This document shows positions 1-64,000 of a stretch of DNA of 64,000 nucleotides, one piece after another. The stretch's first letter is position 1, and each line of letters begins with the position of its first letter. This stretch comes from Clavibacter michiganensis subsp. insidiosus. GTDB lineage: Bacteria; Actinomycetota; Actinomycetes; Actinomycetales; Microbacteriaceae. The notes below the pieces were generated by a model. The model saw only the letters and a list, made by a program, of their open reading frames with translations, did no database searches and was not told the DNA's origin. The position numbers and the translations under genes are program-made. The stretch lies in contig NZ_MZMO01000002.1 in NCBI RefSeq assembly GCF_002240565.1, positions 1-64,000 of the forward strand, read 5' to 3'.

Positions 1-49
1 TGAACGGCACGGGGCCGGTGATCTGGTAGTGATTTCGAACGGTGGCCAT
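1..49 (-). CDS. 5' end of hypothetical protein (whole gene at 60007-60927)
   Basis: These bases encode the first 16 residues of the 306-aa protein described at 60007-60927. The gene is cut by the arbitrary start of the window, not by biology. Confidence 0.9.
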   Translation of the reverse strand, partial: MATVRNHYQITGPVPF

Positions 50-198
50 GGCGGCCCCTTCTCTTGGGAGGAAGGGTCCAGAGGGTGCTTTCGGAGGTTG
101 GTCCCCCTATGCTGGATGTTGACTACTGAGTCGCATCCGGCCCTCTGGGCCCGGTGCTGGCCTGGTTTCGGTTGCACCCGAAACCAGGCCAGAGTCTT

Positions 199-645
199 TT
201 AGGTGGCGCTCGCGTCCTCGCTTGCGCTCTCTCGTGCCTTCGCGTCCTCAGCTGCCTTGTTGCGGTTGCTGACGGCCTTCGCGCCTGGCTGGCTCGTGTC
301 GATCATGAGCATCCCGTCCTCGACGGTGGGGGTCACCGATACGCGTCCGTCGTGTCCATGCCGATGTACTGCGTGAAGCGGGTGCCGGCAATCAGCCACG
401 GGCCCTTGTCCGCCTTCTCGGGGTTGGTGACCTGTGTCCGCACGGGGTAAGCGTTCTGATTGGTGAGCGGTGCCGGTCGGAAGCCGATGAGCTTCCGCTC
501 CGGATCCCAGAGGAGTTCGACCCTTCGGGCTTGCCGATCGCCTCGTAGGCGGCACGGTTGATGGACATCAAGCCGCGCTTCTGGATCGTCACAGAGGGCG
601 TTGTCGGCGCAGCGCTGACCCCTTGGCGTATACCTCCCAGGGCAT
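199..645 (-). pseudogene. Frameshifted duplicate of the 149-aa hypothetical gene
   Basis: This is the same gene as 61077-61526. Three single-base losses (near 331, 530 and 612) break the frame. They are most likely sequencing errors in the overlap copy rather than a real pseudogene. Confidence 0.85.
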
Positions 646-1335
646 TGGACTCCTCTCGATGAACCGGTACGGCTCGATCGTACCATCGAATCCCTTACGC
701 ATGCGAGGTGTTGGTTCGAGAAGGCCGACGTGGCGTCGGGGTCTCGCCCGCGGGGCGTGCAGAGTGCACGCGTCAACTACACCTGCTTAGGATCCGCACC
801 AACATCCATGCCGCACGTCGTGTCGACACTCAAGCTCACGGCGCCGTGCTTCGCGAGTCGTCAAGTGCGCGGCGCCGTCGTCGGCGCCGACGTCCACGAC
901 GCGACTACAAGCGTGACGCGGCCGCTATGGAGCGGTGTCAACGTAGCGTGACAACGGATGTTCCGCTTAGTGAAAAAGCTTGTTCAAGTTCACTAGTGAA
1001 CTCAAGGATGCGATCAAGAATTTCAACAAGCTCGGCAATGTCAGACCGCGAATGTTGCCGACGACGGGATGTTCCTCTCTCTCTACGCGCTGCGCGCGCG
1101 AGTAGCACAGGTAGTGCCGTGCTGCACGACGACGCGTCACGCTCTACCGGACCCCATGTCGCACGACGGAGCGTCACGCCGCGTCGGGCCCCGCGGCGCT
1201 CGCATCCCCGCTTCTAGCGGGTGTCCCGCAAGCCTTGTCTTGTGAGACGCCTCGCGGGTCGTGCTCTGGCACTTCAGACCAGCCCGGGGGTTCCTGGCGG
1301 TCTGGGCGTCTGTCGCGGGAGCGTGCAGCGAGGCG

Positions 1336-1936
1336 TTACGCGTAGCAGTCCAGGGCGGCGGCCATGTGCTTGTCGCTCATGTAAACGAAATCGGAGACCA
1401 GCATGCCCCTGTTCCCGGCAGTGGGAGCGACGGGGCCGCGATGGGAAGTACGAGGACAACGGCGAGCCCGCGCGCACGCGCAGCCGCCCGGGCGTTCAGT
1501 CGATCGGCCGACTGCACGGTCCAGTCGCGGATCACGGCCTCGTCTGCAGCTTCGATCCACGCGTCGCGGGCCTCTGTGTCAATCCATGCCTCCCCGGGGG
1601 TCGGGGTCGCGAGCACTGGGGGGATCGCGCGCGCCATCGGGCCGAGGTCCCCGGTCTCGAAGAACCTGGAGACAAGGGCCTCGCGAGAGGGCGACGCGAT
1701 CGCCCACTCCAATGACTCGATCCAACGGACGGAGAGCTCGTGGACGAGGAGTGCCGCGTCGTCGGCGGGAAGGGCCGCACTCACAGGAGCGGGCGTGAGT
1801 GACTTCGGGATGGCAGTGACCTCGGAGCCGCACGCGTCTCTTGCGTACAGCAGCCGCATCAAGTGTCGGTCGTGCACGAGAGTCATTCCCTCTGTGCCCT
1901 TCGCCCGGACGTTGTGGGGATGTGCTCGATGCGCAT
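1336..1936 (-). pseudogene. Frameshifted duplicate of the 200-aa hypothetical gene
   Basis: This is the same gene as 62218-62820. It is broken here by two missing bases, one in a C run near 1407 and one near 1898. The intact version and the paralogue at 6539-7141 show that the frame should be open. Confidence 0.85.
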
Positions 1937-2069
1937 GGGTCTCCTCGGGTACTAGCACTGAGGGGAGGATCTTCCGCACTCAAACTCGGAAGCAGACGTA
2001 TCTGTGCACAGCCCTACGTGAGAAGTCCTCTCACGCCTTCGTCGCGTGGGCGCAGTCCCGCATGCCATG

Positions 2070-2091
2070 GGTTGTGGGACGTCCCACAACC
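2070..2091. promoter_or_regulatory. 22-bp perfect palindrome (operator-like)
   Basis: Two GGTTGTGGGAC half sites meet head to head. It sits about 135 bp upstream of the leftward 200-aa gene. Further half sites lie nearby (GTCCCGCATGCC at the left; GTCCCGCAACC at the right in the corrected copy). A dimeric DNA-binding protein or recombinase is the likely ligand; which one is unknown. Confidence 0.5.
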
Positions 2092-2397
2092 GCTCAGAGC
2101 TTGCCGCATAGCACCGCGGCCGCGCATGTCCGCAACCGTGGCCCACAAGGGAGTGCTTAGATGGGACTGTTCAGCGTCGGTTGCGAGACAGGTATGCGTG
2201 ACGACCAAGCTCAACGAGTCCTCATTCGGCGGCACCATCGGCCCGATGGTCGTCGTCATCATCTCCGCCCCATCGACTCCGACCGCCGGTGCGCTCTGCC
2301 TCGTCGGCGGGACCAGGGCCAACGCTTCGCTGATCCGCCTGAAAGCTTGCCTCATCTGCGCTCGAATTCCGAGACAACCGCTCTCTGGCCAGGCCGC

Positions 2398-2425
2398 GTA
2401 CGAAATAATAAATATTATCAGCTAG
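2398..2425 (-). other. dif-like XerC/XerD site S1
   Basis: Read on the - strand: arm CTAGCTGATAA, 6-base spacer TATTTA, arm TTATTTCGTAC. The 11-6-11 layout and the GATAA / TTAT inner ends match chromosomal and plasmid dif sites. It is the most divergent of the three on this plasmid. No XerC or XerD gene is present, so host enzymes would act. Confidence 0.5.
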
Positions 2426-2513
2426 CCTCTGACGCTTCGAGAGGGTCGGCTAGATGTGTCGGTGCTAATCGGACTCAAGCGGCCGCATCCCATGCTTCAT
2501 CCTGCATGTGCAA

Positions 2514-2538
2514 AGGTCCCGTCAGTATGACGGGGCCT
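2514..2538. terminator. Hairpin terminator candidate
   Basis: Arms AGGTCCCGTC and GACGGGGCCT (one G-T pair) enclose a 5-base loop and are followed on the + strand by TATTT. No + strand gene ends just before it, so it may end an untranslated RNA or insulate the neighbouring gene. Confidence 0.4.
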
Positions 2539-2613
2539 TATTTGGCTTGTGTATTCGGGGAGGGGGCAAATCCACTGCGGGAAGTCACACTATGGCCAGT
2601 CCCATGGACGCGA

Positions 2614-2648
2614 AGGGGGCTCGCCAGTCATTGTCCGGCGAGCCCCCT
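2614..2648. terminator. Terminator of the secreted-protein gene
   Basis: Twelve-base perfect arms AGGGGGCTCGCC and GGCGAGCCCCCT, with an 11-base loop, lie 24 bp past the stop of the leftward gene at 2672. The T tract is poor, as is usual in actinobacteria. Confidence 0.6.
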
Positions 2649-2671
2649 CCCTGTTCAGTGCTGCGACCGGA

Positions 2672-3268
2672 TCACCAGTGCCAGAATTGGACGGACGTCC
2701 GCGCTTGCGGGTGGACCGCGTCCCAGAAGGAGAAGATCCGGTAGATGCCGTTGACGCTCGACATCATCTCGTCGCAGGGGCTCACCTGCTTCTTCGGGTC
2801 CGTCTCGTAGTTCGTCAGGCGAGCGAAGTCCTCGCAGGTGATCATGCGATACGAGTGCACAGCGGTGGATCCGGCGAAAGCGGATCCGTAGTACTTCCTC
2901 ATGTAATCGAGCTTCGCGTCGCAGGTGCTCCCGCCGTCCTTCCGGACCACCACGGCGAGGCCCGAGCCGATCCACTCGGGATCTTCCTTCTGCGACCGGC
3001 TGTTGGAGTTGTACCAGCCGCAGACGCGCAGACCCGAGTACGAGTTCTGGTAGGGCCCCAGGTTGATGGCGGACGCCTCCAGGGGCGGTGCCGGTGCGGC
3101 GCTGACCGTCGTAACGGATGCTGTGGTCGTGTCGGCTGCGTTCGCCGCGGGCGCTACCGTCAAGGGTGCGACGGCGATCAGGCAGAGCGCGCCGAGTACG
3201 GCGAGTGCATGCCGAGCGCGTCGGACGGGGACGGTCGACATCGCGGACAGGGGCAGTGGTGCGGTCAT
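2672..3268 (-). CDS. Small secreted protein of unknown function
   Basis: The 198-aa product has a clear Sec signal: arginines near residue 16, a hydrophobic stretch over about 22-40, and an Ala-X-Ala cleavage site near 42-44. The mature part is about 150 aa with four Cys (in GLRVCGW, STCDAK, ITCEDF and SPCDEM), probably two disulfides, and is rich in Tyr and Trp near the C-terminus. The start is supported by AGGAAGG seven bases upstream. I do not recognise the family. It is the only gene between dif-like sites S1 and S2, so it may be a one-gene mobile cassette. An exported effector, inhibitor or surface protein is possible but not shown. Confidence 0.8.
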   Translation of the reverse strand: MTAPLPLSAMSTVPVRRARHALAVLGALCLIAVAPLTVAPAANAADTTTASVTTVSAAPAPPLEASAINLGPYQNSYSGLRVCGWYNSNSRSQKEDPEWIGSGLAVVVRKDGGSTCDAKLDYMRKYYGSAFAGSTAVHSYRMITCEDFARLTNYETDPKKQVSPCDEMMSSVNGIYRIFSFWDAVHPQARTSVQFWHW

Positions 3269-3604
3269 GGTGACCTTCCTCTAGGAAGACGGTGGCGGGC
3301 AGCGTGACGGGAACGGTAGCCCAGAGGGAGAACGGCGAGGGAACCATTCCCCAGCCCTCCGTGTCCCGCTAACGCCGGGGTCGCGCGACGCGGATCCGCA
3401 GCGGCCGGTCCAACAGTTTCGACACGGTCGAGTACGAGAAGCGGTACGTCATCGAGCGGGGCTTCTGCCGCCTCGGGCAGTGGCGAGGGCTCGTGACCCG
3501 GTGAGACGAACTCGAGGATGGGCAGTGGACTTGAGCACTTTTGCCGGCCGGCAGCCCACGAGACCCCTCGCCAGGGAGCGGCCGCCAGAGCCCGCACAGC
3601 CCGC
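3269..3604. other. Intergenic region, nothing recognised
   Basis: This is upstream of the secreted-protein gene and should contain its promoter, but no clear -10/-35 pair was found. No gene is supported. It ends at dif-like site S2. Confidence 0.5.
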
Positions 3605-3632
3605 ATATGACATAATAAAGGTTATCGGCGAC
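3605..3632 (-). other. dif-like XerC/XerD site S2
   Basis: Read on the - strand: arm GTCGCCGATAA, spacer CCTTTA, arm TTATGTCATAT. This is the best dif match on the plasmid, since GCCGATAA and TTATGTCA are what I recall of actinobacterial dif cores. Homology with the region at 58.7 kb begins exactly at this site, so it marks a module boundary. Confidence 0.65.
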
Positions 3633-3656
3633 TCAAATCGCCCTCGGAGAGGGAAG

Positions 3657-3902
3657 GTCGACAGGCGGCTGGACGCCGCTCATCGCGGGCAGCTCGCGAC
3701 CGCCTTCAACAACCTCCAGGCCTTCGGTGGGCCGGCGAACTAGGCGAAGTCGGACCAGGGGTCGGGGACCTGGCTGCCACCGGCTGTCGCCTATGACTGC
3801 ATGTACATCACCCGATTCGCGTACCTTCTGGGCATGCACGAGCTCATGATCGACGATGTCGACCGCACCACGATCGACCACACGCTCGGCTCGTGCTCTT
3901 GA
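3657..3902 (+). pseudogene. 3' fragment of an HNH nuclease gene, with nonsense codon
   Basis: The translation matches the last 80 or so residues of the intact HNH protein at 15621-16394 (FNNLQA, GTWLPP, DCMYITRFAYLL, IDHTLGSC). The nuclease-defining IDH segment and everything before it are missing, and a TAG at 3741 replaces the conserved Glu after PxN. A second, less decayed fragment lies at 58757-59001. In both places the fragment sits between a dif-like site and the membrane/GNAT-like gene. Confidence 0.85.
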
Positions 3903-3921
3903 CGCACCGGAGGGTCCGGTG

Positions 3922-4440
3922 ATGGCGACGGTCTCGACCGTGCCCCCGGCGATCGAGGGGCTGCCGCGCGCGGGCGTCGTGGACGCTTTGCGGATCGCGT
4001 GGTGGATGCGCCGTGGCTTCTGGCACGGGTTCCAGCACTCCCGGGGCGTTGCGCGCGTCGTGGCGCTCTACCTCGCTGTCGCGTGGTGGGTGCTCAGCCC
4101 GCTCGTCGTCGTGCTCCAGGTCGTTCTCGTCACCTGCCCGTGGACGCGGTACTACCTCAGCCCCGAGCGCGACGTCGTGCTCGCGCTGTTCGGGACCCGC
4201 ACCGGGTGGCACATCGGCGACCACATCGCGGCGGCACCAGGAACGGGCCGCGGCCGCGCGCTGCGCGCCCGCCTCCTGCCCGAGCTGCTGCCCGTCGCGG
4301 ACGCCCGGCGCGTGACGATCCACGCGACGGCCGCGTCACCCGAGCTGGCCGCGCTCTACATGGCTGAGCTCCCGGGCCTGGTCGACGTCGGCGGAGGCAT
4401 GTTCCGCGGCCGTCGTCTCCGCCGGCCCCCGGCTGCCTGA
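3922..4440 (+). CDS. Membrane-anchored protein with GNAT-like C-terminal half, copy 1
   Basis: The 172-aa product has one strong hydrophobic segment at about residues 44-73. Its C-terminal half contains a GTGRGRAL stretch and a closing pattern (ASPELAALYMAELPGLVDVG) reminiscent of the acetyl-CoA binding loop and the last motif of GNAT acetyltransferases. No acceptor is suggested, and the GNAT idea is an inference. GGAGG lies 8 bases before the ATG. It is 95% or more identical to the gene at 59021-59539. Its last 105 bp overlap the 3' end of the opposing gene at 4336-4743, and the same overlap is kept in the other copy. Confidence 0.75.
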   Translation: MATVSTVPPAIEGLPRAGVVDALRIAWWMRRGFWHGFQHSRGVARVVALYLAVAWWVLSPLVVVLQVVLVTCPWTRYYLSPERDVVLALFGTRTGWHIGDHIAAAPGTGRGRALRARLLPELLPVADARRVTIHATAASPELAALYMAELPGLVDVGGGMFRGRRLRRPPAA

Positions 4441-4743
4441 GCGCGCTCGCGCCGCGAACGCGATCAGCTCGGCGCTGTGCTGCACCATCCACGCCACGGC
4501 CGTGTTCAACGAGTGCTCGCGGCGGATCCAGATCCGCTGGCCCTGGTCGTTGCGGGCGTCGGCGTAGACCTCGAACGTGAACGGGTCCCCGAGCTGCGCG
4601 CGGACGCGCATCACGTACCCGAGCGTGGGCCGGTCCTCGACCTGGATCCGCCAGTAGCCGGCCTCGAGATGCGCCCACGGGTGCGCGCCGACGTCGCGCA
4701 CGAGGCTGTCGATGCCGTCGAGCTTGCTCTTCACCTTGCTCAC
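4336..4743 (-). CDS. 135-aa hypothetical protein, copy 1 of a three-member family
   Basis: A GTG start follows GGAGGAG. The core is HPWAHLEAGYWR, then a beta-rich stretch with DPFTFEVYADARN and GQRIWIRRE, then a helix with MVQHSAEL. Paralogues lie at 59435-59842 and 45865-46206. The C-terminal tail is Ala/Glu rich and is read antisense to the opposing gene; it differs in the third paralogue. I do not recognise the fold. The conserved tri-plication suggests a useful small cytoplasmic protein. Confidence 0.75.
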   Translation of the reverse strand: MSKVKSKLDGIDSLVRDVGAHPWAHLEAGYWRIQVEDRPTLGYVMRVRAQLGDPFTFEVYADARNDQGQRIWIRREHSLNTAVAWMVQHSAELIAFAARARSGSRGPAETTAAEHASADVDQARELSHVERGQLG

Positions 4744-4892
4744 CGGGTGCTCTCCTCCGTCGATTTGATCGGGTGGGAGCGTCCGGCCGCGCTCCTCAAC
4801 GAGCGCACGAGAGGCCACCGACCGTCGGCCGGAAGAGGGGAGGCGCCCCGAGCGTCGGTCGCTGGGCGTGCGACGGTAGACGTCTTGGGGAG

Positions 4893-4961
4893 GGTCTTGC
4901 TCTTCGTCTTGCTCTTCGTCTTGCTGTGCGTTTTGCTGATCGTCTTGCTCATCGTTCTTGG
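4893..4961. repeat. 12-bp tandem repeat, about five and a half units
   Basis: Units of the form CGTCTTGCTCTT lie just upstream of the 135-aa gene, followed by degenerate units (GTGCGTTTTGCT, GATCGTCTTGCT). They are absent from the other copies of this module. They could be a slippage tract, a binding array, or the start of an extended N-terminus for the 135-aa protein. Confidence 0.7.
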
Positions 4962-5054
4962 ATGTCATAGCTTTGACACGCCTCCCGTTACGACGGGTCA
5001 GGAAGAAGACCTTGGAACCCCAGCCGGACGACTGGATCTAGGGTCTTTCGCTTT

Positions 5055-5645
5055 TTAAGGGTCCAGCGAGTCCGTCGTGCGCGCCTCGATGAGCAGCGTC
5101 GACCGGAGCTCGTCGTAGTGATCCGTGTTGCCGAGGTGGGCGGCGTTGATGGATCCCAGGACGGCGTCTGCGATCCACAGCAACGGCTCGTCTCCGCCGC
5201 GCTGGTGGCCGATGCGGAGCCGCCGGTCAAGCCCCTGGGCCTGCAACCCCACGATGTGGGCCCGGTCCGCCTTGTCCTGGCCGTCGGACCGGCACTCCAG
5301 GGTCAAGTCGAACGTCTCCATCGTGACGAGCTCGTGATAGAGCGTCTCGAGGCTCTTGCGCCGGTACCGCTCGACCTTCTTTCGGTACGTGTCGAGGTGG
5401 GAGACGACGATGTTCATGGGCCCGAGCTCGACGATGCGAGACACGATGTCGCGATGGCGCCGGTCGCTCTCATCCGTCCAGTGGAGCTTGATCTGGCCCG
5501 GCAGCAGCAGCGGCCGCAGCTGCTCGCGAATGCTGTCGCAGTCCGCCTCGTCGATGAGCGCCGCGCAGACCAGGTACTCCTGCCGCTCTTCGCCCCGGCT
5601 CGCCGTTGACTCGTCGAGGAAGGCACGGAAGGCGGAGGGGGGCAC
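5055..5645 (-). CDS. DUF3800-family protein, copy 1
   Basis: The 196-aa product opens with AFLDES, has a Lys-Leu-His-Trp motif (IKLHWTDES), a central ECRSDGQ and a closing LWIADAVLGS. These are the positions where DUF3800 proteins keep acidic residues, a layout that suggests an RNase H-like metal-dependent nuclease. It ends 300 bp from the 135-aa gene. A divergent second member lies at 54390-54956. DUF3800 genes are common in phage-defence and mobile regions, but no partner toxin or defence gene is evident here. Confidence 0.8.
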   Translation of the reverse strand: MPPSAFRAFLDESTASRGEERQEYLVCAALIDEADCDSIREQLRPLLLPGQIKLHWTDESDRRHRDIVSRIVELGPMNIVVSHLDTYRKKVERYRRKSLETLYHELVTMETFDLTLECRSDGQDKADRAHIVGLQAQGLDRRLRIGHQRGGDEPLLWIADAVLGSINAAHLGNTDHYDELRSTLLIEARTTDSLDP

Positions 5646-6102
5646 TCCCCCACGCTAGCCACCCACGCGCCGACACTTGTCCGGGCAGCGTGCGCCGCGA
5701 CCACGTCGGACACGAGTTCGACGGTGGTGCATCCGTGCATCACCGCTACTTCGAACCCGTGATCTCCTAGAGGCGGATCCACGCGGTAGGGGTATGGATC
5801 TATTCGCTCAGAGGGGGCACGTTGGCCTCAGATCGACTTCTAAGCGCCAACTGTCAACTACGGGTCAACTACACCCACCCGTGATGCAATCGTGCCTCAA
5901 ATCGCATTTTTCGCCCCTTCCAGTGGGTGGGTCGACTACGATGAGACAAAGAAAGACCCCGAGTGGCACGTAGCCACCTCGAGGGTGGCCGGCTACACGG
6001 GGTCCAGAGTTCTTATCTAGGGAACCTCTTGATCCTAGCCCGCTACGCGACGACCCCGTCGGGGTACGTCTCGCAGCGGGAGTGGTCGGCCGAGACCGCA
6101 CC
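5646..6102. other. Gene-free region with a large hairpin
   Basis: No gene is supported. It includes repeated GTCAACTAC-like words (5860-5945) and, at 5955-6004, a two-step inverted repeat with outer arms GACCCCG/CGGGGTC and an inner GTAGC-CACC stem. On the - strand this is followed by TTTCTTTGTCT, as in a rho-independent terminator, although no annotated - strand gene ends there. A small RNA is possible. Confidence 0.5.
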
Positions 6103-6297
6103 ATGGCAACTAAGCCCCCGCTGCACTCCGGCAACATCGCCCCCAGCTCCGGCCAGTACGCGCTCGTCGGGCCTCGTGGAGGCGACACCGGGCAGGAGCG
6201 CACCGTCACCCGTGGCGAGCCCCTGTCTCCCACGCCGCGCCCCGGCATGGGATACGTCCAGGCCGATCGGACCCGCAACGGTTCGGGTCGCAAGTAG
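6103..6297 (+). CDS. YjzC-like small protein
   Basis: The 64-aa product contains SGQYALVGPRGG and RGEPLSPTPRPG, the pattern of the short, soluble YjzC-like family whose role is unknown. The ATG is chosen because the family begins close to this point. A GTG 21 bases upstream would add seven residues. No strong ribosome-binding site is seen. A 32-bp perfect palindrome 88 bases downstream ends the transcript. Confidence 0.7.
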   Translation: MATKPPLHSGNIAPSSGQYALVGPRGGDTGQERTVTRGEPLSPTPRPGMGYVQADRTRNGSGRK

Positions 6298-6385
6298 CAC
6301 CAGCAGCATCGGGCGCATCGCCGCCTGATCTGCGCGTCCGGTAGAACACCGGGACAGCGAAGCGCACTCATGCGCTCACGCACGG

Positions 6386-6417
6386 CGATGGCCCTGGGAC
6401 ATGTCCCAGGGCCATCG
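6386..6417 (+). terminator. 32-bp perfect palindrome, terminator
   Basis: The arm CGATGGCCCTGGGACA is followed at once by its exact complement and then by TCGTTTGTGT. It is well placed to end the YjzC-like gene and also faces the 3' end of the leftward 200-aa gene. Confidence 0.7.
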
Positions 6418-6538
6418 TCGTTTGTGTCCTGCATCCCTTGTTTTGTGAGACGCCTTGTGGGTCGTGCTCTGGCACTTCAGACCAGCCCGGGGGTTCCTGG
6501 CGGTCTGGGCGTCTGTCGCGGGAGCGTGCAGCGAGGCG

Positions 6539-7141
6539 TTACGCGTAGCAGTCCAGGGCGGCGGCCATGTGCTTGTCGCTCATGTAAACGAAATCGGAGA
6601 CCAGCATGCCCCCTGTTCCCGGCAGTGGGAGCGACGGGGCCGCGATGGGAAGTACGAGGACAACGGCGAGCCCGCGCGCACGCGCAGCCGCCCGGGCGTT
6701 CAGTCGATCGGCCGACTGCACGGTCCAGTCGCGGATCACGGCCTCGTCTGCAGCTTCGATCCACGCGTCGCGGGCCTCTGTGTCAATCCATGCCTCCCCG
6801 GGGGTCGGGGTCGCGAGCACTGGGGGGATCGCGCGCGCCATCGGGCCGAGGTCTCCGGTCTCGAAGAACCTGGAGACAAGGGCCTCGCGAGAGGGCGACG
6901 CGATCGCCCACTCCAATGACTCGATCCAACGGACGGAGAGCTCGTGGACGAGGAGTGCCGCGTCGTCGGCGGGAAGGGCCGCACTCACAGGAGCGGGCGT
7001 GAGTGACTTCGGGATGGCAGTGACCTCGGAGCCGCACGCGTCTCTTGCGTACAGCAGCCGCATCAAGTGTCGGTCGTGCACGAGAGTCATTCCCTCTGTG
7101 CCCCTTCGCCCGGACGTTGTGGGGATGTGCTCGATGCGCAT
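6539..7141 (-). CDS. 200-aa hypothetical protein, copy 2
   Basis: The start has GAGGAGA three bases before ATG. The protein is identical to the product of 62218-62820. The N-terminal part is helical and acidic (LLVHELSVRWIESLEWAIAS; DAWIEAADEAVIRDW), followed by an Ala/Arg-rich helix and a hydrophobic stretch at about residues 153-170 that may be a membrane segment. No family was recognised. Identical protein from two loci implies either recent duplication or active homogenisation. Confidence 0.7.
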   Translation of the reverse strand: MRIEHIPTTSGRRGTEGMTLVHDRHLMRLLYARDACGSEVTAIPKSLTPAPVSAALPADDAALLVHELSVRWIESLEWAIASPSREALVSRFFETGDLGPMARAIPPVLATPTPGEAWIDTEARDAWIEAADEAVIRDWTVQSADRLNARAAARARGLAVVLVLPIAAPSLPLPGTGGMLVSDFVYMSDKHMAAALDCYA

Positions 7142-7258
7142 GGGTCTCCTCGGGTACTAGCACTGAGGGGAGGATCTTCCGCATTCAAACTCGGAAGCAG
7201 ACGTATCTGTGCACAGCCCTACGTGAGAAGTCCTCTCACGCCTTCGTCGCGTGGTCGC

Positions 7259-7343
7259 AGTCCCGCAAGCCTTGGGTTGTGGGACGTCCCGCGAGCGGTC
7301 GAAGCGCTCCGCGGAACACCGCGGCCGCGAGTGTCCCGCAACC
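7259..7343. promoter_or_regulatory. Cluster of GTCCCGCAACC-type motifs, copy 2
   Basis: There are four related half sites: GTCCCGCAAGCC (7259), GGTTGTGGGAC (7275), GTCCCGCGAGC (7286) and GTCCCGCAACC (7333). It lies upstream of the 200-aa gene and mirrors the array at 62939-63022, with a slightly decayed central palindrome. Confidence 0.5.
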
Positions 7344-7432
7344 ACGGCCCACAGGCGCCTACCGCTCCGCGTCGACGAAGTCTAATTTGAGCGTCCTCCT
7401 CAAGGAGCCAGGCGCTGGCTGACCCACCAACG

Positions 7433-7469
7433 ACGAGAGGGCCGACCCATGCCGGGTCGGCCCTCTCGT
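7433..7469. terminator. lsr2 copy A terminator
   Basis: Sixteen-base arms ACGAGAGGGCCGACCC and GGGTCGGCCCTCTCGT lie 15 bp past the lsr2 stop. Near-identical hairpins follow the other two lsr2 genes, so gene and terminator were duplicated together. Confidence 0.85.
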
Positions 7470-7483
7470 GCGTCCTGGTGGCG

Positions 7484-7834
7484 CTAGCTCGTAGCGGCGC
7501 GGTACTCCTCGAGCAGGTCCGCGGAGATGCGGCCGCGCTCGGAGACCTTGTGGCCGTGCTCGCGCAGCCACTCCCGCGCGGCGCTGAGGTCCTGCTTCGG
7601 GGCCGAACCGGCAGAGCGGCGCGGTGCGCCCTTCCCGGTCGTCGCACGTCCGACGCGGCGGCCCTTGTCGACGTACTCCTCGAGCGAGGTGCGCAGCTTC
7701 GCCGCGTTGTCGTCGGTGAGGTCGATCTCGTAGTTGACGCCGTCGAGCGCGAACGGAACGGTCTCGCCCTGGCCCTCTTCGATCTGCGTGCCGTCGATGT
7801 CGTCAACGAGCGTGGTCACTACTTTGCGGGCCAT
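7484..7834 (-). CDS. lsr2: Lsr2 nucleoid-associated protein, copy A
   Basis: The 116-aa product has the usual length. The N-terminal dimerisation domain (VTTLVDDIDG, VPFALDGVNYEIDL, KLRTSLEEYV) is followed by a basic linker and the C-terminal AT-hook-like domain (REWLREHGHKVSERGRI). Lsr2 is the actinobacterial H-NS functional analogue: it coats AT-rich DNA and silences foreign genes. A plasmid copy can hide the plasmid from the host or dampen its own cargo. The start has GGGGAGG eight bases upstream. Two more copies lie at 11028-11432 and 51708-52055. Confidence 0.95.
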   Translation of the reverse strand: MARKVVTTLVDDIDGTQIEEGQGETVPFALDGVNYEIDLTDDNAAKLRTSLEEYVDKGRRVGRATTGKGAPRRSAGSAPKQDLSAAREWLREHGHKVSERGRISADLLEEYRAATS

Positions 7835-7987
7835 CTAATTTCCTCCCCAAGCGGATTCAGCGCCTGTTGACGCGAGTGATTCCACCATATCTCCGCGCGT
7901 CGTCATTCGCGATACCGACGCACGTGCGGTACTCGAATCGCGCACCCCCAGCAGTTGGTTCCTCTCTTCGAGGCCCAGGGAGTGTGG

Positions 7988-8392
7988 CTAGTTCGCTGGG
8001 AACAGAGTGGCGAGCACTCCCGCCGTACCCGACAGGACCAGCCCGATACTCGCGATCACGAGGTCTCGGCCAGCCCCCGCACCCAGCACCCGCATGACGC
8101 TCTCCGTCTCGTACCCGGGCTGGAACGACTCTCCGTAACCAGCCCGCCGAGGTAGCCCATTGGCTAGGTGGTGTGCTTGGAACTCAGCAATGATCTCTCG
8201 CTTACGACCAGGCTCGCGTGCTTTGGCGGTTTCTTCCTCCTCGTTAAGTTCTAGGGCTCGGGCAAGTTTCTCGCGAGCGTCGAGGTACCGCACTTTGGCC
8301 CCACGGGAGATGGCGATGAGACCGCCAAGGGTCAGCAGCATGCCCACGAGCTCCATCGCTGCGTACAGCAGCTGCAAGCCGGTCCATGGCAT
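7988..8392 (-). CDS. Small membrane protein coupled to the resolvase
   Basis: The 134-aa product has an N-terminal membrane segment (about residues 5-28), a charged helical middle with Glu/Lys-rich coiled-coil character (REKLARALELNEEEE), and a second hydrophobic segment at the C-terminus (about 110-130). Its ATG shares one base with the resolvase stop (TGATG), so the two are translationally coupled. No family was recognised. A part in plasmid stability or an unrelated passenger role is equally possible. Confidence 0.75.
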   Translation of the reverse strand: MPWTGLQLLYAAMELVGMLLTLGGLIAISRGAKVRYLDAREKLARALELNEEEETAKAREPGRKREIIAEFQAHHLANGLPRRAGYGESFQPGYETESVMRVLGAGAGRDLVIASIGLVLSGTAGVLATLFPAN

Positions 8393-9015
8393 CAGGGGGT
8401 CACTTCTTCCGCGCGGGGAAGCGCTAGCGCGGATGCGTCTTCGACGGGGTGTCGGTCCACTGCGCGGTAGACGGTGGCGCGGCCGATCGAGAACAGGTCG
8501 CACAGCTCACTGATCGAGTGATCGCCGGCCCGGTACAGCGCGACGAGGTGCCGTTCGGCGGCGGGGGAGAGCTTGGGCTTGCCGCCCTTGAGCTTGCCCT
8601 TCTTGGCTGCGACCTTCATGCCCTCCTTGGTGCGGGCGCTGATCATGTCGGACTCGAACTCGGCGAACATCGCGAGGCTGTTGAACAAGAAGTTGCGGAG
8701 GGGATCTGTCGGATCGTGGATCGAGCCACCGATGCTCATGACGGCGCCCTTCGCTGTGAGCTCGGCGCCGATGTTCCGCAAGTCGACCATCGACCGGCCG
8801 AGCCGGTCGAGCTTTGTGACCACGAACGTGTCGCCCTCCCAGCACGCGGCGAGGGCTTCCCGTAGTGCCGGGCGGTCACGGTTGCGGCCCGTCAGACCGT
8901 GATCGACGTAGATGCGATCTTCGTCGACGCCGAGGGCCATGAGGCCGTCCCGCTGCGCGGTGACGTCTTGCGCGTCCGTGGAGACGCGGGCGTATCCGAT
9001 GAGTTGTCCAGCCAT
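8392..9015 (-). CDS. Serine resolvase/invertase
   Basis: The 207-aa product is a small serine recombinase of resolvase/DNA-invertase type. It has the catalytic N-terminus IGYARVSTDAQD with the nucleophilic Ser, the conserved TKLDRLGRS, the long E helix (FEFESDMI region) and a C-terminal Hin-like helix-turn-helix (HSISELCDLFSIGRATVYRAV). It would resolve plasmid dimers or invert DNA at nearby sites. Three TGAGACGC-type motifs upstream form a probable res site. Because no transposase or transposon ends are seen, a plasmid-maintenance role is favoured. Confidence 0.93.
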   Translation of the reverse strand: MAGQLIGYARVSTDAQDVTAQRDGLMALGVDEDRIYVDHGLTGRNRDRPALREALAACWEGDTFVVTKLDRLGRSMVDLRNIGAELTAKGAVMSIGGSIHDPTDPLRNFLFNSLAMFAEFESDMISARTKEGMKVAAKKGKLKGGKPKLSPAAERHLVALYRAGDHSISELCDLFSIGRATVYRAVDRHPVEDASALALPRAEEVTP

Positions 9016-9020
9016 AGGTC

Positions 9021-9142
9021 AAGTGTCTCAGGTGGGGCCCCCTCACCGGAACAGTCGCCGGACCACCTATCTGAGACGCATGATTCCGCGACCGACACTC
9101 GACACCGAAGTGGTCCGGGTAGGGATCCCTCGATGAGACGCA
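9021..9142. promoter_or_regulatory. Probable res site of the serine resolvase
   Basis: Directly upstream of the resolvase are AGTGTCTCAGGTGG (9022) and its partner CCACCTATCTGAGACGCA (9063-9080), which form an inverted pair, plus a third TGAGACGCA at 9134-9142. Inverted half sites at more than one place upstream of the gene are typical for resolvase res sites, which also serve as promoter-operators. TGAGACGC also occurs at the left edge of the 0.9-kb duplication (6446 and 62124). Confidence 0.6.
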
Positions 9143-9190
9143 ATCCTCGTGCTCGGGCGCATCGCGCTCGGCGTCATCGCCCTATAGTTG

Positions 9191-9230
9191 TGTGGCACAG
9201 AAGTGGCACAGAGGGGTGTTCTGTGGCACA
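9191..9230. promoter_or_regulatory. Toxin-antitoxin operator: three TGGCACA repeats
   Basis: TGTGGCACAG (9191), GTGGCACAG (9203) and TGTGGCACA (9222) lie directly before the toxin start. Direct repeats overlapping the promoter are typical autoregulation sites for RHH antitoxins. The toxin ATG follows the last repeat by nine bases with no ribosome-binding site, so the message may be leaderless. Confidence 0.6.
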
Positions 9231-9238
9231 ATAGACAC

Positions 9239-9511
9239 ATGGGCATCGACTTCACGCGCAGCGCAGGCAAGCACCACATCCCTGAGCCCGACGCGCTGCA
9301 TGCGATCAAGAACGCAGTGTGGAGCTCCACACAGGTGAAGGTGAATGAGGGCGACCCGCGTAGCCAGCGGCGGGTCTTCGTTGGCCCGCCGCATCCGCAG
9401 ACGGATCGACTCGTTGAAGTGCTCGTGGAGCTCAAGCCCGGCGGATTCGTGGTCTACCACGTGATGGAGCTCGGCTCGTACTACCGAAAGCTGATGGAGG
9501 AGGAGAAGTGA
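9239..9511 (+). CDS. Probable toxin of a type II toxin-antitoxin pair
   Basis: The 90-aa product starts with IDFTRSAGKHHI and carries VKVNEGDP, then RRVFVGPPHPQTDRLVEVLVE, ending with a basic helix. Size, the layout of beta strands after a short helix, and its position before an RHH protein suggest a BrnT/RelE-like RNase toxin, though I cannot place it firmly in a named family. The stop overlaps the next start (GTGA). Toxin-first order is unusual but is seen in BrnTA and HigBA. Confidence 0.6.
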   Translation: MGIDFTRSAGKHHIPEPDALHAIKNAVWSSTQVKVNEGDPRSQRRVFVGPPHPQTDRLVEVLVELKPGGFVVYHVMELGSYYRKLMEEEK

Positions 9512-9882
9512 CACTCTCGAAGAAGGACCAGGACCGCTACGACCGCATGGCGGCAATCGAGGAGACGTCGACGGGTGCGACGCTGCCCGGCGACAGCGCG
9601 CATGGCGCCGACGCGGCCGAGATCGGGGCGCAGCTGCTCCTCGACGCGCTCGGCAGCGAAGCAGCCGTCGCAAAGGCAATCGGCCGGCCGAAGCTGGGTG
9701 GCGCGGCGCCGGATGGCGAGCACACGCCAACCATCCGTGTTCGCGTCCCCAAGGACCGCAAGGACCGCCTGGAGCAGCTGCGTATCGCGCATCACCGCAA
9801 GTACGCATCAGATGTGATCAGGGATGCGATCGACGAGTACCTCGACCGACACAAGGACGACCTGCACCGCGTCGCGGGCTGA
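9508..9882 (+). CDS. RHH (CopG/Arc-type) antitoxin
   Basis: The 124-aa product starts with GTG after GGAGGAG. The last 45 residues are a ribbon-helix-helix DNA-binding domain (TIRVRVPKDRKDRLEQLR, then SDVIRDAIDEYLD). The N-terminal 75 residues, which here carry the likely toxin-binding part, are acidic and Ala rich. Having the DNA-binding domain at the C-terminus is the reverse of most CopG antitoxins but is known in BrnA-like proteins. It should repress its own operon through the TGGCACA repeats. Confidence 0.75.
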   Translation: MTLSKKDQDRYDRMAAIEETSTGATLPGDSAHGADAAEIGAQLLLDALGSEAAVAKAIGRPKLGGAAPDGEHTPTIRVRVPKDRKDRLEQLRIAHHRKYASDVIRDAIDEYLDRHKDDLHRVAG

Positions 9883-10208
9883 GAAACGCGGCCGGGCGGC
9901 CGCCCGCGCAACATCGGCCGCGTCCAATGTCGAGTCGTGATCGAGGAGGTCGAGTCGCGCATCGAGGCGCCGCGGCTTCGTTCCGCTGCGCTCCACGAAC
10001 CCGCGCCCATGAACTGTGTGGGGTGCGCTCAGGAGGCGGCGGGTGCTGTGGCATCGTGACCGCGAGCCCTCGCCTGGTCATGGCTACCGTGCTGACCCTG
10101 GCGAGCCGCGAAGGATGTGACGGGTTGCGGCCAGTGGTTCTCGTTCGGGTCCGACGTGACGACTTCACCGCGGGCGATCTGGCATCGAAGAGAGTGAGGG
10201 CAGCAGGC
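9883..10208. other. Intergenic region, nothing recognised
   Basis: A GC-rich inverted repeat (CGGCCGGGCGGCCG at about 9890) may terminate the toxin-antitoxin transcript. No gene is supported. Upstream in-frame extensions of the next gene were not accepted because their composition looks non-coding. Confidence 0.4.
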
Positions 10209-10790
10209 GTGCGAGCGTGGTTTGAGCAGGCGAAGGCGACGACCAACGGACGCCGTGGGCTCGTGGTGTTTCTGAGCTACCTGTTCGTGCTGCCTGTGAC
10301 GCTCCTTGTGGCAGAGGTCGCGCTGCTCATCGGTGCGACAACGCTCGCGGGTGTCAGCGCTGTCATCACCTTCGGGCTAGGTCTCATCACTGTCCCCATT
10401 GCCGCGGTCGCGCAGGGCTATCACCGCGCACCAGACGCGCTGTCGCCAACCACGGCGGTGGTCTGGCATCTCACGTCGCAGCTCTGGGACGTCGGGGACA
10501 GGGTTGTCCTCGAGCAGCGCCGGTGCCGTTTGCGGTCCTGCATGCAGCGGTCGGATCGGCCGTTCGCCCTTCCGCGTCGCGCGGTGTTTGTCTTCACGGC
10601 AGATCCTGCGGATGCGCACGTGCGAGGGAACGTGACCCGGAGCCGGGCCCGCTACCTCTACCGACTCGACATCAGCGACACGTACGGGCAGGTCTTTCAG
10701 CGCGGCATCGCGGTCGCTATCGCGGGCAATGTCCACGCCACCGTCTCGGCCCGCCGAACCCTCACCGCGACCGACGTACCGACGCCCTAA
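10209..10790 (+). CDS. Membrane protein of unknown function
   Basis: The GTG start was chosen because a GAGG lies about 12 bases upstream and the hydrophobic protein follows at once. The 193-aa product has two adjacent membrane segments at about residues 18-40 and 45-70, then a soluble domain of about 120 residues. No family was recognised, and the distal part (for example RYLYRLDISDTYGQ) is the more protein-like. Start and full extent are uncertain. Confidence 0.5.
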   Translation: MRAWFEQAKATTNGRRGLVVFLSYLFVLPVTLLVAEVALLIGATTLAGVSAVITFGLGLITVPIAAVAQGYHRAPDALSPTTAVVWHLTSQLWDVGDRVVLEQRRCRLRSCMQRSDRPFALPRRAVFVFTADPADAHVRGNVTRSRARYLYRLDISDTYGQVFQRGIAVAIAGNVHATVSARRTLTATDVPTP

Positions 10791-10818
10791 CGGGCAAGCC
10801 GCGCAGTGCGGCCGGTCC

Positions 10819-10959
10819 TCACCACGTCGGCGGAGTGCGGTATCTCCGTGGATCGTCGATCGGCCGAGTCGCGTCCTCCACGGGAGCAACGACCGTGCCG
10901 GGGAGCCGGGAGGCGAGCTTCACGAACAGCTGCCCGGACTGCTCGTTGGGCGACTCCAT
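10819..10959 (-). CDS. 46-aa remnant or small protein
   Basis: The ATG opens a frame with protein-like N-terminal content (SGQLFVKLASRLPG), but it is short and ends close to the rearranged lsr2 B / parB block. It may be the 5' part of a gene truncated by that rearrangement. No homologue is recognised. Confidence 0.3.
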   Translation of the reverse strand: MESPNEQSGQLFVKLASRLPGTVVAPVEDATRPIDDPRRYRTPPTW

Positions 10960-10976
10960 CGTCCACGCCGGCAACG

Positions 10977-11013
10977 ACGAGAGGGCCGACCCGTGCCGGG
11001 TCGGCCCTCTCGT
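10977..11013. terminator. lsr2 copy B terminator
   Basis: This is the same 16-base-arm hairpin as that after lsr2 A, 14 bp past the lsr2 B stop. Confidence 0.85.
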
Positions 11014-11027
11014 GCGTGCAGCTTGCT

Positions 11028-11432
11028 CTAGCTGTTCGCGCGGTACTCCTCGAGCAGGTCCGCGGAGATGCGGCCGCGCTCGGAGACCTTGTGGCCGTGC
11101 TCGCGCAGCCACTCGCGCGCGGCGCTGAGATCCTGCTTCGGAGCCGAACCGGCGGAGCGGCGCGGTGCGCCCTTGCCGGCAGTCGCGCGGCCGACGCGGC
11201 CGACGCGGCGGCCCTTGTCGACGTAGTCCTCGAGCGCAGTGCGCAGCTTGGCCGCGTTGTCGTCGCTGAGGTCGATCTCGTAGTTCACGCCGTCGAGCGC
11301 GAACGGGACGGTCTCACCCTGGCCCTCTTCGATCTGCGTGCCGTCGATGTCGTCAACGAGCGTGGTAACTACTTTGCGGGGCGGCCGCGCCGTCCAGGAG
11401 GGCAGCCCGCTCGCGCACGAGTTCTTCGGCAT
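11028..11432 (-). CDS. lsr2: Lsr2, copy B, with foreign 5' end
   Basis: From KVVTTLVDD onward this is a complete Lsr2, almost identical to copy A (it has one extra VGR in the linker). Homology to copy A stops exactly after the bases GCGGG at 11380. The native ATG-GCC and its ribosome-binding site are gone, replaced by the antisense of a parB gene. The open frame continues upstream to an ATG at 11432, adding about 20 unrelated residues without a ribosome-binding site. It may be expressed as a chimera, use a weak start, or be silent. Confidence 0.75.
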   Translation of the reverse strand: MPKNSCASGLPSWTARPPRKVVTTLVDDIDGTQIEEGQGETVPFALDGVNYEIDLSDDNAAKLRTALEDYVDKGRRVGRVGRATAGKGAPRRSAGSAPKQDLSAAREWLREHGHKVSERGRISADLLEEYRANS

Positions 11433-11844
11433 CCAGCAGGAGTACGGCTACCACGGCGACGCCCTCGGCAAGCTCGCCGCGGCGACGCTCACGAAGGCGC
11501 AGCACGTGGCCCTCGCCGTCGTCCTCGGCGGCATCGAGGCGTCGCTCAGTCGCGACTCGTGGCGGAGCGCCCGCCCCGAGGTCGCCGAGTACCTCCGCCA
11601 GCTCGCGGCGTGGGGGTACACGCTGAGCGAGGTCGAGCAGCTCATCGTCGACACCGATGAGAAGCGCCGCGCCGCGCGCGACGCGGACGACGCTGCCGAC
11701 GATGCCGAGGTGGACACTGAGGCCGCGGAAACGGACACGGACGCTGCCGAAGTGGACACGGTCACCGACGACGACGGCCCCGAGCCCGTCAACGTGGATC
11801 CCGCCGAGGAGGATCCGGAGCCCGACCCGGCCGAGGCCGCGTAG
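11381..11844 (+). pseudogene. 3' fragment of a plasmid ParB-family gene
   Basis: The frame reads into a domain with LTKAQHVALAVVLGGIEASL, then SWRSARPEVAEYL and WGYTLSEVEQL, followed by a long acidic Asp/Glu tail. This is the C-terminal layout of actinobacterial plasmid ParB/partitioning proteins. The nuclease-like and helix-turn-helix domains that should precede it are missing, cut at the junction with lsr2 B at 11380/11381. It is followed by a good terminator. The extant parA at 44510 has a different small partner, so this is probably a relic. Confidence 0.75.
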
Positions 11845-11851
11845 CCGCAGC

Positions 11852-11877
11852 GGGGCGCTCCCACTCGGGAGCGCCCC
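11852..11877 (+). terminator. Terminator after the parB fragment
   Basis: Eleven-base perfect arms GGGGCGCTCCC and GGGAGCGCCCC with a 4-base loop lie seven bases past the stop. Confidence 0.75.
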
Positions 11878-12016
11878 GCCCCGCCGGGCACCACGAGCAC
11901 CACGGCCGCCGCGGGCGGCCGGCGAGGGGCGATCCCCTCGCGCTCCCCCGTCGACGGCGCACCGCGCCTCAGAAGGCCCGCGCGGTCACCCCGCGGACGC
12001 GGCGCGGCCGGGCGGC

Positions 12017-12337
12017 TCACTCCCGCTCCCCCAGGACTGCGGCGATGCCATCCATGAGCGTGCGCGTCCCCCACCCGAGCAGGCCGACGTCGAACATCCG
12101 CGCGGTGAAGAACAGCCGTTGGTCCTCGGAGTCGCGGGCGATGTACGCCACGACGTCGTCGCCATGCACCACCTCGAGCTCCGCGTGCCGGTCGTACCGC
12201 TCGAACTGCTCGAGCCGGGACACCCGCCCCGACGCCTGCACCACGAGCGCGAGGCCGCGGTACGCCACGTGCACCGGCTCCTCGCGGATCCGCTGCACCT
12301 GATCGTCCGTCATCAGGTAGTCCACGCCGATGACCAT
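12017..12337 (-). CDS. Hypothetical protein
   Basis: The product is about 106 aa, beginning near MVIGVDYLMTDDQV (an ATG four codons upstream is an alternative). It has alternating beta-type stretches (ALVVQASGRVSRL, AELEVVHGDDVVAYIARD) and a C-terminal helix (TRTLMDGIAAVLG). No family was recognised. It lies between the parB relic and the 300-bp leader, transcribed away from the leader. Confidence 0.55.
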   Translation of the reverse strand: MVIGVDYLMTDDQVQRIREEPVHVAYRGLALVVQASGRVSRLEQFERYDRHAELEVVHGDDVVAYIARDSEDQRLFFTARMFDVGLLGWGTRTLMDGIAAVLGERE

Positions 12338-12419
12338 ACGGCCGCCCATACCGCCGGCAGCCCCCGGCGTCGACGCTGGGCACTCCCCCCGTCGACGCCG
12401 CCCTGTGGAGGAGCCATGG

Positions 12420-12720
12420 TGCGCCGCGCGCCGCCGCGCGCGGCTCGGCCGCGCTGGTCGCTGCGCTCCATCGGAGCCGCTGCGCGGCACAGCCACGGAC
12501 CCTGCGGGCCCGTTCTTATGCCGTGAAGCCTTCGGCAGTATGCGGTCGGCCGGCCGGAGCGCAAGCGGCTGCGCCGCCGGCTCCTCCGAGACTTTCGGGA
12601 CGCGGTCGCAAGCTCCCTTATTTCGCCCCGAAACTCTCTCCCCCACCGCCCTACCGGGTTGCACTCCACCCGACCTCCCTAGAAGGCGACAAGCGCCTTC
12701 ACGGCAAAAGAACGAGGAGG
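12420..12720 (+). promoter_or_regulatory. 300-bp hairpin-rich leader repeat, copy 1 (before ardC)
   Basis: This is about 95% identical to 43272-43572, although the flanking genes are unrelated. It holds several small stems (GAAGGCG...CGCCTTC; TTTCG..CGAAA; GCCG...CGGC) and ends in a purine-rich AACGAGGAGGAG just before the ArdC start. A conserved, non-coding, foldable sequence placed before antirestriction genes resembles the single-strand promoters (Frpo/ssi) of leading regions. That is inference; an attenuator or a conventional promoter module is the alternative. Confidence 0.6.
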
Positions 12721-12734
12721 AGAGGAAGAACGAT

Positions 12735-13637
12735 ATGACTACCAGCACCGCCGCACCCCGTAAGACCACGGCCCCGCGGAAGAGCCCCGAGGAACGCAAG
12801 GCCCAGGCCGAGGCGCTGCACGCGAGTATCGCGGCCCAGATCGACGCGCTGCGCGACACTAACGAATGGCGCCGCTACCTCGACCGTGTGCGCGACTTCC
12901 ACCAGTACAGCATCGGGAATCTGCTCCTCATCATGCAGCAGTGCCCCCACGCCCGCGCCGTCGCGGGATTCCGGCAGTGGCAGGCCCGCGGCCGCCAAGT
13001 GCGCAAGGGCGAAAAGGCCATCCGCATATTCGGGTACAGCCAGAAGAAGATCACCGAGGAAGACGCGCAGGGCGAGGAGACCGAACGCCGCATCCCCCGG
13101 TTCCCTATCCTCTCGGTCTTCGACGTGAGTCAGACGGATCCTGTCGACGGCGTGGAGGACGCCGAGCTCGTGCACGACCTCACCGGCACCACCGATCACG
13201 GCGTGATCGACGCCCTGACGGCGTTCCTCGCCGCCGAGGGCTGGACGGTCGCCCGCAAGCACCTCGACGGCGAGAGGAAGGGCTACGCCCGCCCCAGCGA
13301 CCGATCCGTCGTCGTCGAGGTCGACGTCGCCCCCGAGCAAGCCGCCAAGACCCTCATCCACGAGACCGCCCATGTCGTCCTCGGCCACACCGACGACCTG
13401 GCCGGGTACTGGGAGCACCGCGGGACCCACGAGACCGAGGCCGAGTCCGTCGCCTACGTCGTGGCCGGGATGCTCGGCTTCGACACCAGCGCCTACAGCA
13501 TCGGCTACATCGCCGAATGGGCCGACTGCGACCCCGAACTCGTCAAGAACACCGCTACCCGCGTCCTCGCCGCCGCACACCACATCGCCGCCGTCCTCGA
13601 CCCGGACGACCCCCACGACACCCCCGCCGCCGCGTGA
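12735..13637 (+). CDS. ardC: ArdC-like antirestriction protein
   Basis: The 300-aa product has an N-terminal ArdC single-strand-DNA-binding domain (about residues 20-130, with QYSIGNLLLIM and GFRQWQARGRQVRKGEK) and a C-terminal zinc metallopeptidase domain with HETAHVVLGH near residue 210 and a downstream Glu (TEAESVAY). ArdC proteins enter with or are made early after conjugation and protect incoming DNA from restriction. The start has an extended purine tract GAGGAGGAGAGGAAG. It is the first gene of the + strand run to 18.8 kb. Confidence 0.93.
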   Translation: MTTSTAAPRKTTAPRKSPEERKAQAEALHASIAAQIDALRDTNEWRRYLDRVRDFHQYSIGNLLLIMQQCPHARAVAGFRQWQARGRQVRKGEKAIRIFGYSQKKITEEDAQGEETERRIPRFPILSVFDVSQTDPVDGVEDAELVHDLTGTTDHGVIDALTAFLAAEGWTVARKHLDGERKGYARPSDRSVVVEVDVAPEQAAKTLIHETAHVVLGHTDDLAGYWEHRGTHETEAESVAYVVAGMLGFDTSAYSIGYIAEWADCDPELVKNTATRVLAAAHHIAAVLDPDDPHDTPAAA

Positions 13638-14153
13638 CCGGGGCCACCGGCCGGTCCGGTTGGGCCGGCCGGGAGGGCCGCGGTTCCGGCTACGTCGCGC
13701 GGACCCATGCTTGCCGCCCGGCGCACGCCGGCGAGAGGGCGGGTAGCCGCTCCGCGGCGGGCAGCGACGACCTGGTGAGAAGTGCGCAGCAGGCTCCTCG
13801 AAAGCGGCCGTCCGTTGTCGAAAGCACCGGACTAGAGCGCTGATGGATATCCAGCCCTCCCGCAGTCATTCACCCCCCAATGTCACCGACCACAGTCCCC
13901 ACGTCGGTCCCAGATTCATGCGCGGCATGCCCGCACAACAGTCCCCTGTACCACGCAACGCACTATCTAATACGCCGCGGGAATGAACCACGAAGCTCGC
14001 TCGCGGAGAGCCCGATATGCATTTCAAGCACGTGGGAAATACACCAGATTCCCAAAAAACAATGCCCCAAAGTATTGCCTTCGATGCCCCCGATGCCGTA
14101 TTGTTCTATATATGGAAAGCAACCGCAGCGGCAACGACGAGAACGGAGCTCCG
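13638..14153. other. Gene-free, locally AT-rich stretch
   Basis: No gene is supported. The first 200 bases are GC-rich. Bases 13860-14120 are notably richer in A+T than their surroundings, with tracts such as CCCAAAAAAC and TCTATATATGG, suggesting a promoter region, imported DNA or an Lsr2 target upstream of the small Cys peptide and the SSB-like gene. Confidence 0.5.
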
Positions 14154-14273
14154 ATGAACACCACCAGCGCCAACGACCAGAACCTCGCACAGGCCGTCGG
14201 CACCTCGACCGTCGACGAATATGTCGTTCCGGTCGACCCGATGGACCTTCTCCAGTGCGATAGCTGCCAGTAA
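14154..14273 (+). CDS. 39-aa peptide with C-terminal Cys-X-X-Cys
   Basis: GGAG lies six bases before the ATG. The peptide has a polar N-terminal 20 residues, then VDEYVVPVDPMDLL and ends CDSCQ. It lies 26 bp before the SSB-like gene and is probably co-transcribed with it. The shape (leader-like part plus short Cys-bearing end) recalls ribosomally made peptide precursors, but no modifying enzyme is nearby. A small zinc- or partner-binding peptide is as likely. Confidence 0.5.
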   Translation: MNTTSANDQNLAQAVGTSTVDEYVVPVDPMDLLQCDSCQ

Positions 14274-14299
14274 GAATCTCTTCTCAAGGAGACGTTGTG

Positions 14300-15100
14300 A
14301 TGGATACGCAGAAGCTGTCATCCGAGCAGGAGCTCGCATTCGACCTCGGCCGCGAGATCGGAATCATCGAGGGCCGAGCCGCCATGGAGGATCTCGCCGA
14401 CCGGTACTACCGCGCCGCCTACGGCGACGAGCGTCGCCCGCAGAACCGGGCCATCGTCACCCGCGAGGAGCTGGAGGAGCGACGCCGAGCCGCGTGGGAG
14501 GCCGCGCAGCCCATCACCGTCGACGACGCCCTCCGATCCTGGGGAATCGACCCCGCATCGCGGCACGTGACCCCCAGCACCCCCAGCACCCCCAGCACCC
14601 CCAGCACCTCCAGCACCCCCAGCACCCCCAGCACTCCCGCCACGACGTCGACGCCCTCGACCCCGGCGGCTGCACCGTCCACCGCACCGTCCGGCACTAC
14701 CCCCACGAACAGGAGCCGCACCATGAGCCACATCAGCCGAACCGGCAACCTCGCCGGCACGCCCGACCTCCGCCAGGGACCCAAGGGCCCGTACACCTAC
14801 GCCGCCGTCATCGTGAACGACCGGTACCAGGACGACAACGGGACCTGGGTCCAGGGCCCGCCGATCCGGTACGAGCTCGCCGTCAGCGGCACCCAAGCTG
14901 TCGCCCTCGTTGCGACCGCGAAGGCCTGCGGCAACATCCGCGTCACGTTCAGCGGCGCGTACACGGTGCGCGAGTTCCAGGGCGACAAGGGCGCGATCCT
15001 GCAGCACAAGGTGTTCGTCGACGAGATCGGCGCCAGCTTCTTCGGCCAGGACGTCACCGTCGCCCGACGCACCGCGTCCACGACCCCGAGTGCGGCGTAG
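14300..15100 (+). CDS. SSB-like protein with N-terminal extension
   Basis: The 266-aa product starts at ATG with AAGGAGA seven bases upstream. The N-terminal 90 residues are helical and charged. A low-complexity Ser-Thr-Pro linker follows (residues about 92-140, encoded by tandem 9-bp ACCCCCAGC repeats). The last 125 residues form an OB-fold resembling single-strand-DNA-binding protein (MSHISRTGNLAGTPDLR start, VNDRYQDDNG, FSGAYTVREFQ). Plasmid SSBs protect the entering strand. The usual acidic C-terminal tip of host SSB is absent. A strong internal start precedes the OB-fold. Confidence 0.75.
   Translation: MDTQKLSSEQELAFDLGREIGIIEGRAAMEDLADRYYRAAYGDERRPQNRAIVTREELEERRRAAWEAAQPITVDDALRSWGIDPASRHVTPSTPSTPSTPSTSSTPSTPSTPATTSTPSTPAAAPSTAPSGTTPTNRSRTMSHISRTGNLAGTPDLRQGPKGPYTYAAVIVNDRYQDDNGTWVQGPPIRYELAVSGTQAVALVATAKACGNIRVTFSGAYTVREFQGDKGAILQHKVFVDEIGASFFGQDVTVARRTASTTPSAA
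14723..15100 (+). CDS. Nested stand-alone SSB (internal start)
   Basis: AGGAG at 14711-14715 lies seven bases before an in-frame ATG, exactly where the SSB fold begins. Translation here would give a free 125-aa OB-fold protein in addition to the fused 266-aa form. The placement of a good ribosome-binding site at the domain boundary is visible; use in vivo is inferred. Confidence 0.45.
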   Translation: MSHISRTGNLAGTPDLRQGPKGPYTYAAVIVNDRYQDDNGTWVQGPPIRYELAVSGTQAVALVATAKACGNIRVTFSGAYTVREFQGDKGAILQHKVFVDEIGASFFGQDVTVARRTASTTPSAA

Positions 15101-15102
15101 AG

Positions 15103-15624
15103 ATGCTCGACTCACTGACCGGAAGCGATGAGGACAGCACACCCGACACGGACGAGGACACGCAGCTCGTCATCGACGTCTACGGCGCCTACGAGACCGC
15201 CAGGAGCGCCGCCCGACACGCCATCGAGAACGGGCAGCCCGCGGACGACGCCGCCAGCGAGATGGCACCCGCCAAGGAGTGGGCCGTGATGAACGCTTCC
15301 TGGATCGGCTTATTCCCTGTGCAGGGCGCCCTGTGCGGGGCCGTCGAGACCCTTCTGGACCAAGACGTCGCAGCGCATGCTGTCGACCCAGCGCCGGACC
15401 CCGGGGCCGGCGGCTGGACCGATGCAGCCCACGACCACGCCACCGCGGTCCGGTGGGTCACCGAAGCGCTCGAGCGCAACAGCGACGCCCGCGACATCGA
15501 CCTCATGGTCGCCGAGACCCTCGAGGGCCCGGGGCTGACCGGTGACCTGCGGATCCGTGAACTGGTGGTCGAGATCATCGACGTCGCCAGCTCCGCCGCG
15601 AACTCGTGCCGGGACGCCCTGTGA
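15103..15624 (+). CDS. Hypothetical acidic protein
   Basis: The ATG follows the previous stop by two bases. The 173-aa product is acidic and mostly helical, with repeated Ala-Asp-rich helices (YETARSAARHAIEN, AAHDHATAVRWVTEALER) and one mildly hydrophobic stretch (SWIGLFPVQGALCGAVETLL). No family was recognised. Its last four bases overlap the start of the HNH nuclease gene (GTGA), so the two are coupled. Confidence 0.65.
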   Translation: MLDSLTGSDEDSTPDTDEDTQLVIDVYGAYETARSAARHAIENGQPADDAASEMAPAKEWAVMNASWIGLFPVQGALCGAVETLLDQDVAAHAVDPAPDPGAGGWTDAAHDHATAVRWVTEALERNSDARDIDLMVAETLEGPGLTGDLRIRELVVEIIDVASSAANSCRDAL

Positions 15625-16394
15625 GGGCCCGCGCACGTCGCCTGTACCTCCTCGCTGCTCTGGTGGTGGGCCTCGGCACTCTCGCGGCCGGCTACTACGC
15701 CGTCGACTTCGTGTCCCCCGACGTGAAGGCAGATGAGACGACGCCAGCAGCGAGCGGGGCACCGGCGGCCGCCTCGAGTGGCCCTGTCGTCGACGCTCTC
15801 ACCTCCGCCGGCCTCGTCCACGGAGGGACGGTCGACGCGACCGCGGTACGGACCCTCGTCGACGCGCTCCCCGCTGACACGCACGCGAGGACGCCCAACT
15901 ACGACCGGGCCGCGTACGGGCCGTCCTGGGCCGACACCGACCACAACGGGTGCGACCAGCGGAACGACGTCCTGGCCCGCGACCTCACGGCGGTCACGTA
16001 CACGAAGACGGATCCCGGCTGCACCGTGGCTACCGGGCACCTCGCCGACGTCTACACGGGCCGCAGCATCGACTTCACCCGCGGAAAGGCCACGAGCGCG
16101 GCCGTGCAGATCGACCACCTCGTGCCCCTCGGCTGGGCGTGGCAGCACGGCGCCGCCACCTGGACGGCCGACCGGCGCGAGAAGTTCGCGACCGACTTCA
16201 ACAACCTCCAGGCCGTCGATGGCCCCACCAACGAGGCCAAGTCCGACCAGGGCCCCGCGACCTGGCTCCCGCCGGCCGCCGGCTACGACTGCCTCTACGT
16301 CACCCGCTTCGCGTACGTGCTCCACGCCTACTCGCTCACGATCGACGACGCCGACCGCGCCGCGATCGACCACACCCTCAACACCTGCCATTGA
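15621..16394 (+). CDS. Exported HNH nuclease (DUF1524/GmrSD-C type)
   Basis: The GTG start overlaps the previous stop. The 257-aa product has a signal or anchor (residues about 7-28), a spacer rich in Ala/Thr, then a nuclease domain with QIDHLVPLGWAW (the HNH first His region), FNNLQAVDGPTN and the KSDQGPATWLPP segment, and paired Cys for disulfides. Secreted proteins of this layout are widespread in actinobacteria and are thought to be extracellular or envelope DNases. Its 3' end has been copied to three other places on this plasmid (3657, 16770 and 58757). Confidence 0.85.
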   Translation: MRARARRLYLLAALVVGLGTLAAGYYAVDFVSPDVKADETTPAASGAPAAASSGPVVDALTSAGLVHGGTVDATAVRTLVDALPADTHARTPNYDRAAYGPSWADTDHNGCDQRNDVLARDLTAVTYTKTDPGCTVATGHLADVYTGRSIDFTRGKATSAAVQIDHLVPLGWAWQHGAATWTADRREKFATDFNNLQAVDGPTNEAKSDQGPATWLPPAAGYDCLYVTRFAYVLHAYSLTIDDADRAAIDHTLNTCH

Positions 16395-16419
16395 GCACGT
16401 GAGAAGCGGAGAAACAGCC

Positions 16420-16800
16420 ATGACGACCACCCAGCCCTCGTACGGGGACGACGAACTCTGGACGTGCGCAGTAGCACCAAGCTGCATCCCGGACGAGCCC
16501 GGCGGCACCCTCAATGGCCTGTCGGACTGCAGTGGGTGCGGCAATCAGATGTGGGTCGGCTACGCCCCGTGGAGCCCAGACGAGTACGACCTCGACGGCG
16601 CACTCGAGCGCCTGATCCACGGGGGTGCGAACGACAACGACGGGAAGGCCCTCGCAGCAGCCCTCGCGGAGCTGTACGAGCTTCGAGCACGCGACAAGGA
16701 TCGTCTCGCCCGTGACCGGCGCAAGGCCGAGACCAGCGAGCGTGAGATCGCACCGTTCGTCCCGCCGCCGCCGCCCGCGACGCGATCGACCACACCCTGA
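16420..16800 (+). CDS. Small Cys-containing protein with replaced C-terminus
   Basis: GGAG lies nine bases before the ATG. The 126-aa product has two Cys clusters (CAVAPSC and DCSGCG) that could bind zinc, then a charged helix (ELYELRARDKDRLARDRRK). The last dozen residues (PPPPPATRSTTP) are read out of frame across a fragment of the HNH gene 3' end, so the native C-terminus appears to have been lost by recombination. Confidence 0.6.
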   Translation: MTTTQPSYGDDELWTCAVAPSCIPDEPGGTLNGLSDCSGCGNQMWVGYAPWSPDEYDLDGALERLIHGGANDNDGKALAAALAELYELRARDKDRLARDRRKAETSEREIAPFVPPPPPATRSTTP

Positions 16801-16814
16801 CCACCTGCAACTGA
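16770..16814 (+). pseudogene. HNH gene 3' scrap
   Basis: In the +1 frame relative to the preceding gene this reads ARDAIDHTLTTCN then stop, matching the last residues of the HNH protein (AAIDHTLNTCH). It is the smallest of three such scraps. Confidence 0.7.
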
Positions 16815-16876
16815 CCACGCGACCGCCCCGACCTTGACGGGTCCGCCTGCCGCCGGCTACTAACGAACGGAGCATC

Positions 16877-18127
16877 ATGAGCACCATCGACCGATCCCTC
16901 GCGGAGCTCGCCAACGCGCTGACCTTCGGCGTCTCCGGTGACGACTCTGCTGCGCACGCAGCGCGCGGCGCGGCCGCGCAGGCCGCACTGACCCGACACT
17001 CGGAGCAGCTGGACCGGGCCTATGCGTCCGCCGGCGGCCAGGTAGATCCGTGGTTCGCCCCGCCGTTCGGCGCCGACCTTGTGGCCGGCGCCGGCGGCGA
17101 CCTCGATGCCGTCCTCGCCTCGCCTGCGTTCGTGCCAGAGGTGCAGAGGGAGGCGGGACTCGCCGCCGATGAGGAGTTCGTGCACGACGAGGACGGAGAG
17201 CGCTGGGTGCAGTTCACCCCCGAGGCCCGTCACGTCGACGAGGCGTACGAGTGTGCGCGTGCGGTCGCTGCGCAGCTGATCGAGCGTGGCGACGCGAGCC
17301 CCACTGCAGTCGTTGGTGCAGGTCGTACCTACGGCGATCTACTGATGCTGACTGCGGAGCAGCGGACGACTGTGCTCGACGGCATCCGGGAGATCGGCGA
17401 GGCGTCAGGTGACGCCGACGGCCGATTCGCGGCTGTCGCCGAGTACGTCGAGCGGCACAGCGAGCTGCCGCAGCGTGCGGATCTGCGCGACGCGCTCGTG
17501 ACCGTGTTCGAGGGCCAGCTCTGGACCGAGGGCGCCCGCGATGTCCCCGATCACCTGCACGATCTGGTCGCAGAGGTTCTGCCCGGTGAAGCATCTGCCG
17601 AGGCGGTCGAGCCTGCCCGCGACGGTCGCGGACTGCCGATGCTCACCGCAGAGCAGCGAACGACGCTGCTCGAGGCCATCGACGCCACTCGCGAAGCCTC
17701 GGGTGACACCGACGGCCGCTTCGCCTTTCTCGGCGGGCTCATCGCAATGTGGGGTGAGGTGCCAGAGCGTCCGGACCTGCGCGAGGCGTTGGCGACCGTG
17801 CTCGAGGGCCAGTTCGGGACTCCCAGCGCCCCTGATCTGCCCGAGCACCTGCGTGAGGTGGTCGACTACGTCGTTCCCGACGAGGCTCGTGGTGACTCGC
17901 ACGAGCTGCGTCCTACGGACGGCATGGCAACGGTTCGGAGCGAGGAGAGCGCAACGCAGTTGCCCTCGACGATGTACAGCCCGCGCGAGTTCGCCGAGCG
18001 AGAGATGCTTCGCGCGGCCGGCATCAACCCGGACGAGCGGGCCGCGCAGCCCGTACCAAGTTCGCAAGCGATGATGCTGCAGCCCGAGGTGCAGCGTACC
18101 CGCGGCGATGACCCCCTCGAACGCTGA
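16877..18127 (+). CDS. 416-aa protein with relaxase-like C-terminal tail (candidate T4SS-exported protein)
   Basis: The start has CGGAG upstream. The N-terminal 150 residues are unknown. A helical unit of about 85 residues occurs twice (first near 155-238, second near 254-340; both begin MLTAEQRTT and contain EASGD and DGRFA). The C-terminal 60 residues carry YSPREFAEREMLRAAGINPD and end RGDDPLER, matching the extreme C-terminus of the relaxase (YTGRELQEREMLQAAGIDPD ... RGDDGMER). Because relaxase C-termini carry the T4SS export signal, this protein may be sent into recipients. Its activity is unknown. Confidence 0.8.
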   Translation: MSTIDRSLAELANALTFGVSGDDSAAHAARGAAAQAALTRHSEQLDRAYASAGGQVDPWFAPPFGADLVAGAGGDLDAVLASPAFVPEVQREAGLAADEEFVHDEDGERWVQFTPEARHVDEAYECARAVAAQLIERGDASPTAVVGAGRTYGDLLMLTAEQRTTVLDGIREIGEASGDADGRFAAVAEYVERHSELPQRADLRDALVTVFEGQLWTEGARDVPDHLHDLVAEVLPGEASAEAVEPARDGRGLPMLTAEQRTTLLEAIDATREASGDTDGRFAFLGGLIAMWGEVPERPDLREALATVLEGQFGTPSAPDLPEHLREVVDYVVPDEARGDSHELRPTDGMATVRSEESATQLPSTMYSPREFAEREMLRAAGINPDERAAQPVPSSQAMMLQPEVQRTRGDDPLER

Positions 18128-18328
18128 GCGCCCCGGGCCCGGCCGCCTGCGCGTCGTCCAGACGTCGCGCAGGAGGCCGGTCTCTGCGTCGTGCTGCCGC
18201 GCCCACGCGTCGCGCGGCCTTGCCTTGCATGGAGATGAGGTGCGGCCCGCGCGCGCACGAGCGCTCAGTTCCGCGATGCTCTCCGGCTCCCAGAACGCGA
18301 CAGGTCCGTCCACGCCTCAGGCGGCACG

Positions 18329-18832
18329 ATGGGGACGGCCGTTGTGAAGATCTCCGCGCAGGAGCGGTTCTGGCGTCACGTCGTCAAGGGCCCGGATCCC
18401 GACGACTGCTGGATCTGGACCGGCGCCGTCTCCGATGACGGCTACGGCCGTTTCTGGCTGCCCGTTTCTGGCGGCCGCCAGCGGGCGGTTCGCCCGCAGC
18501 GGTACGCGTACCAGGAGATGACGGGTGTCGCTCTGCCATCGAGGACGCTGCTCCTGCACGCATGCGACGTGCCCATCTGCGTGCACGTCGATCCGGACCC
18601 GCGGCGCTCGCACGCGACGCCGGGCACCCACCGGCAGAACATGCTCGACCGGGCGCAGAAGGGCCGCCACGTCAACCAATGGACGGCCGTGCACTACCGG
18701 GGCCTCCCCCGGGCCGAGCGTGTCCGCCGCTCACGGGCGCTCCGCGACGCGGTCCGCGATCACGGCTGGGATCCCACGCTCATCCACCGCGCCCTGAATG
18801 GCATCGACCCGGACCAGCCGATGCTCTGGTGA
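18329..18832 (+). CDS. HNH endonuclease, homing type
   Basis: The 167-aa product has CWIWTGAVSDDGYGRF, then LLLHACDVPICVHVD and GTHRQNMLDRAQKGR, the layout of zinc-supported HNH_3 endonucleases found as phage and plasmid homing enzymes. It begins about 200 bases after the 416-aa gene. It may be a selfish element inserted in the leading region or have a role in establishment; no intron or intein was found around it. Confidence 0.85.
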   Translation: MGTAVVKISAQERFWRHVVKGPDPDDCWIWTGAVSDDGYGRFWLPVSGGRQRAVRPQRYAYQEMTGVALPSRTLLLHACDVPICVHVDPDPRRSHATPGTHRQNMLDRAQKGRHVNQWTAVHYRGLPRAERVRRSRALRDAVRDHGWDPTLIHRALNGIDPDQPMLW

Positions 18833-18852
18833 TCGGGACCCGAACCTAACGC

Positions 18853-19287
18853 CTACTGCGCGAACGCAGGCTCGGCCACGTGTTCCGCTGCGTCGCTCGT
18901 CGCGCCGTGATCCGTCGGCTGCCCGGCGCTCACCCCGGCGGTGCCGCCGGGGCCGGCGGGCGCCTTCGCGACGTCCCGGACGGCGATGCCGAGGCGCTTG
19001 GCGACCTCGCTCCGAGTGATTCCCTCGGCCAGCATCCGTGTCATCACACCCGTTGCCTCACTACGCGCCGTCGACGTCTCCGCATCGGCGCGCGCGCGGA
19101 TCTCCGCGATCTGCCGAGCCGTCTCCGCCTCGATCACGTCGATGGCGTCGACGGCGACGAAGTAGTCCACCGCCAGCTCCTCGAGCGCGGCCTCTCGACG
19201 GCGGAACTCCGCCGCCTGCTCCGTCGCTCGCTCGCGTGCCGCCTTCCGCGCGGCCGACGCCTTCCCTGACTTCCGAACCTCCGCCAT
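18853..19287 (-). CDS. Coiled-coil/helix-turn-helix protein beside oriT region
   Basis: GGAGAC lies four bases before the ATG. The 144-aa product has a basic N-terminus and a long Ala/Glu/Arg helix (about residues 10-85, likely coiled coil), then a helix-turn-helix-like segment (LAEGITRSEVAKRLGIAVRDV). It diverges from the relaxase genes across the candidate oriT. Position and shape suggest an accessory relaxosome protein, inferred rather than shown. Confidence 0.65.
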   Translation of the reverse strand: MAEVRKSGKASAARKAARERATEQAAEFRRREAALEELAVDYFVAVDAIDVIEAETARQIAEIRARADAETSTARSEATGVMTRMLAEGITRSEVAKRLGIAVRDVAKAPAGPGGTAGVSAGQPTDHGATSDAAEHVAEPAFAQ

Positions 19288-19655
19288 GCCGTCTCCATCC
19301 CGTCATCGCGCCGCGAGCTGTTCCGCCCCCGGTCGGCAGGAATCCTAACGCCCAACAGCGGCGGCGGGCGGAGCTCCCACGGTCGCGCTGTCTGACTGCG
19401 CTGCGCGCGATCGGTGACGGCCGGCGACCCCTGCGGCGGGGCACGTCGCTCCTCGTTCCTCGTCGCTCCATGCCCGCCTGGCGGTCTTCGCCCGTCTACC
19501 GCGCTCACTCCGCCTCCAACTCCGCTGCGCTACGTCTCCGCCTCCGTTCCCGGCCACCTCTGCTCCTTCCACTCCTCGCTCGTTCCTCACTCGTCGCTCC
19601 ACTCCCAGATGCGTCACACCTCAGGCATTATAAATGAATGAGGTACGCTCGACCC
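19288..19655. other. Candidate oriT region
   Basis: This is the gene-free stretch upstream of both relaxase genes. From 19440 to 19615 the + strand is strongly pyrimidine-rich, with a direct repeat of CTCGTTCCTC(ACT)CGTCGCTCCA (19450 and 19580). An AT-rich TCAGGCATTATAAATGAATG ends the region and may be a promoter for the relaxase genes. oriT commonly lies beside the relaxase, but no nic consensus was recognised. Confidence 0.45.
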
Positions 19656-20360
19656 ATGTTTCAGATGCGATCGCTGACTCTCTCCGGGTTCGCCCAGGGG
19701 TGTCCCACGCCGCTCGCAGGTGAAAGTGACGGCACCTGGATTGGTAGAACGCCGGCCGGCGTTGACCCGTCCACGCCGGTGTCACCGTCGCAGTTTCGCG
19801 ACATCGCGGCTCGCGCGACTGACACCGTCACCGCGTCGCCGGCGCTCCTGGAGCTCACGTTCGACGTCCCTCGATCGGTGTCCGTCCTCTGGGCCACACA
19901 GTCGGAGGAGATCCGTGTACTGCTCACGGAGACAGTTCTCCGCGCCGTCGACGACACGTTGCAGATGCTCGACTCGTCGTGGGTGTTCGCTCGCCGTGGT
20001 GCTCGCGGCGTCGCACAGATCGACGTGGCCTCCCCCATCGCGGGGTGCGCGTTTCTGCACTACTTCGACCGTCAGGGGAAGCCGGCCCTGCATGTCCACG
20101 TCGACGTCATCAACGCGGTACTCGGATCGGATGGGCAGGTCTCGGGCATGGACGTGCCCACCTTCCGAACCGCGGACGAGCTAGCCCACGAGAGGTACGC
20201 GTCGTCCCTCATGTCCGGACTGCGTGAGCTCGTCGGCGTCGCATCCGAGATCTCCTACGGCGACGACCGCCGCACGCACTTCGAGGTTGCCGGCGTCGAC
20301 CCGGCGCTGATCTGGGATCTGCCCCGGGTGCCGCTCACTCCCGGGGATCCCCACCCATGA
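19656..20360 (+). CDS. Relaxase-domain paralogue lacking catalytic tyrosines
   Basis: The 234-aa product matches the core of the TrwC-type relaxase domain in the next gene: FDVPRSVSVLWA aligns with VCSPSKSVSVLWA, RGARGVAQIDV with GTNGVAQIEV, and LHVHVDVINAV with the metal-binding LHDHVVVANKV. It keeps His residues of the metal site but has no N-terminal Tyr cluster like the TYY of the full relaxase, and no helicase. The start is uncertain (ATG at 19638 or 19665 possible). It may be a dead, regulatory or oriT-binding relic of a duplication. Confidence 0.75.
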   Translation: MFQMRSLTLSGFAQGCPTPLAGESDGTWIGRTPAGVDPSTPVSPSQFRDIAARATDTVTASPALLELTFDVPRSVSVLWATQSEEIRVLLTETVLRAVDDTLQMLDSSWVFARRGARGVAQIDVASPIAGCAFLHYFDRQGKPALHVHVDVINAVLGSDGQVSGMDVPTFRTADELAHERYASSLMSGLRELVGVASEISYGDDRRTHFEVAGVDPALIWDLPRVPLTPGDPHP

Positions 20361-20418
20361 GCACGGTCGACGCCACGCGGCGCCGGCTGCATCACGGGTG
20401 CATCCGGCGACGCCTCTC

Positions 20419-23400
20419 ATGATGACGATGCACGTCCTCTCCGCCGGGGACGGGTACACCTACTACACGAGCGAGGTCGCCACCGGCGACGCGAAGCGCG
20501 ACCGGGACCGTGAGCTCGGCGACTACTACACCGTCGACGGCAACCCTCCCGGACGGTGGATGGGTCGCGGGGCCGACGTCCTCGGCGTCTCGGGGACGGT
20601 CACCGAGGAACAGATGAAGGCCCTCTACGGCGAAGGGCTGCACCCGGACGCGGACCGCATCATCGCCGACGCCCTCGCCGAAGGAGCATCCGCGAAGGAG
20701 GCGCAGCAGCGCGCCAAGCTCGGCCGCTCCTACTACGCCTACCGTGCAGGACCCGCCACTCTGCAGGGGCGGATCCAAGCCGGCTACGACACGTTTCAGC
20801 GCCTCAGCGGCCACGAGCCCGACGCCGAGGAACGCCGCCTCATCCGCGCCCGCGAGGGGGCTCAGGCGTTCCGCGACGCGAAGGGGCGGGAGCCGGCGGA
20901 CAAGGAGGAGCTCGGGAAGTTCATCACCGCCGCCACCCGCCCCGACCAGACCGCGGTCGCCGGGTTCGACCTCGTGTGCTCCCCGTCTAAGAGCGTCTCC
21001 GTGCTCTGGGCACTCGGCGACACTGAGACCCGGAAGGCCATCGAGGCCGCGCAGGAGCAGGCTGTGCGTGACACGATCGGCTACCTCGAGCGCGAGGCCA
21101 TCGCGACCCGCGCCGGCACCAACGGGGTCGCGCAGATCGAGGTGGAAGGCGGCATCGCGGCGACCGTGTTCCGCCACTACGACTCGCGCAACGGCGACCC
21201 GCAGCTGCACGACCACGTCGTGGTCGCGAACAAGGTCAAGGGCGTGGACGGCAAGTGGCGCACCATCGACTCCAAGCTCCTGCACCGCATGAACGTGCCC
21301 GCGTCGGAGTTCTACAACGCCGCCGTGATGTCCGAGGTGTGCCGTCGGCTCGGCGTCACGACGACCGCCCGGGTCCCCTCCCCCGGTAAGCGGCCGGTGA
21401 TGGAGATCGCGGGCGTCGACCCGGATCTGATCGACACGTTCTCCTCCCGCTCCGCCTCCATCCGCACGGCGACCGCGCGGCTGACGGAGGAGTACCAGCG
21501 CGACCACGGGCGTGCACCGGACGCGAAGACGCTCATCGCGATCGCGCAGCAGGCGACGTTGGAGACGCGGCCGCAGAAGGACCACGTCCGCTCTCCGCAG
21601 GCGATCCACGAGGCCGCCGTCGCCCGCGTCGGCGCCGACCGCGCCGCCGGCCTCGTCTCCGCTGCGCGCGACCTCGCGCGAAGCGTCAAGGCCGCCGTGA
21701 GCGTCGACGTCGACGAGGTCACGGCGCAGGTGCTCCGCACGGTGGAAGAGCATCACGCGGTGTGGGGCGCGCACGTCATCGAGGCCGAAGCCCGCCGGCA
21801 CCTCGCCGCCCTGATCCCCAACCAGCGCATCGCGGAACCGCTCGTGCAGAAGGTCACTCGCGCCGCCCTGGGTGGATCGGTGACGCTCACTCCCCCGTCC
21901 CCGCATGGCGCGTTCACTCCGCTCACGCGGTCGGACGGGTCGAGCATCTACGACCACAAGGGCAAGACCCTGTTCACGTCGACGCGGATCCTCGACGCCG
22001 AGGACCAGCTCCTCGACGCCGCCCGCACCCGCACCGTCTCCCCCGTGAGCCGGGAGACGTTCGAGCGCACGGCTGCCCAGCACACCGGTCCGCTCGACGC
22101 TGGCCAACGGGATCTCGCGCGCGAGTTCGCGACGTCGGACCGTGAGCTCGTGGTCGGCATCGGCCCCGCCGGCGCCGGCAAGACGACCGCGCTGCGCCTG
22201 GCTGCGACTGCGCTCGAGGACGGCGGCTGCCGCATGATCGGCCTCGCCCCCTCCGCCCCCGCTGCGTCCGTGATCGCCGAGGCGGTCGGCATTGAGGCGA
22301 CCACCATCCACGGGTTCCTGACCGCCCACGCGCAGGCGGAGCTGCCCGAGAAGTATGAGATCCGCGCCGGCGACGTCCTGGTCGTCGACGAGGCAGGCAT
22401 GGCCGGCACGCAGCGCCTCGCCGCCCTGCACACCATCGCCCGCGAGTACGGGGCGCACGTGCGCCTCATCGGCGACGACCGCCAGCTCTCGGCTGTCGAG
22501 GCCGGTGGGGCGCTGCGCCTGATCGACCGCGAGGTGGGGTCCGTGCGTCTCGAGCACGTCCACCGGTTCCAGGACGCCGACGAAGCAGAGGCCTCCCTGC
22601 ATCTGCGCGACCCGCTGCGCCCCGGGGACCCGTTCGCCTGGTACCAGGCCAACGGACGCGTCATCGGCGGCGACGTCGACCGGATGACCGACGCCGTGTT
22701 CGCCGGCTGGCAGACCGACACCGATGCCGGTCTTCGCTCGCTGATGCTCGCTCCCACCGGTGCCACCGTCACCGAGCTCAACGCCCGCGCGCAGGCCCAC
22801 CGCATCGCCGCCGGCACCGTCACCGGCACCCACTCGGTGAAGCTCCGCGACGACCTCTCCGCCCACGTCGGCGACGTCGTCGCCACCCGCCGCAACGAGT
22901 CCTCCCTGCGGATCCAGAACGGCCGCGACCGGGTCAAGAACGGCGACCTCTGGCAGGTCACCCGCATCGGCGCCGACGGATCCCTCGACGTCGTCCACCG
23001 CGACCACCAGGCCCCGGTCACGCTGCCCGCCGGCTACGTGCGCGAGCACGTCGAGCTCGGCTACGCCCGCACCATCAGCCGCTCCCAGGGCCTCACCGCC
23101 GACACCAGCCACGTCCTGGGCGACGAGAGCATGACCCGCGAGACCGCGTACACCGGCCTCACCCGCGGCAAGCAGTCCAACCGCCTCTACCTCGAGGTCG
23201 CCGACGGCGGCGCCGTCGACGACGCGCTCGAGCAGATCGGCGCCCGCTCCGACGCGATGCTCTCCGCGCATGAGACCATCCGCGCCGAGCAGGACCGGGT
23301 CGACGACCTGGTCACCCTCATCGACCAGCACGCCGACGTCGCCGAGCGCGCCGGCGAGATCCGCTACGGCCGGATCGCCGAGGTCGCCCTCGGGACCAGC

Positions 23401-24870
23401 CTCGCCACCACCCTGCAGTCGCAGGAGAGTTGGGGTGCCGTCGCGGCCGCGCTCCGGCACGCCGAGGACTACGGGTTCAGCCCCGTCGAGACCCTCCGCG
23501 TGGCGTACGAGCAGCGTGAGCTCGGCACGGCCGACGATGTGCCGGCGGTGCTGTCCTGGCGCATCGAACGCGCCCTCGAGAAGATCGACGCCCCGAGGCG
23601 CTCCGTCATGGACCTGCCCGACGTCGACGGCGTCGCCGCCTGGATCGCCGACGCCCGCCTGCAGGACAACGACCTGGTGCCCGAGGACTGGCGCGAGCAC
23701 CTGCAGGAGCGCCACCACTACATCGGCGTCCGCCTCAAGGAACGCGGCGCCGCCCTCGCCGTCGAGCGCCCCGCCTGGACCGACGCGCTCGGCGCCGTCC
23801 CCTCGCACCCCAAGCGGATGATCGCCTGGCACCAGCTCGCCGCCGAGGTCGACGTCCTCCGCGCCAAGTACCGCGTCGACCCCGCCGAGCCGCAGGCGAT
23901 CCCGGCGACGCTGCGCGGGAACGAGATCGCCGACCGGCTGCAGAAGCGCGTCACCGCCATGCACAAGGCATCCCTGCTCCTCACCGCGGCGCCGATCTCG
24001 CTCGACGCTCGCCAGCGGTACGCGGCCCACTTCACCAACCGCGTTGACGCCGTCCGCGCCACCCTCGGCCGGCCCGTGGTCATGCCTGCGATCGCGGCCG
24101 CGGCCGCGCAGCAGGCTCCCGCGGTCGTGGCCACGGCTACGGCCGCGGCCACAGAGCTCGCCGCGGCGGCCACTCCGCAGGCGTCCACCGTCGAGATCGC
24201 ACCCGCGGCCGCGACCAATCCCGTGGCCACGGCGTCCCCCACCACCGAACAGGAAGGAATCACCATGAGCGATCCCATCGACGAGGCACTCGAGCACGTC
24301 GGCCGGCACGTGGGCCGGGTCGGTCAGACCGTCACCTCGGAAGTCACCCGGCAGATCCAGCGCGCCGCTGACGAGCGTCGCCGCGAGCAGCAGGAGGCGC
24401 AGCGGAGAGCCGAGCGCGAGCGCGAGCACGCGGCCCGCGAGGCGCAGCGGAAGGCCGATCGGGAGCGGGAGAAGGCGGAGCAGGCCGCCGCCCGCGAGCA
24501 GGAGCGCGCCGACCGGCTCGCGGCTCGCTATGGACGCCCCGAAGCCGAGCAGCAGCAGGAGGCTGCCGGCGTCCAGGCGGGCGCCGCCCTCGGCGCAGCC
24601 GCGGCCAGCAGCACCGAGGCGGAGACCGATTCCGCGGCGATCACTTCGGACGGCCGCGACGCCGCGCGGACCGAATCCGCCGAGATCGACGCCGCCGGAC
24701 AGAGCGACGCCGACCAGTACACCGGTCGTGAGCTCCAGGAGCGCGAGATGCTCCAGGCGGCCGGCATCGACCCCGACGAGCGCTCCACTGACACGCGTGC
24801 CGACAGCTCGTGGACGGACCAGCCGGCGGCACCGGAGATCTCGCGCGGTGACGACGGCATGGAGCGCTGA
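20419..24870 (+). CDS. TrwC/TraA-type conjugative relaxase-helicase
   Basis: The product is about 1,483 aa (GTG at 20398 is an alternative start). The N-terminal HUH relaxase has tyrosines in GYTYYTSEV (residues 13-16) and metal-binding His253, His264 and His266. The SF1 helicase has Walker A GIGPAGAGKTT (about 580), VVDEAGMAG (about 655), GDDRQLSAVEAGGAL, and the C-terminal ARTISRSQGLT and YTGLTRGK. A long Arg/Glu coiled-coil tail follows, ending RGDDGMER. It nicks oriT, stays on the 5' end and unwinds the plasmid for transfer through the T4SS encoded at 24.9-36.7 kb. A second strong start lies inside the tail region. Confidence 0.95.
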   Translation: MMTMHVLSAGDGYTYYTSEVATGDAKRDRDRELGDYYTVDGNPPGRWMGRGADVLGVSGTVTEEQMKALYGEGLHPDADRIIADALAEGASAKEAQQRAKLGRSYYAYRAGPATLQGRIQAGYDTFQRLSGHEPDAEERRLIRAREGAQAFRDAKGREPADKEELGKFITAATRPDQTAVAGFDLVCSPSKSVSVLWALGDTETRKAIEAAQEQAVRDTIGYLEREAIATRAGTNGVAQIEVEGGIAATVFRHYDSRNGDPQLHDHVVVANKVKGVDGKWRTIDSKLLHRMNVPASEFYNAAVMSEVCRRLGVTTTARVPSPGKRPVMEIAGVDPDLIDTFSSRSASIRTATARLTEEYQRDHGRAPDAKTLIAIAQQATLETRPQKDHVRSPQAIHEAAVARVGADRAAGLVSAARDLARSVKAAVSVDVDEVTAQVLRTVEEHHAVWGAHVIEAEARRHLAALIPNQRIAEPLVQKVTRAALGGSVTLTPPSPHGAFTPLTRSDGSSIYDHKGKTLFTSTRILDAEDQLLDAARTRTVSPVSRETFERTAAQHTGPLDAGQRDLAREFATSDRELVVGIGPAGAGKTTALRLAATALEDGGCRMIGLAPSAPAASVIAEAVGIEATTIHGFLTAHAQAELPEKYEIRAGDVLVVDEAGMAGTQRLAALHTIAREYGAHVRLIGDDRQLSAVEAGGALRLIDREVGSVRLEHVHRFQDADEAEASLHLRDPLRPGDPFAWYQANGRVIGGDVDRMTDAVFAGWQTDTDAGLRSLMLAPTGATVTELNARAQAHRIAAGTVTGTHSVKLRDDLSAHVGDVVATRRNESSLRIQNGRDRVKNGDLWQVTRIGADGSLDVVHRDHQAPVTLPAGYVREHVELGYARTISRSQGLTADTSHVLGDESMTRETAYTGLTRGKQSNRLYLEVADGGAVDDALEQIGARSDAMLSAHETIRAEQDRVDDLVTLIDQHADVAERAGEIRYGRIAEVALGTSLATTLQSQESWGAVAAALRHAEDYGFSPVETLRVAYEQRELGTADDVPAVLSWRIERALEKIDAPRRSVMDLPDVDGVAAWIADARLQDNDLVPEDWREHLQERHHYIGVRLKERGAALAVERPAWTDALGAVPSHPKRMIAWHQLAAEVDVLRAKYRVDPAEPQAIPATLRGNEIADRLQKRVTAMHKASLLLTAAPISLDARQRYAAHFTNRVDAVRATLGRPVVMPAIAAAAAQQAPAVVATATAAATELAAAATPQASTVEIAPAAATNPVATASPTTEQEGITMSDPIDEALEHVGRHVGRVGQTVTSEVTRQIQRAADERRREQQEAQRRAEREREHAAREAQRKADREREKAEQAAAREQERADRLAARYGRPEAEQQQEAAGVQAGAALGAAAASSTEAETDSAAITSDGRDAARTESAEIDAAGQSDADQYTGRELQEREMLQAAGIDPDERSTDTRADSSWTDQPAAPEISRGDDGMER
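24265..24870 (+). CDS. Nested C-terminal product of the relaxase gene
   Basis: AGGAAGGA six bases before an in-frame ATG at 24265 would give a separate 201-aa protein comprising the charged coiled coil and the export-like C-terminus. Short forms of TraI/TrwC tails are known from internal starts in other plasmids. The signal is visible; its use is inferred. Confidence 0.45.
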   Translation: MSDPIDEALEHVGRHVGRVGQTVTSEVTRQIQRAADERRREQQEAQRRAEREREHAAREAQRKADREREKAEQAAAREQERADRLAARYGRPEAEQQQEAAGVQAGAALGAAAASSTEAETDSAAITSDGRDAARTESAEIDAAGQSDADQYTGRELQEREMLQAAGIDPDERSTDTRADSSWTDQPAAPEISRGDDGMER

Positions 24871-24882
24871 CGCGGGCACGGA

Positions 24883-24915
24883 GAAGGCCGGGCACCCACG
24901 GGGTGCCCGGCCTTC
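24883..24915. terminator. Shared terminator between relaxase and T4SS operons
   Basis: Fifteen-base perfect arms (GAAGGCCGGGCACCC and its complement) with a 3-base loop lie between two convergent operons, 12 bases after each stop. Confidence 0.9.
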
Positions 24916-24927
24916 GTCGTGCCCGCG

Positions 24928-25485
24928 TCAGATGAGGGGGACGTCCTCGGGCGGCATCTCCGGGGCGATCGTGAGCGGCTCGCCGTTGTTGTCGGCGAGG
25001 TGCCCCGCGGCGTTGCAGGCCCGGAAGGGGCCGTAGGTCTTGTCGAAGATGATGCGTGCGTGGTGGTCCCAGTGCTGCACCCACCACGCCGACTGCGCGA
25101 GCCGATCGTCCGTCATGCGCTTCGTCGCCTCGAGGTAGCCCTTCCAGGACACGTAGAACCGCTCGACGACTTCCGGGTGCTTCCACCACTCCGGGCACCA
25201 CCCCGGCTTCTGCCCCACCGGCACCCCGAACGCCTCGACACGGCTCAGCTGCAGTGCGACCCACTCCAGGAACAGCGTCCGGTCGTCCTTCTTCGGCTTC
25301 TTCGGCCGCGGTGGTGCCTTCTGCTCCCCCGCGTCGACCACCTCGCCGGTCGACTCGTCCGCAGACGGCATGCCCTCGTCCTCGGGTGGCGGGGGCGCGT
25401 CGTGATCGTCCAGAGGCGGCGCATCGTCGCCCCAGTCCGGCTCGGGCACTTCGGGCCACCGTGTCGGGTCAAACGGCGTCGACAT
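24928..25485 (-). CDS. DUF4913 protein
   Basis: The 185-aa product has a disordered, Pro/Asp/Glu-rich first 65 residues with a Lys patch, then the DUF4913 domain: GWCPEWWKHPEVVERF, AWWVQHWDHHARIIFD and YGPFRAC. DUF4913 genes are typical last members of actinobacterial transfer operons; function is unknown. It overlaps the coupling-protein gene by 17 bases. Confidence 0.88.
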   Translation of the reverse strand: MSTPFDPTRWPEVPEPDWGDDAPPLDDHDAPPPPEDEGMPSADESTGEVVDAGEQKAPPRPKKPKKDDRTLFLEWVALQLSRVEAFGVPVGQKPGWCPEWWKHPEVVERFYVSWKGYLEATKRMTDDRLAQSAWWVQHWDHHARIIFDKTYGPFRACNAAGHLADNNGEPLTIAPEMPPEDVPLI

Positions 25486-27106
25486 GCTCAGGCCTCCCCG
25501 TGATCGCCTCCGGCTCAGCCGCCGGCCCCTTCGGCTTCTTCGGCTTCACGATCTTGCCGTTGACCACCTCCTGCCCGTTGATCATGGCCATGAGCACTTC
25601 GTCCTCGAAGCACGGCCGGATGCGGATGAGGACCGGTCCGACGTCAGAGGCGTCGAACACGGCCCGCCACTTCGGCAGGTGCGCCAACACGTCTGCCGGC
25701 AGGATCGGCTTCGACCTGGACGTGCGCGACTTCGTGCTGCCGTTGCGGCCGGAGGAGGTGTTCGTCGTCCACTCCTCGAAGTTGCCGATGCTCTCGCTGA
25801 ACCGCTTGAGGAACGGCGACTGGGTGGACTCGCCGCCCCCGTAGACGCGGATCGAGGACGTGCTCCACAGCGCGTCGGCGCCGTCGTTGCCGAACGTGCG
25901 GACGATCTGCCCCCACGACTGGAAGTACATGCCGAGGATGAGCCCCAGGGAGCCGTAGAACGACACCAGCTCCGGCAGTTCCGGCCATCGGACGATGTTC
26001 GCGACCTCGTCGAGCTCGAACACGACAGGGACGCGGATACGTCCCCCGTCCGCGGACGCGGCGCGCTCCCCCGCGCGCGCGATCGACCGCACGAGCGCAG
26101 CCACGAATGCGCCACCGGATCCCGCGCCGTTGCGGGAGATCAGCACGGCCGTGTCGTTGCTGCGCACGAACGCGTCCGCGTCGAACCGCCGCACTCCCCG
26201 CGCGTTGGTCCAGGCGAGCAGCTTGTCGTTGGCGAGGGCCGACGCCATGCGCTGCGCGGTGGCGTAGACGCTGCCGCGCGTCTTGTCCGGCTGCCCCTGC
26301 AGGCCGAGCAATGCAGCCGCCGGCCCCGACTGCCCGTGCTTCCGCATGACGGCGCGGAGCTCGTCGTGCTTCTGCTGCGTGATCCACGTGTACACCTGGG
26401 CGTCGCCCTCGCCCTCGAGCTTCGCGGCGAGCAGCGCGTAGGCGAACAGGTCGCGACCCTGTGAGTCGAACTGCGCGTCGCTCTTGCTGTCGCCGTCCTT
26501 CGTGCTGGCCTCGAAGATCGCCGCGATCTCCTGCGCCGTCGTGAGGTCGGTGACATCGTCCAGCGGGTCGTAGATGAAGTCCGGCCGCGCGTCCTGCCGG
26601 TAGACCTGCATCGGGTCGTACACCCACTGCTCGCCCGCGCGCTGGCGGCCGGCGAGGACCTCCTTCACTCCGTCGACCTTGTTCGACGTCATCACCGCCG
26701 CGCCGGGCGCCTCGAGCATGTGGCGGACCACGGACCCCGTGGTCTTCCCGCGGCCGGGCCCGAAGATGTAGATCGCGACGTCACGCCACCCCTGCCACAC
26801 CCACGTCGCGCCGGCGCCGACGAGCGTCCCGATCTTCTGCCCGGGCGGGAGATCCTCGACGTTCGGGTGCAGGTCCTCGCGTGTGGCCTTCAACCGTGCC
26901 GGATACAACACCGGGGCGAGTCGGTTGCCGGCGCGCAGGTGACGCTGCATCCGGTCCACGGGATGCCGTCCGCGCATGCGGATCAGAGCGAGCACGGCGC
27001 CGGCGAGGGCCAGCACCACCAGGACGATGAGCAGCGGTGTCCCCCACCACGGCCACCGGAACTGCTCGAACGCCATCTGGATCGGGTCGGGCGCGGGCGT
27101 GTACAT
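25469..27106 (-). CDS. T4SS coupling protein (VirD4/TraD-like)
   Basis: The 545-aa product has one membrane segment at about residues 22-45, Walker A GPGRGKTTG near 115 and Walker B VFELDEVANI near 350, with a typical QSWGQI region after it. It is the ATPase that recruits the relaxase-DNA complex to the channel. It is translationally coupled to the small gene upstream (TGATG). The C-terminus is charged and short, with no obvious extra domain. Confidence 0.93.
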   Translation of the reverse strand: MYTPAPDPIQMAFEQFRWPWWGTPLLIVLVVLALAGAVLALIRMRGRHPVDRMQRHLRAGNRLAPVLYPARLKATREDLHPNVEDLPPGQKIGTLVGAGATWVWQGWRDVAIYIFGPGRGKTTGSVVRHMLEAPGAAVMTSNKVDGVKEVLAGRQRAGEQWVYDPMQVYRQDARPDFIYDPLDDVTDLTTAQEIAAIFEASTKDGDSKSDAQFDSQGRDLFAYALLAAKLEGEGDAQVYTWITQQKHDELRAVMRKHGQSGPAAALLGLQGQPDKTRGSVYATAQRMASALANDKLLAWTNARGVRRFDADAFVRSNDTAVLISRNGAGSGGAFVAALVRSIARAGERAASADGGRIRVPVVFELDEVANIVRWPELPELVSFYGSLGLILGMYFQSWGQIVRTFGNDGADALWSTSSIRVYGGGESTQSPFLKRFSESIGNFEEWTTNTSSGRNGSTKSRTSRSKPILPADVLAHLPKWRAVFDASDVGPVLIRIRPCFEDEVLMAMINGQEVVNGKIVKPKKPKGPAAEPEAITGRPEHVDAV

Positions 27107-27345
27107 CAGCGGTGCTCCTGCACTCCGTCGTCCTCGTCGACGAGCCGCCGCCGTTCGGCATCGTCAACGAGCTGCCGAACGCGGCGCCGCGATAGCCCGG
27201 CAGCTTCCGCGGCGCCCTTCTGCCCCAGAACCGCGACAGAGGCGACGATCGCTTCGTCTCGCTCCAGGCGTGCCCTCCTGTAGGCGTCGGCGACGTCCTG
27301 GACGTACTCCGCTGTCGCGGTGATCGCGCGGCCGATCCCGGCCAT
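27106..27345 (-). CDS. Small helix-turn-helix protein in T4SS operon
   Basis: The 79-aa product has a helix (YVQDVADAYRRARLERDEAIV) followed by GAAEAAGLSRRRVRQLVDDA, a sigma/Xre-like helix-turn-helix. Its stop shares a base with the coupling-protein ATG. It may regulate the operon or bind oriT. Confidence 0.7.
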   Translation of the reverse strand: MAGIGRAITATAEYVQDVADAYRRARLERDEAIVASVAVLGQKGAAEAAGLSRRRVRQLVDDAERRRLVDEDDGVQEHR

Positions 27346-27347
27346 GC

Positions 27348-27677
27348 TCACCACGTCCGCCCGGTCCGCATCGACGAGATGCGCTGCAGCTGGTCCATCT
27401 GCCACCAGACGACGATCGTCACGAGCGCGAGGAGTCCGGCGAGGAGCGTTCCGGTGAACAGGTACCCGGAGGGTGCCCATGCGGTCTCCCAGGCGCCTGC
27501 TGCCGCGCCGGGACCCATGTCCGGGACGACGAGGGAGACGGCACTGGCGAACAGCAGGGCGAGGACCCACAGCCCCACCCCGAGGACGAACCCAGCGGCG
27601 GTGTTGCGGATCAGGAGAAGGCCCCGCCGGCGCCACCGCCGCGGAGGCGCGTTCGTGTGCAGTCGTCCATCGCTCAT
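27348..27677 (-). CDS. Two-TM protein of the T4SS operon
   Basis: AAGGAG lies six bases before the ATG. The 109-aa product has a basic N-terminus, two membrane segments (about residues 24-50 and 72-92) with an outside loop, and a short basic tail. No family was recognised. It is probably a channel accessory protein. Confidence 0.7.
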   Translation of the reverse strand: MSDGRLHTNAPPRRWRRRGLLLIRNTAAGFVLGVGLWVLALLFASAVSLVVPDMGPGAAAGAWETAWAPSGYLFTGTLLAGLLALVTIVVWWQMDQLQRISSMRTGRTW

Positions 27678-27712
27678 CGTGTGCTCCTTCGTTCGGTCGG
27701 TGGTGCTGATGG

Positions 27713-28762
27713 TCAGAGGCCGTCGACGGGACGCCACACCTGGGCGTTCGGGGTGCCCCAGACGGTCTGGATCTTCACGACGTCGCCGACCTTGGGCGCG
27801 GCGATCATCATGTTCCCGCCGAGGCTGATGCCGACGTGCCAGGCGTCGTTGCCGCCCCAGAAGATGAGGTCCCCGGGCTGGACCTCGGACAGCGGATGCA
27901 TCTGACCGCGCGCGACGCCGTTGCGCCACTGCGTCGTCGACGAGTGCCCGTCGTCGATGTCGATGCCGACCTGTGCGTAGGCGACCTTCGTGAGCCCGGA
28001 GCAGTCCCAGACGTCGGGGCCCGCTCCCCCGAGGACATAGGACTTCCCGAGCTGCAGCTTCGCGAACGCGATGACCTGGTTGATCTCGGCCGCATGCGGG
28101 CCGCGCGCGGGCTGCTCGCCGTCCGCGAGCTCACCGGGATCGGCGGTTCCTGCGCGCGAGCAGGCGAGGCCCTCATCTGTGCTCGAGACGGGCACGACGG
28201 TCGTCCCCGAGAGCGCGTTCATCACCTGTGCTGCCTCGGGTAGGTGCGTGGCGTACCGGTCCGGGAACGCCGAGCGCTCCACCGCCTGTGCGGCCTCGCC
28301 CGGCTCTTTGCTCTCCCACCCGGGGACCTGCGTGAGGCGCTCGTAGAACAGGTTGATCGCGTACCCCGTGTCCGTGATCTGCGCGAGCGTGCCCCAGCCC
28401 TGTGAGGGGCGCATCTGGAAGAGGCCGGCGGAATCGCGATCGCCTCCGCCGAGGTTGCGGAGCCCTGACTCGGTCATCGCTGCGATCAACGCCACCTGCT
28501 GCGCGTGCTGGTTGAGACCGCGCTGCTTGCCGATGGTGAGGATCGAAGCCGCGTTCGCGACCTGCTCGCCGGAGTACGCACCCACCGCGGCCGGGAGCTG
28601 ACCGGACTCCACGGCTATCGCTGGCCCCCCGGTGCCGCAGCCGGCGGCCGACGCCCCATCGCTTCCGCCGCCGACGATGACCGTGAAGATCACCACGACC
28701 ACCGCGACGAGTCCGATGACCGGCGCCGCAACAAGGATCCCGAGCATGCTGCCCTTGCTCAC
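27713..28762 (-). CDS. Bifunctional cell-wall hydrolase (lysozyme-like + NlpC/P60)
   Basis: A GTG start overlaps the preceding stop (GTGA). The 349-aa product has an N-terminal membrane anchor (residues about 6-30) and a lysozyme-like domain with ALIAAMTESGLRNL and SAGLFQMRPSQGWG (catalytic Glu in TES). A C-terminal NlpC/P60 domain has the nucleophile Cys in DCSGLTKVAYAQVG and His in WHVGISLG. This layout matches TcpG/CwlT/VirB1-type enzymes that open peptidoglycan for the conjugation channel. Confidence 0.9.
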   Translation of the reverse strand: MSKGSMLGILVAAPVIGLVAVVVVIFTVIVGGGSDGASAAGCGTGGPAIAVESGQLPAAVGAYSGEQVANAASILTIGKQRGLNQHAQQVALIAAMTESGLRNLGGGDRDSAGLFQMRPSQGWGTLAQITDTGYAINLFYERLTQVPGWESKEPGEAAQAVERSAFPDRYATHLPEAAQVMNALSGTTVVPVSSTDEGLACSRAGTADPGELADGEQPARGPHAAEINQVIAFAKLQLGKSYVLGGAGPDVWDCSGLTKVAYAQVGIDIDDGHSSTTQWRNGVARGQMHPLSEVQPGDLIFWGGNDAWHVGISLGGNMMIAAPKVGDVVKIQTVWGTPNAQVWRPVDGL

Positions 28763-29244
28763 GGCGCATATCCGGTGGGATTGACATAGGACACCAGCCA
28801 CACGGCTGCCGTCGAATCCCGGTGCAGGGTCACCGTCACAGGCCCGCCCACGGCAGCGTCGAACTGCCACGCCGCATCCGTCAACGTCTGCTGATCGCCT
28901 ACCGGACCCCCATCGTCGCGCACGTCCTCACAGGGGACGTTCGCCGGCGCCGTCGCGGCGTAGAGGGCGCGTGCGTCGTCGGTGAGGTACGGGTCCAGCG
29001 TCCGCTGCCACGTCCCGGAGTCGACGTCGGGACGGCAGAACGCGGCCGCGGCCGCGAACGCCTGCGCGCGGTCAGCAGGCTCATCAGGGCTCGTCGACGG
29101 CGAGGGAGCCGCGGCATCGGGCATCGGAGCGGCCGAGGTGGCGGCCTGCGGCGCCGGCACGCTGCGCGCTGCGAGCATCAGGCCCACGATCACCGAGAGC
29201 ACGACGAGCACGGCAAGGGCCGTCAGGATGGTCTTCCTGGACAT
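28759..29244 (-). CDS. Membrane-anchored T4SS accessory protein
   Basis: The 161-aa product has a signal anchor at residues 6-27, a Pro/Ala/Ser linker and a domain of about 100 residues with two Cys (FCRPD, VPCED) that may pair outside the membrane. It is coupled to the cell-wall hydrolase. A VirB8/TcpC-like or lipoprotein-like role is possible, but the fold is not recognisable by eye. Confidence 0.7.
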   Translation of the reverse strand: MSRKTILTALAVLVVLSVIVGLMLAARSVPAPQAATSAAPMPDAAAPSPSTSPDEPADRAQAFAAAAAFCRPDVDSGTWQRTLDPYLTDDARALYAATAPANVPCEDVRDDGGPVGDQQTLTDAAWQFDAAVGGPVTVTLHRDSTAAVWLVSYVNPTGYAP

Positions 29245-29253
29245 CAGCGGGCT

Positions 29254-30504
29254 CTACCGGTATCCGTCGACGATCGCGGCCGCGATGCGCATCCACGCCA
29301 GCCTCGTTGCCGGCGACACCCGCTCCGGGACGATCTGCACGCCCCCGGCCGCGGCACGGTCGCGCGGGACCTGGATGAGCTGCGCTGACGACACCTCGAG
29401 GAACCGCGCGATAGCCGCGCGGTCCACCTCGTCGGGCACGTCCGCCATGTCGGTGATGACGACGATCGCAGACTCGGCGAGGCGCGCATACCCGTGCTCG
29501 CGCAACCAGCCGATGGCCCGGGCAGCCCGATCGGCCGACGAGACCGCCCAGTCGGTCACGATCACGACGTTGGAGACGCTGCGGAGGATCCCGGCCATCG
29601 CCGGGTGGGAGACGCCCGTGCCGCAGTCGGTGAGCACCACGCTGTAGTAGCGCGCCACCAGCGCCTGGACCCGGGCATGGTCCTCGGCGTTGAGCGCGTC
29701 GGACACCTCGGGATCCTGCTCCCCCGCGATGACATGCAGCCGGTTCGCGTGGTGCATGTACCGCCCGAGCTCGGTGAGAGATCCGATCGCCTCTGCCTCC
29801 CGGACGACGTCGGTAACGGTCGGGGCCGTCGCCACGTCGTAGGCCGCCTCGCCGACCACGCGCTCGGCGAGATCCCCGGAGTCCGGGTTCATGTCCACCG
29901 CGCACGGCGGGTCGCCTCGGTACTCGGCAAGCATCATCCCGACGCCGCCGGTCGTCGACGTCTTCCCGACGCCGCCCTTCAAGGAGAGGATCGCCGTGGA
30001 GTGGCTGCCGGTCAGCTTCCGGCTGATCCGCGCCGCAAGCTCATCGGTCTCCCGCTCGAGCGCGGACTGGCCGAGGTTCACCACTCCCCCGGTCGCTGCG
30101 TACACGGCGGCTCGCAGCCCGGTCCGCGGCCGCGGCTTCGCCGGCTTCACGAACCGCACATCCGCCCGACGTGGCAGCGGATCGACAGCCACCGGTGCGG
30201 GAGCCGTCGTCGACCGCGACACAGCGGTGGTCGGCATCGGCGCCGGCGCCGCGCGCTCGGGCGACGGCGATGAGGGGCCAGCGGGGTGAACGGAGCCATC
30301 GAGATCGACCGAGAACCAGCTCTCCTGGCCCGACGGCCTCTCGACGCTGTGCACCAGCACCGGAGCGCCCTGCACCTGCGCTTGATGGCTGAGCCATTCG
30401 AGGACGTCCGGATACGAGCTGTCACCAGCGAAGGTGACGTCTCCGATGTGCAGCTCGCTGCCTGTGGAGAGCAGCTCGAGCGCTCCGAGGGGTGTCGTGG
30501 TCAC
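29254..30504 (-). CDS. ParA/MinD-like ATPase of the T4SS operon
   Basis: The 416-aa product has an N-terminal 165-residue region with a Pro-rich linker, then a MinD/ParA ATPase with deviant Walker A LKGGVGKTS (about 172-180), Asp-rich switch DMNPDSGD and VLTDCGTG. Such ATPases occur in actinobacterial T4SS and type VII loci, where they probably position or energise the machine. This is distinct from the partition ParA at 44510. Confidence 0.85.
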   Translation of the reverse strand: MTTTPLGALELLSTGSELHIGDVTFAGDSSYPDVLEWLSHQAQVQGAPVLVHSVERPSGQESWFSVDLDGSVHPAGPSSPSPERAAPAPMPTTAVSRSTTAPAPVAVDPLPRRADVRFVKPAKPRPRTGLRAAVYAATGGVVNLGQSALERETDELAARISRKLTGSHSTAILSLKGGVGKTSTTGGVGMMLAEYRGDPPCAVDMNPDSGDLAERVVGEAAYDVATAPTVTDVVREAEAIGSLTELGRYMHHANRLHVIAGEQDPEVSDALNAEDHARVQALVARYYSVVLTDCGTGVSHPAMAGILRSVSNVVIVTDWAVSSADRAARAIGWLREHGYARLAESAIVVITDMADVPDEVDRAAIARFLEVSSAQLIQVPRDRAAAGGVQIVPERVSPATRLAWMRIAAAIVDGYR

Positions 30505-30513
30505 GTGGTCCTC

Positions 30514-32019
30514 CTACTGCCGGTATCGCTCATCGGTGACGTGGAGCTGCTGCTGCACATCGGTCTGGAACATCTGCACGGTGATCCCTGCCCGCTCCGG
30601 CAGCTTCAACATGACCCGGCCGGCACCAGGAGGTGCCCCCTTCTCGCCCTTACGGCGAGGGGGCTGTTTCCATGACGGGGCGGCGTTGAAGCTCGCGACG
30701 CGGTTGATCTCCTTTGAAGTCAGCCGACGGATACCGCTCAGTGATTCCAAATCGTCCCGCGTGAGAGCCATGAGATAGACAAGCCCGGAACGTTCTACGA
30801 AACCGCGAGCCTTTTCACGGTCTGCCGGGTTCGGAAGGGAGATAAGGTCCTTTGGCGAATGTGTGACCTTCAGTTCCGCTACACCCTTGCTGCGATTTGT
30901 TCGGATCAGCGCATCGTAGCGGTCGACGATTCCCTCGCACGCTCGCAGCGGGTACCAACACTCATCCATAAGGGACGTGTACCCCGACCACGTCACCTTG
31001 GGCACGTACATCTCACCCGCGAGAGCTGCCTCCTCCACGAGGCGCTGTTCATGCTGCGCGATCTCCCAGTGCGCGTCGATCGCGTCCATCCCGAGTGACC
31101 AGGTAGAGAGCATCGCCGCCGACAACAGCCGAGTGTTGGAGGGGTCGATGCTCGATGTGTCGAAGCAGAAGCCCCCGGGATTGCCTGGATCGAACTCGAC
31201 GGAGTCCACTCCGCTGAGCATCTGGCCCATCTCCCCCGAGATCATGGACCGCAGCGTCTCCCCAAGGCGAGCGAAACGAGCGCGAAACGAGTCCGCATCC
31301 CGCTGTCCCGTCACATGCAGCATCCGGTCCGAGACGGCGTCGAACACCGTCACGAGATCCCGCGTTACCGGTCGCGAGGTGCGTTCCCGCAGGGAGTCCA
31401 CGATCGCTTCAAGAGCTGTGTCCTCGATGTCGTCCAGCGGGTGGCCGCGGCTCACGCGAGCATTGAGCTGGACCAGGGCGACCGCCTTGTCCCGAGCCAG
31501 CTGCGCGAGCTCCTCGCCGACGTGTCCGCCGATTCTGGCTGCGGCGGCACCGAGTGGGCCGGGCGACACGATGTTGAGCTTGTCGCGCCCCGCTCCTGGA
31601 CCGATGGAGAATACCTGCCCGCCCACCGCCCTGATCATCGGCACGTGCTCGCCCTTGATCGGGTCGAACACCGCTGGGGTGAGCCCGCGCCCCATCTGGC
31701 CAAGCAGGATCGTCTGGGCGGTGGTCGACTTCCCTACCCCGTTGATACCGAACAGGATTCCGGTCGGTGATGAGATGACGTTCGCTCGGTACAGGGCCTC
31801 GTGATCTGTGCACACGGCGGTATGAGTGTCGACGTCTCGGCCGAGCGGGGCACCATCGGTAGGGCGCCCGGTGCCGACGCCGAAGGGGTAGATCCCGCAA
31901 CCCTGCACTGACGTGGAGAACCACATGGGGGCCTGCGGCACGCGAGACCACATACCGCCGCCATGCCCGAGAAATCCCATCGGGGTCCGGGTGAGCCGCC
32001 GCGTCATCGTGCCGCCCAT
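30514..32019 (-). CDS. VirB4-like ATPase
   Basis: The start ATG overlaps the SCO6880 stop (TAATG). The 501-aa product has Walker A GINGVGKSTTAQ near residue 95 and a FDPIKGEH motif after the first strand. In actinobacterial T4SS, the VirB4 function is split between an SCO6880 protein and an ATPase such as this. It powers substrate transfer and channel assembly at the inner face of the membrane. Confidence 0.85.
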   Translation of the reverse strand: MGGTMTRRLTRTPMGFLGHGGGMWSRVPQAPMWFSTSVQGCGIYPFGVGTGRPTDGAPLGRDVDTHTAVCTDHEALYRANVISSPTGILFGINGVGKSTTAQTILLGQMGRGLTPAVFDPIKGEHVPMIRAVGGQVFSIGPGAGRDKLNIVSPGPLGAAAARIGGHVGEELAQLARDKAVALVQLNARVSRGHPLDDIEDTALEAIVDSLRERTSRPVTRDLVTVFDAVSDRMLHVTGQRDADSFRARFARLGETLRSMISGEMGQMLSGVDSVEFDPGNPGGFCFDTSSIDPSNTRLLSAAMLSTWSLGMDAIDAHWEIAQHEQRLVEEAALAGEMYVPKVTWSGYTSLMDECWYPLRACEGIVDRYDALIRTNRSKGVAELKVTHSPKDLISLPNPADREKARGFVERSGLVYLMALTRDDLESLSGIRRLTSKEINRVASFNAAPSWKQPPRRKGEKGAPPGAGRVMLKLPERAGITVQMFQTDVQQQLHVTDERYRQ

Positions 32020-33548
32020 TAGTTTCCGCCTTCTGCCAGGTGTTGCATGAAGGTCTCGTACTGCCACGGCAGCAGACCCAGGGGCAAGGTGGAGTGGAAC
32101 CCTGCTGCTGTATTGGTCTCGATAAAGCGCCAGGTGAGATCTGTCGCGGCGAGCAGACCCTTCAGTTTCTGCAGCGCGTCCCGCTGCGCACGAGGATTCG
32201 CCTCGAAGGTGACAGTGACCTCAATCGCGAATCGAGTCATTGACGCGCCTGTCACGAGATCGACTTCTGTCTGATCGGCAAAGGCCACCATCTTCGCATC
32301 GAGGCTTGACGCCTTTGCCTTCGAGGTCGCAGCAACACCTGTACTCCGACGAAGCTCCGCCGCACGACGAACAGCTTCTCCCGGAGTAAGTGGTCGCCAG
32401 AACACGGCCACGCGCTTGCGGAGGAACTTGTCCTGCGGATGGAACAGGGCGTTCATGCTGTCCTCAGTAATGAGCTTCTGGGGCGGCGCAAGCATCATCA
32501 CCGTCACCGAGGCAACTCCGTCGTGGTAGCAGATACGCCGCGCACTGTCATCGAATTCGTCCGGACCGGCGTCAGAAACGCGGAGCGTGAACGGCTGCCC
32601 GGCGAGTTCATCGAGCGCGATCTCCTGCTCGCGATCGGGCCGGTACGCGATGCGCACTGAGCGGGCAAGATCCTCGCTCGTGGCAACGAAGGGCCGCCCC
32701 GCGCCCGCGTTGGCCAGAGCTGCGCGATGATCCGGCAGCCGGGCGGCAACCTCGGCGGCCGCATCCTCGACGGTGTCACCGAGTTCCTTCCTTGCCCACG
32801 CAACGGTCGCGAACACCTCGACCGATGAGGAGCGCGCCGGCAGCCGTCGCGCCCCCTCGAGCAGGGCTCGCTTAGCGAGGTCCGGAGCGGACGGCGACAC
32901 TCCAGCCGCGATCTTCTCGACGAGAGGTGCAGACGATGCGAGCGAGGAGTCCACGACGATGACAGCGCCCTCGATCGCCTCGTCCGTGGACAGTGAGGCG
33001 ATCCAGCCCCCGAACTCCACGACCTGATTGTCGACAGCTTCCTGAGGGAGCATTGATGTGCCATCCGGGTTGCAGACGAATGTCGCAGTCAGCGTAGGTG
33101 TCGATGAGTTCTTCATGTGGTGGAGGAGGACGAACGGTGCGCCCTCGCCGTCCACGCCGTCGATCTCTTCGAGCGTCGACAAGGGTCCCGGTAGTGCCAG
33201 GAGCGCATCATCGGGCAGAGCAGTAAAAATGCCTGTCCTGTAAACTGTGCTCCCGGCCGAATTCCTTGACCTGTGTGAAAGCCTGTCTGCGCATCGCGCG
33301 GCGATGGTGCGACCCGCGTTCGGTAATCCGAATCGGAGGACGAACAGCAGTTCCCACAGAAGGGCGAGAGCGAGAATCCACAGGCCGAATGCCCATGCCC
33401 CGAAGGTGACGGCGATAAGCATCAGGAAGATCGACGACAGAAGCACACCCCACCCGCCGATTCTGGTCAGACCCCCGAAGGTGGGCTTCGCCGTCGGCAA
33501 CCAGTTCCCGAATTTGACGCGTTCGGCCGTCTTTACTGTTTCACTCAC
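32019..33548 (-). CDS. SCO6880-family T4SS protein (PrgI-like N-terminus)
   Basis: The 509-aa product is of typical length. It has two adjacent membrane helices at about residues 32-75 (PrgI/VirB3-like), then a large cytoplasmic domain that corresponds to the N-terminal half of VirB4 without the P-loop. It lies directly before the VirB4-like ATPase, as in Streptomyces and other actinobacterial systems. Confidence 0.88.
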   Translation of the reverse strand: MSETVKTAERVKFGNWLPTAKPTFGGLTRIGGWGVLLSSIFLMLIAVTFGAWAFGLWILALALLWELLFVLRFGLPNAGRTIAARCADRLSHRSRNSAGSTVYRTGIFTALPDDALLALPGPLSTLEEIDGVDGEGAPFVLLHHMKNSSTPTLTATFVCNPDGTSMLPQEAVDNQVVEFGGWIASLSTDEAIEGAVIVVDSSLASSAPLVEKIAAGVSPSAPDLAKRALLEGARRLPARSSSVEVFATVAWARKELGDTVEDAAAEVAARLPDHRAALANAGAGRPFVATSEDLARSVRIAYRPDREQEIALDELAGQPFTLRVSDAGPDEFDDSARRICYHDGVASVTVMMLAPPQKLITEDSMNALFHPQDKFLRKRVAVFWRPLTPGEAVRRAAELRRSTGVAATSKAKASSLDAKMVAFADQTEVDLVTGASMTRFAIEVTVTFEANPRAQRDALQKLKGLLAATDLTWRFIETNTAAGFHSTLPLGLLPWQYETFMQHLAEGGN

Positions 33549-34830
33549 CGATCATTCCTTCCGCTGTCCCGCCGCGTGACGCTCCGCTGTCGACCAGGCT
33601 CTGAGCTGCCGTCCACCCAGCTCGTGAGCCACTTGACGATGATCCGGACGATCCGGATGCAACCGGTCCCCCCGAGCTGTCTGAGGCGTCGCCTCCGTCC
33701 GCACCTGCTGTAGATGAGCCGCCGCCGGCCGCGTCGGCACCGGTCGTGTTCCCGCCACCGACCGCGCCGCCAGTGCCGCTCGAGGTATCCGCTCCGGTGG
33801 GGGCCGCGGCCGTCCCAACTTCTCCTCCGGCTGCCGTTCCCGCAGTGCCGGTGCTGGATGCCGCGCCCGATCCTGCTGCTGCCGAGCCGCCGCCGGTCGC
33901 CACCGCAGCACCAACCGCGACACCGGCCGATACCGCAGCTGCAATGGCGCCGAGTGCCATCGTGCCGCCGGACGCTCTGCCGACAGCAGAGACGGCCGGC
34001 ACCAGTAGGCGCATAAGGGCGGGAAGAGTGAGAACGGCAAGGCCAATCAGTGTCAGGCCGGTCAGCACTCCCCCAGGCCCGTCATCTCCGCCCTTCAACC
34101 TCCACGCGTAAGCGTAAATGGCAGCAGCGATGGGGCTGTAGATAAGGAAGGCAATTATCCAAGAAGTGACCTTCTCAAATGCCTGCTGCCCTCTTTCGAA
34201 TAGCGACCCTGCCGCAGCGGAGGGCCAAAATGCGTTCAGGAGAGGCAGTGTGGCATCACGAACAATCATAATGATCCATTGGCACCCTACTGCAAGAATC
34301 CCAACCAATCCGAAAATGAGAGCAAGAGCGGGAAAATTCGACGCGAATGACATGATAAGCGCCGAGCCACCCGCGTTCACGCCCGACACCTGCAAGATGT
34401 ATTGTGAGTAGGCATCGGAGCCCCACGCAAAGACTTTGATGGCCGCGGCTCCCGCCGTCGTGATGGCGAGAACGCGTATAACACCACTTACGGCGTCCTT
34501 GAGTGGCTCACCTCGCACTGACAGCATGATGCGGATCCCGGCAACTATAAGACCCAGTGTGAATAAGGACACATTAAGGGGCAAATTCGTGTCGCGAAAC
34601 CACTGGCTTGCTCCGCCTTCGATATCCACAATGAAGGAGTGCCCAGTCCAGGATGTAAGAAAGCCCTTGGTTATCGAATCGAAGCCGTCGAACATCTGAT
34701 CCGCGGTGTCTTGGAATGCACCATTGGCGGCGCTGTGCACTGCGCTCTTCGCAAGGCCGCAGGGTGCGATAAGGCCACACGCAGCGTTAGCCGCAGCATC
34801 GCTAGCCGCATCGAGCGGGTGCATGATCAC
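33541..34830 (-). CDS. VirB6/TrbL-like channel protein
   Basis: GTG start preferred because AGGAGG lies six bases before it (ATG two codons later also possible). The product is about 429 aa with five to seven membrane helices between residues about 70 and 300, and an unusual Gly/Ser/Thr/Ala-rich tail of 120 residues, probably flexible. It overlaps the SCO6880 gene by eight bases. It forms the membrane part of the DNA channel. The first half of the gene is less GC-rich than its neighbours. Confidence 0.85.
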   Translation of the reverse strand: MIMHPLDAASDAAANAACGLIAPCGLAKSAVHSAANGAFQDTADQMFDGFDSITKGFLTSWTGHSFIVDIEGGASQWFRDTNLPLNVSLFTLGLIVAGIRIMLSVRGEPLKDAVSGVIRVLAITTAGAAAIKVFAWGSDAYSQYILQVSGVNAGGSALIMSFASNFPALALIFGLVGILAVGCQWIIMIVRDATLPLLNAFWPSAAAGSLFERGQQAFEKVTSWIIAFLIYSPIAAAIYAYAWRLKGGDDGPGGVLTGLTLIGLAVLTLPALMRLLVPAVSAVGRASGGTMALGAIAAAVSAGVAVGAAVATGGGSAAAGSGAASSTGTAGTAAGGEVGTAAAPTGADTSSGTGGAVGGGNTTGADAAGGGSSTAGADGGDASDSSGGPVASGSSGSSSSGSRAGWTAAQSLVDSGASRGGTAEGMIGE

Positions 34831-35612
34831 GACTTGCCTCCTGTCCACGGCACAAAATCACCTTTGCTGGGAGTTGTCGCCTGCCCTGCGGAAAGTTCAC
34901 CGTTGTCAAGCACGATAAGCTTCCAATCGTGGTCAACCCAGGCCACCGTGCACGGAATACCGCCGTAGCCTGTCGGGCTAGAAGGGAACGTGTACACGAG
35001 TGTGATCTGCGCCTGATCCGGACTGAATGCGTCGACAACAAAGCCTGCTGAAGTCATTCCTGCCGAAATCATCTTCGACGGATCCGAACCCTTCGTGGTC
35101 TGCGTGACCGCGATCTGCTTACCAGGGGAATTGGCGATGTAAAAGTTCAGAGCATCGGCGATCGCGTGGCGCGTGTCGTACTGGCTGTACACGGCGGTTA
35201 CTGCGGCTAGCGCAGCCCCGACGCGGGATCGCGCGAAGCACGCGTCGAACCCGTCCACGGTCTTCGTCGGTCCCGCTGACGCCGAGACCGGCCACGTCAG
35301 CCCTTCGGCGCCGGTCTGGTACCTGAGGTCTGCGGGCGCTGTCGGGGGCAGGGATGAGTCACCCGGCACGTCCGGGCACCCCCCGTCGGGTGCAGCCGCC
35401 GCCGTCTGAGGAGCTGCAGACCCGCCCACCACTGGCGCGGACGCTCCGGCGTCCTCCGTGCTCTGATTCTTCGGCGAGACGATCCCGAGGACCGTCACGA
35501 GGATCACTACGGCAAGGCCGGCTCCAAGGATGATGAACGCACCCCACATCGCCTGCTTTGAATGCCAGGCCCGCGAAAGCCGCCCTCTGCCTGTGGAATG
35601 TTGTGTATTCAT
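34827..35612 (-). CDS. T4SS membrane-anchored structural protein
   Basis: The 261-aa product has a short basic N-terminus, one membrane segment (about residues 24-46), a linker and an external domain of about 170 residues with four Cys and two repeated alpha/beta blocks (AVYSQYDTRHAIADALNFY; AWVDHDWKLIVLDNG). The layout matches VirB8/TcpC-like proteins of Gram-positive systems. It overlaps its neighbours by four bases on both sides. Confidence 0.75.
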   Translation of the reverse strand: MNTQHSTGRGRLSRAWHSKQAMWGAFIILGAGLAVVILVTVLGIVSPKNQSTEDAGASAPVVGGSAAPQTAAAAPDGGCPDVPGDSSLPPTAPADLRYQTGAEGLTWPVSASAGPTKTVDGFDACFARSRVGAALAAVTAVYSQYDTRHAIADALNFYIANSPGKQIAVTQTTKGSDPSKMISAGMTSAGFVVDAFSPDQAQITLVYTFPSSPTGYGGIPCTVAWVDHDWKLIVLDNGELSAGQATTPSKGDFVPWTGGKS

Positions 35613-35959
35613 GTCGGGATCGGAGTGCAGGCGGTTGAAATGACACCGAGGAAGGCCGTCGCAATTCCGCCGGCTCCCGCTACTATGACCGCTCCGAGGA
35701 TCCAGCGAGACAATGTCTTAAACATTGCGCCACCGTCATGGTGCTGTGTCTGGAACCACATTCCCATACCGATCATCACCAACGAGCACACGGCGGCGAA
35801 AACTGCGGCGATCGCCAGCCAAAGCCTACCGGTGTCCATGCCATCCTGCGCCGCGCCCGGCAGGCAGTACGCCTGGGCAACGACATATCCAGCTCCATCA
35901 GCTGCAGCTGCGATATGAGGGGCTCTTACGATGGCCGCGTATGCTACTTCGCTTATCAT
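35609..35959 (-). CDS. Small pilin-like (VirB2/TrbC) membrane protein
   Basis: The 116-aa product has a short N-terminus and two membrane segments at about residues 46-68 and 85-110, separated by a basic loop (KTLSRW). Size and topology match TrbC/VirB2 subunits, though no cleavable signal is obvious. Confidence 0.65.
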   Translation of the reverse strand: MISEVAYAAIVRAPHIAAAADGAGYVVAQAYCLPGAAQDGMDTGRLWLAIAAVFAAVCSLVMIGMGMWFQTQHHDGGAMFKTLSRWILGAVIVAGAGGIATAFLGVISTACTPIPT

Positions 35960-36705
35960 CAGTTCTTGTCCATTTCCTCGTAGATGACCGCTGTGACGGC
36001 TTGGTTTACTCGCGCGGCGACGCGCGCCAGGCGCCCCGTGGCCGGATTAGGAATCTGCAAAGCGCCGCGTAGCGCGGCCACCCATGGGACGCGTATGGCG
36101 GGAGCCGCCCCAGCCACGACCTTCTGCTCCCGCATTGCCGCTGCGATCGGGCGACCGGGCGCGTCTGCGACGACGAGCACCGCCGCGACGCGATCTCGTC
36201 CCAGATCCCGGATCGCGTACTTCACCTGCGCCAGGCCCGCCGGGACGGACCGGCACACCAGGAGCGCGCGTTCGGTCGGAAGCAGGGGCTGGTCGAACTC
36301 CGTCTCTCGGAGGTGGAGTAGCTGGGCCCACGTAGTCGCGCCGGAAAGGGGGTGCACGCCGACGATCGCGACTTGGGGCGGCGCTGCAGGGGCTTCGCTC
36401 GGGCCTACCCAGAGGTGTGCGTCGTCCCCCTCCGCGACCGAACTGCCGTCGGGGCGGAGCACTACGCGTGTTACTCGAGAGCCGTCGGTAATGACAACGC
36501 GGGCGGGGCGGGGCGGGCTGATAGCTCGAGCTACGGCATCAAGCACCGACCGCCGGGGGTCCTGTCCTGGGCCGACCGCGACGACTTGGCCGTTAACTGC
36601 CCACAGAGGGCCCACTGCGTGGATGACCGCGACCGGCGGTGCAATGGCTTCTTCGGACGTGCTGAGCCCGGTGCCGGCACTCGTGGTCCGCGAGAAGTCG
36701 CGCAT
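35959..36705 (-). CDS. DUF6668-like protein, first gene of T4SS operon
   Basis: The 248-aa product has a P-loop-like GVHPLSGATTWAQLL near residue 118 (the invariant Lys is absent) and a CRSVPAGLAQVK segment. Proteins of this form lie at the start of actinobacterial T4SS operons. GAGGAGG stands five bases before the ATG. It may be a degenerate ParA-like regulator. Confidence 0.75.
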   Translation of the reverse strand: MRDFSRTTSAGTGLSTSEEAIAPPVAVIHAVGPLWAVNGQVVAVGPGQDPRRSVLDAVARAISPPRPARVVITDGSRVTRVVLRPDGSSVAEGDDAHLWVGPSEAPAAPPQVAIVGVHPLSGATTWAQLLHLRETEFDQPLLPTERALLVCRSVPAGLAQVKYAIRDLGRDRVAAVLVVADAPGRPIAAAMREQKVVAGAAPAIRVPWVAALRGALQIPNPATGRLARVAARVNQAVTAVIYEEMDKN

Positions 36706-36767
36706 GCGACCCTCCTCTCATGGGTACACCGACGCGATAGAGTGTACCTATACAGGGAGAGACGTGT
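36706..36767 (-). promoter_or_regulatory. T4SS operon promoter with inverted-repeat operator
   Basis: On the - strand TAGACA and GTATAGGT are placed as weak -35/-10 elements. A 7-bp inverted repeat GGTACAC-N12-GTGTACC (36723-36748) overlaps the start region. It is the best candidate operator for the XRE or another regulator controlling transfer. Confidence 0.55.
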
Positions 36768-37934
36768 CTACTTATCTAGGTTATGACTTACGTGAGCAGG
36801 CAGAGTCCGGAGCCAGGCTGCGATGCCACTGTCGAACGCTTTGGGTCCCACGTTGTACTCCCAAGCATGTCCGGCACGGGAGGTCTCGAACAGATCGGCG
36901 TAGTCAGGGTTCGCGGCGACGACCATCTTCGAGATCGCGAGCGGGATCTTTTCGTCGCCAGCGGAGTGCACGACGAGGCAGGGCTTCTGAATGCGGCCGG
37001 GGACGCTCCAGTCCATCGCGTCGAAGTCGATGGGTTCGGGCACCCCCACGATGCGGCTCACTCGGGGACTGGACAGGGCCGCCATCGCGAGGTCGCCGCA
37101 CACGCGGGGCAGGCCCACGATGTGCGCACCGTGACGGATGGTTCCGCGCCACTGCAGAGCGGGAGAGACGACGACGACGCCCGCGATGAGGTCGCGGTGC
37201 TCGGATCGTTCGGAGGTGAGCAGCACGACGCTGGCGCCCATCGACCAACCGAAGAGCACGATTCGTCGAGCGCCGTGCTTCACCGCATAGGTGACGGCTG
37301 CGTTGACGTCGGGCCATTCGGCCAGGCCGAGCATGGAGGCGCCCTTGTAGGTCGTGGGACCCTCGCCGTCTCCCCGGTACGAGACGACCAGGGAGGTAAA
37401 GCCGAGGCTTCGTGCTGCAGGCACCGTGCGAAGCGCATTGATCCGCGTAGTGCGGATCCCGTGCACGTGGATCGCCCAGGTGTCGTTGTCGTCCGGGACG
37501 GTGTCGACGGGCGGGATGAGCCAGGCCGGGGCGGTGCCCCCTGCGACGGGAATGTCAACGTCCTGCGCGGCCTCGTCAATCTCGCGCGGCCCGCTGAAGA
37601 CGTCGCCCTCCCAGTGGGAGTAGCGCGTCGGCTGTAGCGGGCTGCCGACGGTAGCGAGGACGGCTCGCTCGACGGTCTTGGCGCGGCGGTCGGTAGACAG
37701 GATCTCGCCGATGATCGCGTGGCCGGCGCCGGCGTCGTAGGAGAGCCCGAATGTCCCCGCGTGTGTGGTGCGGGGGTTGGCCTCGAGCGTCACGCGGCCG
37801 GCTTCGACAGCGTGCACGTGGACGTTTCGGAACGGCTTGGGCATGACCGCGACTCGGGCGAGCTTGATCGCGAGGGCGAACACGGCGCCGATGAGGACGG
37901 CGGCGCCGACGCCGGCGCGGAGGAAGTAGGCCAC
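36768..37934 (-). CDS. Membrane-anchored alpha/beta hydrolase
   Basis: The 388-aa product has an N-terminal membrane segment (about residues 5-27), then an alpha/beta-hydrolase fold: HVHGIRTTRINAL, nucleophile Ser in GWSMGAS, Asp in HSAGDEKIP and His in RAGHAWEY. It is the last gene of the XRE-ImmA-7TM operon. Substrate unknown; a peptidase- or esterase-like role in the envelope is possible. Confidence 0.85.
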   Translation of the reverse strand: MAYFLRAGVGAAVLIGAVFALAIKLARVAVMPKPFRNVHVHAVEAGRVTLEANPRTTHAGTFGLSYDAGAGHAIIGEILSTDRRAKTVERAVLATVGSPLQPTRYSHWEGDVFSGPREIDEAAQDVDIPVAGGTAPAWLIPPVDTVPDDNDTWAIHVHGIRTTRINALRTVPAARSLGFTSLVVSYRGDGEGPTTYKGASMLGLAEWPDVNAAVTYAVKHGARRIVLFGWSMGASVVLLTSERSEHRDLIAGVVVVSPALQWRGTIRHGAHIVGLPRVCGDLAMAALSSPRVSRIVGVPEPIDFDAMDWSVPGRIQKPCLVVHSAGDEKIPLAISKMVVAANPDYADLFETSRAGHAWEYNVGPKAFDSGIAAWLRTLPAHVSHNLDK

Positions 37935-38914
37935 TATCGTGCGTCCGTTCTCGTGGGGCGAGGCCGGGCCTCGCTCGTGGTCTGCGAGCTGGCGAGCTCC
38001 CGGGTCAGCACCGCCTCAGCACCGGCGACGACTCGCCGGTTGTGAGGCGTGAGGTCGATGCGACCCGCGAGTTCCTCGTCGCGGAGGCGGATCAGTAGGT
38101 CGTAGGCGGTCATGAGCCGGTTGTCGCCGTACACGTCCTGGCGGCTGACCTGCGGCACAGGGACGTTCGCGCTGCTCATGGTCTGCGTTAGGCGTCGGAT
38201 GGCGATCGTCATCCGCGTGTCGCGGACCCACTTGCGGACGGTGAATGAGGCGATGCCCGCGACGATGAGGATCACGCCGGAGTAGAACAGCGGGTCGAAT
38301 GCCGCGTAGCCGGCGGCCTGGACGACGGCCGGCTGGATGATGTAGTGGCCGATGAAGAGCCACACGATTTCGTTGAGGGCGCCGACGGTGCAGAGCGCTC
38401 CGCCGATCCTGAACGGCCAGTAGCTTGCGCTGCGGCTGGGCTGTGCGGCGATCACGAGCCGCACGGAGATGACGACGATGCCGACGAGGTAGATCGAGGC
38501 GCACAGCACGGCGCTCAGCTGTTCGATGTGGTCGTGGATGAACGTGATTGACGTCGGTCCGCGGTGGATGTTCACGAAGGCGATCGTGAAGCCCGCGAAC
38601 ACGACCATCATCGGCCCGTAGCGGCGGAGCGGTCCCATGCGTGCGACGTCGTGCTCGGGCACCGTGGAGAGGACCAGGAGCCAGAACGCGGTCGATGCCA
38701 GGTAGTTCTGCACGAGGTACAGGACGTTGTCTCCGCCGAGGGCGCCGTCCATGACCTCGACGGGGATGATGCTTCCCAGCGTCAGGACGGCGAGGGCACC
38801 GAACCCGGACGCCAGCCATGACAGGCGGGCGCGGGGGGTGCGGACGGCGGATCGTGTTCGGAGGACGAACACGAGCGAGAGGATGACGAACGCGGCGGTG
38901 TGGATCGAGCCCAT
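37934..38914 (-). CDS. Seven-TM protein (MAB_1171c-like)
   Basis: The 326-aa product has about seven membrane helices in residues 1-225 and a basic cytoplasmic tail of 100 residues. MAB_1171c-type proteins are usually encoded with an XRE regulator and an ImmA/IrrE peptidase, as here. They may be sensors or transporters; no substrate is known to me. Gene junctions with both neighbours overlap or abut. Confidence 0.75.
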   Translation of the reverse strand: MGSIHTAAFVILSLVFVLRTRSAVRTPRARLSWLASGFGALAVLTLGSIIPVEVMDGALGGDNVLYLVQNYLASTAFWLLVLSTVPEHDVARMGPLRRYGPMMVVFAGFTIAFVNIHRGPTSITFIHDHIEQLSAVLCASIYLVGIVVISVRLVIAAQPSRSASYWPFRIGGALCTVGALNEIVWLFIGHYIIQPAVVQAAGYAAFDPLFYSGVILIVAGIASFTVRKWVRDTRMTIAIRRLTQTMSSANVPVPQVSRQDVYGDNRLMTAYDLLIRLRDEELAGRIDLTPHNRRVVAGAEAVLTRELASSQTTSEARPRPTRTDAR

Positions 38915-39424
38915 CTATCCGAAGGCCTGCTCATCTGCGAGGTAGCGGGGCCGGAGGAGCGATCGTCCGAGGAGGCGGGCCAGGCTCTCGGCCTCGCCCT
39001 CGAACGTGTCGTGGCGCGTGGTGACCCGCGCCGTGTCGGGCTCGAGGCGGCGCCCGCGAACAGTGCAGCCCTCGCGTACGAATGTACTCACGTCCCCCGG
39101 CGTCGCGAAGTCCGCGCACCCCGGGTGCTCGTAGACGATGTGGGCGAGCTCGTGCAGGACGCAATGGGTCTGGTACAGCGGCGAGTCCGTGGAGCGGACC
39201 AGCACGACGTCCTGGTCCGGGTAGGCGAGCCAGAGCGCCGTCAGGCGCTCCCACCGCTCGTCCCCCAGCCGCTCGATGATGACGGGCTTGCCGCTGATCT
39301 GCGACACGACCTGCACCAGATCATCGACCGTGCGCGGCACGTCGAGCTTGTGGGCGGCGAACACGGCGGCACTGCGCTTCCCGATCTCGCCTGTGGTGTC
39401 CCACAGCTCTCTCGTACCGTTCAC
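38915..39424 (-). CDS. ImmA/IrrE-family metallopeptidase
   Basis: The 169-aa product has the zinc motif HELAHIVYEH near residue 93 and a downstream Glu-rich helix (TFEGEAESLARLLG). ImmA-type enzymes cleave a partner repressor, releasing genes of mobile elements. Its ATG overlaps the stop of the XRE gene. It could free transfer genes when a signal arrives. Confidence 0.9.
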   Translation of the reverse strand: MNGTRELWDTTGEIGKRSAAVFAAHKLDVPRTVDDLVQVVSQISGKPVIIERLGDERWERLTALWLAYPDQDVVLVRSTDSPLYQTHCVLHELAHIVYEHPGCADFATPGDVSTFVREGCTVRGRRLEPDTARVTTRHDTFEGEAESLARLLGRSLLRPRYLADEQAFG

Positions 39425-40089
39425 TCCTGGCGGCCCTTCTCGATTGATCGGATGGCCTGAGTGATTGCGATCAGAGCTCCAGGCGATACGTCACCCAGCG
39501 CACGAGCGGCCACGGCAGTAGCCCCCGAATCGCGCAGAGCGCGCTGGAACGATACCTCTGCCTCAACTTGCGCCGCGGAATCTGTCCCCTGCAGCTCTGT
39601 CAGGTACGACAAGTCCACTCCGAAGTGCTCCGCAGCGGCGCTCAGGAGGGATACCGCAACCCGCCGGGGTCCCGAACCTGCGAGTAGCGCATCCCATGCG
39701 GCGGCAGTCACCTCTGCACCGGCCTGGATGAGCCCCTTCACGACGCTCTCTGTGGGCGCGTCGGGTCCGCTTAGGAAGCGGAGGCGGCGAGCGAGCTCCG
39801 CGGAGTCAGTGATCGTGATGGTGCCGGACTCCTCGTCGTCGTCGGAGAGGGACGTTGCGAGGACGATGACGTCTGCCGGACTCACCCCGAAGGCGGTAGC
39901 GAGCTTGTCGATGTCGTTGGTGTCGAAGAGCGCATCGCCGCGCAGGCGCATGTAGAAGTAGTTTGGGGAGAAGTCCGCTTGACGGATGAGCTCCACGTTG
40001 GTCATGTGGGCTTCGTCGCGGAGGCGCGTGACGGCCTTGACGATCTGCCTGGAGAAGGGTGACGGAGTCCCGCTTGCACGTCTACCCAT
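39421..40089 (-). CDS. XRE-family regulator
   Basis: The 222-aa product has an N-terminal Xre helix-turn-helix (MTNVELIRQADFSPNYFYMRL...DIDKLATAFGV split across residues 27-75), and a C-terminal helical domain. It is the natural target of the adjacent ImmA-type peptidase and diverges from the replication genes across 40090-40288. Confidence 0.88.
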   Translation of the reverse strand: MGRRASGTPSPFSRQIVKAVTRLRDEAHMTNVELIRQADFSPNYFYMRLRGDALFDTNDIDKLATAFGVSPADVIVLATSLSDDDEESGTITITDSAELARRLRFLSGPDAPTESVVKGLIQAGAEVTAAAWDALLAGSGPRRVAVSLLSAAAEHFGVDLSYLTELQGTDSAAQVEAEVSFQRALRDSGATAVAARALGDVSPGALIAITQAIRSIEKGRQE

Positions 40090-40288
40090 CTCAGGATCGT
40101 ATCAAGAGCGGCCCCAACCTGGATGAGTAGCGCGCATGCGTGATTAACGAGATGGGCACTCTAATAAGAGTAACACGGGCATCCCTATTTTGATAGAGTC
40201 CACGTGGGCTGCCGTGCTACTGAGCACAGCATCCGACACACCGACAGTACAGCCGCCCGCGGACTCCCTGATCAGAGAGGATGTGCCC
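40090..40288. promoter_or_regulatory. Divergent promoter region between XRE operon and replication genes
   Basis: It is AT-richer than its surroundings and contains an ACTCT-AATA-AGAGT inverted repeat (40158-40171) and TATTTTGATAGAGT. It separates the leftward regulatory operon from the rightward 80-aa and replication genes, so an XRE operator here is likely. Confidence 0.5.
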
Positions 40289-40531
40289 ATGTCAGTCACT
40301 AAGGGAGTTCAGCGACGCCGCCGTGGCGAAGAGCGCGCCAACCTCGCGCTTGGCCGCTTCTGGGTCCCCGCGGACCAGCTCGCCGCCGTCAAGAAGGCCG
40401 CTGCCGAGTCGAACCTCGCCGAGGGGCTGTACATGGAACTTCTGCTCAGCCGTCTCGCTGAGCAGAGCGGCAGCCTGCCGCGCTTCACAATGACCGCTGA
40501 CGAGGAGCTGCCGATCGCAGACGTCGCTTAA
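40289..40531 (+). CDS. Small RHH-like protein before the replication gene
   Basis: GAGAGG lies nine bases before the ATG. The 80-aa product has a basic N-terminus (KGVQRRRRGEERANLALGRF) and two helices (ADQLAAVKKAAAE, EGLYMELLLSRLAEQS), close to a ribbon-helix-helix. Its position suggests control of copy number or of rep transcription. Confidence 0.65.
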   Translation: MSVTKGVQRRRRGEERANLALGRFWVPADQLAAVKKAAAESNLAEGLYMELLLSRLAEQSGSLPRFTMTADEELPIADVA

Positions 40532-40536
40532 ACGAA

Positions 40537-40564
40537 GGAGCCCGCCGCTTCCGCGACGGGCTCC
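40537..40564 (+). terminator. Terminator between small regulator and rep
   Basis: Arms GGAGCCCG and CGGGCTCC with a 12-base loop follow the stop by five bases. Confidence 0.7.
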
Positions 40565-40653
40565 TGCACGTGTTGTAGCTCTAACCCTCCAAGCCTGGCA
40601 GCACCGAGGTTCGAGCTAAGGAAGTTCCACCAGCCCTCACGGGAGGCTTCGCT

Positions 40654-42615
40654 ATGTCCGTCACTGTACCGCACGATGCGGTATTTGCACCCGCACGTCC
40701 CCACTTTGGGGCGGCGTGGGAGCTCACGCGCCGCCTGAGCCCGCGCGACCAGGTGCGGTCGATGGTCCGTGACGCCTACGGCCGGCTCGACGGGAACAGC
40801 TACCCACGTCTGCACCAGCTCGGCGCCGCGGCGCCGTCGACGCCGTGGGCGATCCGCCTGGCAGATCCCGCCGGCCGGTACCGGCTGCTGTGCTTCGACT
40901 TCGACGGCAAGGACAGCACCGGCGTGGTCCCGGAGCTGATGGAACAGGCCCAAGACCAGGCCGCCGTGCTCTCGCGCACGCTCGACGAGCTGGCGATCGC
41001 GCACGTGCTCTGCCGCTCCTCCGCCGGCGGAGGCCGCCACGTCTGGATCGCCGTCGACGGCGGCGCCGACGCCGCCCAGGTCGGCGCCCTCGCGGCCGCC
41101 GCTCGCGCCAACTTCTCCACCCTCGACCACGGCATGCTCCGCAACCCCGCCGAAGGCGCTGCCCGTCCCCCGCTCTCCCCACACCGCGACGGCACCAGCT
41201 CGCGCGTCCTCACCGGCCGCATCGACGCGCTCCTGACACCGTCGACGACGACGGCAGACCTAGACGCGCTCACCGCGCTCCTCCTCGAGCGCGCGCCGGC
41301 GCCGCGCACGGCCGACAGCGCCCCGTCGGGCCCCGTCGATGCCCGCCACCGCACGCACCGCGAGCTCAGCCGCGCAGGAGCGGCGCACATGGCCACGATC
41401 GACGGCGGCGGGAACCCGTCCTGGACGGGCTTCATGTGCCTCCTCGCGGCCGCGAACGCCGGCTGGACCCTCGACGACGTCGAGCACGCCGCCCGGACCG
41501 CGCCGGGCATGGAGCACTACCGGACCAAGAACACCGGCCGCGGCGGCCGCCGCGCCCGCAGCACCGCCGAGGCACGCGAACGCCTGGAACGGCAATGGTC
41601 CCGCGCCCAGCAGTACGCGGCCGTACAACGGCCGCTCCCGGCCCGCCGCGAGCCGCAAGACCTCACGGAGCTGCAGGCGATCGTCGCCGACGTCGACGCC
41701 ATCCTCACCTCGTTCCGGGTCACCCCCGGCCGATGGGCCCGGTCCGAGGCCGACGCCTCCCGGCGCTCGATCCTCACCGCCCTCACCTACCTCACCCTGC
41801 AGACCGGGAAGCGGACCGTCGCGGCCTCGATCCGGGATCTCGCCCTGATGGCAGGCCTTGGCCGCAGCACCGCGCAGCGGGCCCTCCAGGCCCTCCAGGA
41901 AGCCGGCTTCATCGACCGCGTCACCGCGTCCGACGCCGGCAACGCCGCGGAATGGCGGGTAACCTGGCGACTTTCCACAGCCCACGGTGCAGTTGGGTCA
42001 CAACCACTCGATAACCCCCGCCCCCCGGCCGAACTGTTCGCCCATCGCGCCGAGCTCGTCGCTCTCCTCGAGCACGAGCTCGTCGACCAACGCCACGACC
42101 TGTTCACCCGCCCGGGCCTTGGACACCTCGCCGGCAGGCTCTACGCCACGCTCGGCCAGCACACCGCCCTCACCGTCGACGGCGCCGCCCGGATCCTCGG
42201 CGTGAGCACCCGCCACACCGCGACGATCCTCAGCCGGCTCCGCCAGCACCGCCTCATCAAGACCCACCCCCACGGATGGACCCGAGCCGCCCGCGACCTC
42301 CGCGACGCCGCCGCACGCGCCGTCGACGTCGCTGGGCTCCTCCTCGACCGCGCACACCGGTACCAGGCGGAGCGAGAGGTCTGGGCCTGGTGGAATGCCG
42401 AGCTCACGACGATGCACACCACTCCTCGAGCCCGACCCCGACGCCCCACGGTGTCGAGCCGGCCCCTCTTCGCGGCGCCGACCGCGGGCGAGCGCGTCTG
42501 GCCCCGCTACCCCCGTACAGCCACCCGGGCGGACCACCGTGCAGCTCGAGCGCTCGTCCTCGACGGCGCCCTCAACACCGAAGCCCGCTGGCAGTACCTC
42601 GGCGAGGCCGCCTAG
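40654..42615 (+). CDS. Replication initiator with AEP primase-like domain
   Basis: GGAGG lies eight bases before the ATG. The 653-aa product has an N-terminal archaeo-eukaryotic-primase-like domain (LLCFDFDGKDS metal-binding Asp pair near residue 82 and SSAGGGRHVWIAV near 125), a middle domain (GNPSWTGFMCLLAAA, a primase C-terminal-like helix set) and two winged-helix domains (LMAGLGRSTAQRALQALQE; ILGVSTRHTATILSRLRQHRL). This is the layout of actinobacterial plasmid Rep/RepA proteins. The origin is probably within or next to this gene. Confidence 0.88.
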   Translation: MSVTVPHDAVFAPARPHFGAAWELTRRLSPRDQVRSMVRDAYGRLDGNSYPRLHQLGAAAPSTPWAIRLADPAGRYRLLCFDFDGKDSTGVVPELMEQAQDQAAVLSRTLDELAIAHVLCRSSAGGGRHVWIAVDGGADAAQVGALAAAARANFSTLDHGMLRNPAEGAARPPLSPHRDGTSSRVLTGRIDALLTPSTTTADLDALTALLLERAPAPRTADSAPSGPVDARHRTHRELSRAGAAHMATIDGGGNPSWTGFMCLLAAANAGWTLDDVEHAARTAPGMEHYRTKNTGRGGRRARSTAEARERLERQWSRAQQYAAVQRPLPARREPQDLTELQAIVADVDAILTSFRVTPGRWARSEADASRRSILTALTYLTLQTGKRTVAASIRDLALMAGLGRSTAQRALQALQEAGFIDRVTASDAGNAAEWRVTWRLSTAHGAVGSQPLDNPRPPAELFAHRAELVALLEHELVDQRHDLFTRPGLGHLAGRLYATLGQHTALTVDGAARILGVSTRHTATILSRLRQHRLIKTHPHGWTRAARDLRDAAARAVDVAGLLLDRAHRYQAEREVWAWWNAELTTMHTTPRARPRRPTVSSRPLFAAPTAGERVWPRYPRTATRADHRAARALVLDGALNTEARWQYLGEAA

Positions 42616-42968
42616 TTGCTCGACCCGTTGCGGACCGACCGACGAAGTGCAAGCGCATCCAGCAGCAGGCTCAGGAGAGCGAAGAGGCCCAGCACCTTCG
42701 GGTTGTACTCGGTGCCGAACGTGGTCATTACTGCGAACACGGACCCGAGGACGACGAGAATGCCGGACGCCCACATCAGAGCGCCCTTACCGCCTGCGGC
42801 TAGAGCCAGCCCAAGTACGCCGAATGGTGCAGCCAGCCCGACAAGTTCCAAGTCACCATTAGCTGCACCAATTCCCATCACGATAATTGCGACAGACGTG
42901 AGTACAGCGATGAACCACTCGTAGAATGTGAAGTCCTTAATATCTGTCGCCGCAGGAATGTTAGCCAT
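42612..42968 (-). CDS. Small four-TM membrane protein
   Basis: The 118-aa product has four hydrophobic segments (about residues 15-32, 40-55, 58-78, 82-102). No ribosome-binding site is obvious. Its stop codon and that of rep share the palindrome CTAG, so the two genes meet tail to tail. No function is recognised. Local GC is lower than in rep. Confidence 0.65.
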   Translation of the reverse strand: MANIPAATDIKDFTFYEWFIAVLTSVAIIVMGIGAANGDLELVGLAAPFGVLGLALAAGGKGALMWASGILVVLGSVFAVMTTFGTEYNPKVLGLFALLSLLLDALALRRSVRNGSSN

Positions 42969-43083
42969 GTGAAGAGGGTACCGAGAGGCGAAGCAGGATT
43001 GCTCTACCCCTGTTCGGGCTGACGCGCCCCCGCTGCCCCGCGCACCTGCGGGCGCTCGTGCGCCGGCTGCGACGGCGGGTGAG

Positions 43084-43205
43084 GCCGTGCCGGCCCCGCT
43101 ACCCCGGATGGCCACTCGTGTGGACCACCGTGCAGCTCGAGCGCCCGTCCTCGACAGCGCTCTCAACCCCGCGGCCCGCTGGTCAGCACCTCGGGGAGGC
43201 TGCCT
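43084..43205. repeat. Duplicated 3' end of the rep gene
   Basis: It resembles 42497-42615, including GGACCACCGTGCAGCTCGAG and the final CTCGG.GAGGC.GCCTAG. It now has no reading frame of its own and directly precedes leader copy 2. Duplication of the rep tail and arrival of the leader may have been one event. Confidence 0.75.
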
Positions 43206-43271
43206 AGCTGCTGCTGACGTCGACGTGGTGGACTCCGCCGGTCGACGTCGTGCTGGGGGGGGGCTGGTGGG

Positions 43272-43572
43272 GCGCCGCGTGGCGGCGCGCGCGGCTCGGC
43301 CGCGCTGGTCGCTGCGCTCCATCGGAGCCGCTGCGCGGCACAGCCACGGACCCTGCGGGCCCGTTCTTATGCCGTGAAGCCTTCGGCAGTGTGCGGTCGG
43401 CCGGCTTCCGCGCAAGCGGCTGCGCCGCCGGTTCCTCCGAGAGTTTCGGGACGCGGTCGCAAGCTCCCTTATTTCGGCCCGAAATTCTCTCCCCCACCGC
43501 CCTACCGGGTTGCGCTCCACCCGACCTCCCTAGAAGGCGACAAGCGCCTTCACGGCAAAAGAACGAGGAGGA
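43272..43572 (+). promoter_or_regulatory. 300-bp hairpin-rich leader repeat, copy 2
   Basis: Same sequence as 12420-12720 and same orientation, here before the 232-aa gene. Base changes are scattered and several pair with each other in stems (for example TTTCGG-C-CCGAAA here against TTTCG-CC-CGAAA there), which argues that structure is maintained. Confidence 0.6.
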
Positions 43573-43628
43573 GTGAGAGCGCGGACACCCAGTGTCGAGG
43601 CCCCTCACCAAACCGGACAGGAGACCCG

Positions 43629-44327
43629 ATGTACATCACCTACGAGCGCCCCCGCCAGTTGCACGACCGCGAGATGGACCCGCTCGCGCCCGACGCCGAC
43701 CTCTCCCCCGCCGGCGAGAGCTGCGGTGAGACCACCTACGACGTCCTCGGGAACCTGTGGACCTGCACCCGCCGCCCCCACACCGAGAGCGAGCATCGAG
43801 CCGCCTACGAGTACCGCGCCGAAGGCCCGCAGGGCGAGGTTGCCATCGCATGGGAGAGCAACTGGGGCGAGCCCGCCGCCCGACCCACCACCACACCGGC
43901 AGTCACGACGACGATCACGCACCCCTCCGCCGTCCGGCAGTGCTCCGTGACCGCCGACGACCTCGACCGCATCGAGCACCCCGTCTGGGAGACCTTCGTC
44001 CCCGAGGACTACGACGCCCTCACCATCACGACGACCGTCGCCGAGGCCGCCGCGGCCACGGCCGCCCTTGCCCGCCTGGTGGATGTGCTCTCCGCCGACG
44101 AGCTCTCGGGAAGCCTGGCCGCCGCGCTGGACTGCACTGCGGCCGACGCCATCGCGGATGTGCTCCGCACACAGGGCGCCGCGGGCGCGGCACACCGTTG
44201 GATTCGCGATCACTCCCAGCAGGACAAGCCAGGAGACGTGCACCACTCCCCCGCCCCGATGGCACCCGCTGAGTACGTCGTCCCCTTCGGCGCCGTGGGT
44301 GCTCTCAGCCGCGACAGCAGGCCGTAG
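43629..44327 (+). CDS. Hypothetical protein behind leader copy 2
   Basis: CAGGAG lies six bases before the ATG. The 232-aa product has an N-terminal region with two Cys and a His (SCGETTYDV, WTCTRRPH, ESEH) that could form a zinc site, then a helical Ala/Glu/Leu-rich half. No family was recognised. Sharing the leader with ardC hints at a role early after transfer. Confidence 0.65.
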   Translation: MYITYERPRQLHDREMDPLAPDADLSPAGESCGETTYDVLGNLWTCTRRPHTESEHRAAYEYRAEGPQGEVAIAWESNWGEPAARPTTTPAVTTTITHPSAVRQCSVTADDLDRIEHPVWETFVPEDYDALTITTTVAEAAAATAALARLVDVLSADELSGSLAAALDCTAADAIADVLRTQGAAGAAHRWIRDHSQQDKPGDVHHSPAPMAPAEYVVPFGAVGALSRDSRP

Positions 44328-44329
44328 TT

Positions 44330-44509
44330 CCGTAACTGCGTAGTTACGGCACCACGTATCGACGCAGCCAGCGACTGAGCCCAGTGCCTCCGTAGATACG
44401 GAGGCACGCCGTTACGCGCTTACTGGACTCCGCATCTACGGGGCCACGCAAGCACGCGGATACGCGGATACGGTTTTACTGAACCGCGTAACTACGGTAC
44501 GCTGGGGTC
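44330..44509. promoter_or_regulatory. Candidate parS/operator array before parA
   Basis: The region contains inverted repeats CCGTAACT-GCGT-AGTTACGG (44330-44349) and GCCTCCGTA-GA-TACGGAGGC (44386-44405), a direct repeat of GCGGATAC (44456-44471) and further GTAAC/TACGG words up to the parA start. Arrays like this upstream of ParF-type parA genes serve as centromere and operator for the RHH partner. Confidence 0.7.
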
Positions 44510-45127
44510 ATGAAGGTCATAACGGTCACCAACTTCAAGGGCGGGTCAGGCAAGACGACCACAAGCGCCTACCTCGCTCACGCCTACGTGGCGATGGGGC
44601 GCAGTGTCCTCGTCATCGACGCCGACCCGCAGGGATCGGCTCTGCGATGGAGCGAACAGGGGGAGTGGGCGATCCCAACGATCGCGCTTCCCGTCAAGGA
44701 CTTGCACAAGCGCTTGTCGGGATTCGTGCCGACATCGACGGACGTCGTCATCATCGACACGCCGCCTCTTGAGGATCACGCCGGCATCGTGTCGTCGACG
44801 CTGCGAGCCGCGGACGTTGCCGTCGTTTCGATGGCGCCGACGATGGGGGAGTACGAGAGGCTGCCAGAGGTGTGGGCCGCCATCGACGACGTGGAGGCCC
44901 TGCGGTCCTCCCCGCTCGTGAGCGCGGTTCTGTTGAATCGAACCATCACGAACGCGAACAGCACTCCTCTGTACCGCGGGCTGATGGAGGAGGACGGTCG
45001 GACGGTACTGCGCACGACGATCCCACGACGAGAGCCCATCGCGCAGGCATTCGGCGCGCCCGTGACGGACCTCGGCAGGTACGCCGACGCCGCGCGCGAG
45101 ATCGACGAGCTGGGGGTATCACAGTGA
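44510..45127 (+). CDS. parA: ParA (ParF-type) partition ATPase
   Basis: The 205-aa product is a small type Ib ParA without an N-terminal DNA-binding domain. It has deviant Walker A FKGGSGKTTTSA (residues 9-20), DADPQGSAL and IIDTPP. It moves plasmid copies over the nucleoid. It overlaps the next gene by four bases (GTGA). Confidence 0.95.
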   Translation: MKVITVTNFKGGSGKTTTSAYLAHAYVAMGRSVLVIDADPQGSALRWSEQGEWAIPTIALPVKDLHKRLSGFVPTSTDVVIIDTPPLEDHAGIVSSTLRAADVAVVSMAPTMGEYERLPEVWAAIDDVEALRSSPLVSAVLLNRTITNANSTPLYRGLMEEDGRTVLRTTIPRREPIAQAFGAPVTDLGRYADAAREIDELGVSQ

Positions 45128-45474
45128 GCAAGGCTGAAGAGCTCCGCGCACGCGCGCAGCGTGCGACCGAACGGGCAGTTACGCCGGTGCCGAGCGGCGA
45201 GCCGTCCAGGACTGAAGCGCCGGCGGCGGCGCCAGCGACCGCCGCGCCCATGCGCCCGCCGGCGGTTCGCGCAAGCCCTGTCCGCATCACCGCGGATCTC
45301 CCGCCGAAGCACTACCGGGACCTCATCGCCTACGCCGGGGAGATCGCGAACACCCTTGGGAAGGCGAAGGTCGCTCACGTGCAAGTCATCCGTGCCCTCG
45401 TGGCGGAGCTTGCGGAGAGCGATGACCTCCAGGGTCGAATCGCGAATAGGGTCGCTCAACAGCTCGAATCCTGA
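45124..45474 (+). CDS. Partition partner (RHH-like)
   Basis: The 116-aa product has a basic/Ala-Pro-rich first half and a C-terminal VRITADLPPKHYRDLIAYAGEI split strand-helix-helix pattern typical of RHH ParG-like centromere binders. Its place directly after parA and the array upstream support the role. Confidence 0.8.
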   Translation: MSKAEELRARAQRATERAVTPVPSGEPSRTEAPAAAPATAAPMRPPAVRASPVRITADLPPKHYRDLIAYAGEIANTLGKAKVAHVQVIRALVAELAESDDLQGRIANRVAQQLES

Positions 45475-45475
45475 C

Positions 45476-45718
45476 ATGCGTACTTCAGTAACCCAGTACC
45501 TGCGAGGCGTGATGATCGACGCGGGTGTCGAGGAGCTCGCGGCGCGCATCACGCCCGCCGACTTCCCCGAGGGCGCATTCGAGGAGGCCGTCCGTGCGAA
45601 CGGCCGATTCAGCCGCTTCGGCAGCTACCAGGCAGTTCGCTTCCACCGCCCCAAGCTCGCCCCCGGCCCTTCTCTCTCTTCCGGCCGGGGGCGTTTGGCG
45701 TCCGCGCATACTGGGTAG
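45476..45718 (+). CDS. Small protein after the partition genes
   Basis: The ATG follows the preceding stop by one base. The first 58 residues look like a globular domain (QYLRGVMIDAGVEELAARIT, FEEAVRANGRFSRFG). The last 20 codons run through a terminator hairpin, so the native end may be shorter or the hairpin may overlap the gene. Confidence 0.55.
   Translation: MRTSVTQYLRGVMIDAGVEELAARITPADFPEGAFEEAVRANGRFSRFGSYQAVRFHRPKLAPGPSLSSGRGRLASAHTG
45659..45692 (+). terminator. Terminator of the par operon
   Basis: Arms GCCCCCGGCC and GGCCGGGGGC with a 14-base pyrimidine loop are followed by GTTTGG. It lies inside the last codons of the small gene. Confidence 0.7.
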
Positions 45719-45868
45719 ATGACCTACGAGCTCGCGCACCGGCCCCGCACGGAGAACAGCGCGGAGCGCGTCACCGTCGACGCCCCGTCGAGCTGGGCGG
45801 CCGTCGAGCAGCTCGGCCAGGGGATCCCGGCCGGGCACGTCATCCTCTACGTCCGCCGGCTCGATTAG
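45719..45868 (+). CDS. 49-aa hypothetical protein
   Basis: A compact frame with beta-like segments (SAERVTVDAPSSWAAVEQL, GHVILYVRRLD). No clear ribosome-binding site. It meets the leftward 113-aa gene tail to tail with a 4-base overlap, as the membrane/GNAT-like genes do in the other copies of that module. Confidence 0.45.
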   Translation: MTYELAHRPRTENSAERVTVDAPSSWAAVEQLGQGIPAGHVILYVRRLD

Positions 45869-46206
45869 GCGCCCGCCTCGGGATCCTCGTCGACGTCTGC
45901 AGTCGCCGGGGGCGCGTGCCGTGACGCGAACGCCACCAGCCGGTCTGAGCGCTGCATCATCCACGCCACGGCCGCGTTCAAGGACGCCTCCCGGTGGACC
46001 CAGATCCGCTGTCCCCGCCCATTGCGGGCGTCCGCGTACACCTCGTACGTGAACGGGTCTCCGAGCTCCGCACGGACCCGCATCACGTACCCGAGCGCGG
46101 GGGAGTCCTCGACCTGGACGCGCCAGTAGCCGGCCTCGAGGTGCGCCCACGGGTGTGTCTCGACGCCGCGCACCAGCCGCGTGACGTCGCCCTTCACCTT
46201 GTTCAC
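45865..46206 (-). CDS. 113-aa protein, third member of the 135-aa family
   Basis: A GTG start follows GGAGA. The core is HPWAHLEAGYWRVQVED, then DPFTYEVYADARN and GQRIWVHRE, about 70% identical to the copies at 4336 and 59435, but with a short acidic tail. It is not accompanied by the HNH remnant or a dif-like site. Confidence 0.75.
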   Translation of the reverse strand: MNKVKGDVTRLVRGVETHPWAHLEAGYWRVQVEDSPALGYVMRVRAELGDPFTYEVYADARNGRGQRIWVHREASLNAAVAWMMQRSDRLVAFASRHAPPATADVDEDPEAGA

Positions 46207-46360
46207 CGGGCGGTCTCCTTCGTCGATCGAGTCGATGTAGGAGCATCCGGCCACGCTCAACGAGGAGCGTACTTGGGGCAACCGACGCCTGTAGACGCAG
46301 AAGGGGTCGACCTGCACATGCGAGCGCAGGTCGACCCCAAAATATTAAGTTATGACGGAC

Positions 46361-46537
46361 TCACTCGCGCTTGTAGATGCGATTACCAGCGAGGGTGCTG
46401 AAGCCTATTGCGCCGAGAATTGAAACTACTAGCCATCCATTATTGTCATCGTTAGAATCCAGTATCAAGACTATCGTGGCAGCAAGGCATGCTAGCGATA
46501 TAACTACCAGTATACTTGTAGGCCAATTGCGCGGCAT
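46361..46537 (-). CDS. Probable immunity protein for the RHS toxin
   Basis: GGAG lies six bases before the ATG. The 58-aa product has two membrane segments (residues about 8-27 and 34-50) separated by an Asp/Asn-rich loop. It begins 21 bases after the RHS stop, is AT-rich, and has the size and position of immunity proteins for RHS C-terminal toxins, here a membrane-type one. Confidence 0.6.
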   Translation of the reverse strand: MPRNWPTSILVVISLACLAATIVLILDSNDDNNGWLVVSILGAIGFSTLAGNRIYKRE

Positions 46538-46558
46538 TAGCACTCCAGATTCATTGGA

Positions 46559-49500
46559 TTACCTGTAGATGGAATAGACGGGTTCACCAGTATACGGGGT
46601 GTTGCCGTCCTGCTCCGGAGCGCACTCATTCTGGATGTTGGCCAAACCGAAGAACCCGGTGGCGGCTGACCGCCCGATATTGCGACCGGATGTTGATGAT
46701 AGTGACCTGCCCCTTGACATGACTGCCGTACCTACAGCAAGAACAGACGTCGCGATGGTCCCCATGCAGTCCAGACCACTGGGGTCCTTTGCGTTGATGG
46801 GGTCACATGCTGCGTAGGCGTAGGGCTGAGATTCCTGCCCGCTGGGGTCGTACTGCGTGAAGCGGCCGAGGGAGGCGTCGTAGTATCGGGCACCCATCTT
46901 GTAGAGGTCCTTGGCCTCCTGGTACCCGCCGATGTAGCGCAGCGAGTTCAGGGCCAGAGGCCCGTCTGCTGCAGCGGTGCGCTCTTCGCCATAGGGGCTG
47001 TATGCGTAGCCGCCTTCCCAGATCCCGGTGCCAGAGAACATGCCGATCACGGACTTAAGGTGGTCCGTGACGTAGTAGTGGCTTGACGAGATACGGAACC
47101 CGACTGCCTCGCCATCGGCGGTGCGGCTGTAGTTCTGCACCACGTTAGTCGAGGCGTTCGTCTGCCGCGAGAGTCCGAGTAGGGAGTTCGAGAAGGACCG
47201 ACCTCCGGTGGCGCTCTGCGTGTCGGTGTTGCCCTCGCCGAAGGCGGCGAAGCTGGTTTCGCCGATGGACTGGACCTGGCCGCGGTCGCCGTAGGTCGCG
47301 ACGACACCGGTGATACCGTTCTTGACCTGGTTGCCGGCTGCGTCGTAGACCCACGCGGTCGTGTCAGCGGTGGTCTTGGTGAGCTGGTTCGCGGCGTTGT
47401 AGGTATAACCGGTGGTCCCCGCAGCGGCACCGGTGTTGCCCGCGCGCGTCTGGGTGGTGCGGTTGCCAGCCTTATCGAAGCCGTAGCTCCAGGAGGCGTT
47501 CACCGTTGAGCCAGCCTTCTCCTCGGCCTTGCTGAGGCGTCCCATGGAGTCGTACTGGTAGGCCGTGACGGCTCCGGCCGGGATGCCCTCTTCCTTGCCG
47601 CTGGTGCGGGTCTGGACGCTGGCCGTGTCCTTGCCATTCTTGGCGTAGGAGTAGGCGACATCGGCGGTCACGTTGCCGGCGGCGTTCTTGGCCTGCACCT
47701 GGAGAGTGCGGCTGGACTTATCGACAGTGGTGATCATCTGCGCACCGGCGGGGAAGATTCGCTTGATCTCGATGCCATTGCCGTCGTACTCGAAGAGCGT
47801 GCAGCCGCTGTTCGCGGCGGGGGTGCCGCTTGTGGGGCAGATGCCTCCGGGCTCGCGCTGGCTGGTGAGCTCGTTGGCTGCGTTGTAGGTGTTGGTCGTG
47901 ATGCCGCTGGTGTCCTCGAAGGTGAGGATGTTGCCTGCTGCGTCGTGCGCGTACTTCTGGTTCAGGCCGGCGAGCGAGCCGATCTGCTGGGTGGTGCGGC
48001 CGAGGGTGTCGTACTCGAACTGCTTGGTCCCGGCGAAGCTGTCGGAGTCGTACTGGACGAGCCCGTTGGGATAGTAGGTCTTCGCGAGGGTGCCGCCGTT
48101 GTCGAAGGTGACGAGGGTCTGGCGGTCGCGGACGTCGTAGGCGTACTTGGTGATGTCGCCCTTGCCGTCGGTGACGCTGGTGACGCGGGAGAGAGCGTCG
48201 TACGTGTACGTCGTGGCGCCCTGGGGTGCCGGCGGGGTGACCTTGATCAGGTTCCCGACCTTGTCGTAGTTGTACTTGGTGGTGTTGCCGTTGCCGTCCT
48301 TGGCGGAGCAGAGCTGTCCAGCCCAGCCGACGCAGATGGTGCGGTCCGCGCTGTCGTAGGTGCGCTCGAATGCCACCGACCCGGTTCCACCGGCTGTGGT
48401 GTCGGTCTTCTTGGTGGGGTTCCCGGCGGTGTCGTAGTCGTAGCTGGCCGTGTTGCCGCTGGCGTCCGTGGAGCACTTGACCTGGAACGCGTCACCACCA
48501 CTCGAGGCGCAGCCCGCGCCGGCGGTGTAGACCGCGGAGGCCGCGGCGCCGGTGGGCAGCTGCGTCTTGGTGGCGTTGTTGAGGCCGTCGTACTCGAACT
48601 TGGTCTCGTTGCCGGGGGTGCTGCCGGATCCGAGGCCGTCGGTAGCGGACTGGACGGTGCTGTTAGCGGTCCACGTCGTCGCGCGGGCCCTGTTGAGCGG
48701 GTCCTTGGTGGAGGTGACTCGGCCCTGGTTGTCGTAGGCGTAGGTCGAGGCCTTGCCGTTCGGGTTGGTGACGACGGTGTTGCCGCTGTTGTAGGCGAAG
48801 TTCGTCACGACGTCGGCCTTGTTCCCATGGGTCGGGGACGTGGACTTCTGCGTGATCTTGGTGATCTTGTGCGCGGTGTTGTAGCCGAACGTGATGGTCG
48901 TCGTGCCGGGCGCGGACGGCACGGTCAGGGTCGCGAGGCGGCCCGTGGTGTCGTACGTCATGGCGGTGACGGCGCCGCCGGGCTTCTCGACCTTGGTGAG
49001 CTGTCCAGCGCCGTTGCGCGTGTACGTCGTGGTCCGGTTCGTGGAGTCGACGATCGAGGTGATCTTCGGGTCCGCGCCCGTCGTGTGGTTCACGCGCGTG
49101 AAGCGGCCCGACGTGTCCTTGACCGTGTAGGTCGTTGCCGACGTGGTCCAGTCGTTGCTGAGACCGATGCCATTGCGGTCGACGTGGTTGACCAGGCGCT
49201 TCAGGTTCAGATCGAAGGTGAAGAACTCACCCGTCTCCTTGTAGGTCAGCTTCCAGGTGTCGCCCTTGCTCAGGGTGGCGTTAAAGCCGGCCGGTGCGAT
49301 CCAGTTGGTGCCGCTCTTGGTGAACTTGGCCTGGAAGCCGGAGGGGCCGACGAACGTGGCCTCGGTCTCGCCGCTGTTGACGGTGAGGCCGAAGTCGGCG
49401 TAGCTCATGGTCGAGGACCACCCGCCGCCGAGGGCGCCGGCGGAACTCGAGAGGCCGTTGTAGTAGCGGTCGGCGCGGACGCCGATGCCGGCGGCGGAGC

Positions 49501-49993
49501 TCGTGCCGTCGTTCGCGGTGAGGAGCAGGTTGCCGTTCGCGAGGTTCACGCGGGCGACGGTGTCATCGGAGAGGGAGATGTCCTCGAAAGACATGTAGGG
49601 GAGCGCGCCGAGGCCCGGTGCGCCGACCGGCGTGCCCGCAGGGACGCGCTGCGTAGACACGGCCTGTCCGAGCTTGCGGTCCGCGTCCGGGATCTTCCAC
49701 TCAGTGGGCTCCTCCGCCGGCTTGTCCACGTCAGCGGGCTCGGCCGGGATGCTCTCGGGCGTCCACACGGCGTCCTTGGCGGCCTTGTGGGCCTCGTCCT
49801 GCATCTTCTTGTTGACCTGCGCAGGATCCTGCGTCTGGTCTTCGAACTGCACCGGGCCAGCCGCGGCCGTCTCGGCGGAGGCCGGCATCGCGCCGAGCCC
49901 TGTGATCATCACGGCACTGGTCGCGAAGATCGCGATCGTGCACCTTACGTGACGAGCGAAGCTCGTCCCTTCACCGCGTTTTGTGACGCGCAT
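46559..49993 (-). CDS. RHS/YD-repeat secreted protein with toxin-like C-terminus
   Basis: GAGGGG lies before the ATG. The 1,144-aa product has a Sec signal (residues about 15-45), then an extended set of YD repeats (YDTTGRLATL, YDKVGNLIKV, YDALSRVTSV and others) and the RHS core end GARYYDASLGRFTQYDPSG with DPSGLD. After DPSGLD the last 65 residues (TSVLAVGTAVMSRG; GRSAATGFFG) are unlike the core, Gly/Ala/Ser rich and could disturb membranes. RHS shells enclose and deliver variable toxins. A different start at 50182 is unlikely. Confidence 0.9.
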   Translation of the reverse strand: MRVTKRGEGTSFARHVRCTIAIFATSAVMITGLGAMPASAETAAAGPVQFEDQTQDPAQVNKKMQDEAHKAAKDAVWTPESIPAEPADVDKPAEEPTEWKIPDADRKLGQAVSTQRVPAGTPVGAPGLGALPYMSFEDISLSDDTVARVNLANGNLLLTANDGTSSAAGIGVRADRYYNGLSSSAGALGGGWSSTMSYADFGLTVNSGETEATFVGPSGFQAKFTKSGTNWIAPAGFNATLSKGDTWKLTYKETGEFFTFDLNLKRLVNHVDRNGIGLSNDWTTSATTYTVKDTSGRFTRVNHTTGADPKITSIVDSTNRTTTYTRNGAGQLTKVEKPGGAVTAMTYDTTGRLATLTVPSAPGTTTITFGYNTAHKITKITQKSTSPTHGNKADVVTNFAYNSGNTVVTNPNGKASTYAYDNQGRVTSTKDPLNRARATTWTANSTVQSATDGLGSGSTPGNETKFEYDGLNNATKTQLPTGAAASAVYTAGAGCASSGGDAFQVKCSTDASGNTASYDYDTAGNPTKKTDTTAGGTGSVAFERTYDSADRTICVGWAGQLCSAKDGNGNTTKYNYDKVGNLIKVTPPAPQGATTYTYDALSRVTSVTDGKGDITKYAYDVRDRQTLVTFDNGGTLAKTYYPNGLVQYDSDSFAGTKQFEYDTLGRTTQQIGSLAGLNQKYAHDAAGNILTFEDTSGITTNTYNAANELTSQREPGGICPTSGTPAANSGCTLFEYDGNGIEIKRIFPAGAQMITTVDKSSRTLQVQAKNAAGNVTADVAYSYAKNGKDTASVQTRTSGKEEGIPAGAVTAYQYDSMGRLSKAEEKAGSTVNASWSYGFDKAGNRTTQTRAGNTGAAAGTTGYTYNAANQLTKTTADTTAWVYDAAGNQVKNGITGVVATYGDRGQVQSIGETSFAAFGEGNTDTQSATGGRSFSNSLLGLSRQTNASTNVVQNYSRTADGEAVGFRISSSHYYVTDHLKSVIGMFSGTGIWEGGYAYSPYGEERTAAADGPLALNSLRYIGGYQEAKDLYKMGARYYDASLGRFTQYDPSGQESQPYAYAACDPINAKDPSGLDCMGTIATSVLAVGTAVMSRGRSLSSTSGRNIGRSAATGFFGLANIQNECAPEQDGNTPYTGEPVYSIYR

Positions 49994-50419
49994 GTCGTTC
50001 CCCTCAGTTTCTTTACACAGACCTCTGTGCCCATTCGAAGCTACGTGGTGCACCAATCCACTCGGCACGAACTGGTGCTCTAACCCCCCGGTCTGGGGTC
50101 GCACGGCATGCATTAGTTGACTCGTGCCCAATGGATGAGCCAGGGGGCGGGTTTGATTGCAAGTCCTCATATATGCGGACAAGCGACACTTGTGATGTAA
50201 TCGTTAACAATTGTTCTCGCCTGCCCTCGATGCCTGTAATTCTGGGGGCGACCCGGTTCGTCGCCCGACTCATGGGTGTGCGCTGTATCACGCGCACGCT
50301 AAGGCATCCGGAGTGACGCAACGTGTGCTAGTGAGCACCACCTGTGGCGTCATCACGATGACGACCATTCCCCGATTCGTGCTGGTGGAACGGCGCTTGC
50401 GCCGCTATTATGCGCGGTC
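49994..50419. other. Divergent intergenic region between RHS and MFS genes
   Basis: No gene is supported. It contains AT-rich pieces (CTCATATATGCGG at 50168 and GTTAACAATTGTT at 50204) and a TATTAT box just before the MFS start. Promoters for both genes should lie here. Confidence 0.5.
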
Positions 50420-51646
50420 ATGAACCTGATCGAGGATCGCTCAGAGGGAGGCAGCCCCACATTTTCACGACGCTTCCTACGGAGCGTCACCCTGGTCAGC
50501 GGCGCCGGGCAGGTAGTGGACTTCGCCCTGCCCCTGTTCGCCGGCGCGGTGCTCGGCCTCACGGCCGCGCAGACCGGCGCGCTCCTCGCCGCGGGCCTCG
50601 CGACGTCGTTCCTGCTCCGCCCGCTCGCCGGCGTCGCCGCGGACCGGTACGACCGGACCCGGATCGCCGCGGCGTCCGCGCTCGTCCTCGCCGCCGGCTA
50701 CGCGCTCGTCGCCACCGCCGGCGCCGGTGCCTTCTCCGTCGTCCTCGCGGGCGTGCTCGTCTCCCGGGCGGGCGGTGCATTCCTGTGGGTCGCGCTGCGC
50801 GCGACTGCCGGCGCCCGGCACCAGGTGGATCCGCGCGCGTTCGCCCGGCTCATGTCGGCCGAGGAGCTCGGGTCGTGGGTCGTCCTCGCGCCGGCAATCG
50901 GGCTCCTCGCGGTCGCCGGCTACGCGCCGACGTTCGGCGCGGCCGCGGCGTGCGCGCTCGTCGCCGGCGTGCTGCTCGCCTCGAGCCGGCGCCGGACGTC
51001 GACGCGGGGGAGTGGGGGCGTCGACGCCGCTCAAGCGGCGCCGCCCGTCGGCGCCGGCGGCGCCGTCGTGCGCGAGCTCGCGCGGCGGCTGCGCCCGCTC
51101 CTGGCCGTGGTGACGGTCATCGGGACCGCGGAGGCCGCGATCGGGCTGCTCCTGGTGCTGCACCTCCAGCGCGAGCTCGGCCTCGGACCCCTGGCGATCG
51201 CGTGGGTGTCGCTCCCGGGCGGGATCGCCCTCGCGGTCGCACCGCCCCACATGCACCGGCTCACGGTCCGCTTCGGCCGCACGCCCATCCTCGTCGGCGC
51301 GGCCGTCGCCGGCGCCGCGATCGCCGGCGGACTCGCGCTCGCCCGGGATCCCGTGACGATCGCCATTCTCTGGATCCTGTCCGCGCTCGCGCTGGCCGCG
51401 ATCCTCCCTATCGAGCAAGCCGCTCTCACCGAGGCCGCCGGCCCTGTCCGCATCGGCCGCGCACTGGGCCTCTACGAGGCCACCACGCTCCTCGCGGCCG
51501 CCCTCGGGAGCCTCGCCGCGGGGATCCTCTACGACGCCGCTCCGTGGGCGGCCGCGTGTGCGACGTCGGCGGCCGTGATCCTCGCCGGCGGGCTCCTGCT
51601 TCCACGGACCATCCGCCGGCTCGCACCGGCGCCGGCCGCCCGCTGA
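50420..51646 (+). CDS. MFS-family exporter
   Basis: The 408-aa product has 12 predicted membrane helices and the motif-A-like loop GVAADRYDRTRIA between helices 2 and 3, as in drug/metabolite efflux proteins. No ribosome-binding site is clear, and CTATTATGCGCGG just upstream may make the message short-leadered. The substrate is unknown. It is followed by the lsr2 C terminator facing it. Confidence 0.85.
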   Translation: MNLIEDRSEGGSPTFSRRFLRSVTLVSGAGQVVDFALPLFAGAVLGLTAAQTGALLAAGLATSFLLRPLAGVAADRYDRTRIAAASALVLAAGYALVATAGAGAFSVVLAGVLVSRAGGAFLWVALRATAGARHQVDPRAFARLMSAEELGSWVVLAPAIGLLAVAGYAPTFGAAAACALVAGVLLASSRRRTSTRGSGGVDAAQAAPPVGAGGAVVRELARRLRPLLAVVTVIGTAEAAIGLLLVLHLQRELGLGPLAIAWVSLPGGIALAVAPPHMHRLTVRFGRTPILVGAAVAGAAIAGGLALARDPVTIAILWILSALALAAILPIEQAALTEAAGPVRIGRALGLYEATTLLAAALGSLAAGILYDAAPWAAACATSAAVILAGGLLLPRTIRRLAPAPAAR

Positions 51647-51656
51647 GCCAGCAACG

Positions 51657-51693
51657 ACGAGAGGACCGACCCGTGTCGGGTCGGCCCTCTCGT
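51657..51693. terminator. lsr2 copy C terminator
   Basis: The same hairpin as at the other lsr2 genes, with one mismatch in the left arm (GAGGACCGACCC). It serves both the MFS gene and lsr2 C. Confidence 0.8.
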
Positions 51694-51707
51694 GCGTGCT
51701 CCTGGCG

Positions 51708-52055
51708 CTAGCTGTTCGCGCGGTACTCCTCGAGGAGGGACGCGGCGATGCGTCCGCGCTCGGAGACCTCGTGGCCGTTGGCGCGGAGCCACTCGCGTGC
51801 CGCGCTGAGGTCCTCCTTGGGGGCTGAGCTCGAGGAGCGGCGCGGAGCGGACTTACCGGTGGCGGCGCGTCCGACGCGGCGGCCCTTCTCGGTGTACTCC
51901 TCAAGCGCGGTTCGCAGCTTGGCGGCGTTCTCGTCGTTGAGGTCGATCTCGTAGTTCACGCCGTCGAGCGCGAACGGGACAGTCTCGCCCTTGCCCTCTT
52001 CGATGGGCTCGCCGTTGATGTCGTCAACGAGCGTGGTGATCACTCTGCGGGCCAT
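51708..52055 (-). CDS. lsr2: Lsr2, copy C
   Basis: The 115-aa product is about 80% identical to copies A and B, with the same two domains and REWLRANGHEVSERGRI at the C-terminus. GGGGAGG lies before the ATG. It is the most divergent copy, so it was not part of the recent A/B duplication. Confidence 0.95.
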   Translation of the reverse strand: MARRVITTLVDDINGEPIEEGKGETVPFALDGVNYEIDLNDENAAKLRTALEEYTEKGRRVGRAATGKSAPRRSSSSAPKEDLSAAREWLRANGHEVSERGRIAASLLEEYRANS

Positions 52056-52143
52056 CTAAATTCCTCCCCTTACGGATTCCACGCAGCGCAGCGCGAATGG
52101 TGCAACCATACCCGTGCGGACGGCAATAATGCAGTAGGAGCGC

Positions 52144-52566
52144 CTACCTAGTGCTCTCCGTGTCATCGTCGTCCGCTTGCTCGCGCGCCATCTCCTGCCA
52201 CCTCTTGTCAATCTCGGCCTGCTTCCCGGCCTTGTCTTCGAGGAGTTTCTCGGTGTCCTTGAGGGAGAAACCGGCTATCTCGCGCCCATCTTCTGTCACG
52301 ACCCGCTTGTTGGCGTGGCGGTTCGCGAACGTCTTGTAGACCGAGGCGAGCGCCGCGAGCCCACCGCCGGCGCCCAGCACCCGGACGGCTTCGATGGCAA
52401 GGTCAACCTCCGCGGACAGCTCGATGACAGTGCCGTGGCTGATCTCGTACTCATCGAGGAGGGCGTTGATCTCCTCGCGGTACTCGGGGGGAAAGCGTAG
52501 GAGAAGGGATCCGTCTCCCGGTCCGAACGTCGTGTGCAGCGGTATGGAGGCGTCAGAGATAGTCAT
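52144..52566 (-). CDS. Hypothetical protein, EACC1-like
   Basis: The 140-aa product has VLGAGGGLAALASVYKTFANR followed by VTEDGREIAGFSLKD and a Lys/Glu helix. This pattern resembles effector-associated constant component 1, which accompanies conflict-system effectors. No effector is adjacent, so the assignment is tentative. Confidence 0.55.
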   Translation of the reverse strand: MTISDASIPLHTTFGPGDGSLLLRFPPEYREEINALLDEYEISHGTVIELSAEVDLAIEAVRVLGAGGGLAALASVYKTFANRHANKRVVTEDGREIAGFSLKDTEKLLEDKAGKQAEIDKRWQEMAREQADDDDTESTR

Positions 52567-52627
52567 GAGCCGAGTATGGATCGCGTTGCGCCGCTAATTC
52601 GCGTCTGGCCCGAACGGGGGTGGGAGA

Positions 52628-53185
52628 GTGAGGCTTGCAATCGCGGACCCGCCCTATCTCGGCCGCGCCGAGCGGTGGTACGGCGGCGGGCGAACGCGCA
52701 CGGACGGCTTGTGGGCCCGCAACGGGCGGAAGCCCGATCACCACCGAGGGGCATCCATCTGGGACGAACCGGCGCAGCATCAGCGGCTCATTCGCGATCT
52801 CGAGCGCGACTACGACGGATGGGCCCTCGCCTGCGCCGCGGACTCCCTGCCCGTGCTCCTCGCGGCTGCACCGCCTGCTGCGCAACTCGCCGTGTGGTCG
52901 AAGGCGAACGCGATGCCCGGCGGTGCGCGGATCCTCAACCGGTGGGAACCGGTCCTCATCCGCGTCCCGCACGCGCGTCGTCGACGCGAGTCCGGCCCAC
53001 GCGTCACCGACACGCTGCACGCGTCCACGCGACAGCAGGGCTTCATGGGTTCCAAGCCGCCGGAGTGGACCCGCTGGGTCGCGGCCATGCTCGGCTACGA
53101 ACCCGCCGTCGACGGGCTCCACGACCTGTTCGCCGGCAGCGGCGCCATGCGCGACCCGATCACCACCTACCGCGTTCCCGCATAG
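52628..53185 (+). CDS. Solitary DNA methyltransferase (N4/N6-type, permuted)
   Basis: GTG start after GGGAGA. The 185-aa product has the catalytic DPPY (IADPPYLGRAE, residue 7) at the N-terminus and the AdoMet-binding DLFAGSGAM at the C-terminus, so the order is that of beta-class amino-methyltransferases. It is small and lacks a clear target-recognition domain; no restriction partner is near. It could protect the plasmid from restriction or modify regulatory sites. Confidence 0.8.
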   Translation: MRLAIADPPYLGRAERWYGGGRTRTDGLWARNGRKPDHHRGASIWDEPAQHQRLIRDLERDYDGWALACAADSLPVLLAAAPPAAQLAVWSKANAMPGGARILNRWEPVLIRVPHARRRRESGPRVTDTLHASTRQQGFMGSKPPEWTRWVAAMLGYEPAVDGLHDLFAGSGAMRDPITTYRVPA

Positions 53186-53190
53186 AGCGC

Positions 53191-53331
53191 GTGCGCGCTC
53201 TGCGGATCCCCTATCACCCAGCCGTCGACGGGCAGACGTCGACGCACCTGCTCCGAGGTGTGCCGGCAGCGCTTCGCGCGGCGATCAGCGTCCTTAGCAT
53301 CCCCGTAGAGCCCGCCCGCAGCGGCGGTTAA
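53191..53331 (+). CDS. 46-aa frame containing a short repeat
   Basis: A GTG-started frame with plausible residues (HLLRGVPAALRAAISVL) that covers a sequence repeated in decayed form at 57434-57519. It may be a small gene or a fragment. No ribosome-binding site is clear. Confidence 0.3.
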   Translation: MRALRIPYHPAVDGQTSTHLLRGVPAALRAAISVLSIPVEPARSGG

Positions 53332-53550
53332 CCACTACATGTGGGGGTTACAAAGGCAATGACTGGGTAGATGTCGTCCCTCACCGGTAGAATTGCTGGC
53401 GGAACGTGCACGACCCCGCAGAGCGCGGGCAAGCCGAGCGGAGCGGGGTCGGTGAACCAGTTGGGAAGCCGGTTCAACGAACTTAACACCGTCGGGCGCA
53501 ATCGAGTGCCTTCGGCCCACACCGTGCGCGTCCTGTAAGGACGATTCATC

Positions 53551-53718
53551 ATGGCTACCAACACAGGGCGCGGCTCTCGCGTCGGCGCGGTGAAGGGGCG
53601 ATCGCAGTTCGTCAACCCGACGAACGGCACGCACGTGAAGCGCGACACGACGACGGGTCGCATCATGGACGTCAAGTCGGACAGCGCGCCCTTCAAGGGC
53701 GTCCGGAAGGAGAAGTAG
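53551..53718 (+). CDS. Small basic protein paired with DUF2188
   Basis: AAGGA lies nine bases before the ATG. The 55-aa product (RSQFVNPTNGTHVKRDTTTG; FKGVRKEK end) is of a short basic type I have seen beside DUF2188 genes. It has no known function and is not shadowed by a longer frame. It is followed after two bases by the DUF2188 gene. Confidence 0.7.
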   Translation: MATNTGRGSRVGAVKGRSQFVNPTNGTHVKRDTTTGRIMDVKSDSAPFKGVRKEK

Positions 53719-53720
53719 GC

Positions 53721-53942
53721 GTGGCACGCAAGCGCTACGAGGTCGTCTACAAGAACTTCGACTGGGCTGTGACCCACGCCGGCTCCACCGCCTCGACGCA
53801 CGGCACGAAGTCCGCCGCGACCCTCGCGGGCGCTGTGCTGGCGCGGCAGAACGAGCCGAGCCAGCTGATCATCCACAACATGGACGGGACCTTCGAGGAA
53901 GAGCGCACGTACGGGGATGACCCCTTCCCGCCGCGCGGCTGA
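53721..53942 (+). CDS. DUF2188 protein
   Basis: GTG start with AAGGAG eight bases upstream. The 73-aa product has NFDWAVTHAGSTAST, HGTKSAA and QLIIHNMDGTFEEERTYG, the DUF2188 pattern. It forms a two-gene unit with the 55-aa gene. Confidence 0.85.
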   Translation: MARKRYEVVYKNFDWAVTHAGSTASTHGTKSAATLAGAVLARQNEPSQLIIHNMDGTFEEERTYGDDPFPPRG

Positions 53943-53962
53943 CCCGCCGAACGCTAAGTGAC

Positions 53963-54005
53963 GTGGCGAGGCGGTCGGCACCTGCGGTGCTGGCCGCCTC
54001 GCCAC
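53963..54005 (+). terminator. Terminator after DUF2188
   Basis: Twelve-base arms GTGGCGAGGCGG and CCGCCTCGCCAC with a 19-base loop, 20 bases past the stop. Confidence 0.75.
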
Positions 54006-54389
54006 CCGCTGACCTCCATCGCCGGGGCCCGCGCGCAGTGCGTCACCCGCCGCCTCCGTGACGGCGTTCCTCGCGCCGATGGCACGAACCGGCGCGGCGC
54101 GTGACCGCCAGCAGCACGCGACGACGGCGTGTGACTTGAACGTCGAGGCGCGAACCGCTCCAGCTCGTCACAGGCGTCTACACGTCCGTAGGACAGCGCC
54201 TCGCACGCGGAACCGCGGCACTCGCGTCCCCATAGGCGGTCCGCTCTATACGCCCTGAGTCGTGAGGGTTGACTTGACACAACCCCATATCTGGACAGAC
54301 TAGATGTGTCGCCCCATTGCGGTGGGGTTGGAAGTGAGCCTCGGGAGATCCTGCTGGAAGTAGGGCCCGAGGCTTCGCGCTTTAACCGG
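54006..54389. other. Gene-free stretch
   Basis: No gene is supported. A consensus-like TTGACTTGACACAA (54270) followed by GGACAGACTAGATG may be a + strand promoter without an obvious gene behind it. Confidence 0.4.
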
Positions 54390-54956
54390 TCAGCTCTCCA
54401 CGGTGATGATCTCGATGCCACCGAGCGCGGCGAGCGGGTCAGGGTTTCCGACACGGTCCTGGACGATGGCTCCACACACGATGTCCGCCACCCAGAGCGC
54501 AGGTTCCGTCGGGCCCGTGCGGTGGTCGAGCCGGATCGGTGCGGCAAGTGCGTGCGAGGCGCGGAGCGTGTCGAGGTGGTCGCGGTCTCGACGGTCGTCC
54601 GTCGAGCCGCGCGACTCCGCGACGACGAACGCAACGTCGCGTGTGCTCAGCTCGTAGAGCAGCCGCTCCAGCGTCTTGCGTCGGCGCCGCTCGAGCGGCT
54701 CGCCGACGTCCATGCACCGCACGACGACCAACTGCTCGAGCTCGAGATCCGCGACAGCGGCCGCGAGCTCGAGGCGCCGGGCATCGCTCTCCTCGTGCCA
54801 GTGCACCTTCCCGACCTTCTTGAGCCTCATCCCGTGCATGACGTCGCGTACCGCCTCGAGGTGCTCCTCATCACAGATCGCCGCGGCGAGGATGTACGTG
54901 CCGGGGTCGCGGTTCTCTTGGGAGCCGGATTCGTCGACGAATGCGATCCGGGTCAC
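54390..54956 (-). CDS. DUF3800-family protein, copy 2
   Basis: GTG start overlapping the upstream stop (GTGA). The 188-aa product has FVDESGSQ, VHWHEESDARR, a central ESRGSTDDRRD and LWVADIVCGAI, closer to the DUF3800 consensus than copy 1. The four acidic positions are kept, so it may be an active RNase H-like enzyme. It is only distantly similar to the gene at 5055-5645. Confidence 0.85.
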   Translation of the reverse strand: MTRIAFVDESGSQENRDPGTYILAAAICDEEHLEAVRDVMHGMRLKKVGKVHWHEESDARRLELAAAVADLELEQLVVVRCMDVGEPLERRRRKTLERLLYELSTRDVAFVVAESRGSTDDRRDRDHLDTLRASHALAAPIRLDHRTGPTEPALWVADIVCGAIVQDRVGNPDPLAALGGIEIITVES

Positions 54957-55066
54957 AGGTGCGCGTCGCTGTCGTCGCCTGCAGTAGTGAGGACGGCGAC
55001 GCGGTTCCGTCGAATGAGCTGCTCGATATCGTGCATGAGAGGGCGTTTGCCTCTCGCGCTTGTCAT
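54953..55066 (-). CDS. 37-aa peptide coupled to DUF3800
   Basis: A short frame with a protein-like C-terminal half (MHDIEQLIRRNRVAVLTTAG) ends on the DUF3800 start codon (GTGA). It might be the antitoxin-like or DNA-binding partner of DUF3800, or a translational leader. Confidence 0.45.
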   Translation of the reverse strand: MTSARGKRPLMHDIEQLIRRNRVAVLTTAGDDSDAHL

Positions 55067-55184
55067 GCTCTCGACTGTAGCGACCACCGCAGCACTGCGC
55101 GCCCTTCGCCGCGGAAGGAGCTGCGGGCTGAGTTGTGCGGCGTGCGCAGGCAGCGACGCTGCTGCTGTGGAGAAGGACCGTCGC

Positions 55185-56087
55185 TCATCCAACTTTCGGG
55201 GCGCCCTGGTCGATCGCTGGGGGACTCTCCTTGGGGAGGTACCTGGCACTGATGACTATGGCAGCGAGCGTCATCACTGTGGTGTTGAGCATGGCTGACG
55301 CGGGGCCAAGGTGGGCGGCCACGTCCCACAGAGAATGCGCGACAATGATGCCCCAGATGGTGCCCGTCCGCCGGTAGATCAGGACGAGTAAGAGCACCCA
55401 CACGGAGAGCCCGATCGCACCCACGCCGTAGTACATATGGAAGGGCAGGCGCACGACGACAGCGGTGATGCACACAACTACCCATGGGCACCCGATTCGA
55501 CGGAGACCGACGACCACGACGCCGAGCAAGGCGAGCTCCTCGGTCGGTCCGGCCATAGCTGAATCTGCCAGCCCGAGCCACTGAGCCCACGCACCGTCAT
55601 AGGTGCTTGCGGGGAACCCCTTCTGAGGAAGCTGCAGAACGGTATTGACGAGGCCTACCGTCGAGAATCCGAGACTGATCGCGAAGGTAGTAAATGGGAT
55701 CGACAGTGCCCCCGCGACCCATCTCCCCGGGTGGCGATAATGCACGGTGCTCCCCCCGGGGACGTGGAGGCGTACGAGCGTGACGAGAGCCCAGCCGGCC
55801 AGAATGGAGAACACGACGTCGTGGAGCACGCTGAGGACCTGGTCTTGCACTGACGCCGCAGATCCGTCGTAGGTCGGGGCCGTGTAGGGGATGCCGATGA
55901 GGATCCGGACGGCCGCGATCGTCCCGGCGCCGAACTCGATCCACCAGAGGACGGCGATCAACAGCCACACGGACATGCGGAATGCTGTACGGGGCCAGCC
56001 CCGTTCGAGGGGCAGCGGATCCGCCTGTAGCCGGTCGACGCAGAGAAGCTGCTGCAGTTGCTCCGGGATCGCGCGGAAGCTGCTCAC
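55185..56087 (-). CDS. CPBP-family intramembrane protease
   Basis: The GTG start overlaps the upstream stop. The 300-aa product has about eight membrane helices and the CPBP/Abi motifs: Glu-Glu in GPTEELALLG, His in RLPFHMYYG and HSLWDVAAH. These proteases (Rce1-like) occur in bacteriocin immunity and phage-abortive roles. No bacteriocin gene is adjacent. Confidence 0.88.
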   Translation of the reverse strand: MSSFRAIPEQLQQLLCVDRLQADPLPLERGWPRTAFRMSVWLLIAVLWWIEFGAGTIAAVRILIGIPYTAPTYDGSAASVQDQVLSVLHDVVFSILAGWALVTLVRLHVPGGSTVHYRHPGRWVAGALSIPFTTFAISLGFSTVGLVNTVLQLPQKGFPASTYDGAWAQWLGLADSAMAGPTEELALLGVVVVGLRRIGCPWVVVCITAVVVRLPFHMYYGVGAIGLSVWVLLLVLIYRRTGTIWGIIVAHSLWDVAAHLGPASAMLNTTVMTLAAIVISARYLPKESPPAIDQGAPKVG

Positions 56088-56491
56088 AACATCGACGCGG
56101 CGAGCTCGTAGTCCACGGTCTCGAGGTCTGCCTCGCCGATCGTGTTGCGCTGCGCGGCGCCGCCCCACCATGCCTCGGCGCGAGTGCGGCGGATCTCGGC
56201 CTGGTCGATCTCGGCGGTCCAGTCGCGTCGCAGAAGCGCGATGCGACCGGTCTTGCGGGCGCCCATGATCTCGTAGGCGATGAGCCATCCCGAGCCGGCG
56301 ATTCCGCCCACGCCGGGGCGCTCGGCCATCAGGAACGTCAGGAGCCACCCGTGCTCGTTGCCGCCTGGCACGCCGGCGCCACGTAGCCGGTATCCCCAGT
56401 CCGCTTCTGCAGTGGTCGTCTGCTCGTCCTCTCGGCTGGCAGGGGCGTTCTCGGCTGTCTTGAATTCCTCGATGGTGTTGTAAATGCGCAT
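56084..56491 (-). CDS. Hypothetical protein coupled to CPBP protease
   Basis: GGACGG lies a few bases before the ATG. The 135-aa product has an acidic N-terminus, then GWLLTFLMAERPGVGGIAGS and a C-terminal helical part (WTAEIDQAEIRRTRAEAWWGG). No family was recognised. The tight coupling suggests a shared job with the protease, for example as substrate or partner. Confidence 0.65.
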   Translation of the reverse strand: MRIYNTIEEFKTAENAPASREDEQTTTAEADWGYRLRGAGVPGGNEHGWLLTFLMAERPGVGGIAGSGWLIAYEIMGARKTGRIALLRRDWTAEIDQAEIRRTRAEAWWGGAAQRNTIGEADLETVDYELAASML

Positions 56492-56783
56492 GGCCGTCCT
56501 CCGCTCGGTCGCTGATGGCTCCCGAGCATAGACAGCGCCTGTAGATGCCCTGTCGACATGGCCCGTTCGCCGGCTTCGGCGCCACAGCAGGCAGCCTCGT
56601 CGCCGCAGTCCTCAACGCCGCCGTACGAAGGGCGGCCGCGTGTGGGATCTCCGCGGCCGCGATCCGCGCCGTCGGCCTGCTGCTCCCGAGGCCGTCTGCC
56701 GGCGCTCACCAGAGCCGAGCGCCGCATTGGCGATACATGTAGTGGCTGCCCCCTCCGGCGGCGCGCATCGCTACTCTGCCCAG

Positions 56784-57362
56784 ATGACCGACTTTGATGC
56801 CGAACTCGAGCGTCAGCTCGCGGACTTTCGACGACACGACGAGATCACCGCTCAGCAGGAGCAAGACGTGGTGGCGCGTCGGCGCCGAGCCGCGCGCGAA
56901 GTCCAGGACCTTGTGGCCCAGATCGCCGTCCGTCTTGGCGCCGCCTCTGTAGCCACATATCCTCTGCTCGGTGTACGACCAAAGCGCTTACTGGTTCCCG
57001 CGCGCGCCGTCGAAGTCGGCCGCGTATGGGGGGTAGGCGGCGCTCTCGTATCGACCGACGGCCGCCTCCTAAGAGGCAGGCTTCGTCGTACCCTCTCAGA
57101 GCTCGAAGTCAATACTGATGAGCATCGGCTGATGCAATGGGCAGCCAAAGGGAGGCTTTACGCTGTCGGCGATTCAGACGCACTTGAGTACGCCCTGCGA
57201 CATGCGCGCGGGTCGGGGTTGGAAACCCCGTGGGGAACGCTCGAGTACCTTCCGGTCCTCGAAGGCGAGCTCGGCGGCACGATCGACCCGCACGATTCCG
57301 TCATCAGCATTAAGGCGTTTCTTGCCCGAGAAACCGCGAAACTGATCCAGTCGACGAGCTGA
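56784..57362 (+). CDS. Hypothetical protein
   Basis: The 192-aa product has a long charged N-terminal helix (residues 1-48), then a beta-rich domain with GRVWGVGGALVSTDGRLLRGRL and an acidic C-terminus. The upstream 290 bases (56492-56783) hold no gene. No family was recognised. Confidence 0.65.
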   Translation: MTDFDAELERQLADFRRHDEITAQQEQDVVARRRRAAREVQDLVAQIAVRLGAASVATYPLLGVRPKRLLVPARAVEVGRVWGVGGALVSTDGRLLRGRLRRTLSELEVNTDEHRLMQWAAKGRLYAVGDSDALEYALRHARGSGLETPWGTLEYLPVLEGELGGTIDPHDSVISIKAFLARETAKLIQSTS

Positions 57363-57540
57363 CTGCACGCACGTAATTCGTCGTCACGGCGAACCCGTCT
57401 CACAGCGGCCGGCGCACACGGGGGAGTGCCCACGCCGCGGATGCCTGATCGCCCAGCCGTCGACGGGCCGACGTCAACGTCCCTGTGAGAGGTGTGCCGG
57501 CACTGCCCCGTGCGCCGTGCGGACTCTGCTGCTCGGATGC

Positions 57541-58083
57541 CTACGCTAGGCGCTCATCCGTCAGGACAAAGGGCTTGATCGCTTTGTTGATCAACACCCA
57601 AATCTTTTTGTTTTCTCTCGTAGAGGGTTCGTGGCGACTGTTGAACATATCAAGCAGGAACTTGTAATCGTTCTCCCCGTTGCCCCGATTGTATTCATTC
57701 GAGGGAAAGGCTCCATTTTCCCACAAGTCCGCAAGCAGTGCGCGTGTAAAATACTCGCCCGCGAGAGTAACGCGCATGCCGCCTTCAAATGCTGACCGCA
57801 GTTCGAAGAGACCCCGGAGGACAGACACATCTGCCGTTAGCTCGGCAACCTCGAAGAGGTCCACGCACACGCTTCCGATTGGAAATAGGGACTGTCGGGT
57901 ATGTAGGTTATTGATCGTGTAGAGATAGACAAGTCCGGTTTTGCCACACACACATACTCCGCGCCCGGCCGGATCGTTCTCAAGGCCGGTCACGTACCAC
58001 TCCTCGACAGCCTGCGCCCACGTGTGTGACCTCGATGATGCGAGCACGGCCCTCCGCAACGTCTCAAAATTGTGACTGGCCAT
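57541..58083 (-). CDS. Protein with zinc-knuckle-like domain
   Basis: CAGGAGAGG lies before the ATG. The 180-aa product has CVCGKTGLVYLYTINNLHT followed by PIGSVCVDLF, a Cys-X-Cys...Cys layout that probably binds zinc and is common in phage and plasmid proteins of unknown role. The C-terminal half is helical and basic (NKKIWVLINKAIKPF). The gene is clearly less GC-rich than its neighbours, suggesting recent import. Confidence 0.65.
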   Translation of the reverse strand: MASHNFETLRRAVLASSRSHTWAQAVEEWYVTGLENDPAGRGVCVCGKTGLVYLYTINNLHTRQSLFPIGSVCVDLFEVAELTADVSVLRGLFELRSAFEGGMRVTLAGEYFTRALLADLWENGAFPSNEYNRGNGENDYKFLLDMFNSRHEPSTRENKKIWVLINKAIKPFVLTDERLA

Positions 58084-58223
58084 CTGCCTCTCCTGTAAGA
58101 AACCTAGTGCTCCCGGTGCGTTTTTAGAAGACCCACGGACCGCCAGTGGTGACGCTCTGTTCATCGGCCGCCACCGCGCGCTTCCGCGATACGCGCGCAG
58201 GCGATCGTCCGAACGGGCCCGGC

Positions 58224-58634
58224 TTACGCGTTGTTGAGGTCGCTGAGAACATCGGCGGCGAGTGCTTTCCAGTCGTCGCTGGTGAGTCCGCCGCCAATGA
58301 CGGATGCCGCCCACTGGACGTCCTCGTATTGGCGCTCGGACCAGCCCGGTTGTCGATCTACTACGCGGAGCATGGCTCTGGGGGTTTCCCAGAAGAACGC
58401 GAACGTGCTCTTTCGCACATCTGCTCGCATAAGTGCGCGTGTGCCGTCCCTGGACCTGCGCAGTTCGGCGTTCAGTGCAGGGAACGAGCTTGCGTGCGAC
58501 CATGCGCTATACGCGCTCGCCACCGCTAGATCGAGGGAGGTCTTGCTGTAGGAAAATTCTCGGTGTCCGTTGAGGATCATGCCGAGGGCGAGGCCCTCGG
58601 AGAAGCTGTTGCGCTGCTGAGTCGGAGATTGCAT
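58224..58634 (-). CDS. Hypothetical protein
   Basis: GAGG stands close to the ATG. The 136-aa product is helical (LDLAVASAYSAWSHASSF; YEDVQWAASVIGGGL; WKALAADVLSDLNN). No family was recognised. It is the last gene before dif-like site S3. Confidence 0.6.
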   Translation of the reverse strand: MQSPTQQRNSFSEGLALGMILNGHREFSYSKTSLDLAVASAYSAWSHASSFPALNAELRRSRDGTRALMRADVRKSTFAFFWETPRAMLRVVDRQPGWSERQYEDVQWAASVIGGGLTSDDWKALAADVLSDLNNA

Positions 58635-58708
58635 GCCTCATCCTGGGCTGTGCAGACTGCCGGGACCAGTACCCGAGGAGGGGTCACAGATCACCCGGGG
58701 CAGCCGTG

Positions 58709-58743
58709 ACATGACATAAGGTACATTAAAGGTTATCGGCGCT
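58709..58743 (-). other. dif-like site S3 with expanded spacer
   Basis: Read on the - strand: arm AGCGCCGATAA, 13-base spacer CCTTTAATGTACC, arm TTATGTCATGT. The arms match site S2 and the first six spacer bases are the same; seven extra bases have been inserted. Such a site might be inactive, or a scar of faulty recombination. The homology with 3.6 kb starts here. Confidence 0.55.
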
Positions 58744-58756
58744 CAGGTCGAGGAGT

Positions 58757-59001
58757 CGACAGGGTCGCTGGACGCCGTTCATCGCAAGCAGCTCGCGACC
58801 GACTTCAACAACCTCCAGGCTGTCGGTGGGCCGACGAACGCGGCGAAGTCGGATCTGGGGCCGGCAACGTGCCTTCCACCGACTGCCTGGTATGACTGTC
58901 TGTACGTCACCCGATTCGCGTACCTTCTGAGCATGTCCGAGCTCACGATCGACGACGCCGACCGCGCCGCGATCGACCGCACGCTGGGCTCCTGCTCGTG
59001 A
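58757..59001 (+). pseudogene. 3' fragment of HNH nuclease gene, copy 2
   Basis: Uninterrupted frame matching the last 80 residues of the HNH protein (LATDFNNLQAVGGPTNAAKS; DCLYVTRFAYLL; IDRTLGSC). It is closer to the intact gene than the fragment at 3657 and has no start or catalytic part. Confidence 0.85.
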
Positions 59002-59020
59002 CCCACCGGAGGATCCGGTG

Positions 59021-59539
59021 ATGGCGACGGTCTCGACCGTGCCCCCGGCGATCGAGGGGCTGCCGCGCGCGGGCGTCGTGGACGCTTTGCGGATCGCGTG
59101 GTGGATGCGCCGTGGCTTCTGGCATGGCTTCCAGCACTCCCGCGGAGCTGCGCGCGTCGTGGCGCTCTACCTCGCTGTCGCGTGGTGGGTGCTCAGCCCG
59201 CTCATCGTCGTGCTCCAGGTCGTCCTGGTCACGTGCCCGTGGACGCGGTACTACCTCAGCCCCGAGCGCGACGTCGTGCTCGCGCTGTTCGGGACCCGCA
59301 CCGGGTGGCACATCGGCGACCACATCGCGGCGGCACCAGGAACGGGCCGCGGCCGCGCGCTGCGCGTCCTCCTGCTGCCCGAGCTGCTGCCCGTCGCGGA
59401 CGCCCGGCGCGTGACGATCCACGCGACGGCCGCGTCACCCGAGCTGGCCGCGCTCTACATGGCTGAGCTCCCGGGCCTGGTCGACGTCGGCGGAGGCATG
59501 TTCCGCGGCCGTCGTCTCCGCCGGCCCCCGGCTGCCTGA
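59021..59539 (+). CDS. Membrane-anchored protein with GNAT-like C-terminal half, copy 2
   Basis: 172 aa, differing from the copy at 3922-4440 at only a few positions (for example GFQHSRGAARV and VLLLPELL). Same membrane segment, same GTGRGRAL, same ribosome-binding site GGAGG, and same 105-bp overlap with the opposing gene. Confidence 0.75.
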   Translation: MATVSTVPPAIEGLPRAGVVDALRIAWWMRRGFWHGFQHSRGAARVVALYLAVAWWVLSPLIVVLQVVLVTCPWTRYYLSPERDVVLALFGTRTGWHIGDHIAAAPGTGRGRALRVLLLPELLPVADARRVTIHATAASPELAALYMAELPGLVDVGGGMFRGRRLRRPPAA

Positions 59540-59842
59540 GCGCGCTCGCGCCGCGAACGCGATCAGCTCGGCGCTGTGCTGCACCATCCACGGCACGGCC
59601 GTGTTCAACGAGTGCTCGCGGCGGATCCAGATGCGCTGGCCCTGGTCGTTGCGGGCGTCGGCGTAGACCTCGAACGTGAACGGGTCCCCGAGCTCCGCCC
59701 GGTGCCGGATCACGTACCCGAGCACAGGACGGTCCTCGACCTGGATCCGCCAGTAGCCAGCCTCGAGATGCGCCCACGGGTGCTGTCCCGTGCTGCGCAC
59801 GAGGCTGTCGATGCCGTCGAGCTTGCTCTTGACCTTGCTCAG
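59435..59842 (-). CDS. 135-aa hypothetical protein, copy 2 (start codon CTG)
   Basis: Nearly identical to 4336-4743 in the core. The start position of copy 1 (GTG) reads CTG here, with GGAGGAG still in place. Translation from CTG would be weak, so this copy may be poorly expressed or use another start upstream. Confidence 0.6.
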   Translation of the reverse strand: MSKVKSKLDGIDSLVRSTGQHPWAHLEAGYWRIQVEDRPVLGYVIRHRAELGDPFTFEVYADARNDQGQRIWIRREHSLNTAVPWMVQHSAELIAFAARARSGSRGPAETTAAEHASADVDQARELSHVERGQLG

Positions 59843-59955
59843 CGGGGGCTCCTCCGTCGATTCGATCGAGTGGGAGCGCCCGGCCGCGCTCGTCGGCAAG
59901 CGTACGGAGATGGACCGACACGCGCTGTTGTAGAGGCCGAAGTGCGGGCGCACGA

Positions 59956-59990
59956 CGAGGCCCCTGCCGAAGTTCTCGGTAGGGGCCTCG
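59956..59990. terminator. Terminator after the 306-aa gene
   Basis: Fifteen-base arms (CGAGGCCCCTGCCGA and TCGGTAGGGGCCTCG, one mismatch) with a 5-base loop, followed on the + strand by TGTTTGGTT. It lies 17 bp past the stop of the leftward gene. Confidence 0.75.
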
Positions 59991-60006
59991 TGTTTGGTTC
60001 GAGCGG

Positions 60007-60927
60007 CTACGCGGCTTCGGTCCGGGCGGTGTTGGCGCGAGCCCACTGACGGGCGACGAAGCGCTTGTGGGCGGCCACGAGGTCGTGGTCCTTGTGGAGG
60101 GCTTCGGCCGTCACTCGTCGGATGGTGGCCCTGCCGCGCGTCAGGCCGGGCTGCTTCCCCAGTACGTCCTTCTGGGTCAGCAGCTGCTTGCCGTCGGCCA
60201 GCGTGACAGCCCGCTCGAGCTGAGCGAAGCCGAGGACGGTCGTCCCCCAGAACCGCGGAGCCGCCAGAAGCAGAGTCCGGCGGGCCCATCCATCGGGGAC
60301 CAGCAGGAGCGGCTTCCCGTTGACGACCGGCAGCGTCACTCGGGTGGCATCGTTCCAGCGCAGCCGATCCGGATCCCAGGCCTGCTTCGAGTAGGTCTCA
60401 ACGATGTGATCGCCGGCCGTGAACTCCGCGAACCTGTTCACCTGATCGGCGGTGAAGTCCGCGAGGGGCTTGAACATGATGCGCGTCGCGATGTCGGACG
60501 TGATGTCCCGATCCACTCCATCCACGAAGAGCGCGATGTCCTCGAGCTGGCGAAGCAGGCCCACGCGAACGAAGGCATCGAGGTCAGTGGTCAGTGTGTC
60601 CCAGATCACCTGGCCGATGTCATCAGCACCACCGTGACCGCTGAAGCCGAACTTGGACATCCCCAGGCGGCTCTCCCATGGCTCGCAGAAGTGCTGGAGG
60701 AGGTCGAGTCCATGAGCGCGATCGACCGGCGACGTGGAGAGCACGCACCGCGTGATCTCCTCGAAGAACGTGTCCGCGCAGCGGAGCGCCTCGGACGCGA
60801 AGGGATCCGGCGCATGACTGAGCCGGATCGCGTGGGGATCGAGGAACAGCCTGTTGTCCTTGCTGACATCGACGTCGGTGAACGGCACGGGGCCGGTGAT
60901 CTGGTAGTGATTTCGAACGGTGGCCAT
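60007..60927 (-). CDS. 306-aa hypothetical protein
   Basis: The ATG is preceded by GGGGCC and, farther up, GGAAG. The product begins YQITGPVPFTDVDVSKD and LFLDPHAIR, contains CADTFFEEITRCVLS and a helical core, then RNA/DNA-binding-like basic C-terminus (RGRATIRRV; RFVARQWARANT). No family was recognised with confidence. It lies in the accessory module between site S3 and the 149-aa gene, which read in the same direction. Confidence 0.75.
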   Translation of the reverse strand: MATVRNHYQITGPVPFTDVDVSKDNRLFLDPHAIRLSHAPDPFASEALRCADTFFEEITRCVLSTSPVDRAHGLDLLQHFCEPWESRLGMSKFGFSGHGGADDIGQVIWDTLTTDLDAFVRVGLLRQLEDIALFVDGVDRDITSDIATRIMFKPLADFTADQVNRFAEFTAGDHIVETYSKQAWDPDRLRWNDATRVTLPVVNGKPLLLVPDGWARRTLLLAAPRFWGTTVLGFAQLERAVTLADGKQLLTQKDVLGKQPGLTRGRATIRRVTAEALHKDHDLVAAHKRFVARQWARANTARTEAA

Positions 60928-61034
60928 GGCGGCCCCTTCTCTTGGGAGGAAGGGTCCAGAGGGTGCTTTCGGAGGTTGGTCCCCCTATGCTGGATGTTGA
61001 CTACTGAGTCGCATCCGGCCCTCTGGGCCCGGTG

Positions 61035-61070
61035 CTGGCCTGGTTTCGGTTGCACCCGAAACCAGGCCAG
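61035..61070. terminator. Terminator between the 149-aa and 306-aa genes
   Basis: Fifteen-base perfect arms CTGGCCTGGTTTCGG and CCGAAACCAGGCCAG with a 6-base loop, followed on the + strand by AGTCTTTT. The overlap copy is at 157-192. Confidence 0.85.
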
Positions 61071-61076
61071 AGTCTT

Positions 61077-61526
61077 TTAGGTGGCGCTCGCGTCCTCGCT
61101 TGCGCTCTCTCGTGCCTTCGCGTCCTCAGCTGCCTTGTTGCGGTTGCTGACGGCCTTCGCGCCTGGCTGGCTCGTGTCGATCATGAGCATCCCGTCCTCG
61201 ACGGTGGGGGTCCACCGATACGCGTCCGTCGTGTCCATGCCGATGTACTGCGTGAAGCGGGTGCCGGCAATCAGCCACGGGCCCTTGTCCGCCTTCTCGG
61301 GGTTGGTGACCTGTGTCCGCACGGGGTAAGCGTTCTGATTGGTGAGCGGTGCCGGTCGGAAGCCGATGAGCTTCCGCTCCGGATCCCAGAGGAGTTCGAC
61401 CCCTTCGGGCTTGCCGATCGCCTCGTAGGCGGCACGGTTGATGGACATCAAGCCGCGCTTCTGGATCGTCACAGAGGGCGTTGTCGGCGCAGGCGCTGAC
61501 CCCTTGGCGTATACCTCCCAGGGCAT
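61077..61526 (-). CDS. 149-aa hypothetical protein
   Basis: Start chosen at the ATG with GAGAGGAG four bases upstream. The first 60 residues (VTIQKRGLMSINRAAYEAIG; VELLWDPERKLIGFRPAP) form a short beta-helix domain that resembles small swapped-hairpin DNA-binding proteins in layout. The middle (GPWLIAGTRFTQYIG) and the Ala/Glu/Ser tail are not recognised. A longer start 57 bases upstream lacks a ribosome-binding site. Confidence 0.7.
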   Translation of the reverse strand: MPWEVYAKGSAPAPTTPSVTIQKRGLMSINRAAYEAIGKPEGVELLWDPERKLIGFRPAPLTNQNAYPVRTQVTNPEKADKGPWLIAGTRFTQYIGMDTTDAYRWTPTVEDGMLMIDTSQPGAKAVSNRNKAAEDAKARESASEDASAT

Positions 61527-62217
61527 TGGACTCCTCTCGATGAACCGGTACGGCTCGATCGTACCATCGAATCCCTTACGCATGCGAGGTGTTGGTTCGA
61601 GAAGGCCGACGTGGCGTCGGGGTCTCGCCCGCGGGGCGTGCAGAGTGCACGCGTCAACTACACCTGCTTAGGATCCGCACCAACATCCATGCCGCACGTC
61701 GTGTCGACACTCAAGCTCACGGCGCCGTGCTTCGCGAGTCGTCAAGTGCGCGGCGCCGTCGTCGGCGCCGACGTCCACGACGCGACTACAAGCGTGACGC
61801 GGCCGCTATGGAGCGGTGTCAACGTAGCGTGACAACGGATGTTCCGCTTAGTGAAAAAAGCTTGTTCAAGTTCACTAGTGAACTCAAGGATGCGATCAAG
61901 AATTTCAACAAGCTCGGCAATGTCAGACCGCGAATGTTGCCGACGACGGGATGTTCCTCTCTCTCTACGCGCTGCGCGCGCGAGTAGCACAGGTAGTGCC
62001 GTGCTGCACGACGACGCGTCACGCTCTACCGGACCCCATGTCGCACGACGGAGCGTCACGCCGCGTCGGGCCCCGCGGCGCTCGCATCCCCGCTTCTAGC
62101 GGGTGTCCCGCAAGCCTTGTCTTGTGAGACGCCTCGCGGGTCGTGCTCTGGCACTTCAGACCAGCCCGGGGGTTCCTGGCGGTCTGGGCGTCTGTCGCGG
62201 GAGCGTGCAGCGAGGCG
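61527..62217. other. Gene-free region with 16-bp palindrome
   Basis: No gene is supported (frames here are arginine-rich artefacts). An isolated AT-rich block at 61845-61890 contains AGTTCACTAGTGAACT, a perfect palindrome (61869-61884), likely an operator. At the right end begins the 0.9-kb duplicated unit with TCCCGCAAGCCTTGTCTTGT. Confidence 0.5.
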
Positions 62218-62820
62218 TTACGCGTAGCAGTCCAGGGCGGCGGCCATGTGCTTGTCGCTCATGTAAACGAAATCGGAGACCAGCATGCCCCCTGTTCCCG
62301 GCAGTGGGAGCGACGGGGCCGCGATGGGAAGTACGAGGACAACGGCGAGCCCGCGCGCACGCGCAGCCGCCCGGGCGTTCAGTCGATCGGCCGACTGCAC
62401 GGTCCAGTCGCGGATCACGGCCTCGTCTGCAGCTTCGATCCACGCGTCGCGGGCCTCTGTGTCAATCCATGCCTCCCCGGGGGTCGGGGTCGCGAGCACT
62501 GGGGGGATCGCGCGCGCCATCGGGCCGAGGTCCCCGGTCTCGAAGAACCTGGAGACAAGGGCCTCGCGAGAGGGCGACGCGATCGCCCACTCCAATGACT
62601 CGATCCAACGGACGGAGAGCTCGTGGACGAGGAGTGCCGCGTCGTCGGCGGGAAGGGCCGCACTCACAGGAGCGGGCGTGAGTGACTTCGGGATGGCAGT
62701 GACCTCGGAGCCGCACGCGTCTCTTGCGTACAGCAGCCGCATCAAGTGTCGGTCGTGCACGAGAGTCATTCCCTCTGTGCCCCTTCGCCCGGACGTTGTG
62801 GGGATGTGCTCGATGCGCAT
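62218..62820 (-). CDS. 200-aa hypothetical protein, copy 1
   Basis: Intact copy of the gene frameshifted at 1336-1936 and identical in protein to 6539-7141. GAGGAGA lies three bases before the ATG. See the entry at 6539 for the domain description. No function is assigned. Confidence 0.7.
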   Translation of the reverse strand: MRIEHIPTTSGRRGTEGMTLVHDRHLMRLLYARDACGSEVTAIPKSLTPAPVSAALPADDAALLVHELSVRWIESLEWAIASPSREALVSRFFETGDLGPMARAIPPVLATPTPGEAWIDTEARDAWIEAADEAVIRDWTVQSADRLNARAAARARGLAVVLVLPIAAPSLPLPGTGGMLVSDFVYMSDKHMAAALDCYA

Positions 62821-62938
62821 GGGTCTCCTCGGGTACTAGCACTGAGGGGAGGATCTTCCGCACTCAAACTCGGAAGCAGACGTATCTGTGCACAGCCCTA
62901 CGTGAGAAGTCCTCTCACGCCTTCGTCGCGTGGGCGCA

Positions 62939-63022
62939 GTCCCGCATGCCATGGGTTGTGGGACGTCCCACAACCGCTCAGAGCTTGCCGCATAGCACCG
63001 CGGCCGCGCATGTCCCGCAACC
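62939..63022. promoter_or_regulatory. GTCCCRCAACC motif array, copy 1
   Basis: Half sites GTCCCGCATGCC (62939), GGTTGTGGGAC and GTCCCACAACC (62954-62975, forming a 22-bp palindrome) and GTCCCGCAACC (63012). Spacing and symmetry suggest a multi-dimer binding site controlling the 200-aa gene or serving recombination. Confidence 0.5.
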
Positions 63023-63282
63023 GTGGCCCACAAGGGAGTGCTTAGATGGGACTGTTCAGCGTCGGTTGCGAGACAGGTATGCGTGACGACCAAGCTCAAC
63101 GAGTCCTCATTCGGCGGCACCATCGGCCCGATGGTCGTCGTCATCATCTCCGCCCCATCGACTCCGACCGCCGGTGCGCTCTGCCTCGTCGGCGGGACCA
63201 GGGCCAACGCTTCGCTGATCCGCCTGAAAGCTTGCCTCATCTGCGCTCGAATTCCGAGACAACCGCTCTCTGGCCAGGCCGC

Positions 63283-63310
63283 GTACGAAATAATAAATAT
63301 TATCAGCTAG
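63283..63310 (-). other. dif-like site S1, overlap copy
   Basis: The same site as 2398-2425, in the second copy of the terminal overlap. Confidence 0.5.
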
Positions 63311-63498
63311 CCTCTGACGCTTCGAGAGGGTCGGCTAGATGTGTCGGTGCTAATCGGACTCAAGCGGCCGCATCCCATGCTTCATCCTGCATGTGCAAAG
63401 GTCCCGTCAGTATGACGGGGCCTTATTTGGCTTGTGTATTCGGGGAGGGGGCAAATCCACTGCGGGAAGTCACACTATGGCCAGTCCCATGGACGCGA

Positions 63499-63533
63499 AG
63501 GGGGCTCGCCAGTCATTGTCCGGCGAGCCCCCT
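63499..63533. terminator. Terminator of secreted-protein gene, overlap copy
   Basis: Same hairpin as 2614-2648. Confidence 0.6.
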
Positions 63534-63556
63534 CCCTGTTCAGTGCTGCGACCGGA

Positions 63557-64000
63557 TCACCAGTGCCAGAATTGGACGGACGTCCGCGCTTGCGGGTGGA
63601 CCGCGTCCCAGAAGGAGAAGATCCGGTAGATGCCGTTGACGCTCGACATCATCTCGTCGCAGGGGCTCACCTGCTTCTTCGGGTCCGTCTCGTAGTTCGT
63701 CAGGCGAGCGAAGTCCTCGCAGGTGATCATGCGATACGAGTGCACAGCGGTGGATCCGGCGAAAGCGGATCCGTAGTACTTCCTCATGTAATCGAGCTTC
63801 GCGTCGCAGGTGCTCCCGCCGTCCTTCCGGACCACCACGGCGAGGCCCGAGCCGATCCACTCGGGATCTTCCTTCTGCGACCGGCTGTTGGAGTTGTACC
63901 AGCCGCAGACGCGCAGACCCGAGTACGAGTTCTGGTAGGGCCCCAGGTTGATGGCGGACGCCTCCAGGGGCGGTGCCGGTGCGGCGCTGACCGTCGTAAC
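63557..64000 (-). CDS. Secreted protein, 3' part (whole gene at 2672-3268)
   Basis: Same gene as 2672-3268, cut by the end of the window within the codons just after the signal peptide. It contains all four Cys of the mature protein. Confidence 0.85.
   Translation of the reverse strand, partial: VTTVSAAPAPPLEASAINLGPYQNSYSGLRVCGWYNSNSRSQKEDPEWIGSGLAVVVRKDGGSTCDAKLDYMRKYYGSAFAGSTAVHSYRMITCEDFARLTNYETDPKKQVSPCDEMMSSVNGIYRIFSFWDAVHPQARTSVQFWHW

What the first reader, a model, noticed from the sequence alone, without database searches (positions are those of the whole stretch)
2398..3632. dif-like XerC/XerD sites framing a one-gene cassette on an actinobacterial plasmid
Sites at 2398 and 3605 both show 11-base arm, 6-base spacer, 11-base arm with the GATAA/TTAT cores of dif. 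Between them lies only a secreted-protein gene and its terminator. A third site is at 58709. In Acinetobacter plasmids, pdif sites let host XerC/D swap gene modules; I do not know of such modules described for actinobacterial conjugative plasmids. Here all three sites point the same way, which would favour excision.
Basis: partly seen in the sequence, partly recalled or inferred. Interest (0 to 1): 0.85.

Follow-up and report, generated by a model that had tools for sequence, protein, structure and literature searches.

The report
Host Xer sites on Clavibacter plasmids
A Clavibacter plasmid carries a copy of the bacterium's own chromosome-separation site, and in relatives blocks of DNA start or stop exactly at such sites, one of them inserted at that site in this same strain's chromosome, so the host's own recombinases probably shuffle plasmid DNA here much as they do in Acinetobacter.

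Summary
The window is a ~60.9-kb circular Clavibacter plasmid (pCI2-like) whose contig runs past its own start. Site B (3605-3632) is real: its 16 core arm bases equal the host chromosomal dif. Site A (2398-2425) is weak, with a damaged XerD-type arm. "Site 3" (58712-58740) has a 13-bp spacer and is malformed; a further hit at 63283 is A again. The general idea holds in relatives: 18 of 18 Clavibacter genomes have the motif (reversed control 0 of 18), 10 more than once. Homology between site-flanking DNAs stops in the site far more often than at decoys (13 of 231 ends, decoys at most 7). In this strain's chromosome a 12.2-kb element sits exactly at dif, between a decayed dif and an intact plasmid-type site; a relative shows the empty site. 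No tyrosine recombinase was detected on plasmid or element. Host XerCD most likely joins plasmids to each other and to dif. The excisable one-gene cassette is not supported: A is damaged, A/B spacers differ at 2 of 6 bases, and both named relatives carry the block unchanged. Ten searches of open papers listed no account for Actinomycetota.

The parts
3605..3632 (-). Site B: intact dif-like XerC/XerD site, GCCGATAA-CCTTTA-TTATGTCA (core 3608-3629)
   Evidence: core arms identical to host dif; weight-matrix score 37.0
2398..2425 (-). Site A: weak dif-like site, left (XerC-type) arm GCTGATAA, damaged right arm TTATTTCG, spacer TATTTA
   Evidence: 3 mismatches; score 18.7, 0 of 60 simulations as good
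2426..3604 (.). A-B interval (1.18 kb)
   Evidence: same in NZ_CP021036 (pCI2) and NZ_CP011045 at 99.8%
2672..3268 (-). 198-aa protein with a signal-peptide-like N terminus (by eye), no Pfam match
   Evidence: annotated in pCI2 as hypothetical
2615..2647 (.). 11-bp perfect inverted repeat with 11-nt loop downstream of the gene (terminator-like by eye; not among the 3 sites the scan found, whose loop limit is 8)
3385..3514 (.). IS5-family transposase-like DNA remnant inside the A-B interval
   Evidence: 75-76% to two annotated IS5 transposases
3657..4809 (+). Flank block of site B (dif-left side), beginning in a truncated 3' end of an HNH (GmrSD_C-type) gene; 92% copy at 58755
58712..58740 (-). 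Site C: malformed composite, left arm + CCTTTA as in B joined to TGTACC + right arm as in chromosomal dif; 13-bp spacer
58755..59906 (+). Flank block of site C, homologous to that of B and to flanks of sites in pMSF2, the own chromosomal dif and the G011 chromosome
60879..64000 (.). Assembly redundancy: same DNA as 1-3115; includes site A again at 63283-63310
15606..16394 (+). Longer HNH gene (GmrSD_C domain), whose 3' part resembles what abuts sites B and C
8392..9015 (-). Serine resolvase (PF00239) of the plasmid: a candidate for the plasmid's own dimer resolution

Best explanation
Site B is a working copy of the host dif motif on a plasmid. Host XerC and XerD recombine such sites between replicons, so that plasmids fuse with other plasmids or with chromosomal dif and later lose or exchange what lies beyond the site. 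An incoming circle with one site ends up between two direct sites, one of which may stay intact while the other decays. That is the picture at this strain's chromosomal dif (shown: 12.2 kb between a decayed dif and an intact plasmid-type site, with the empty site in a relative). The A-B pair looks like the same kind of scar on a small scale: B intact, A decayed, a 1.2-kb insert between (inferred). Site C is an inactive by-product of a join between a B-type and a dif-type site (inferred). Shown: sites, host-type arms, host XerC/XerD-like genes, no detected tyrosine recombinase on plasmid and element, homology breaks at sites. Inferred: that XerCD catalyses it, and that it goes by cointegration.
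For: Motif in 18 of 18 Clavibacter genomes, 10 of 18 with two or more matches, control 0 of 18. HSP-end test on 23 site segments (6 overlapping or near-duplicate ones of 29 dropped): 13 of 231 ends fall in the site of both partners; 5000 independent decoy sets gave at most 1, 5000 same-shift sets at most 7. The 13 come from three groups (7 among five sites with the HNH-tail left flank: B, C, pMSF2, own dif, a G011 chromosomal site; 5 among four chromosomal difs; 1 plasmid pair), so they are not 13 independent events. Plasmid pair: pCM2_LMG7333 and pCL-A6099 share 3558 bp at 95.3% up to the site, while the pCM2 and pMSF2 backbone begins 20 bp beyond it. Own chromosome: left flank of other difs ends at 1767266 in GCCGATAATGCCCATTTGTCA, intact site 12,200 bp further at 1779446, empty site in G008. 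A further pair, G011 plasmid and chromosome, shares a right flank from the first site base, 76.5% over 1226 columns (not in the HSP-end count). Another genus: one 27-kb contig ends 1 base past a site and two contigs start with its last 77 bases, then differ. PF00589: 3 hits in the genome, all on the chromosome, outside the element; one is XerD-like (above the TIGR02225 cut-off), one XerC-like (TIGR02224 best, below its cut-off).
Against: No recombination was observed directly. Spacers differ between B and dif (5 of 6) and between B and A (2 of 6), so these pairs should recombine poorly by published rules. 20 further sites from other genera gave one site-bounded pair, in Herbiconiux, whose module carries its own integrase; 31 more sites gave one, the G149 fork. 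The variable DNA right of chromosomal dif shows no decayed second site (score 9 or more) in 6 genomes, and own and G008 chromosomes differ by about 1.2 kb there as well. Some Clavibacter plasmids lack a good site (pCI1: none at 3 or fewer mismatches; pCM2: only one with 2 and one with 3).
Confidence: 0.67

Rival explanations
1. The plasmid sites are simply plasmid dimer-resolution sites (like cer, psi or a plasmid dif), and the homology breaks beside them come from ordinary mosaicism.
For: Xer sites on plasmids commonly serve dimer resolution (recalled); several site-bearing contigs have a single match. Site B is kept in pCI2 with a one-base spacer change.
Against: The plasmid has its own serine resolvase. 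pCI1 lacks any site at 3 or fewer mismatches. Breaks fall in the sites: 13 double hits against a decoy maximum of 7. One element sits at chromosomal dif.
Confidence: 0.15
2. Elements with their own integrase or transposase use dif-like sequences as targets; host XerCD is not the agent.
For: Herbiconiux plasmid NZ_CP053345: two 99.9% identical 4.3-kb blocks each begin at a dif-like site and carry a PF00589 integrase. IS1202-family elements target pdif and dif sites (PMC10132070, abstract start). An IS5 remnant lies in the A-B interval.
Against: No PF00589 gene on the window plasmid or in the 12.2-kb chromosomal element. In 10 of the 43 ORFs listed there Pfam found only Fic and a sub-threshold DUF4258; the other ORFs were not scanned.
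Confidence: 0.12
3. A-B is a live one-gene cassette, excised as a circle by host XerCD.
For: Direct orientation, intact B, four of six spacer bases shared on the XerD side.
Against: A's right arm is damaged. Published excision was seen with direct sites whose spacers are identical or one base apart (PMC13141974, passages). No cassette-free relative found.
Confidence: 0.1
4. Site A is a chance match and only B is real.
For: 3 mismatches; a mean of 0.11 matches at 3 or fewer mismatches per shuffled window, and one unselected hit of A's strength in about 515 kb of real DNA.
Against: 0 of 60 simulations reached its score; it lies 1.2 kb from B in the same orientation with a near-intact left arm.
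Confidence: 0.3

Closest known systems
pdif sites and dif modules of Acinetobacter plasmids
   Same: dif-like sites with host-type arms on plasmids; variable 6-bp spacers; plasmid segments that change at the sites; no tyrosine recombinase detected on the window plasmid.
   Different: Acinetobacter modules alternate C/D and D/C sites (PMC13141974, passages). Here the window's sites are all direct, and so are those of the 6 other contigs of known length under 220 kb with two or more matches at 1 or fewer mismatches (G001:C2, G043:C3, G215:C2, G259:C6, G219:C2, G149:C12; lengths). Over all 19 such contigs besides the window's it is 11 of 19; of the 8 mixed ones, 5 are close inverted pairs in one genus. 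Some Clavibacter plasmids are typed conjugative, MOBF/MPF_T.
[quoted passage not shown] gonococcal genomic island, EludIMEX-1
   Same: Element at chromosomal dif between two direct sites of which one is degenerate, no own tyrosine recombinase detected (own chromosome).
   Different: The examples in the review passages read (PMC5357621) are Vibrio phages, Neisseria and Enterobacter; here the host is an actinobacterium and the element's left flank is also found at plasmid sites.
Plasmid dimer-resolution Xer sites (cer, psi; recalled)
   Same: A XerCD site on a plasmid.
   Different: Arms equal dif; associated with homology breaks; accessory regions were not looked for.

Membership tests
dif-type XerCD site (site B) | XerC and XerD arms like host dif around a 6-bp spacer | tested here: met
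   0 mismatches to core arms of own dif; same core arms as the suggested Frankia dif in PMC3025954 (passage)
dif-type XerCD site (site A) | both arms intact | tested here: not met
   right arm TTATTTCG
dif-type XerCD site (site C) | 6-bp spacer | tested here: not met
   13-bp spacer
dif-type XerCD site | bound and cut by host XerC and XerD | not testable with these tools
   host genes present; no activity data
Acinetobacter-type dif module | module bounded by inversely oriented pdif sites (C or D module) | tested here: not met
   A, B, C all on the minus strand
Acinetobacter-type dif module | module boundaries in relatives coincide with sites | tested here: met
   for the A-B block itself only the B side could be tested (B versus C)
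IMEX (12.2-kb chromosomal element) | inserted at dif with two direct dif-like sites, empty site known | tested here: met
   left site has lost one base of its right arm
IMEX (12.2-kb chromosomal element) | no own recombinase, uses XerCD | tested here: inconclusive
   no PF00589 hit in the element; other recombinase types looked for in 10 of 43 ORFs only; use of XerCD not shown
Excisable cassette (A-B) | direct sites with identical or nearly identical spacer | tested here: not met
   direct, but 2 of 6 spacer bases differ; rule from PMC13141974 (passages)

The most novel reading that the evidence does not exclude
Microbacteriaceae plasmids take part in a live, host-XerCD-driven exchange network, built mainly from direct dif-like sites, that moves large blocks between conjugative plasmids and the chromosomal dif and lets integrated elements supply the chromosome's working dif. 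The assembly fork in G149, where one 27-kb contig is continued by two different contigs one base past the site, would be a snapshot of it.
Probability: 0.4. Interest if true: 0.72.

Novelty: new variant of a known kind. Interest (0 to 1): 0.55.

Why it matters
Xer-driven plasmid module exchange is described for Acinetobacter, and Xer-driven integration for Gram-negative elements, in the sources I saw. If it also runs in actinobacterial conjugative plasmids, it is a more general route by which plasmids rearrange without their own recombinase, it may explain some of the variation beside dif, and it gives annotators a simple 22-bp marker for module edges. It also suggests that a chromosome's working dif can be replaced by one brought in by a plasmid-type element.

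Tried and rejected
Rejected: three good sites in the window (C has a 13-bp spacer; the fourth hit is assembly redundancy). Rejected: the longer ORF 2655-3347 as the cassette gene; the frame annotated in pCI2 corresponds to 2672-3268. My one protein search of plasmids used that wrong frame; the right frame was scanned only against Pfam (no match), and the block was searched as DNA. Led nowhere: decayed second sites to the right of chromosomal dif (none at score 9 or more in 6 genomes); site-bounded homology among 20 sites of other genera (one pair only) and among 31 more sites in 30 short loci (one pair ends at the site, the G149 fork; one spans it and is a repeated contig end, G026; two are matches of 37-39 bases at the site). 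G156 contigs also join other contigs near sites, but the joins end 10 bases into the site and I could not explain them. I found no relative that lacks the A-B block while keeping its neighbours. Literature: (open PMC papers only; four lists were capped: one search showed 25 of 1,275, 40 of 78, 20 of 34, 10 of 52). No listed title or abstract start dealt with pdif or Xer integration in Actinomycetota; listed papers were otherwise not opened. Passages were seen in PMC4059874, PMC5357621, PMC11705084, PMC13141974, PMC3025954 and PMC13342612; no paper was read whole. Recalled, from no call: cer and psi, which arm is XerC, the fame of pCM2.

Full report
What the window is. The window is part of contig 2 (75,338 bp) of a Clavibacter genome with a 3.24-Mb chromosome contig. 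Contig 2 runs past its own start: 1-14467 recur from 60879 at 99.8% identity with 27 gaps and no mismatch, so the plasmid is a circle of about 60,885 bp. It matches pCI2 of C. michiganensis subsp. insidiosus R1-3 at 98-99% over about 40 kb; pCI2 is typed MOBF, MPF_T, conjugative.

The observation. Site B is a perfect match to GCCGATAA-N6-TTATGTCA. Site A is a 3-mismatch match with a near-intact left arm and a damaged right arm. Site C has both 8-bp core arms but a 13-bp spacer. In the dif direction C reads GCCGATAA-CCTTTA-A-TGTACC-TTATGTCA: the left arm and spacer of B, one A, then the spacer and right arm of the chromosomal dif. The hit at 63286 is A again. Against a matrix from 40 other sites, B scores 37.0, C 21.0 and A 18.7, the 40 sites scoring 27.7-40.0; A was not reached in 60 simulated plasmids, while 4 hits of its strength outside the training set occur in 515 kb of real DNA, 3 of them in stretches fetched because of a weak match.

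The host motif. The own chromosome has one match at 2 or fewer mismatches, GCCGATAA-TGTACC-TTATGTCA at C1:1779446, near the middle of the contig. Taking in each of the 17 other Clavibacter genomes the match that looks like dif, 12 of 17 have the spacer TGCACA, as in the suggested Frankia dif CACGCCGATAATGCACATTATGTCAAGT (PMC3025954, passage). 18 of 18 genus genomes match at 2 or fewer mismatches, 10 of 18 more than once (own redundant copy set aside), reversed control 0 of 18. In the family 264 of 299 genomes match at 1 or fewer, 40 of 299 more than once by my hand count of the table, control 0 of 299. Several extra matches lie on contigs of 27-214 kb.

Do module edges coincide with sites? I cut 29 site-centred segments of up to 12 kb, dropped 6 that overlapped or nearly duplicated another, and compared the 23 left; the near-identical window repeat and ends within 60 bases of a segment end were left out. 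Of 231 alignment ends, 13 fall within the site of both partners. With decoy positions the maximum was 1 in 5000 independent draws and 7 in 5000 common shifts. The 13 come from three groups. Group 1 (7 ends): B, C, pMSF2, the own chromosomal dif and a G011 chromosomal site share a left flank that begins in a truncated 3' end of an HNH gene, and have different right flanks. For B the homology to pMSF2, G011 and the own dif stops 44-56 bp before the site; only with C does it run into the site. Group 2 (5 ends): four chromosomal difs share at least 6 kb on the left and differ on the right; a sixth pair of these stops 38 bases short. Group 3 (1 end): pCM2_LMG7333 and pCL-A6099 share 3558 bp at 95.3% on the right side, ending at the site, while the pCM2 and pMSF2 backbone begins 20 bp beyond it.

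The chromosomal element. The left flank of other Clavibacter difs ends in the own genome at 1767266, in GCCGATAATGCCCATTTGTCA, a dif with one base lost from the right arm. The intact site follows 12,200 bp later, with a plasmid-type spacer and a plasmid-type left flank, and then the chromosome resumes. G008 has the uninterrupted site: its left flank aligns at 95.4% over about 5.3 kb (all that was fetched). Its right flank aligns weakly (75%) for about 70 bases past the site, then at 87.7% from +104 in G008 and +1301 in the own genome, so about 1.2 kb more differs on the right. An element thus sits exactly at dif and its inner edge carries the intact dif-type site. Parts of it match the window plasmid at 75-87%; it is related DNA, not this plasmid.

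The recombinase. In the whole genome PF00589 matches 3 genes, all chromosomal and none within the element. One is XerD-like (above the TIGR02225 cut-off), one XerC-like (TIGR02224 best, below its cut-off), the third a more distant integrase. The plasmid has a serine resolvase.

Other genera. A Herbiconiux plasmid has two sites, each followed by the same 4.3 kb (99.9%), but this block carries its own tyrosine integrase, so it may be an independent element. In G149 one contig ends one base past a site and two other contigs begin with its last 77 bases and then differ; the 77 bases were found in those three places only. This is a fork of the assembly at the site: either a block present twice, or two configurations in one culture. 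The other 18 of the 20 sites first fetched from other genera gave no site-bounded pair, nor did the rest of 31 further sites.

The A-B block. It is the same in pCI2 and NZ_CP011045 (99.8%). Elsewhere only fragments match: 405 bp at 70% in one C. michiganensis plasmid and in the G004 chromosome, and shorter ones. Published passages say that excision was seen with direct sites whose spacers are identical or one base apart (PMC13141974), that sites without closely related central regions did not recombine, and that Acinetobacter plasmids form cointegrates rather than excise modules (PMC11705084). A and B differ at two spacer bases and A is damaged. So I read A-B as an old insertion, not a live cassette. 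That B is a true edge is supported by B against C: same left flank at 91%, different right flanks.

Mechanism and limits. The best reading is intermolecular XerCD recombination at dif-like sites, with decay of one of the two resulting sites. Shown are sites, edges, one dif insertion and the gene inventory. Catalysis, timing and cointegration are inferred. B and the present dif differ at 5 of 6 spacer bases, so direct integration of this plasmid into the present dif is unlikely.

Literature. Ten searches of open PMC papers listed pdif work on Acinetobacter and IMEX work on Gram-negatives; no listed title or abstract start treats Xer modules of Actinomycetota plasmids. The 2014 Clavibacter genome paper does not contain the word dif (PMC4059874). 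Several lists were capped, and subscription journals were mostly not covered.

Noticed in passing
NZ_CP053345.1 (L091) about 1014-5323 and 25254-29563: Herbiconiux plasmid with two 99.9% identical 4.3-kb blocks, each beginning at a dif-like site and carrying a tyrosine integrase, an HTH protein, a 492-aa protein without Pfam match, an ArsR-type regulator and a cation transporter: a possible integrase-bearing element that targets dif-like sites.
   Followed up: partly
G149:C12 end, C9 start, C10 start (L134, L135, L136): Assembly fork one base past a dif-like site: one 27-kb contig continued by two different contigs.
   Followed up: partly
G033:C2:421196-421265, G174:C2:225871-225940, G223:C94:17403-17472, G267:C129:2530-2598, G304:C198:6534-6603: In five genomes of one genus (g17) a dif-like match is paired with a second, inverted one 47-48 bp away, start to start.
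   Followed up: no
L049, L051, L052, L053, L055, L065, right of dif: Shared DNA to the right of chromosomal dif begins anywhere from about 0.1 to 8.6 kb away among six Clavibacter genomes, while four share the left side up to the site; no decayed second site seen.
   Followed up: partly
G004:C1:2355574 (L050): A second exact dif-like match on a chromosome, far from the dif at 899749, with plasmid-like DNA on its right.
   Followed up: no
window 1221-2147 and 6424-7353 (62103-63032 is the first copy again): A 930-bp repeat at about 97% identity; pCI2 and the window part company next to it.
   Followed up: no
NZ_CP021036.1 36112-38749: pCI2 carries a cytosine methyltransferase and a Cfr10I/Bse634I-type restriction gene in a stretch without a match in the window.
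   Followed up: no
G156:C18:1-131, C23:1-131, C13:50494-50612, C8:1-119: Draft contigs of one genome overlap by 119 bases, the overlaps ending 10 bases into two dif-like sites; cause not understood.
   Followed up: partly
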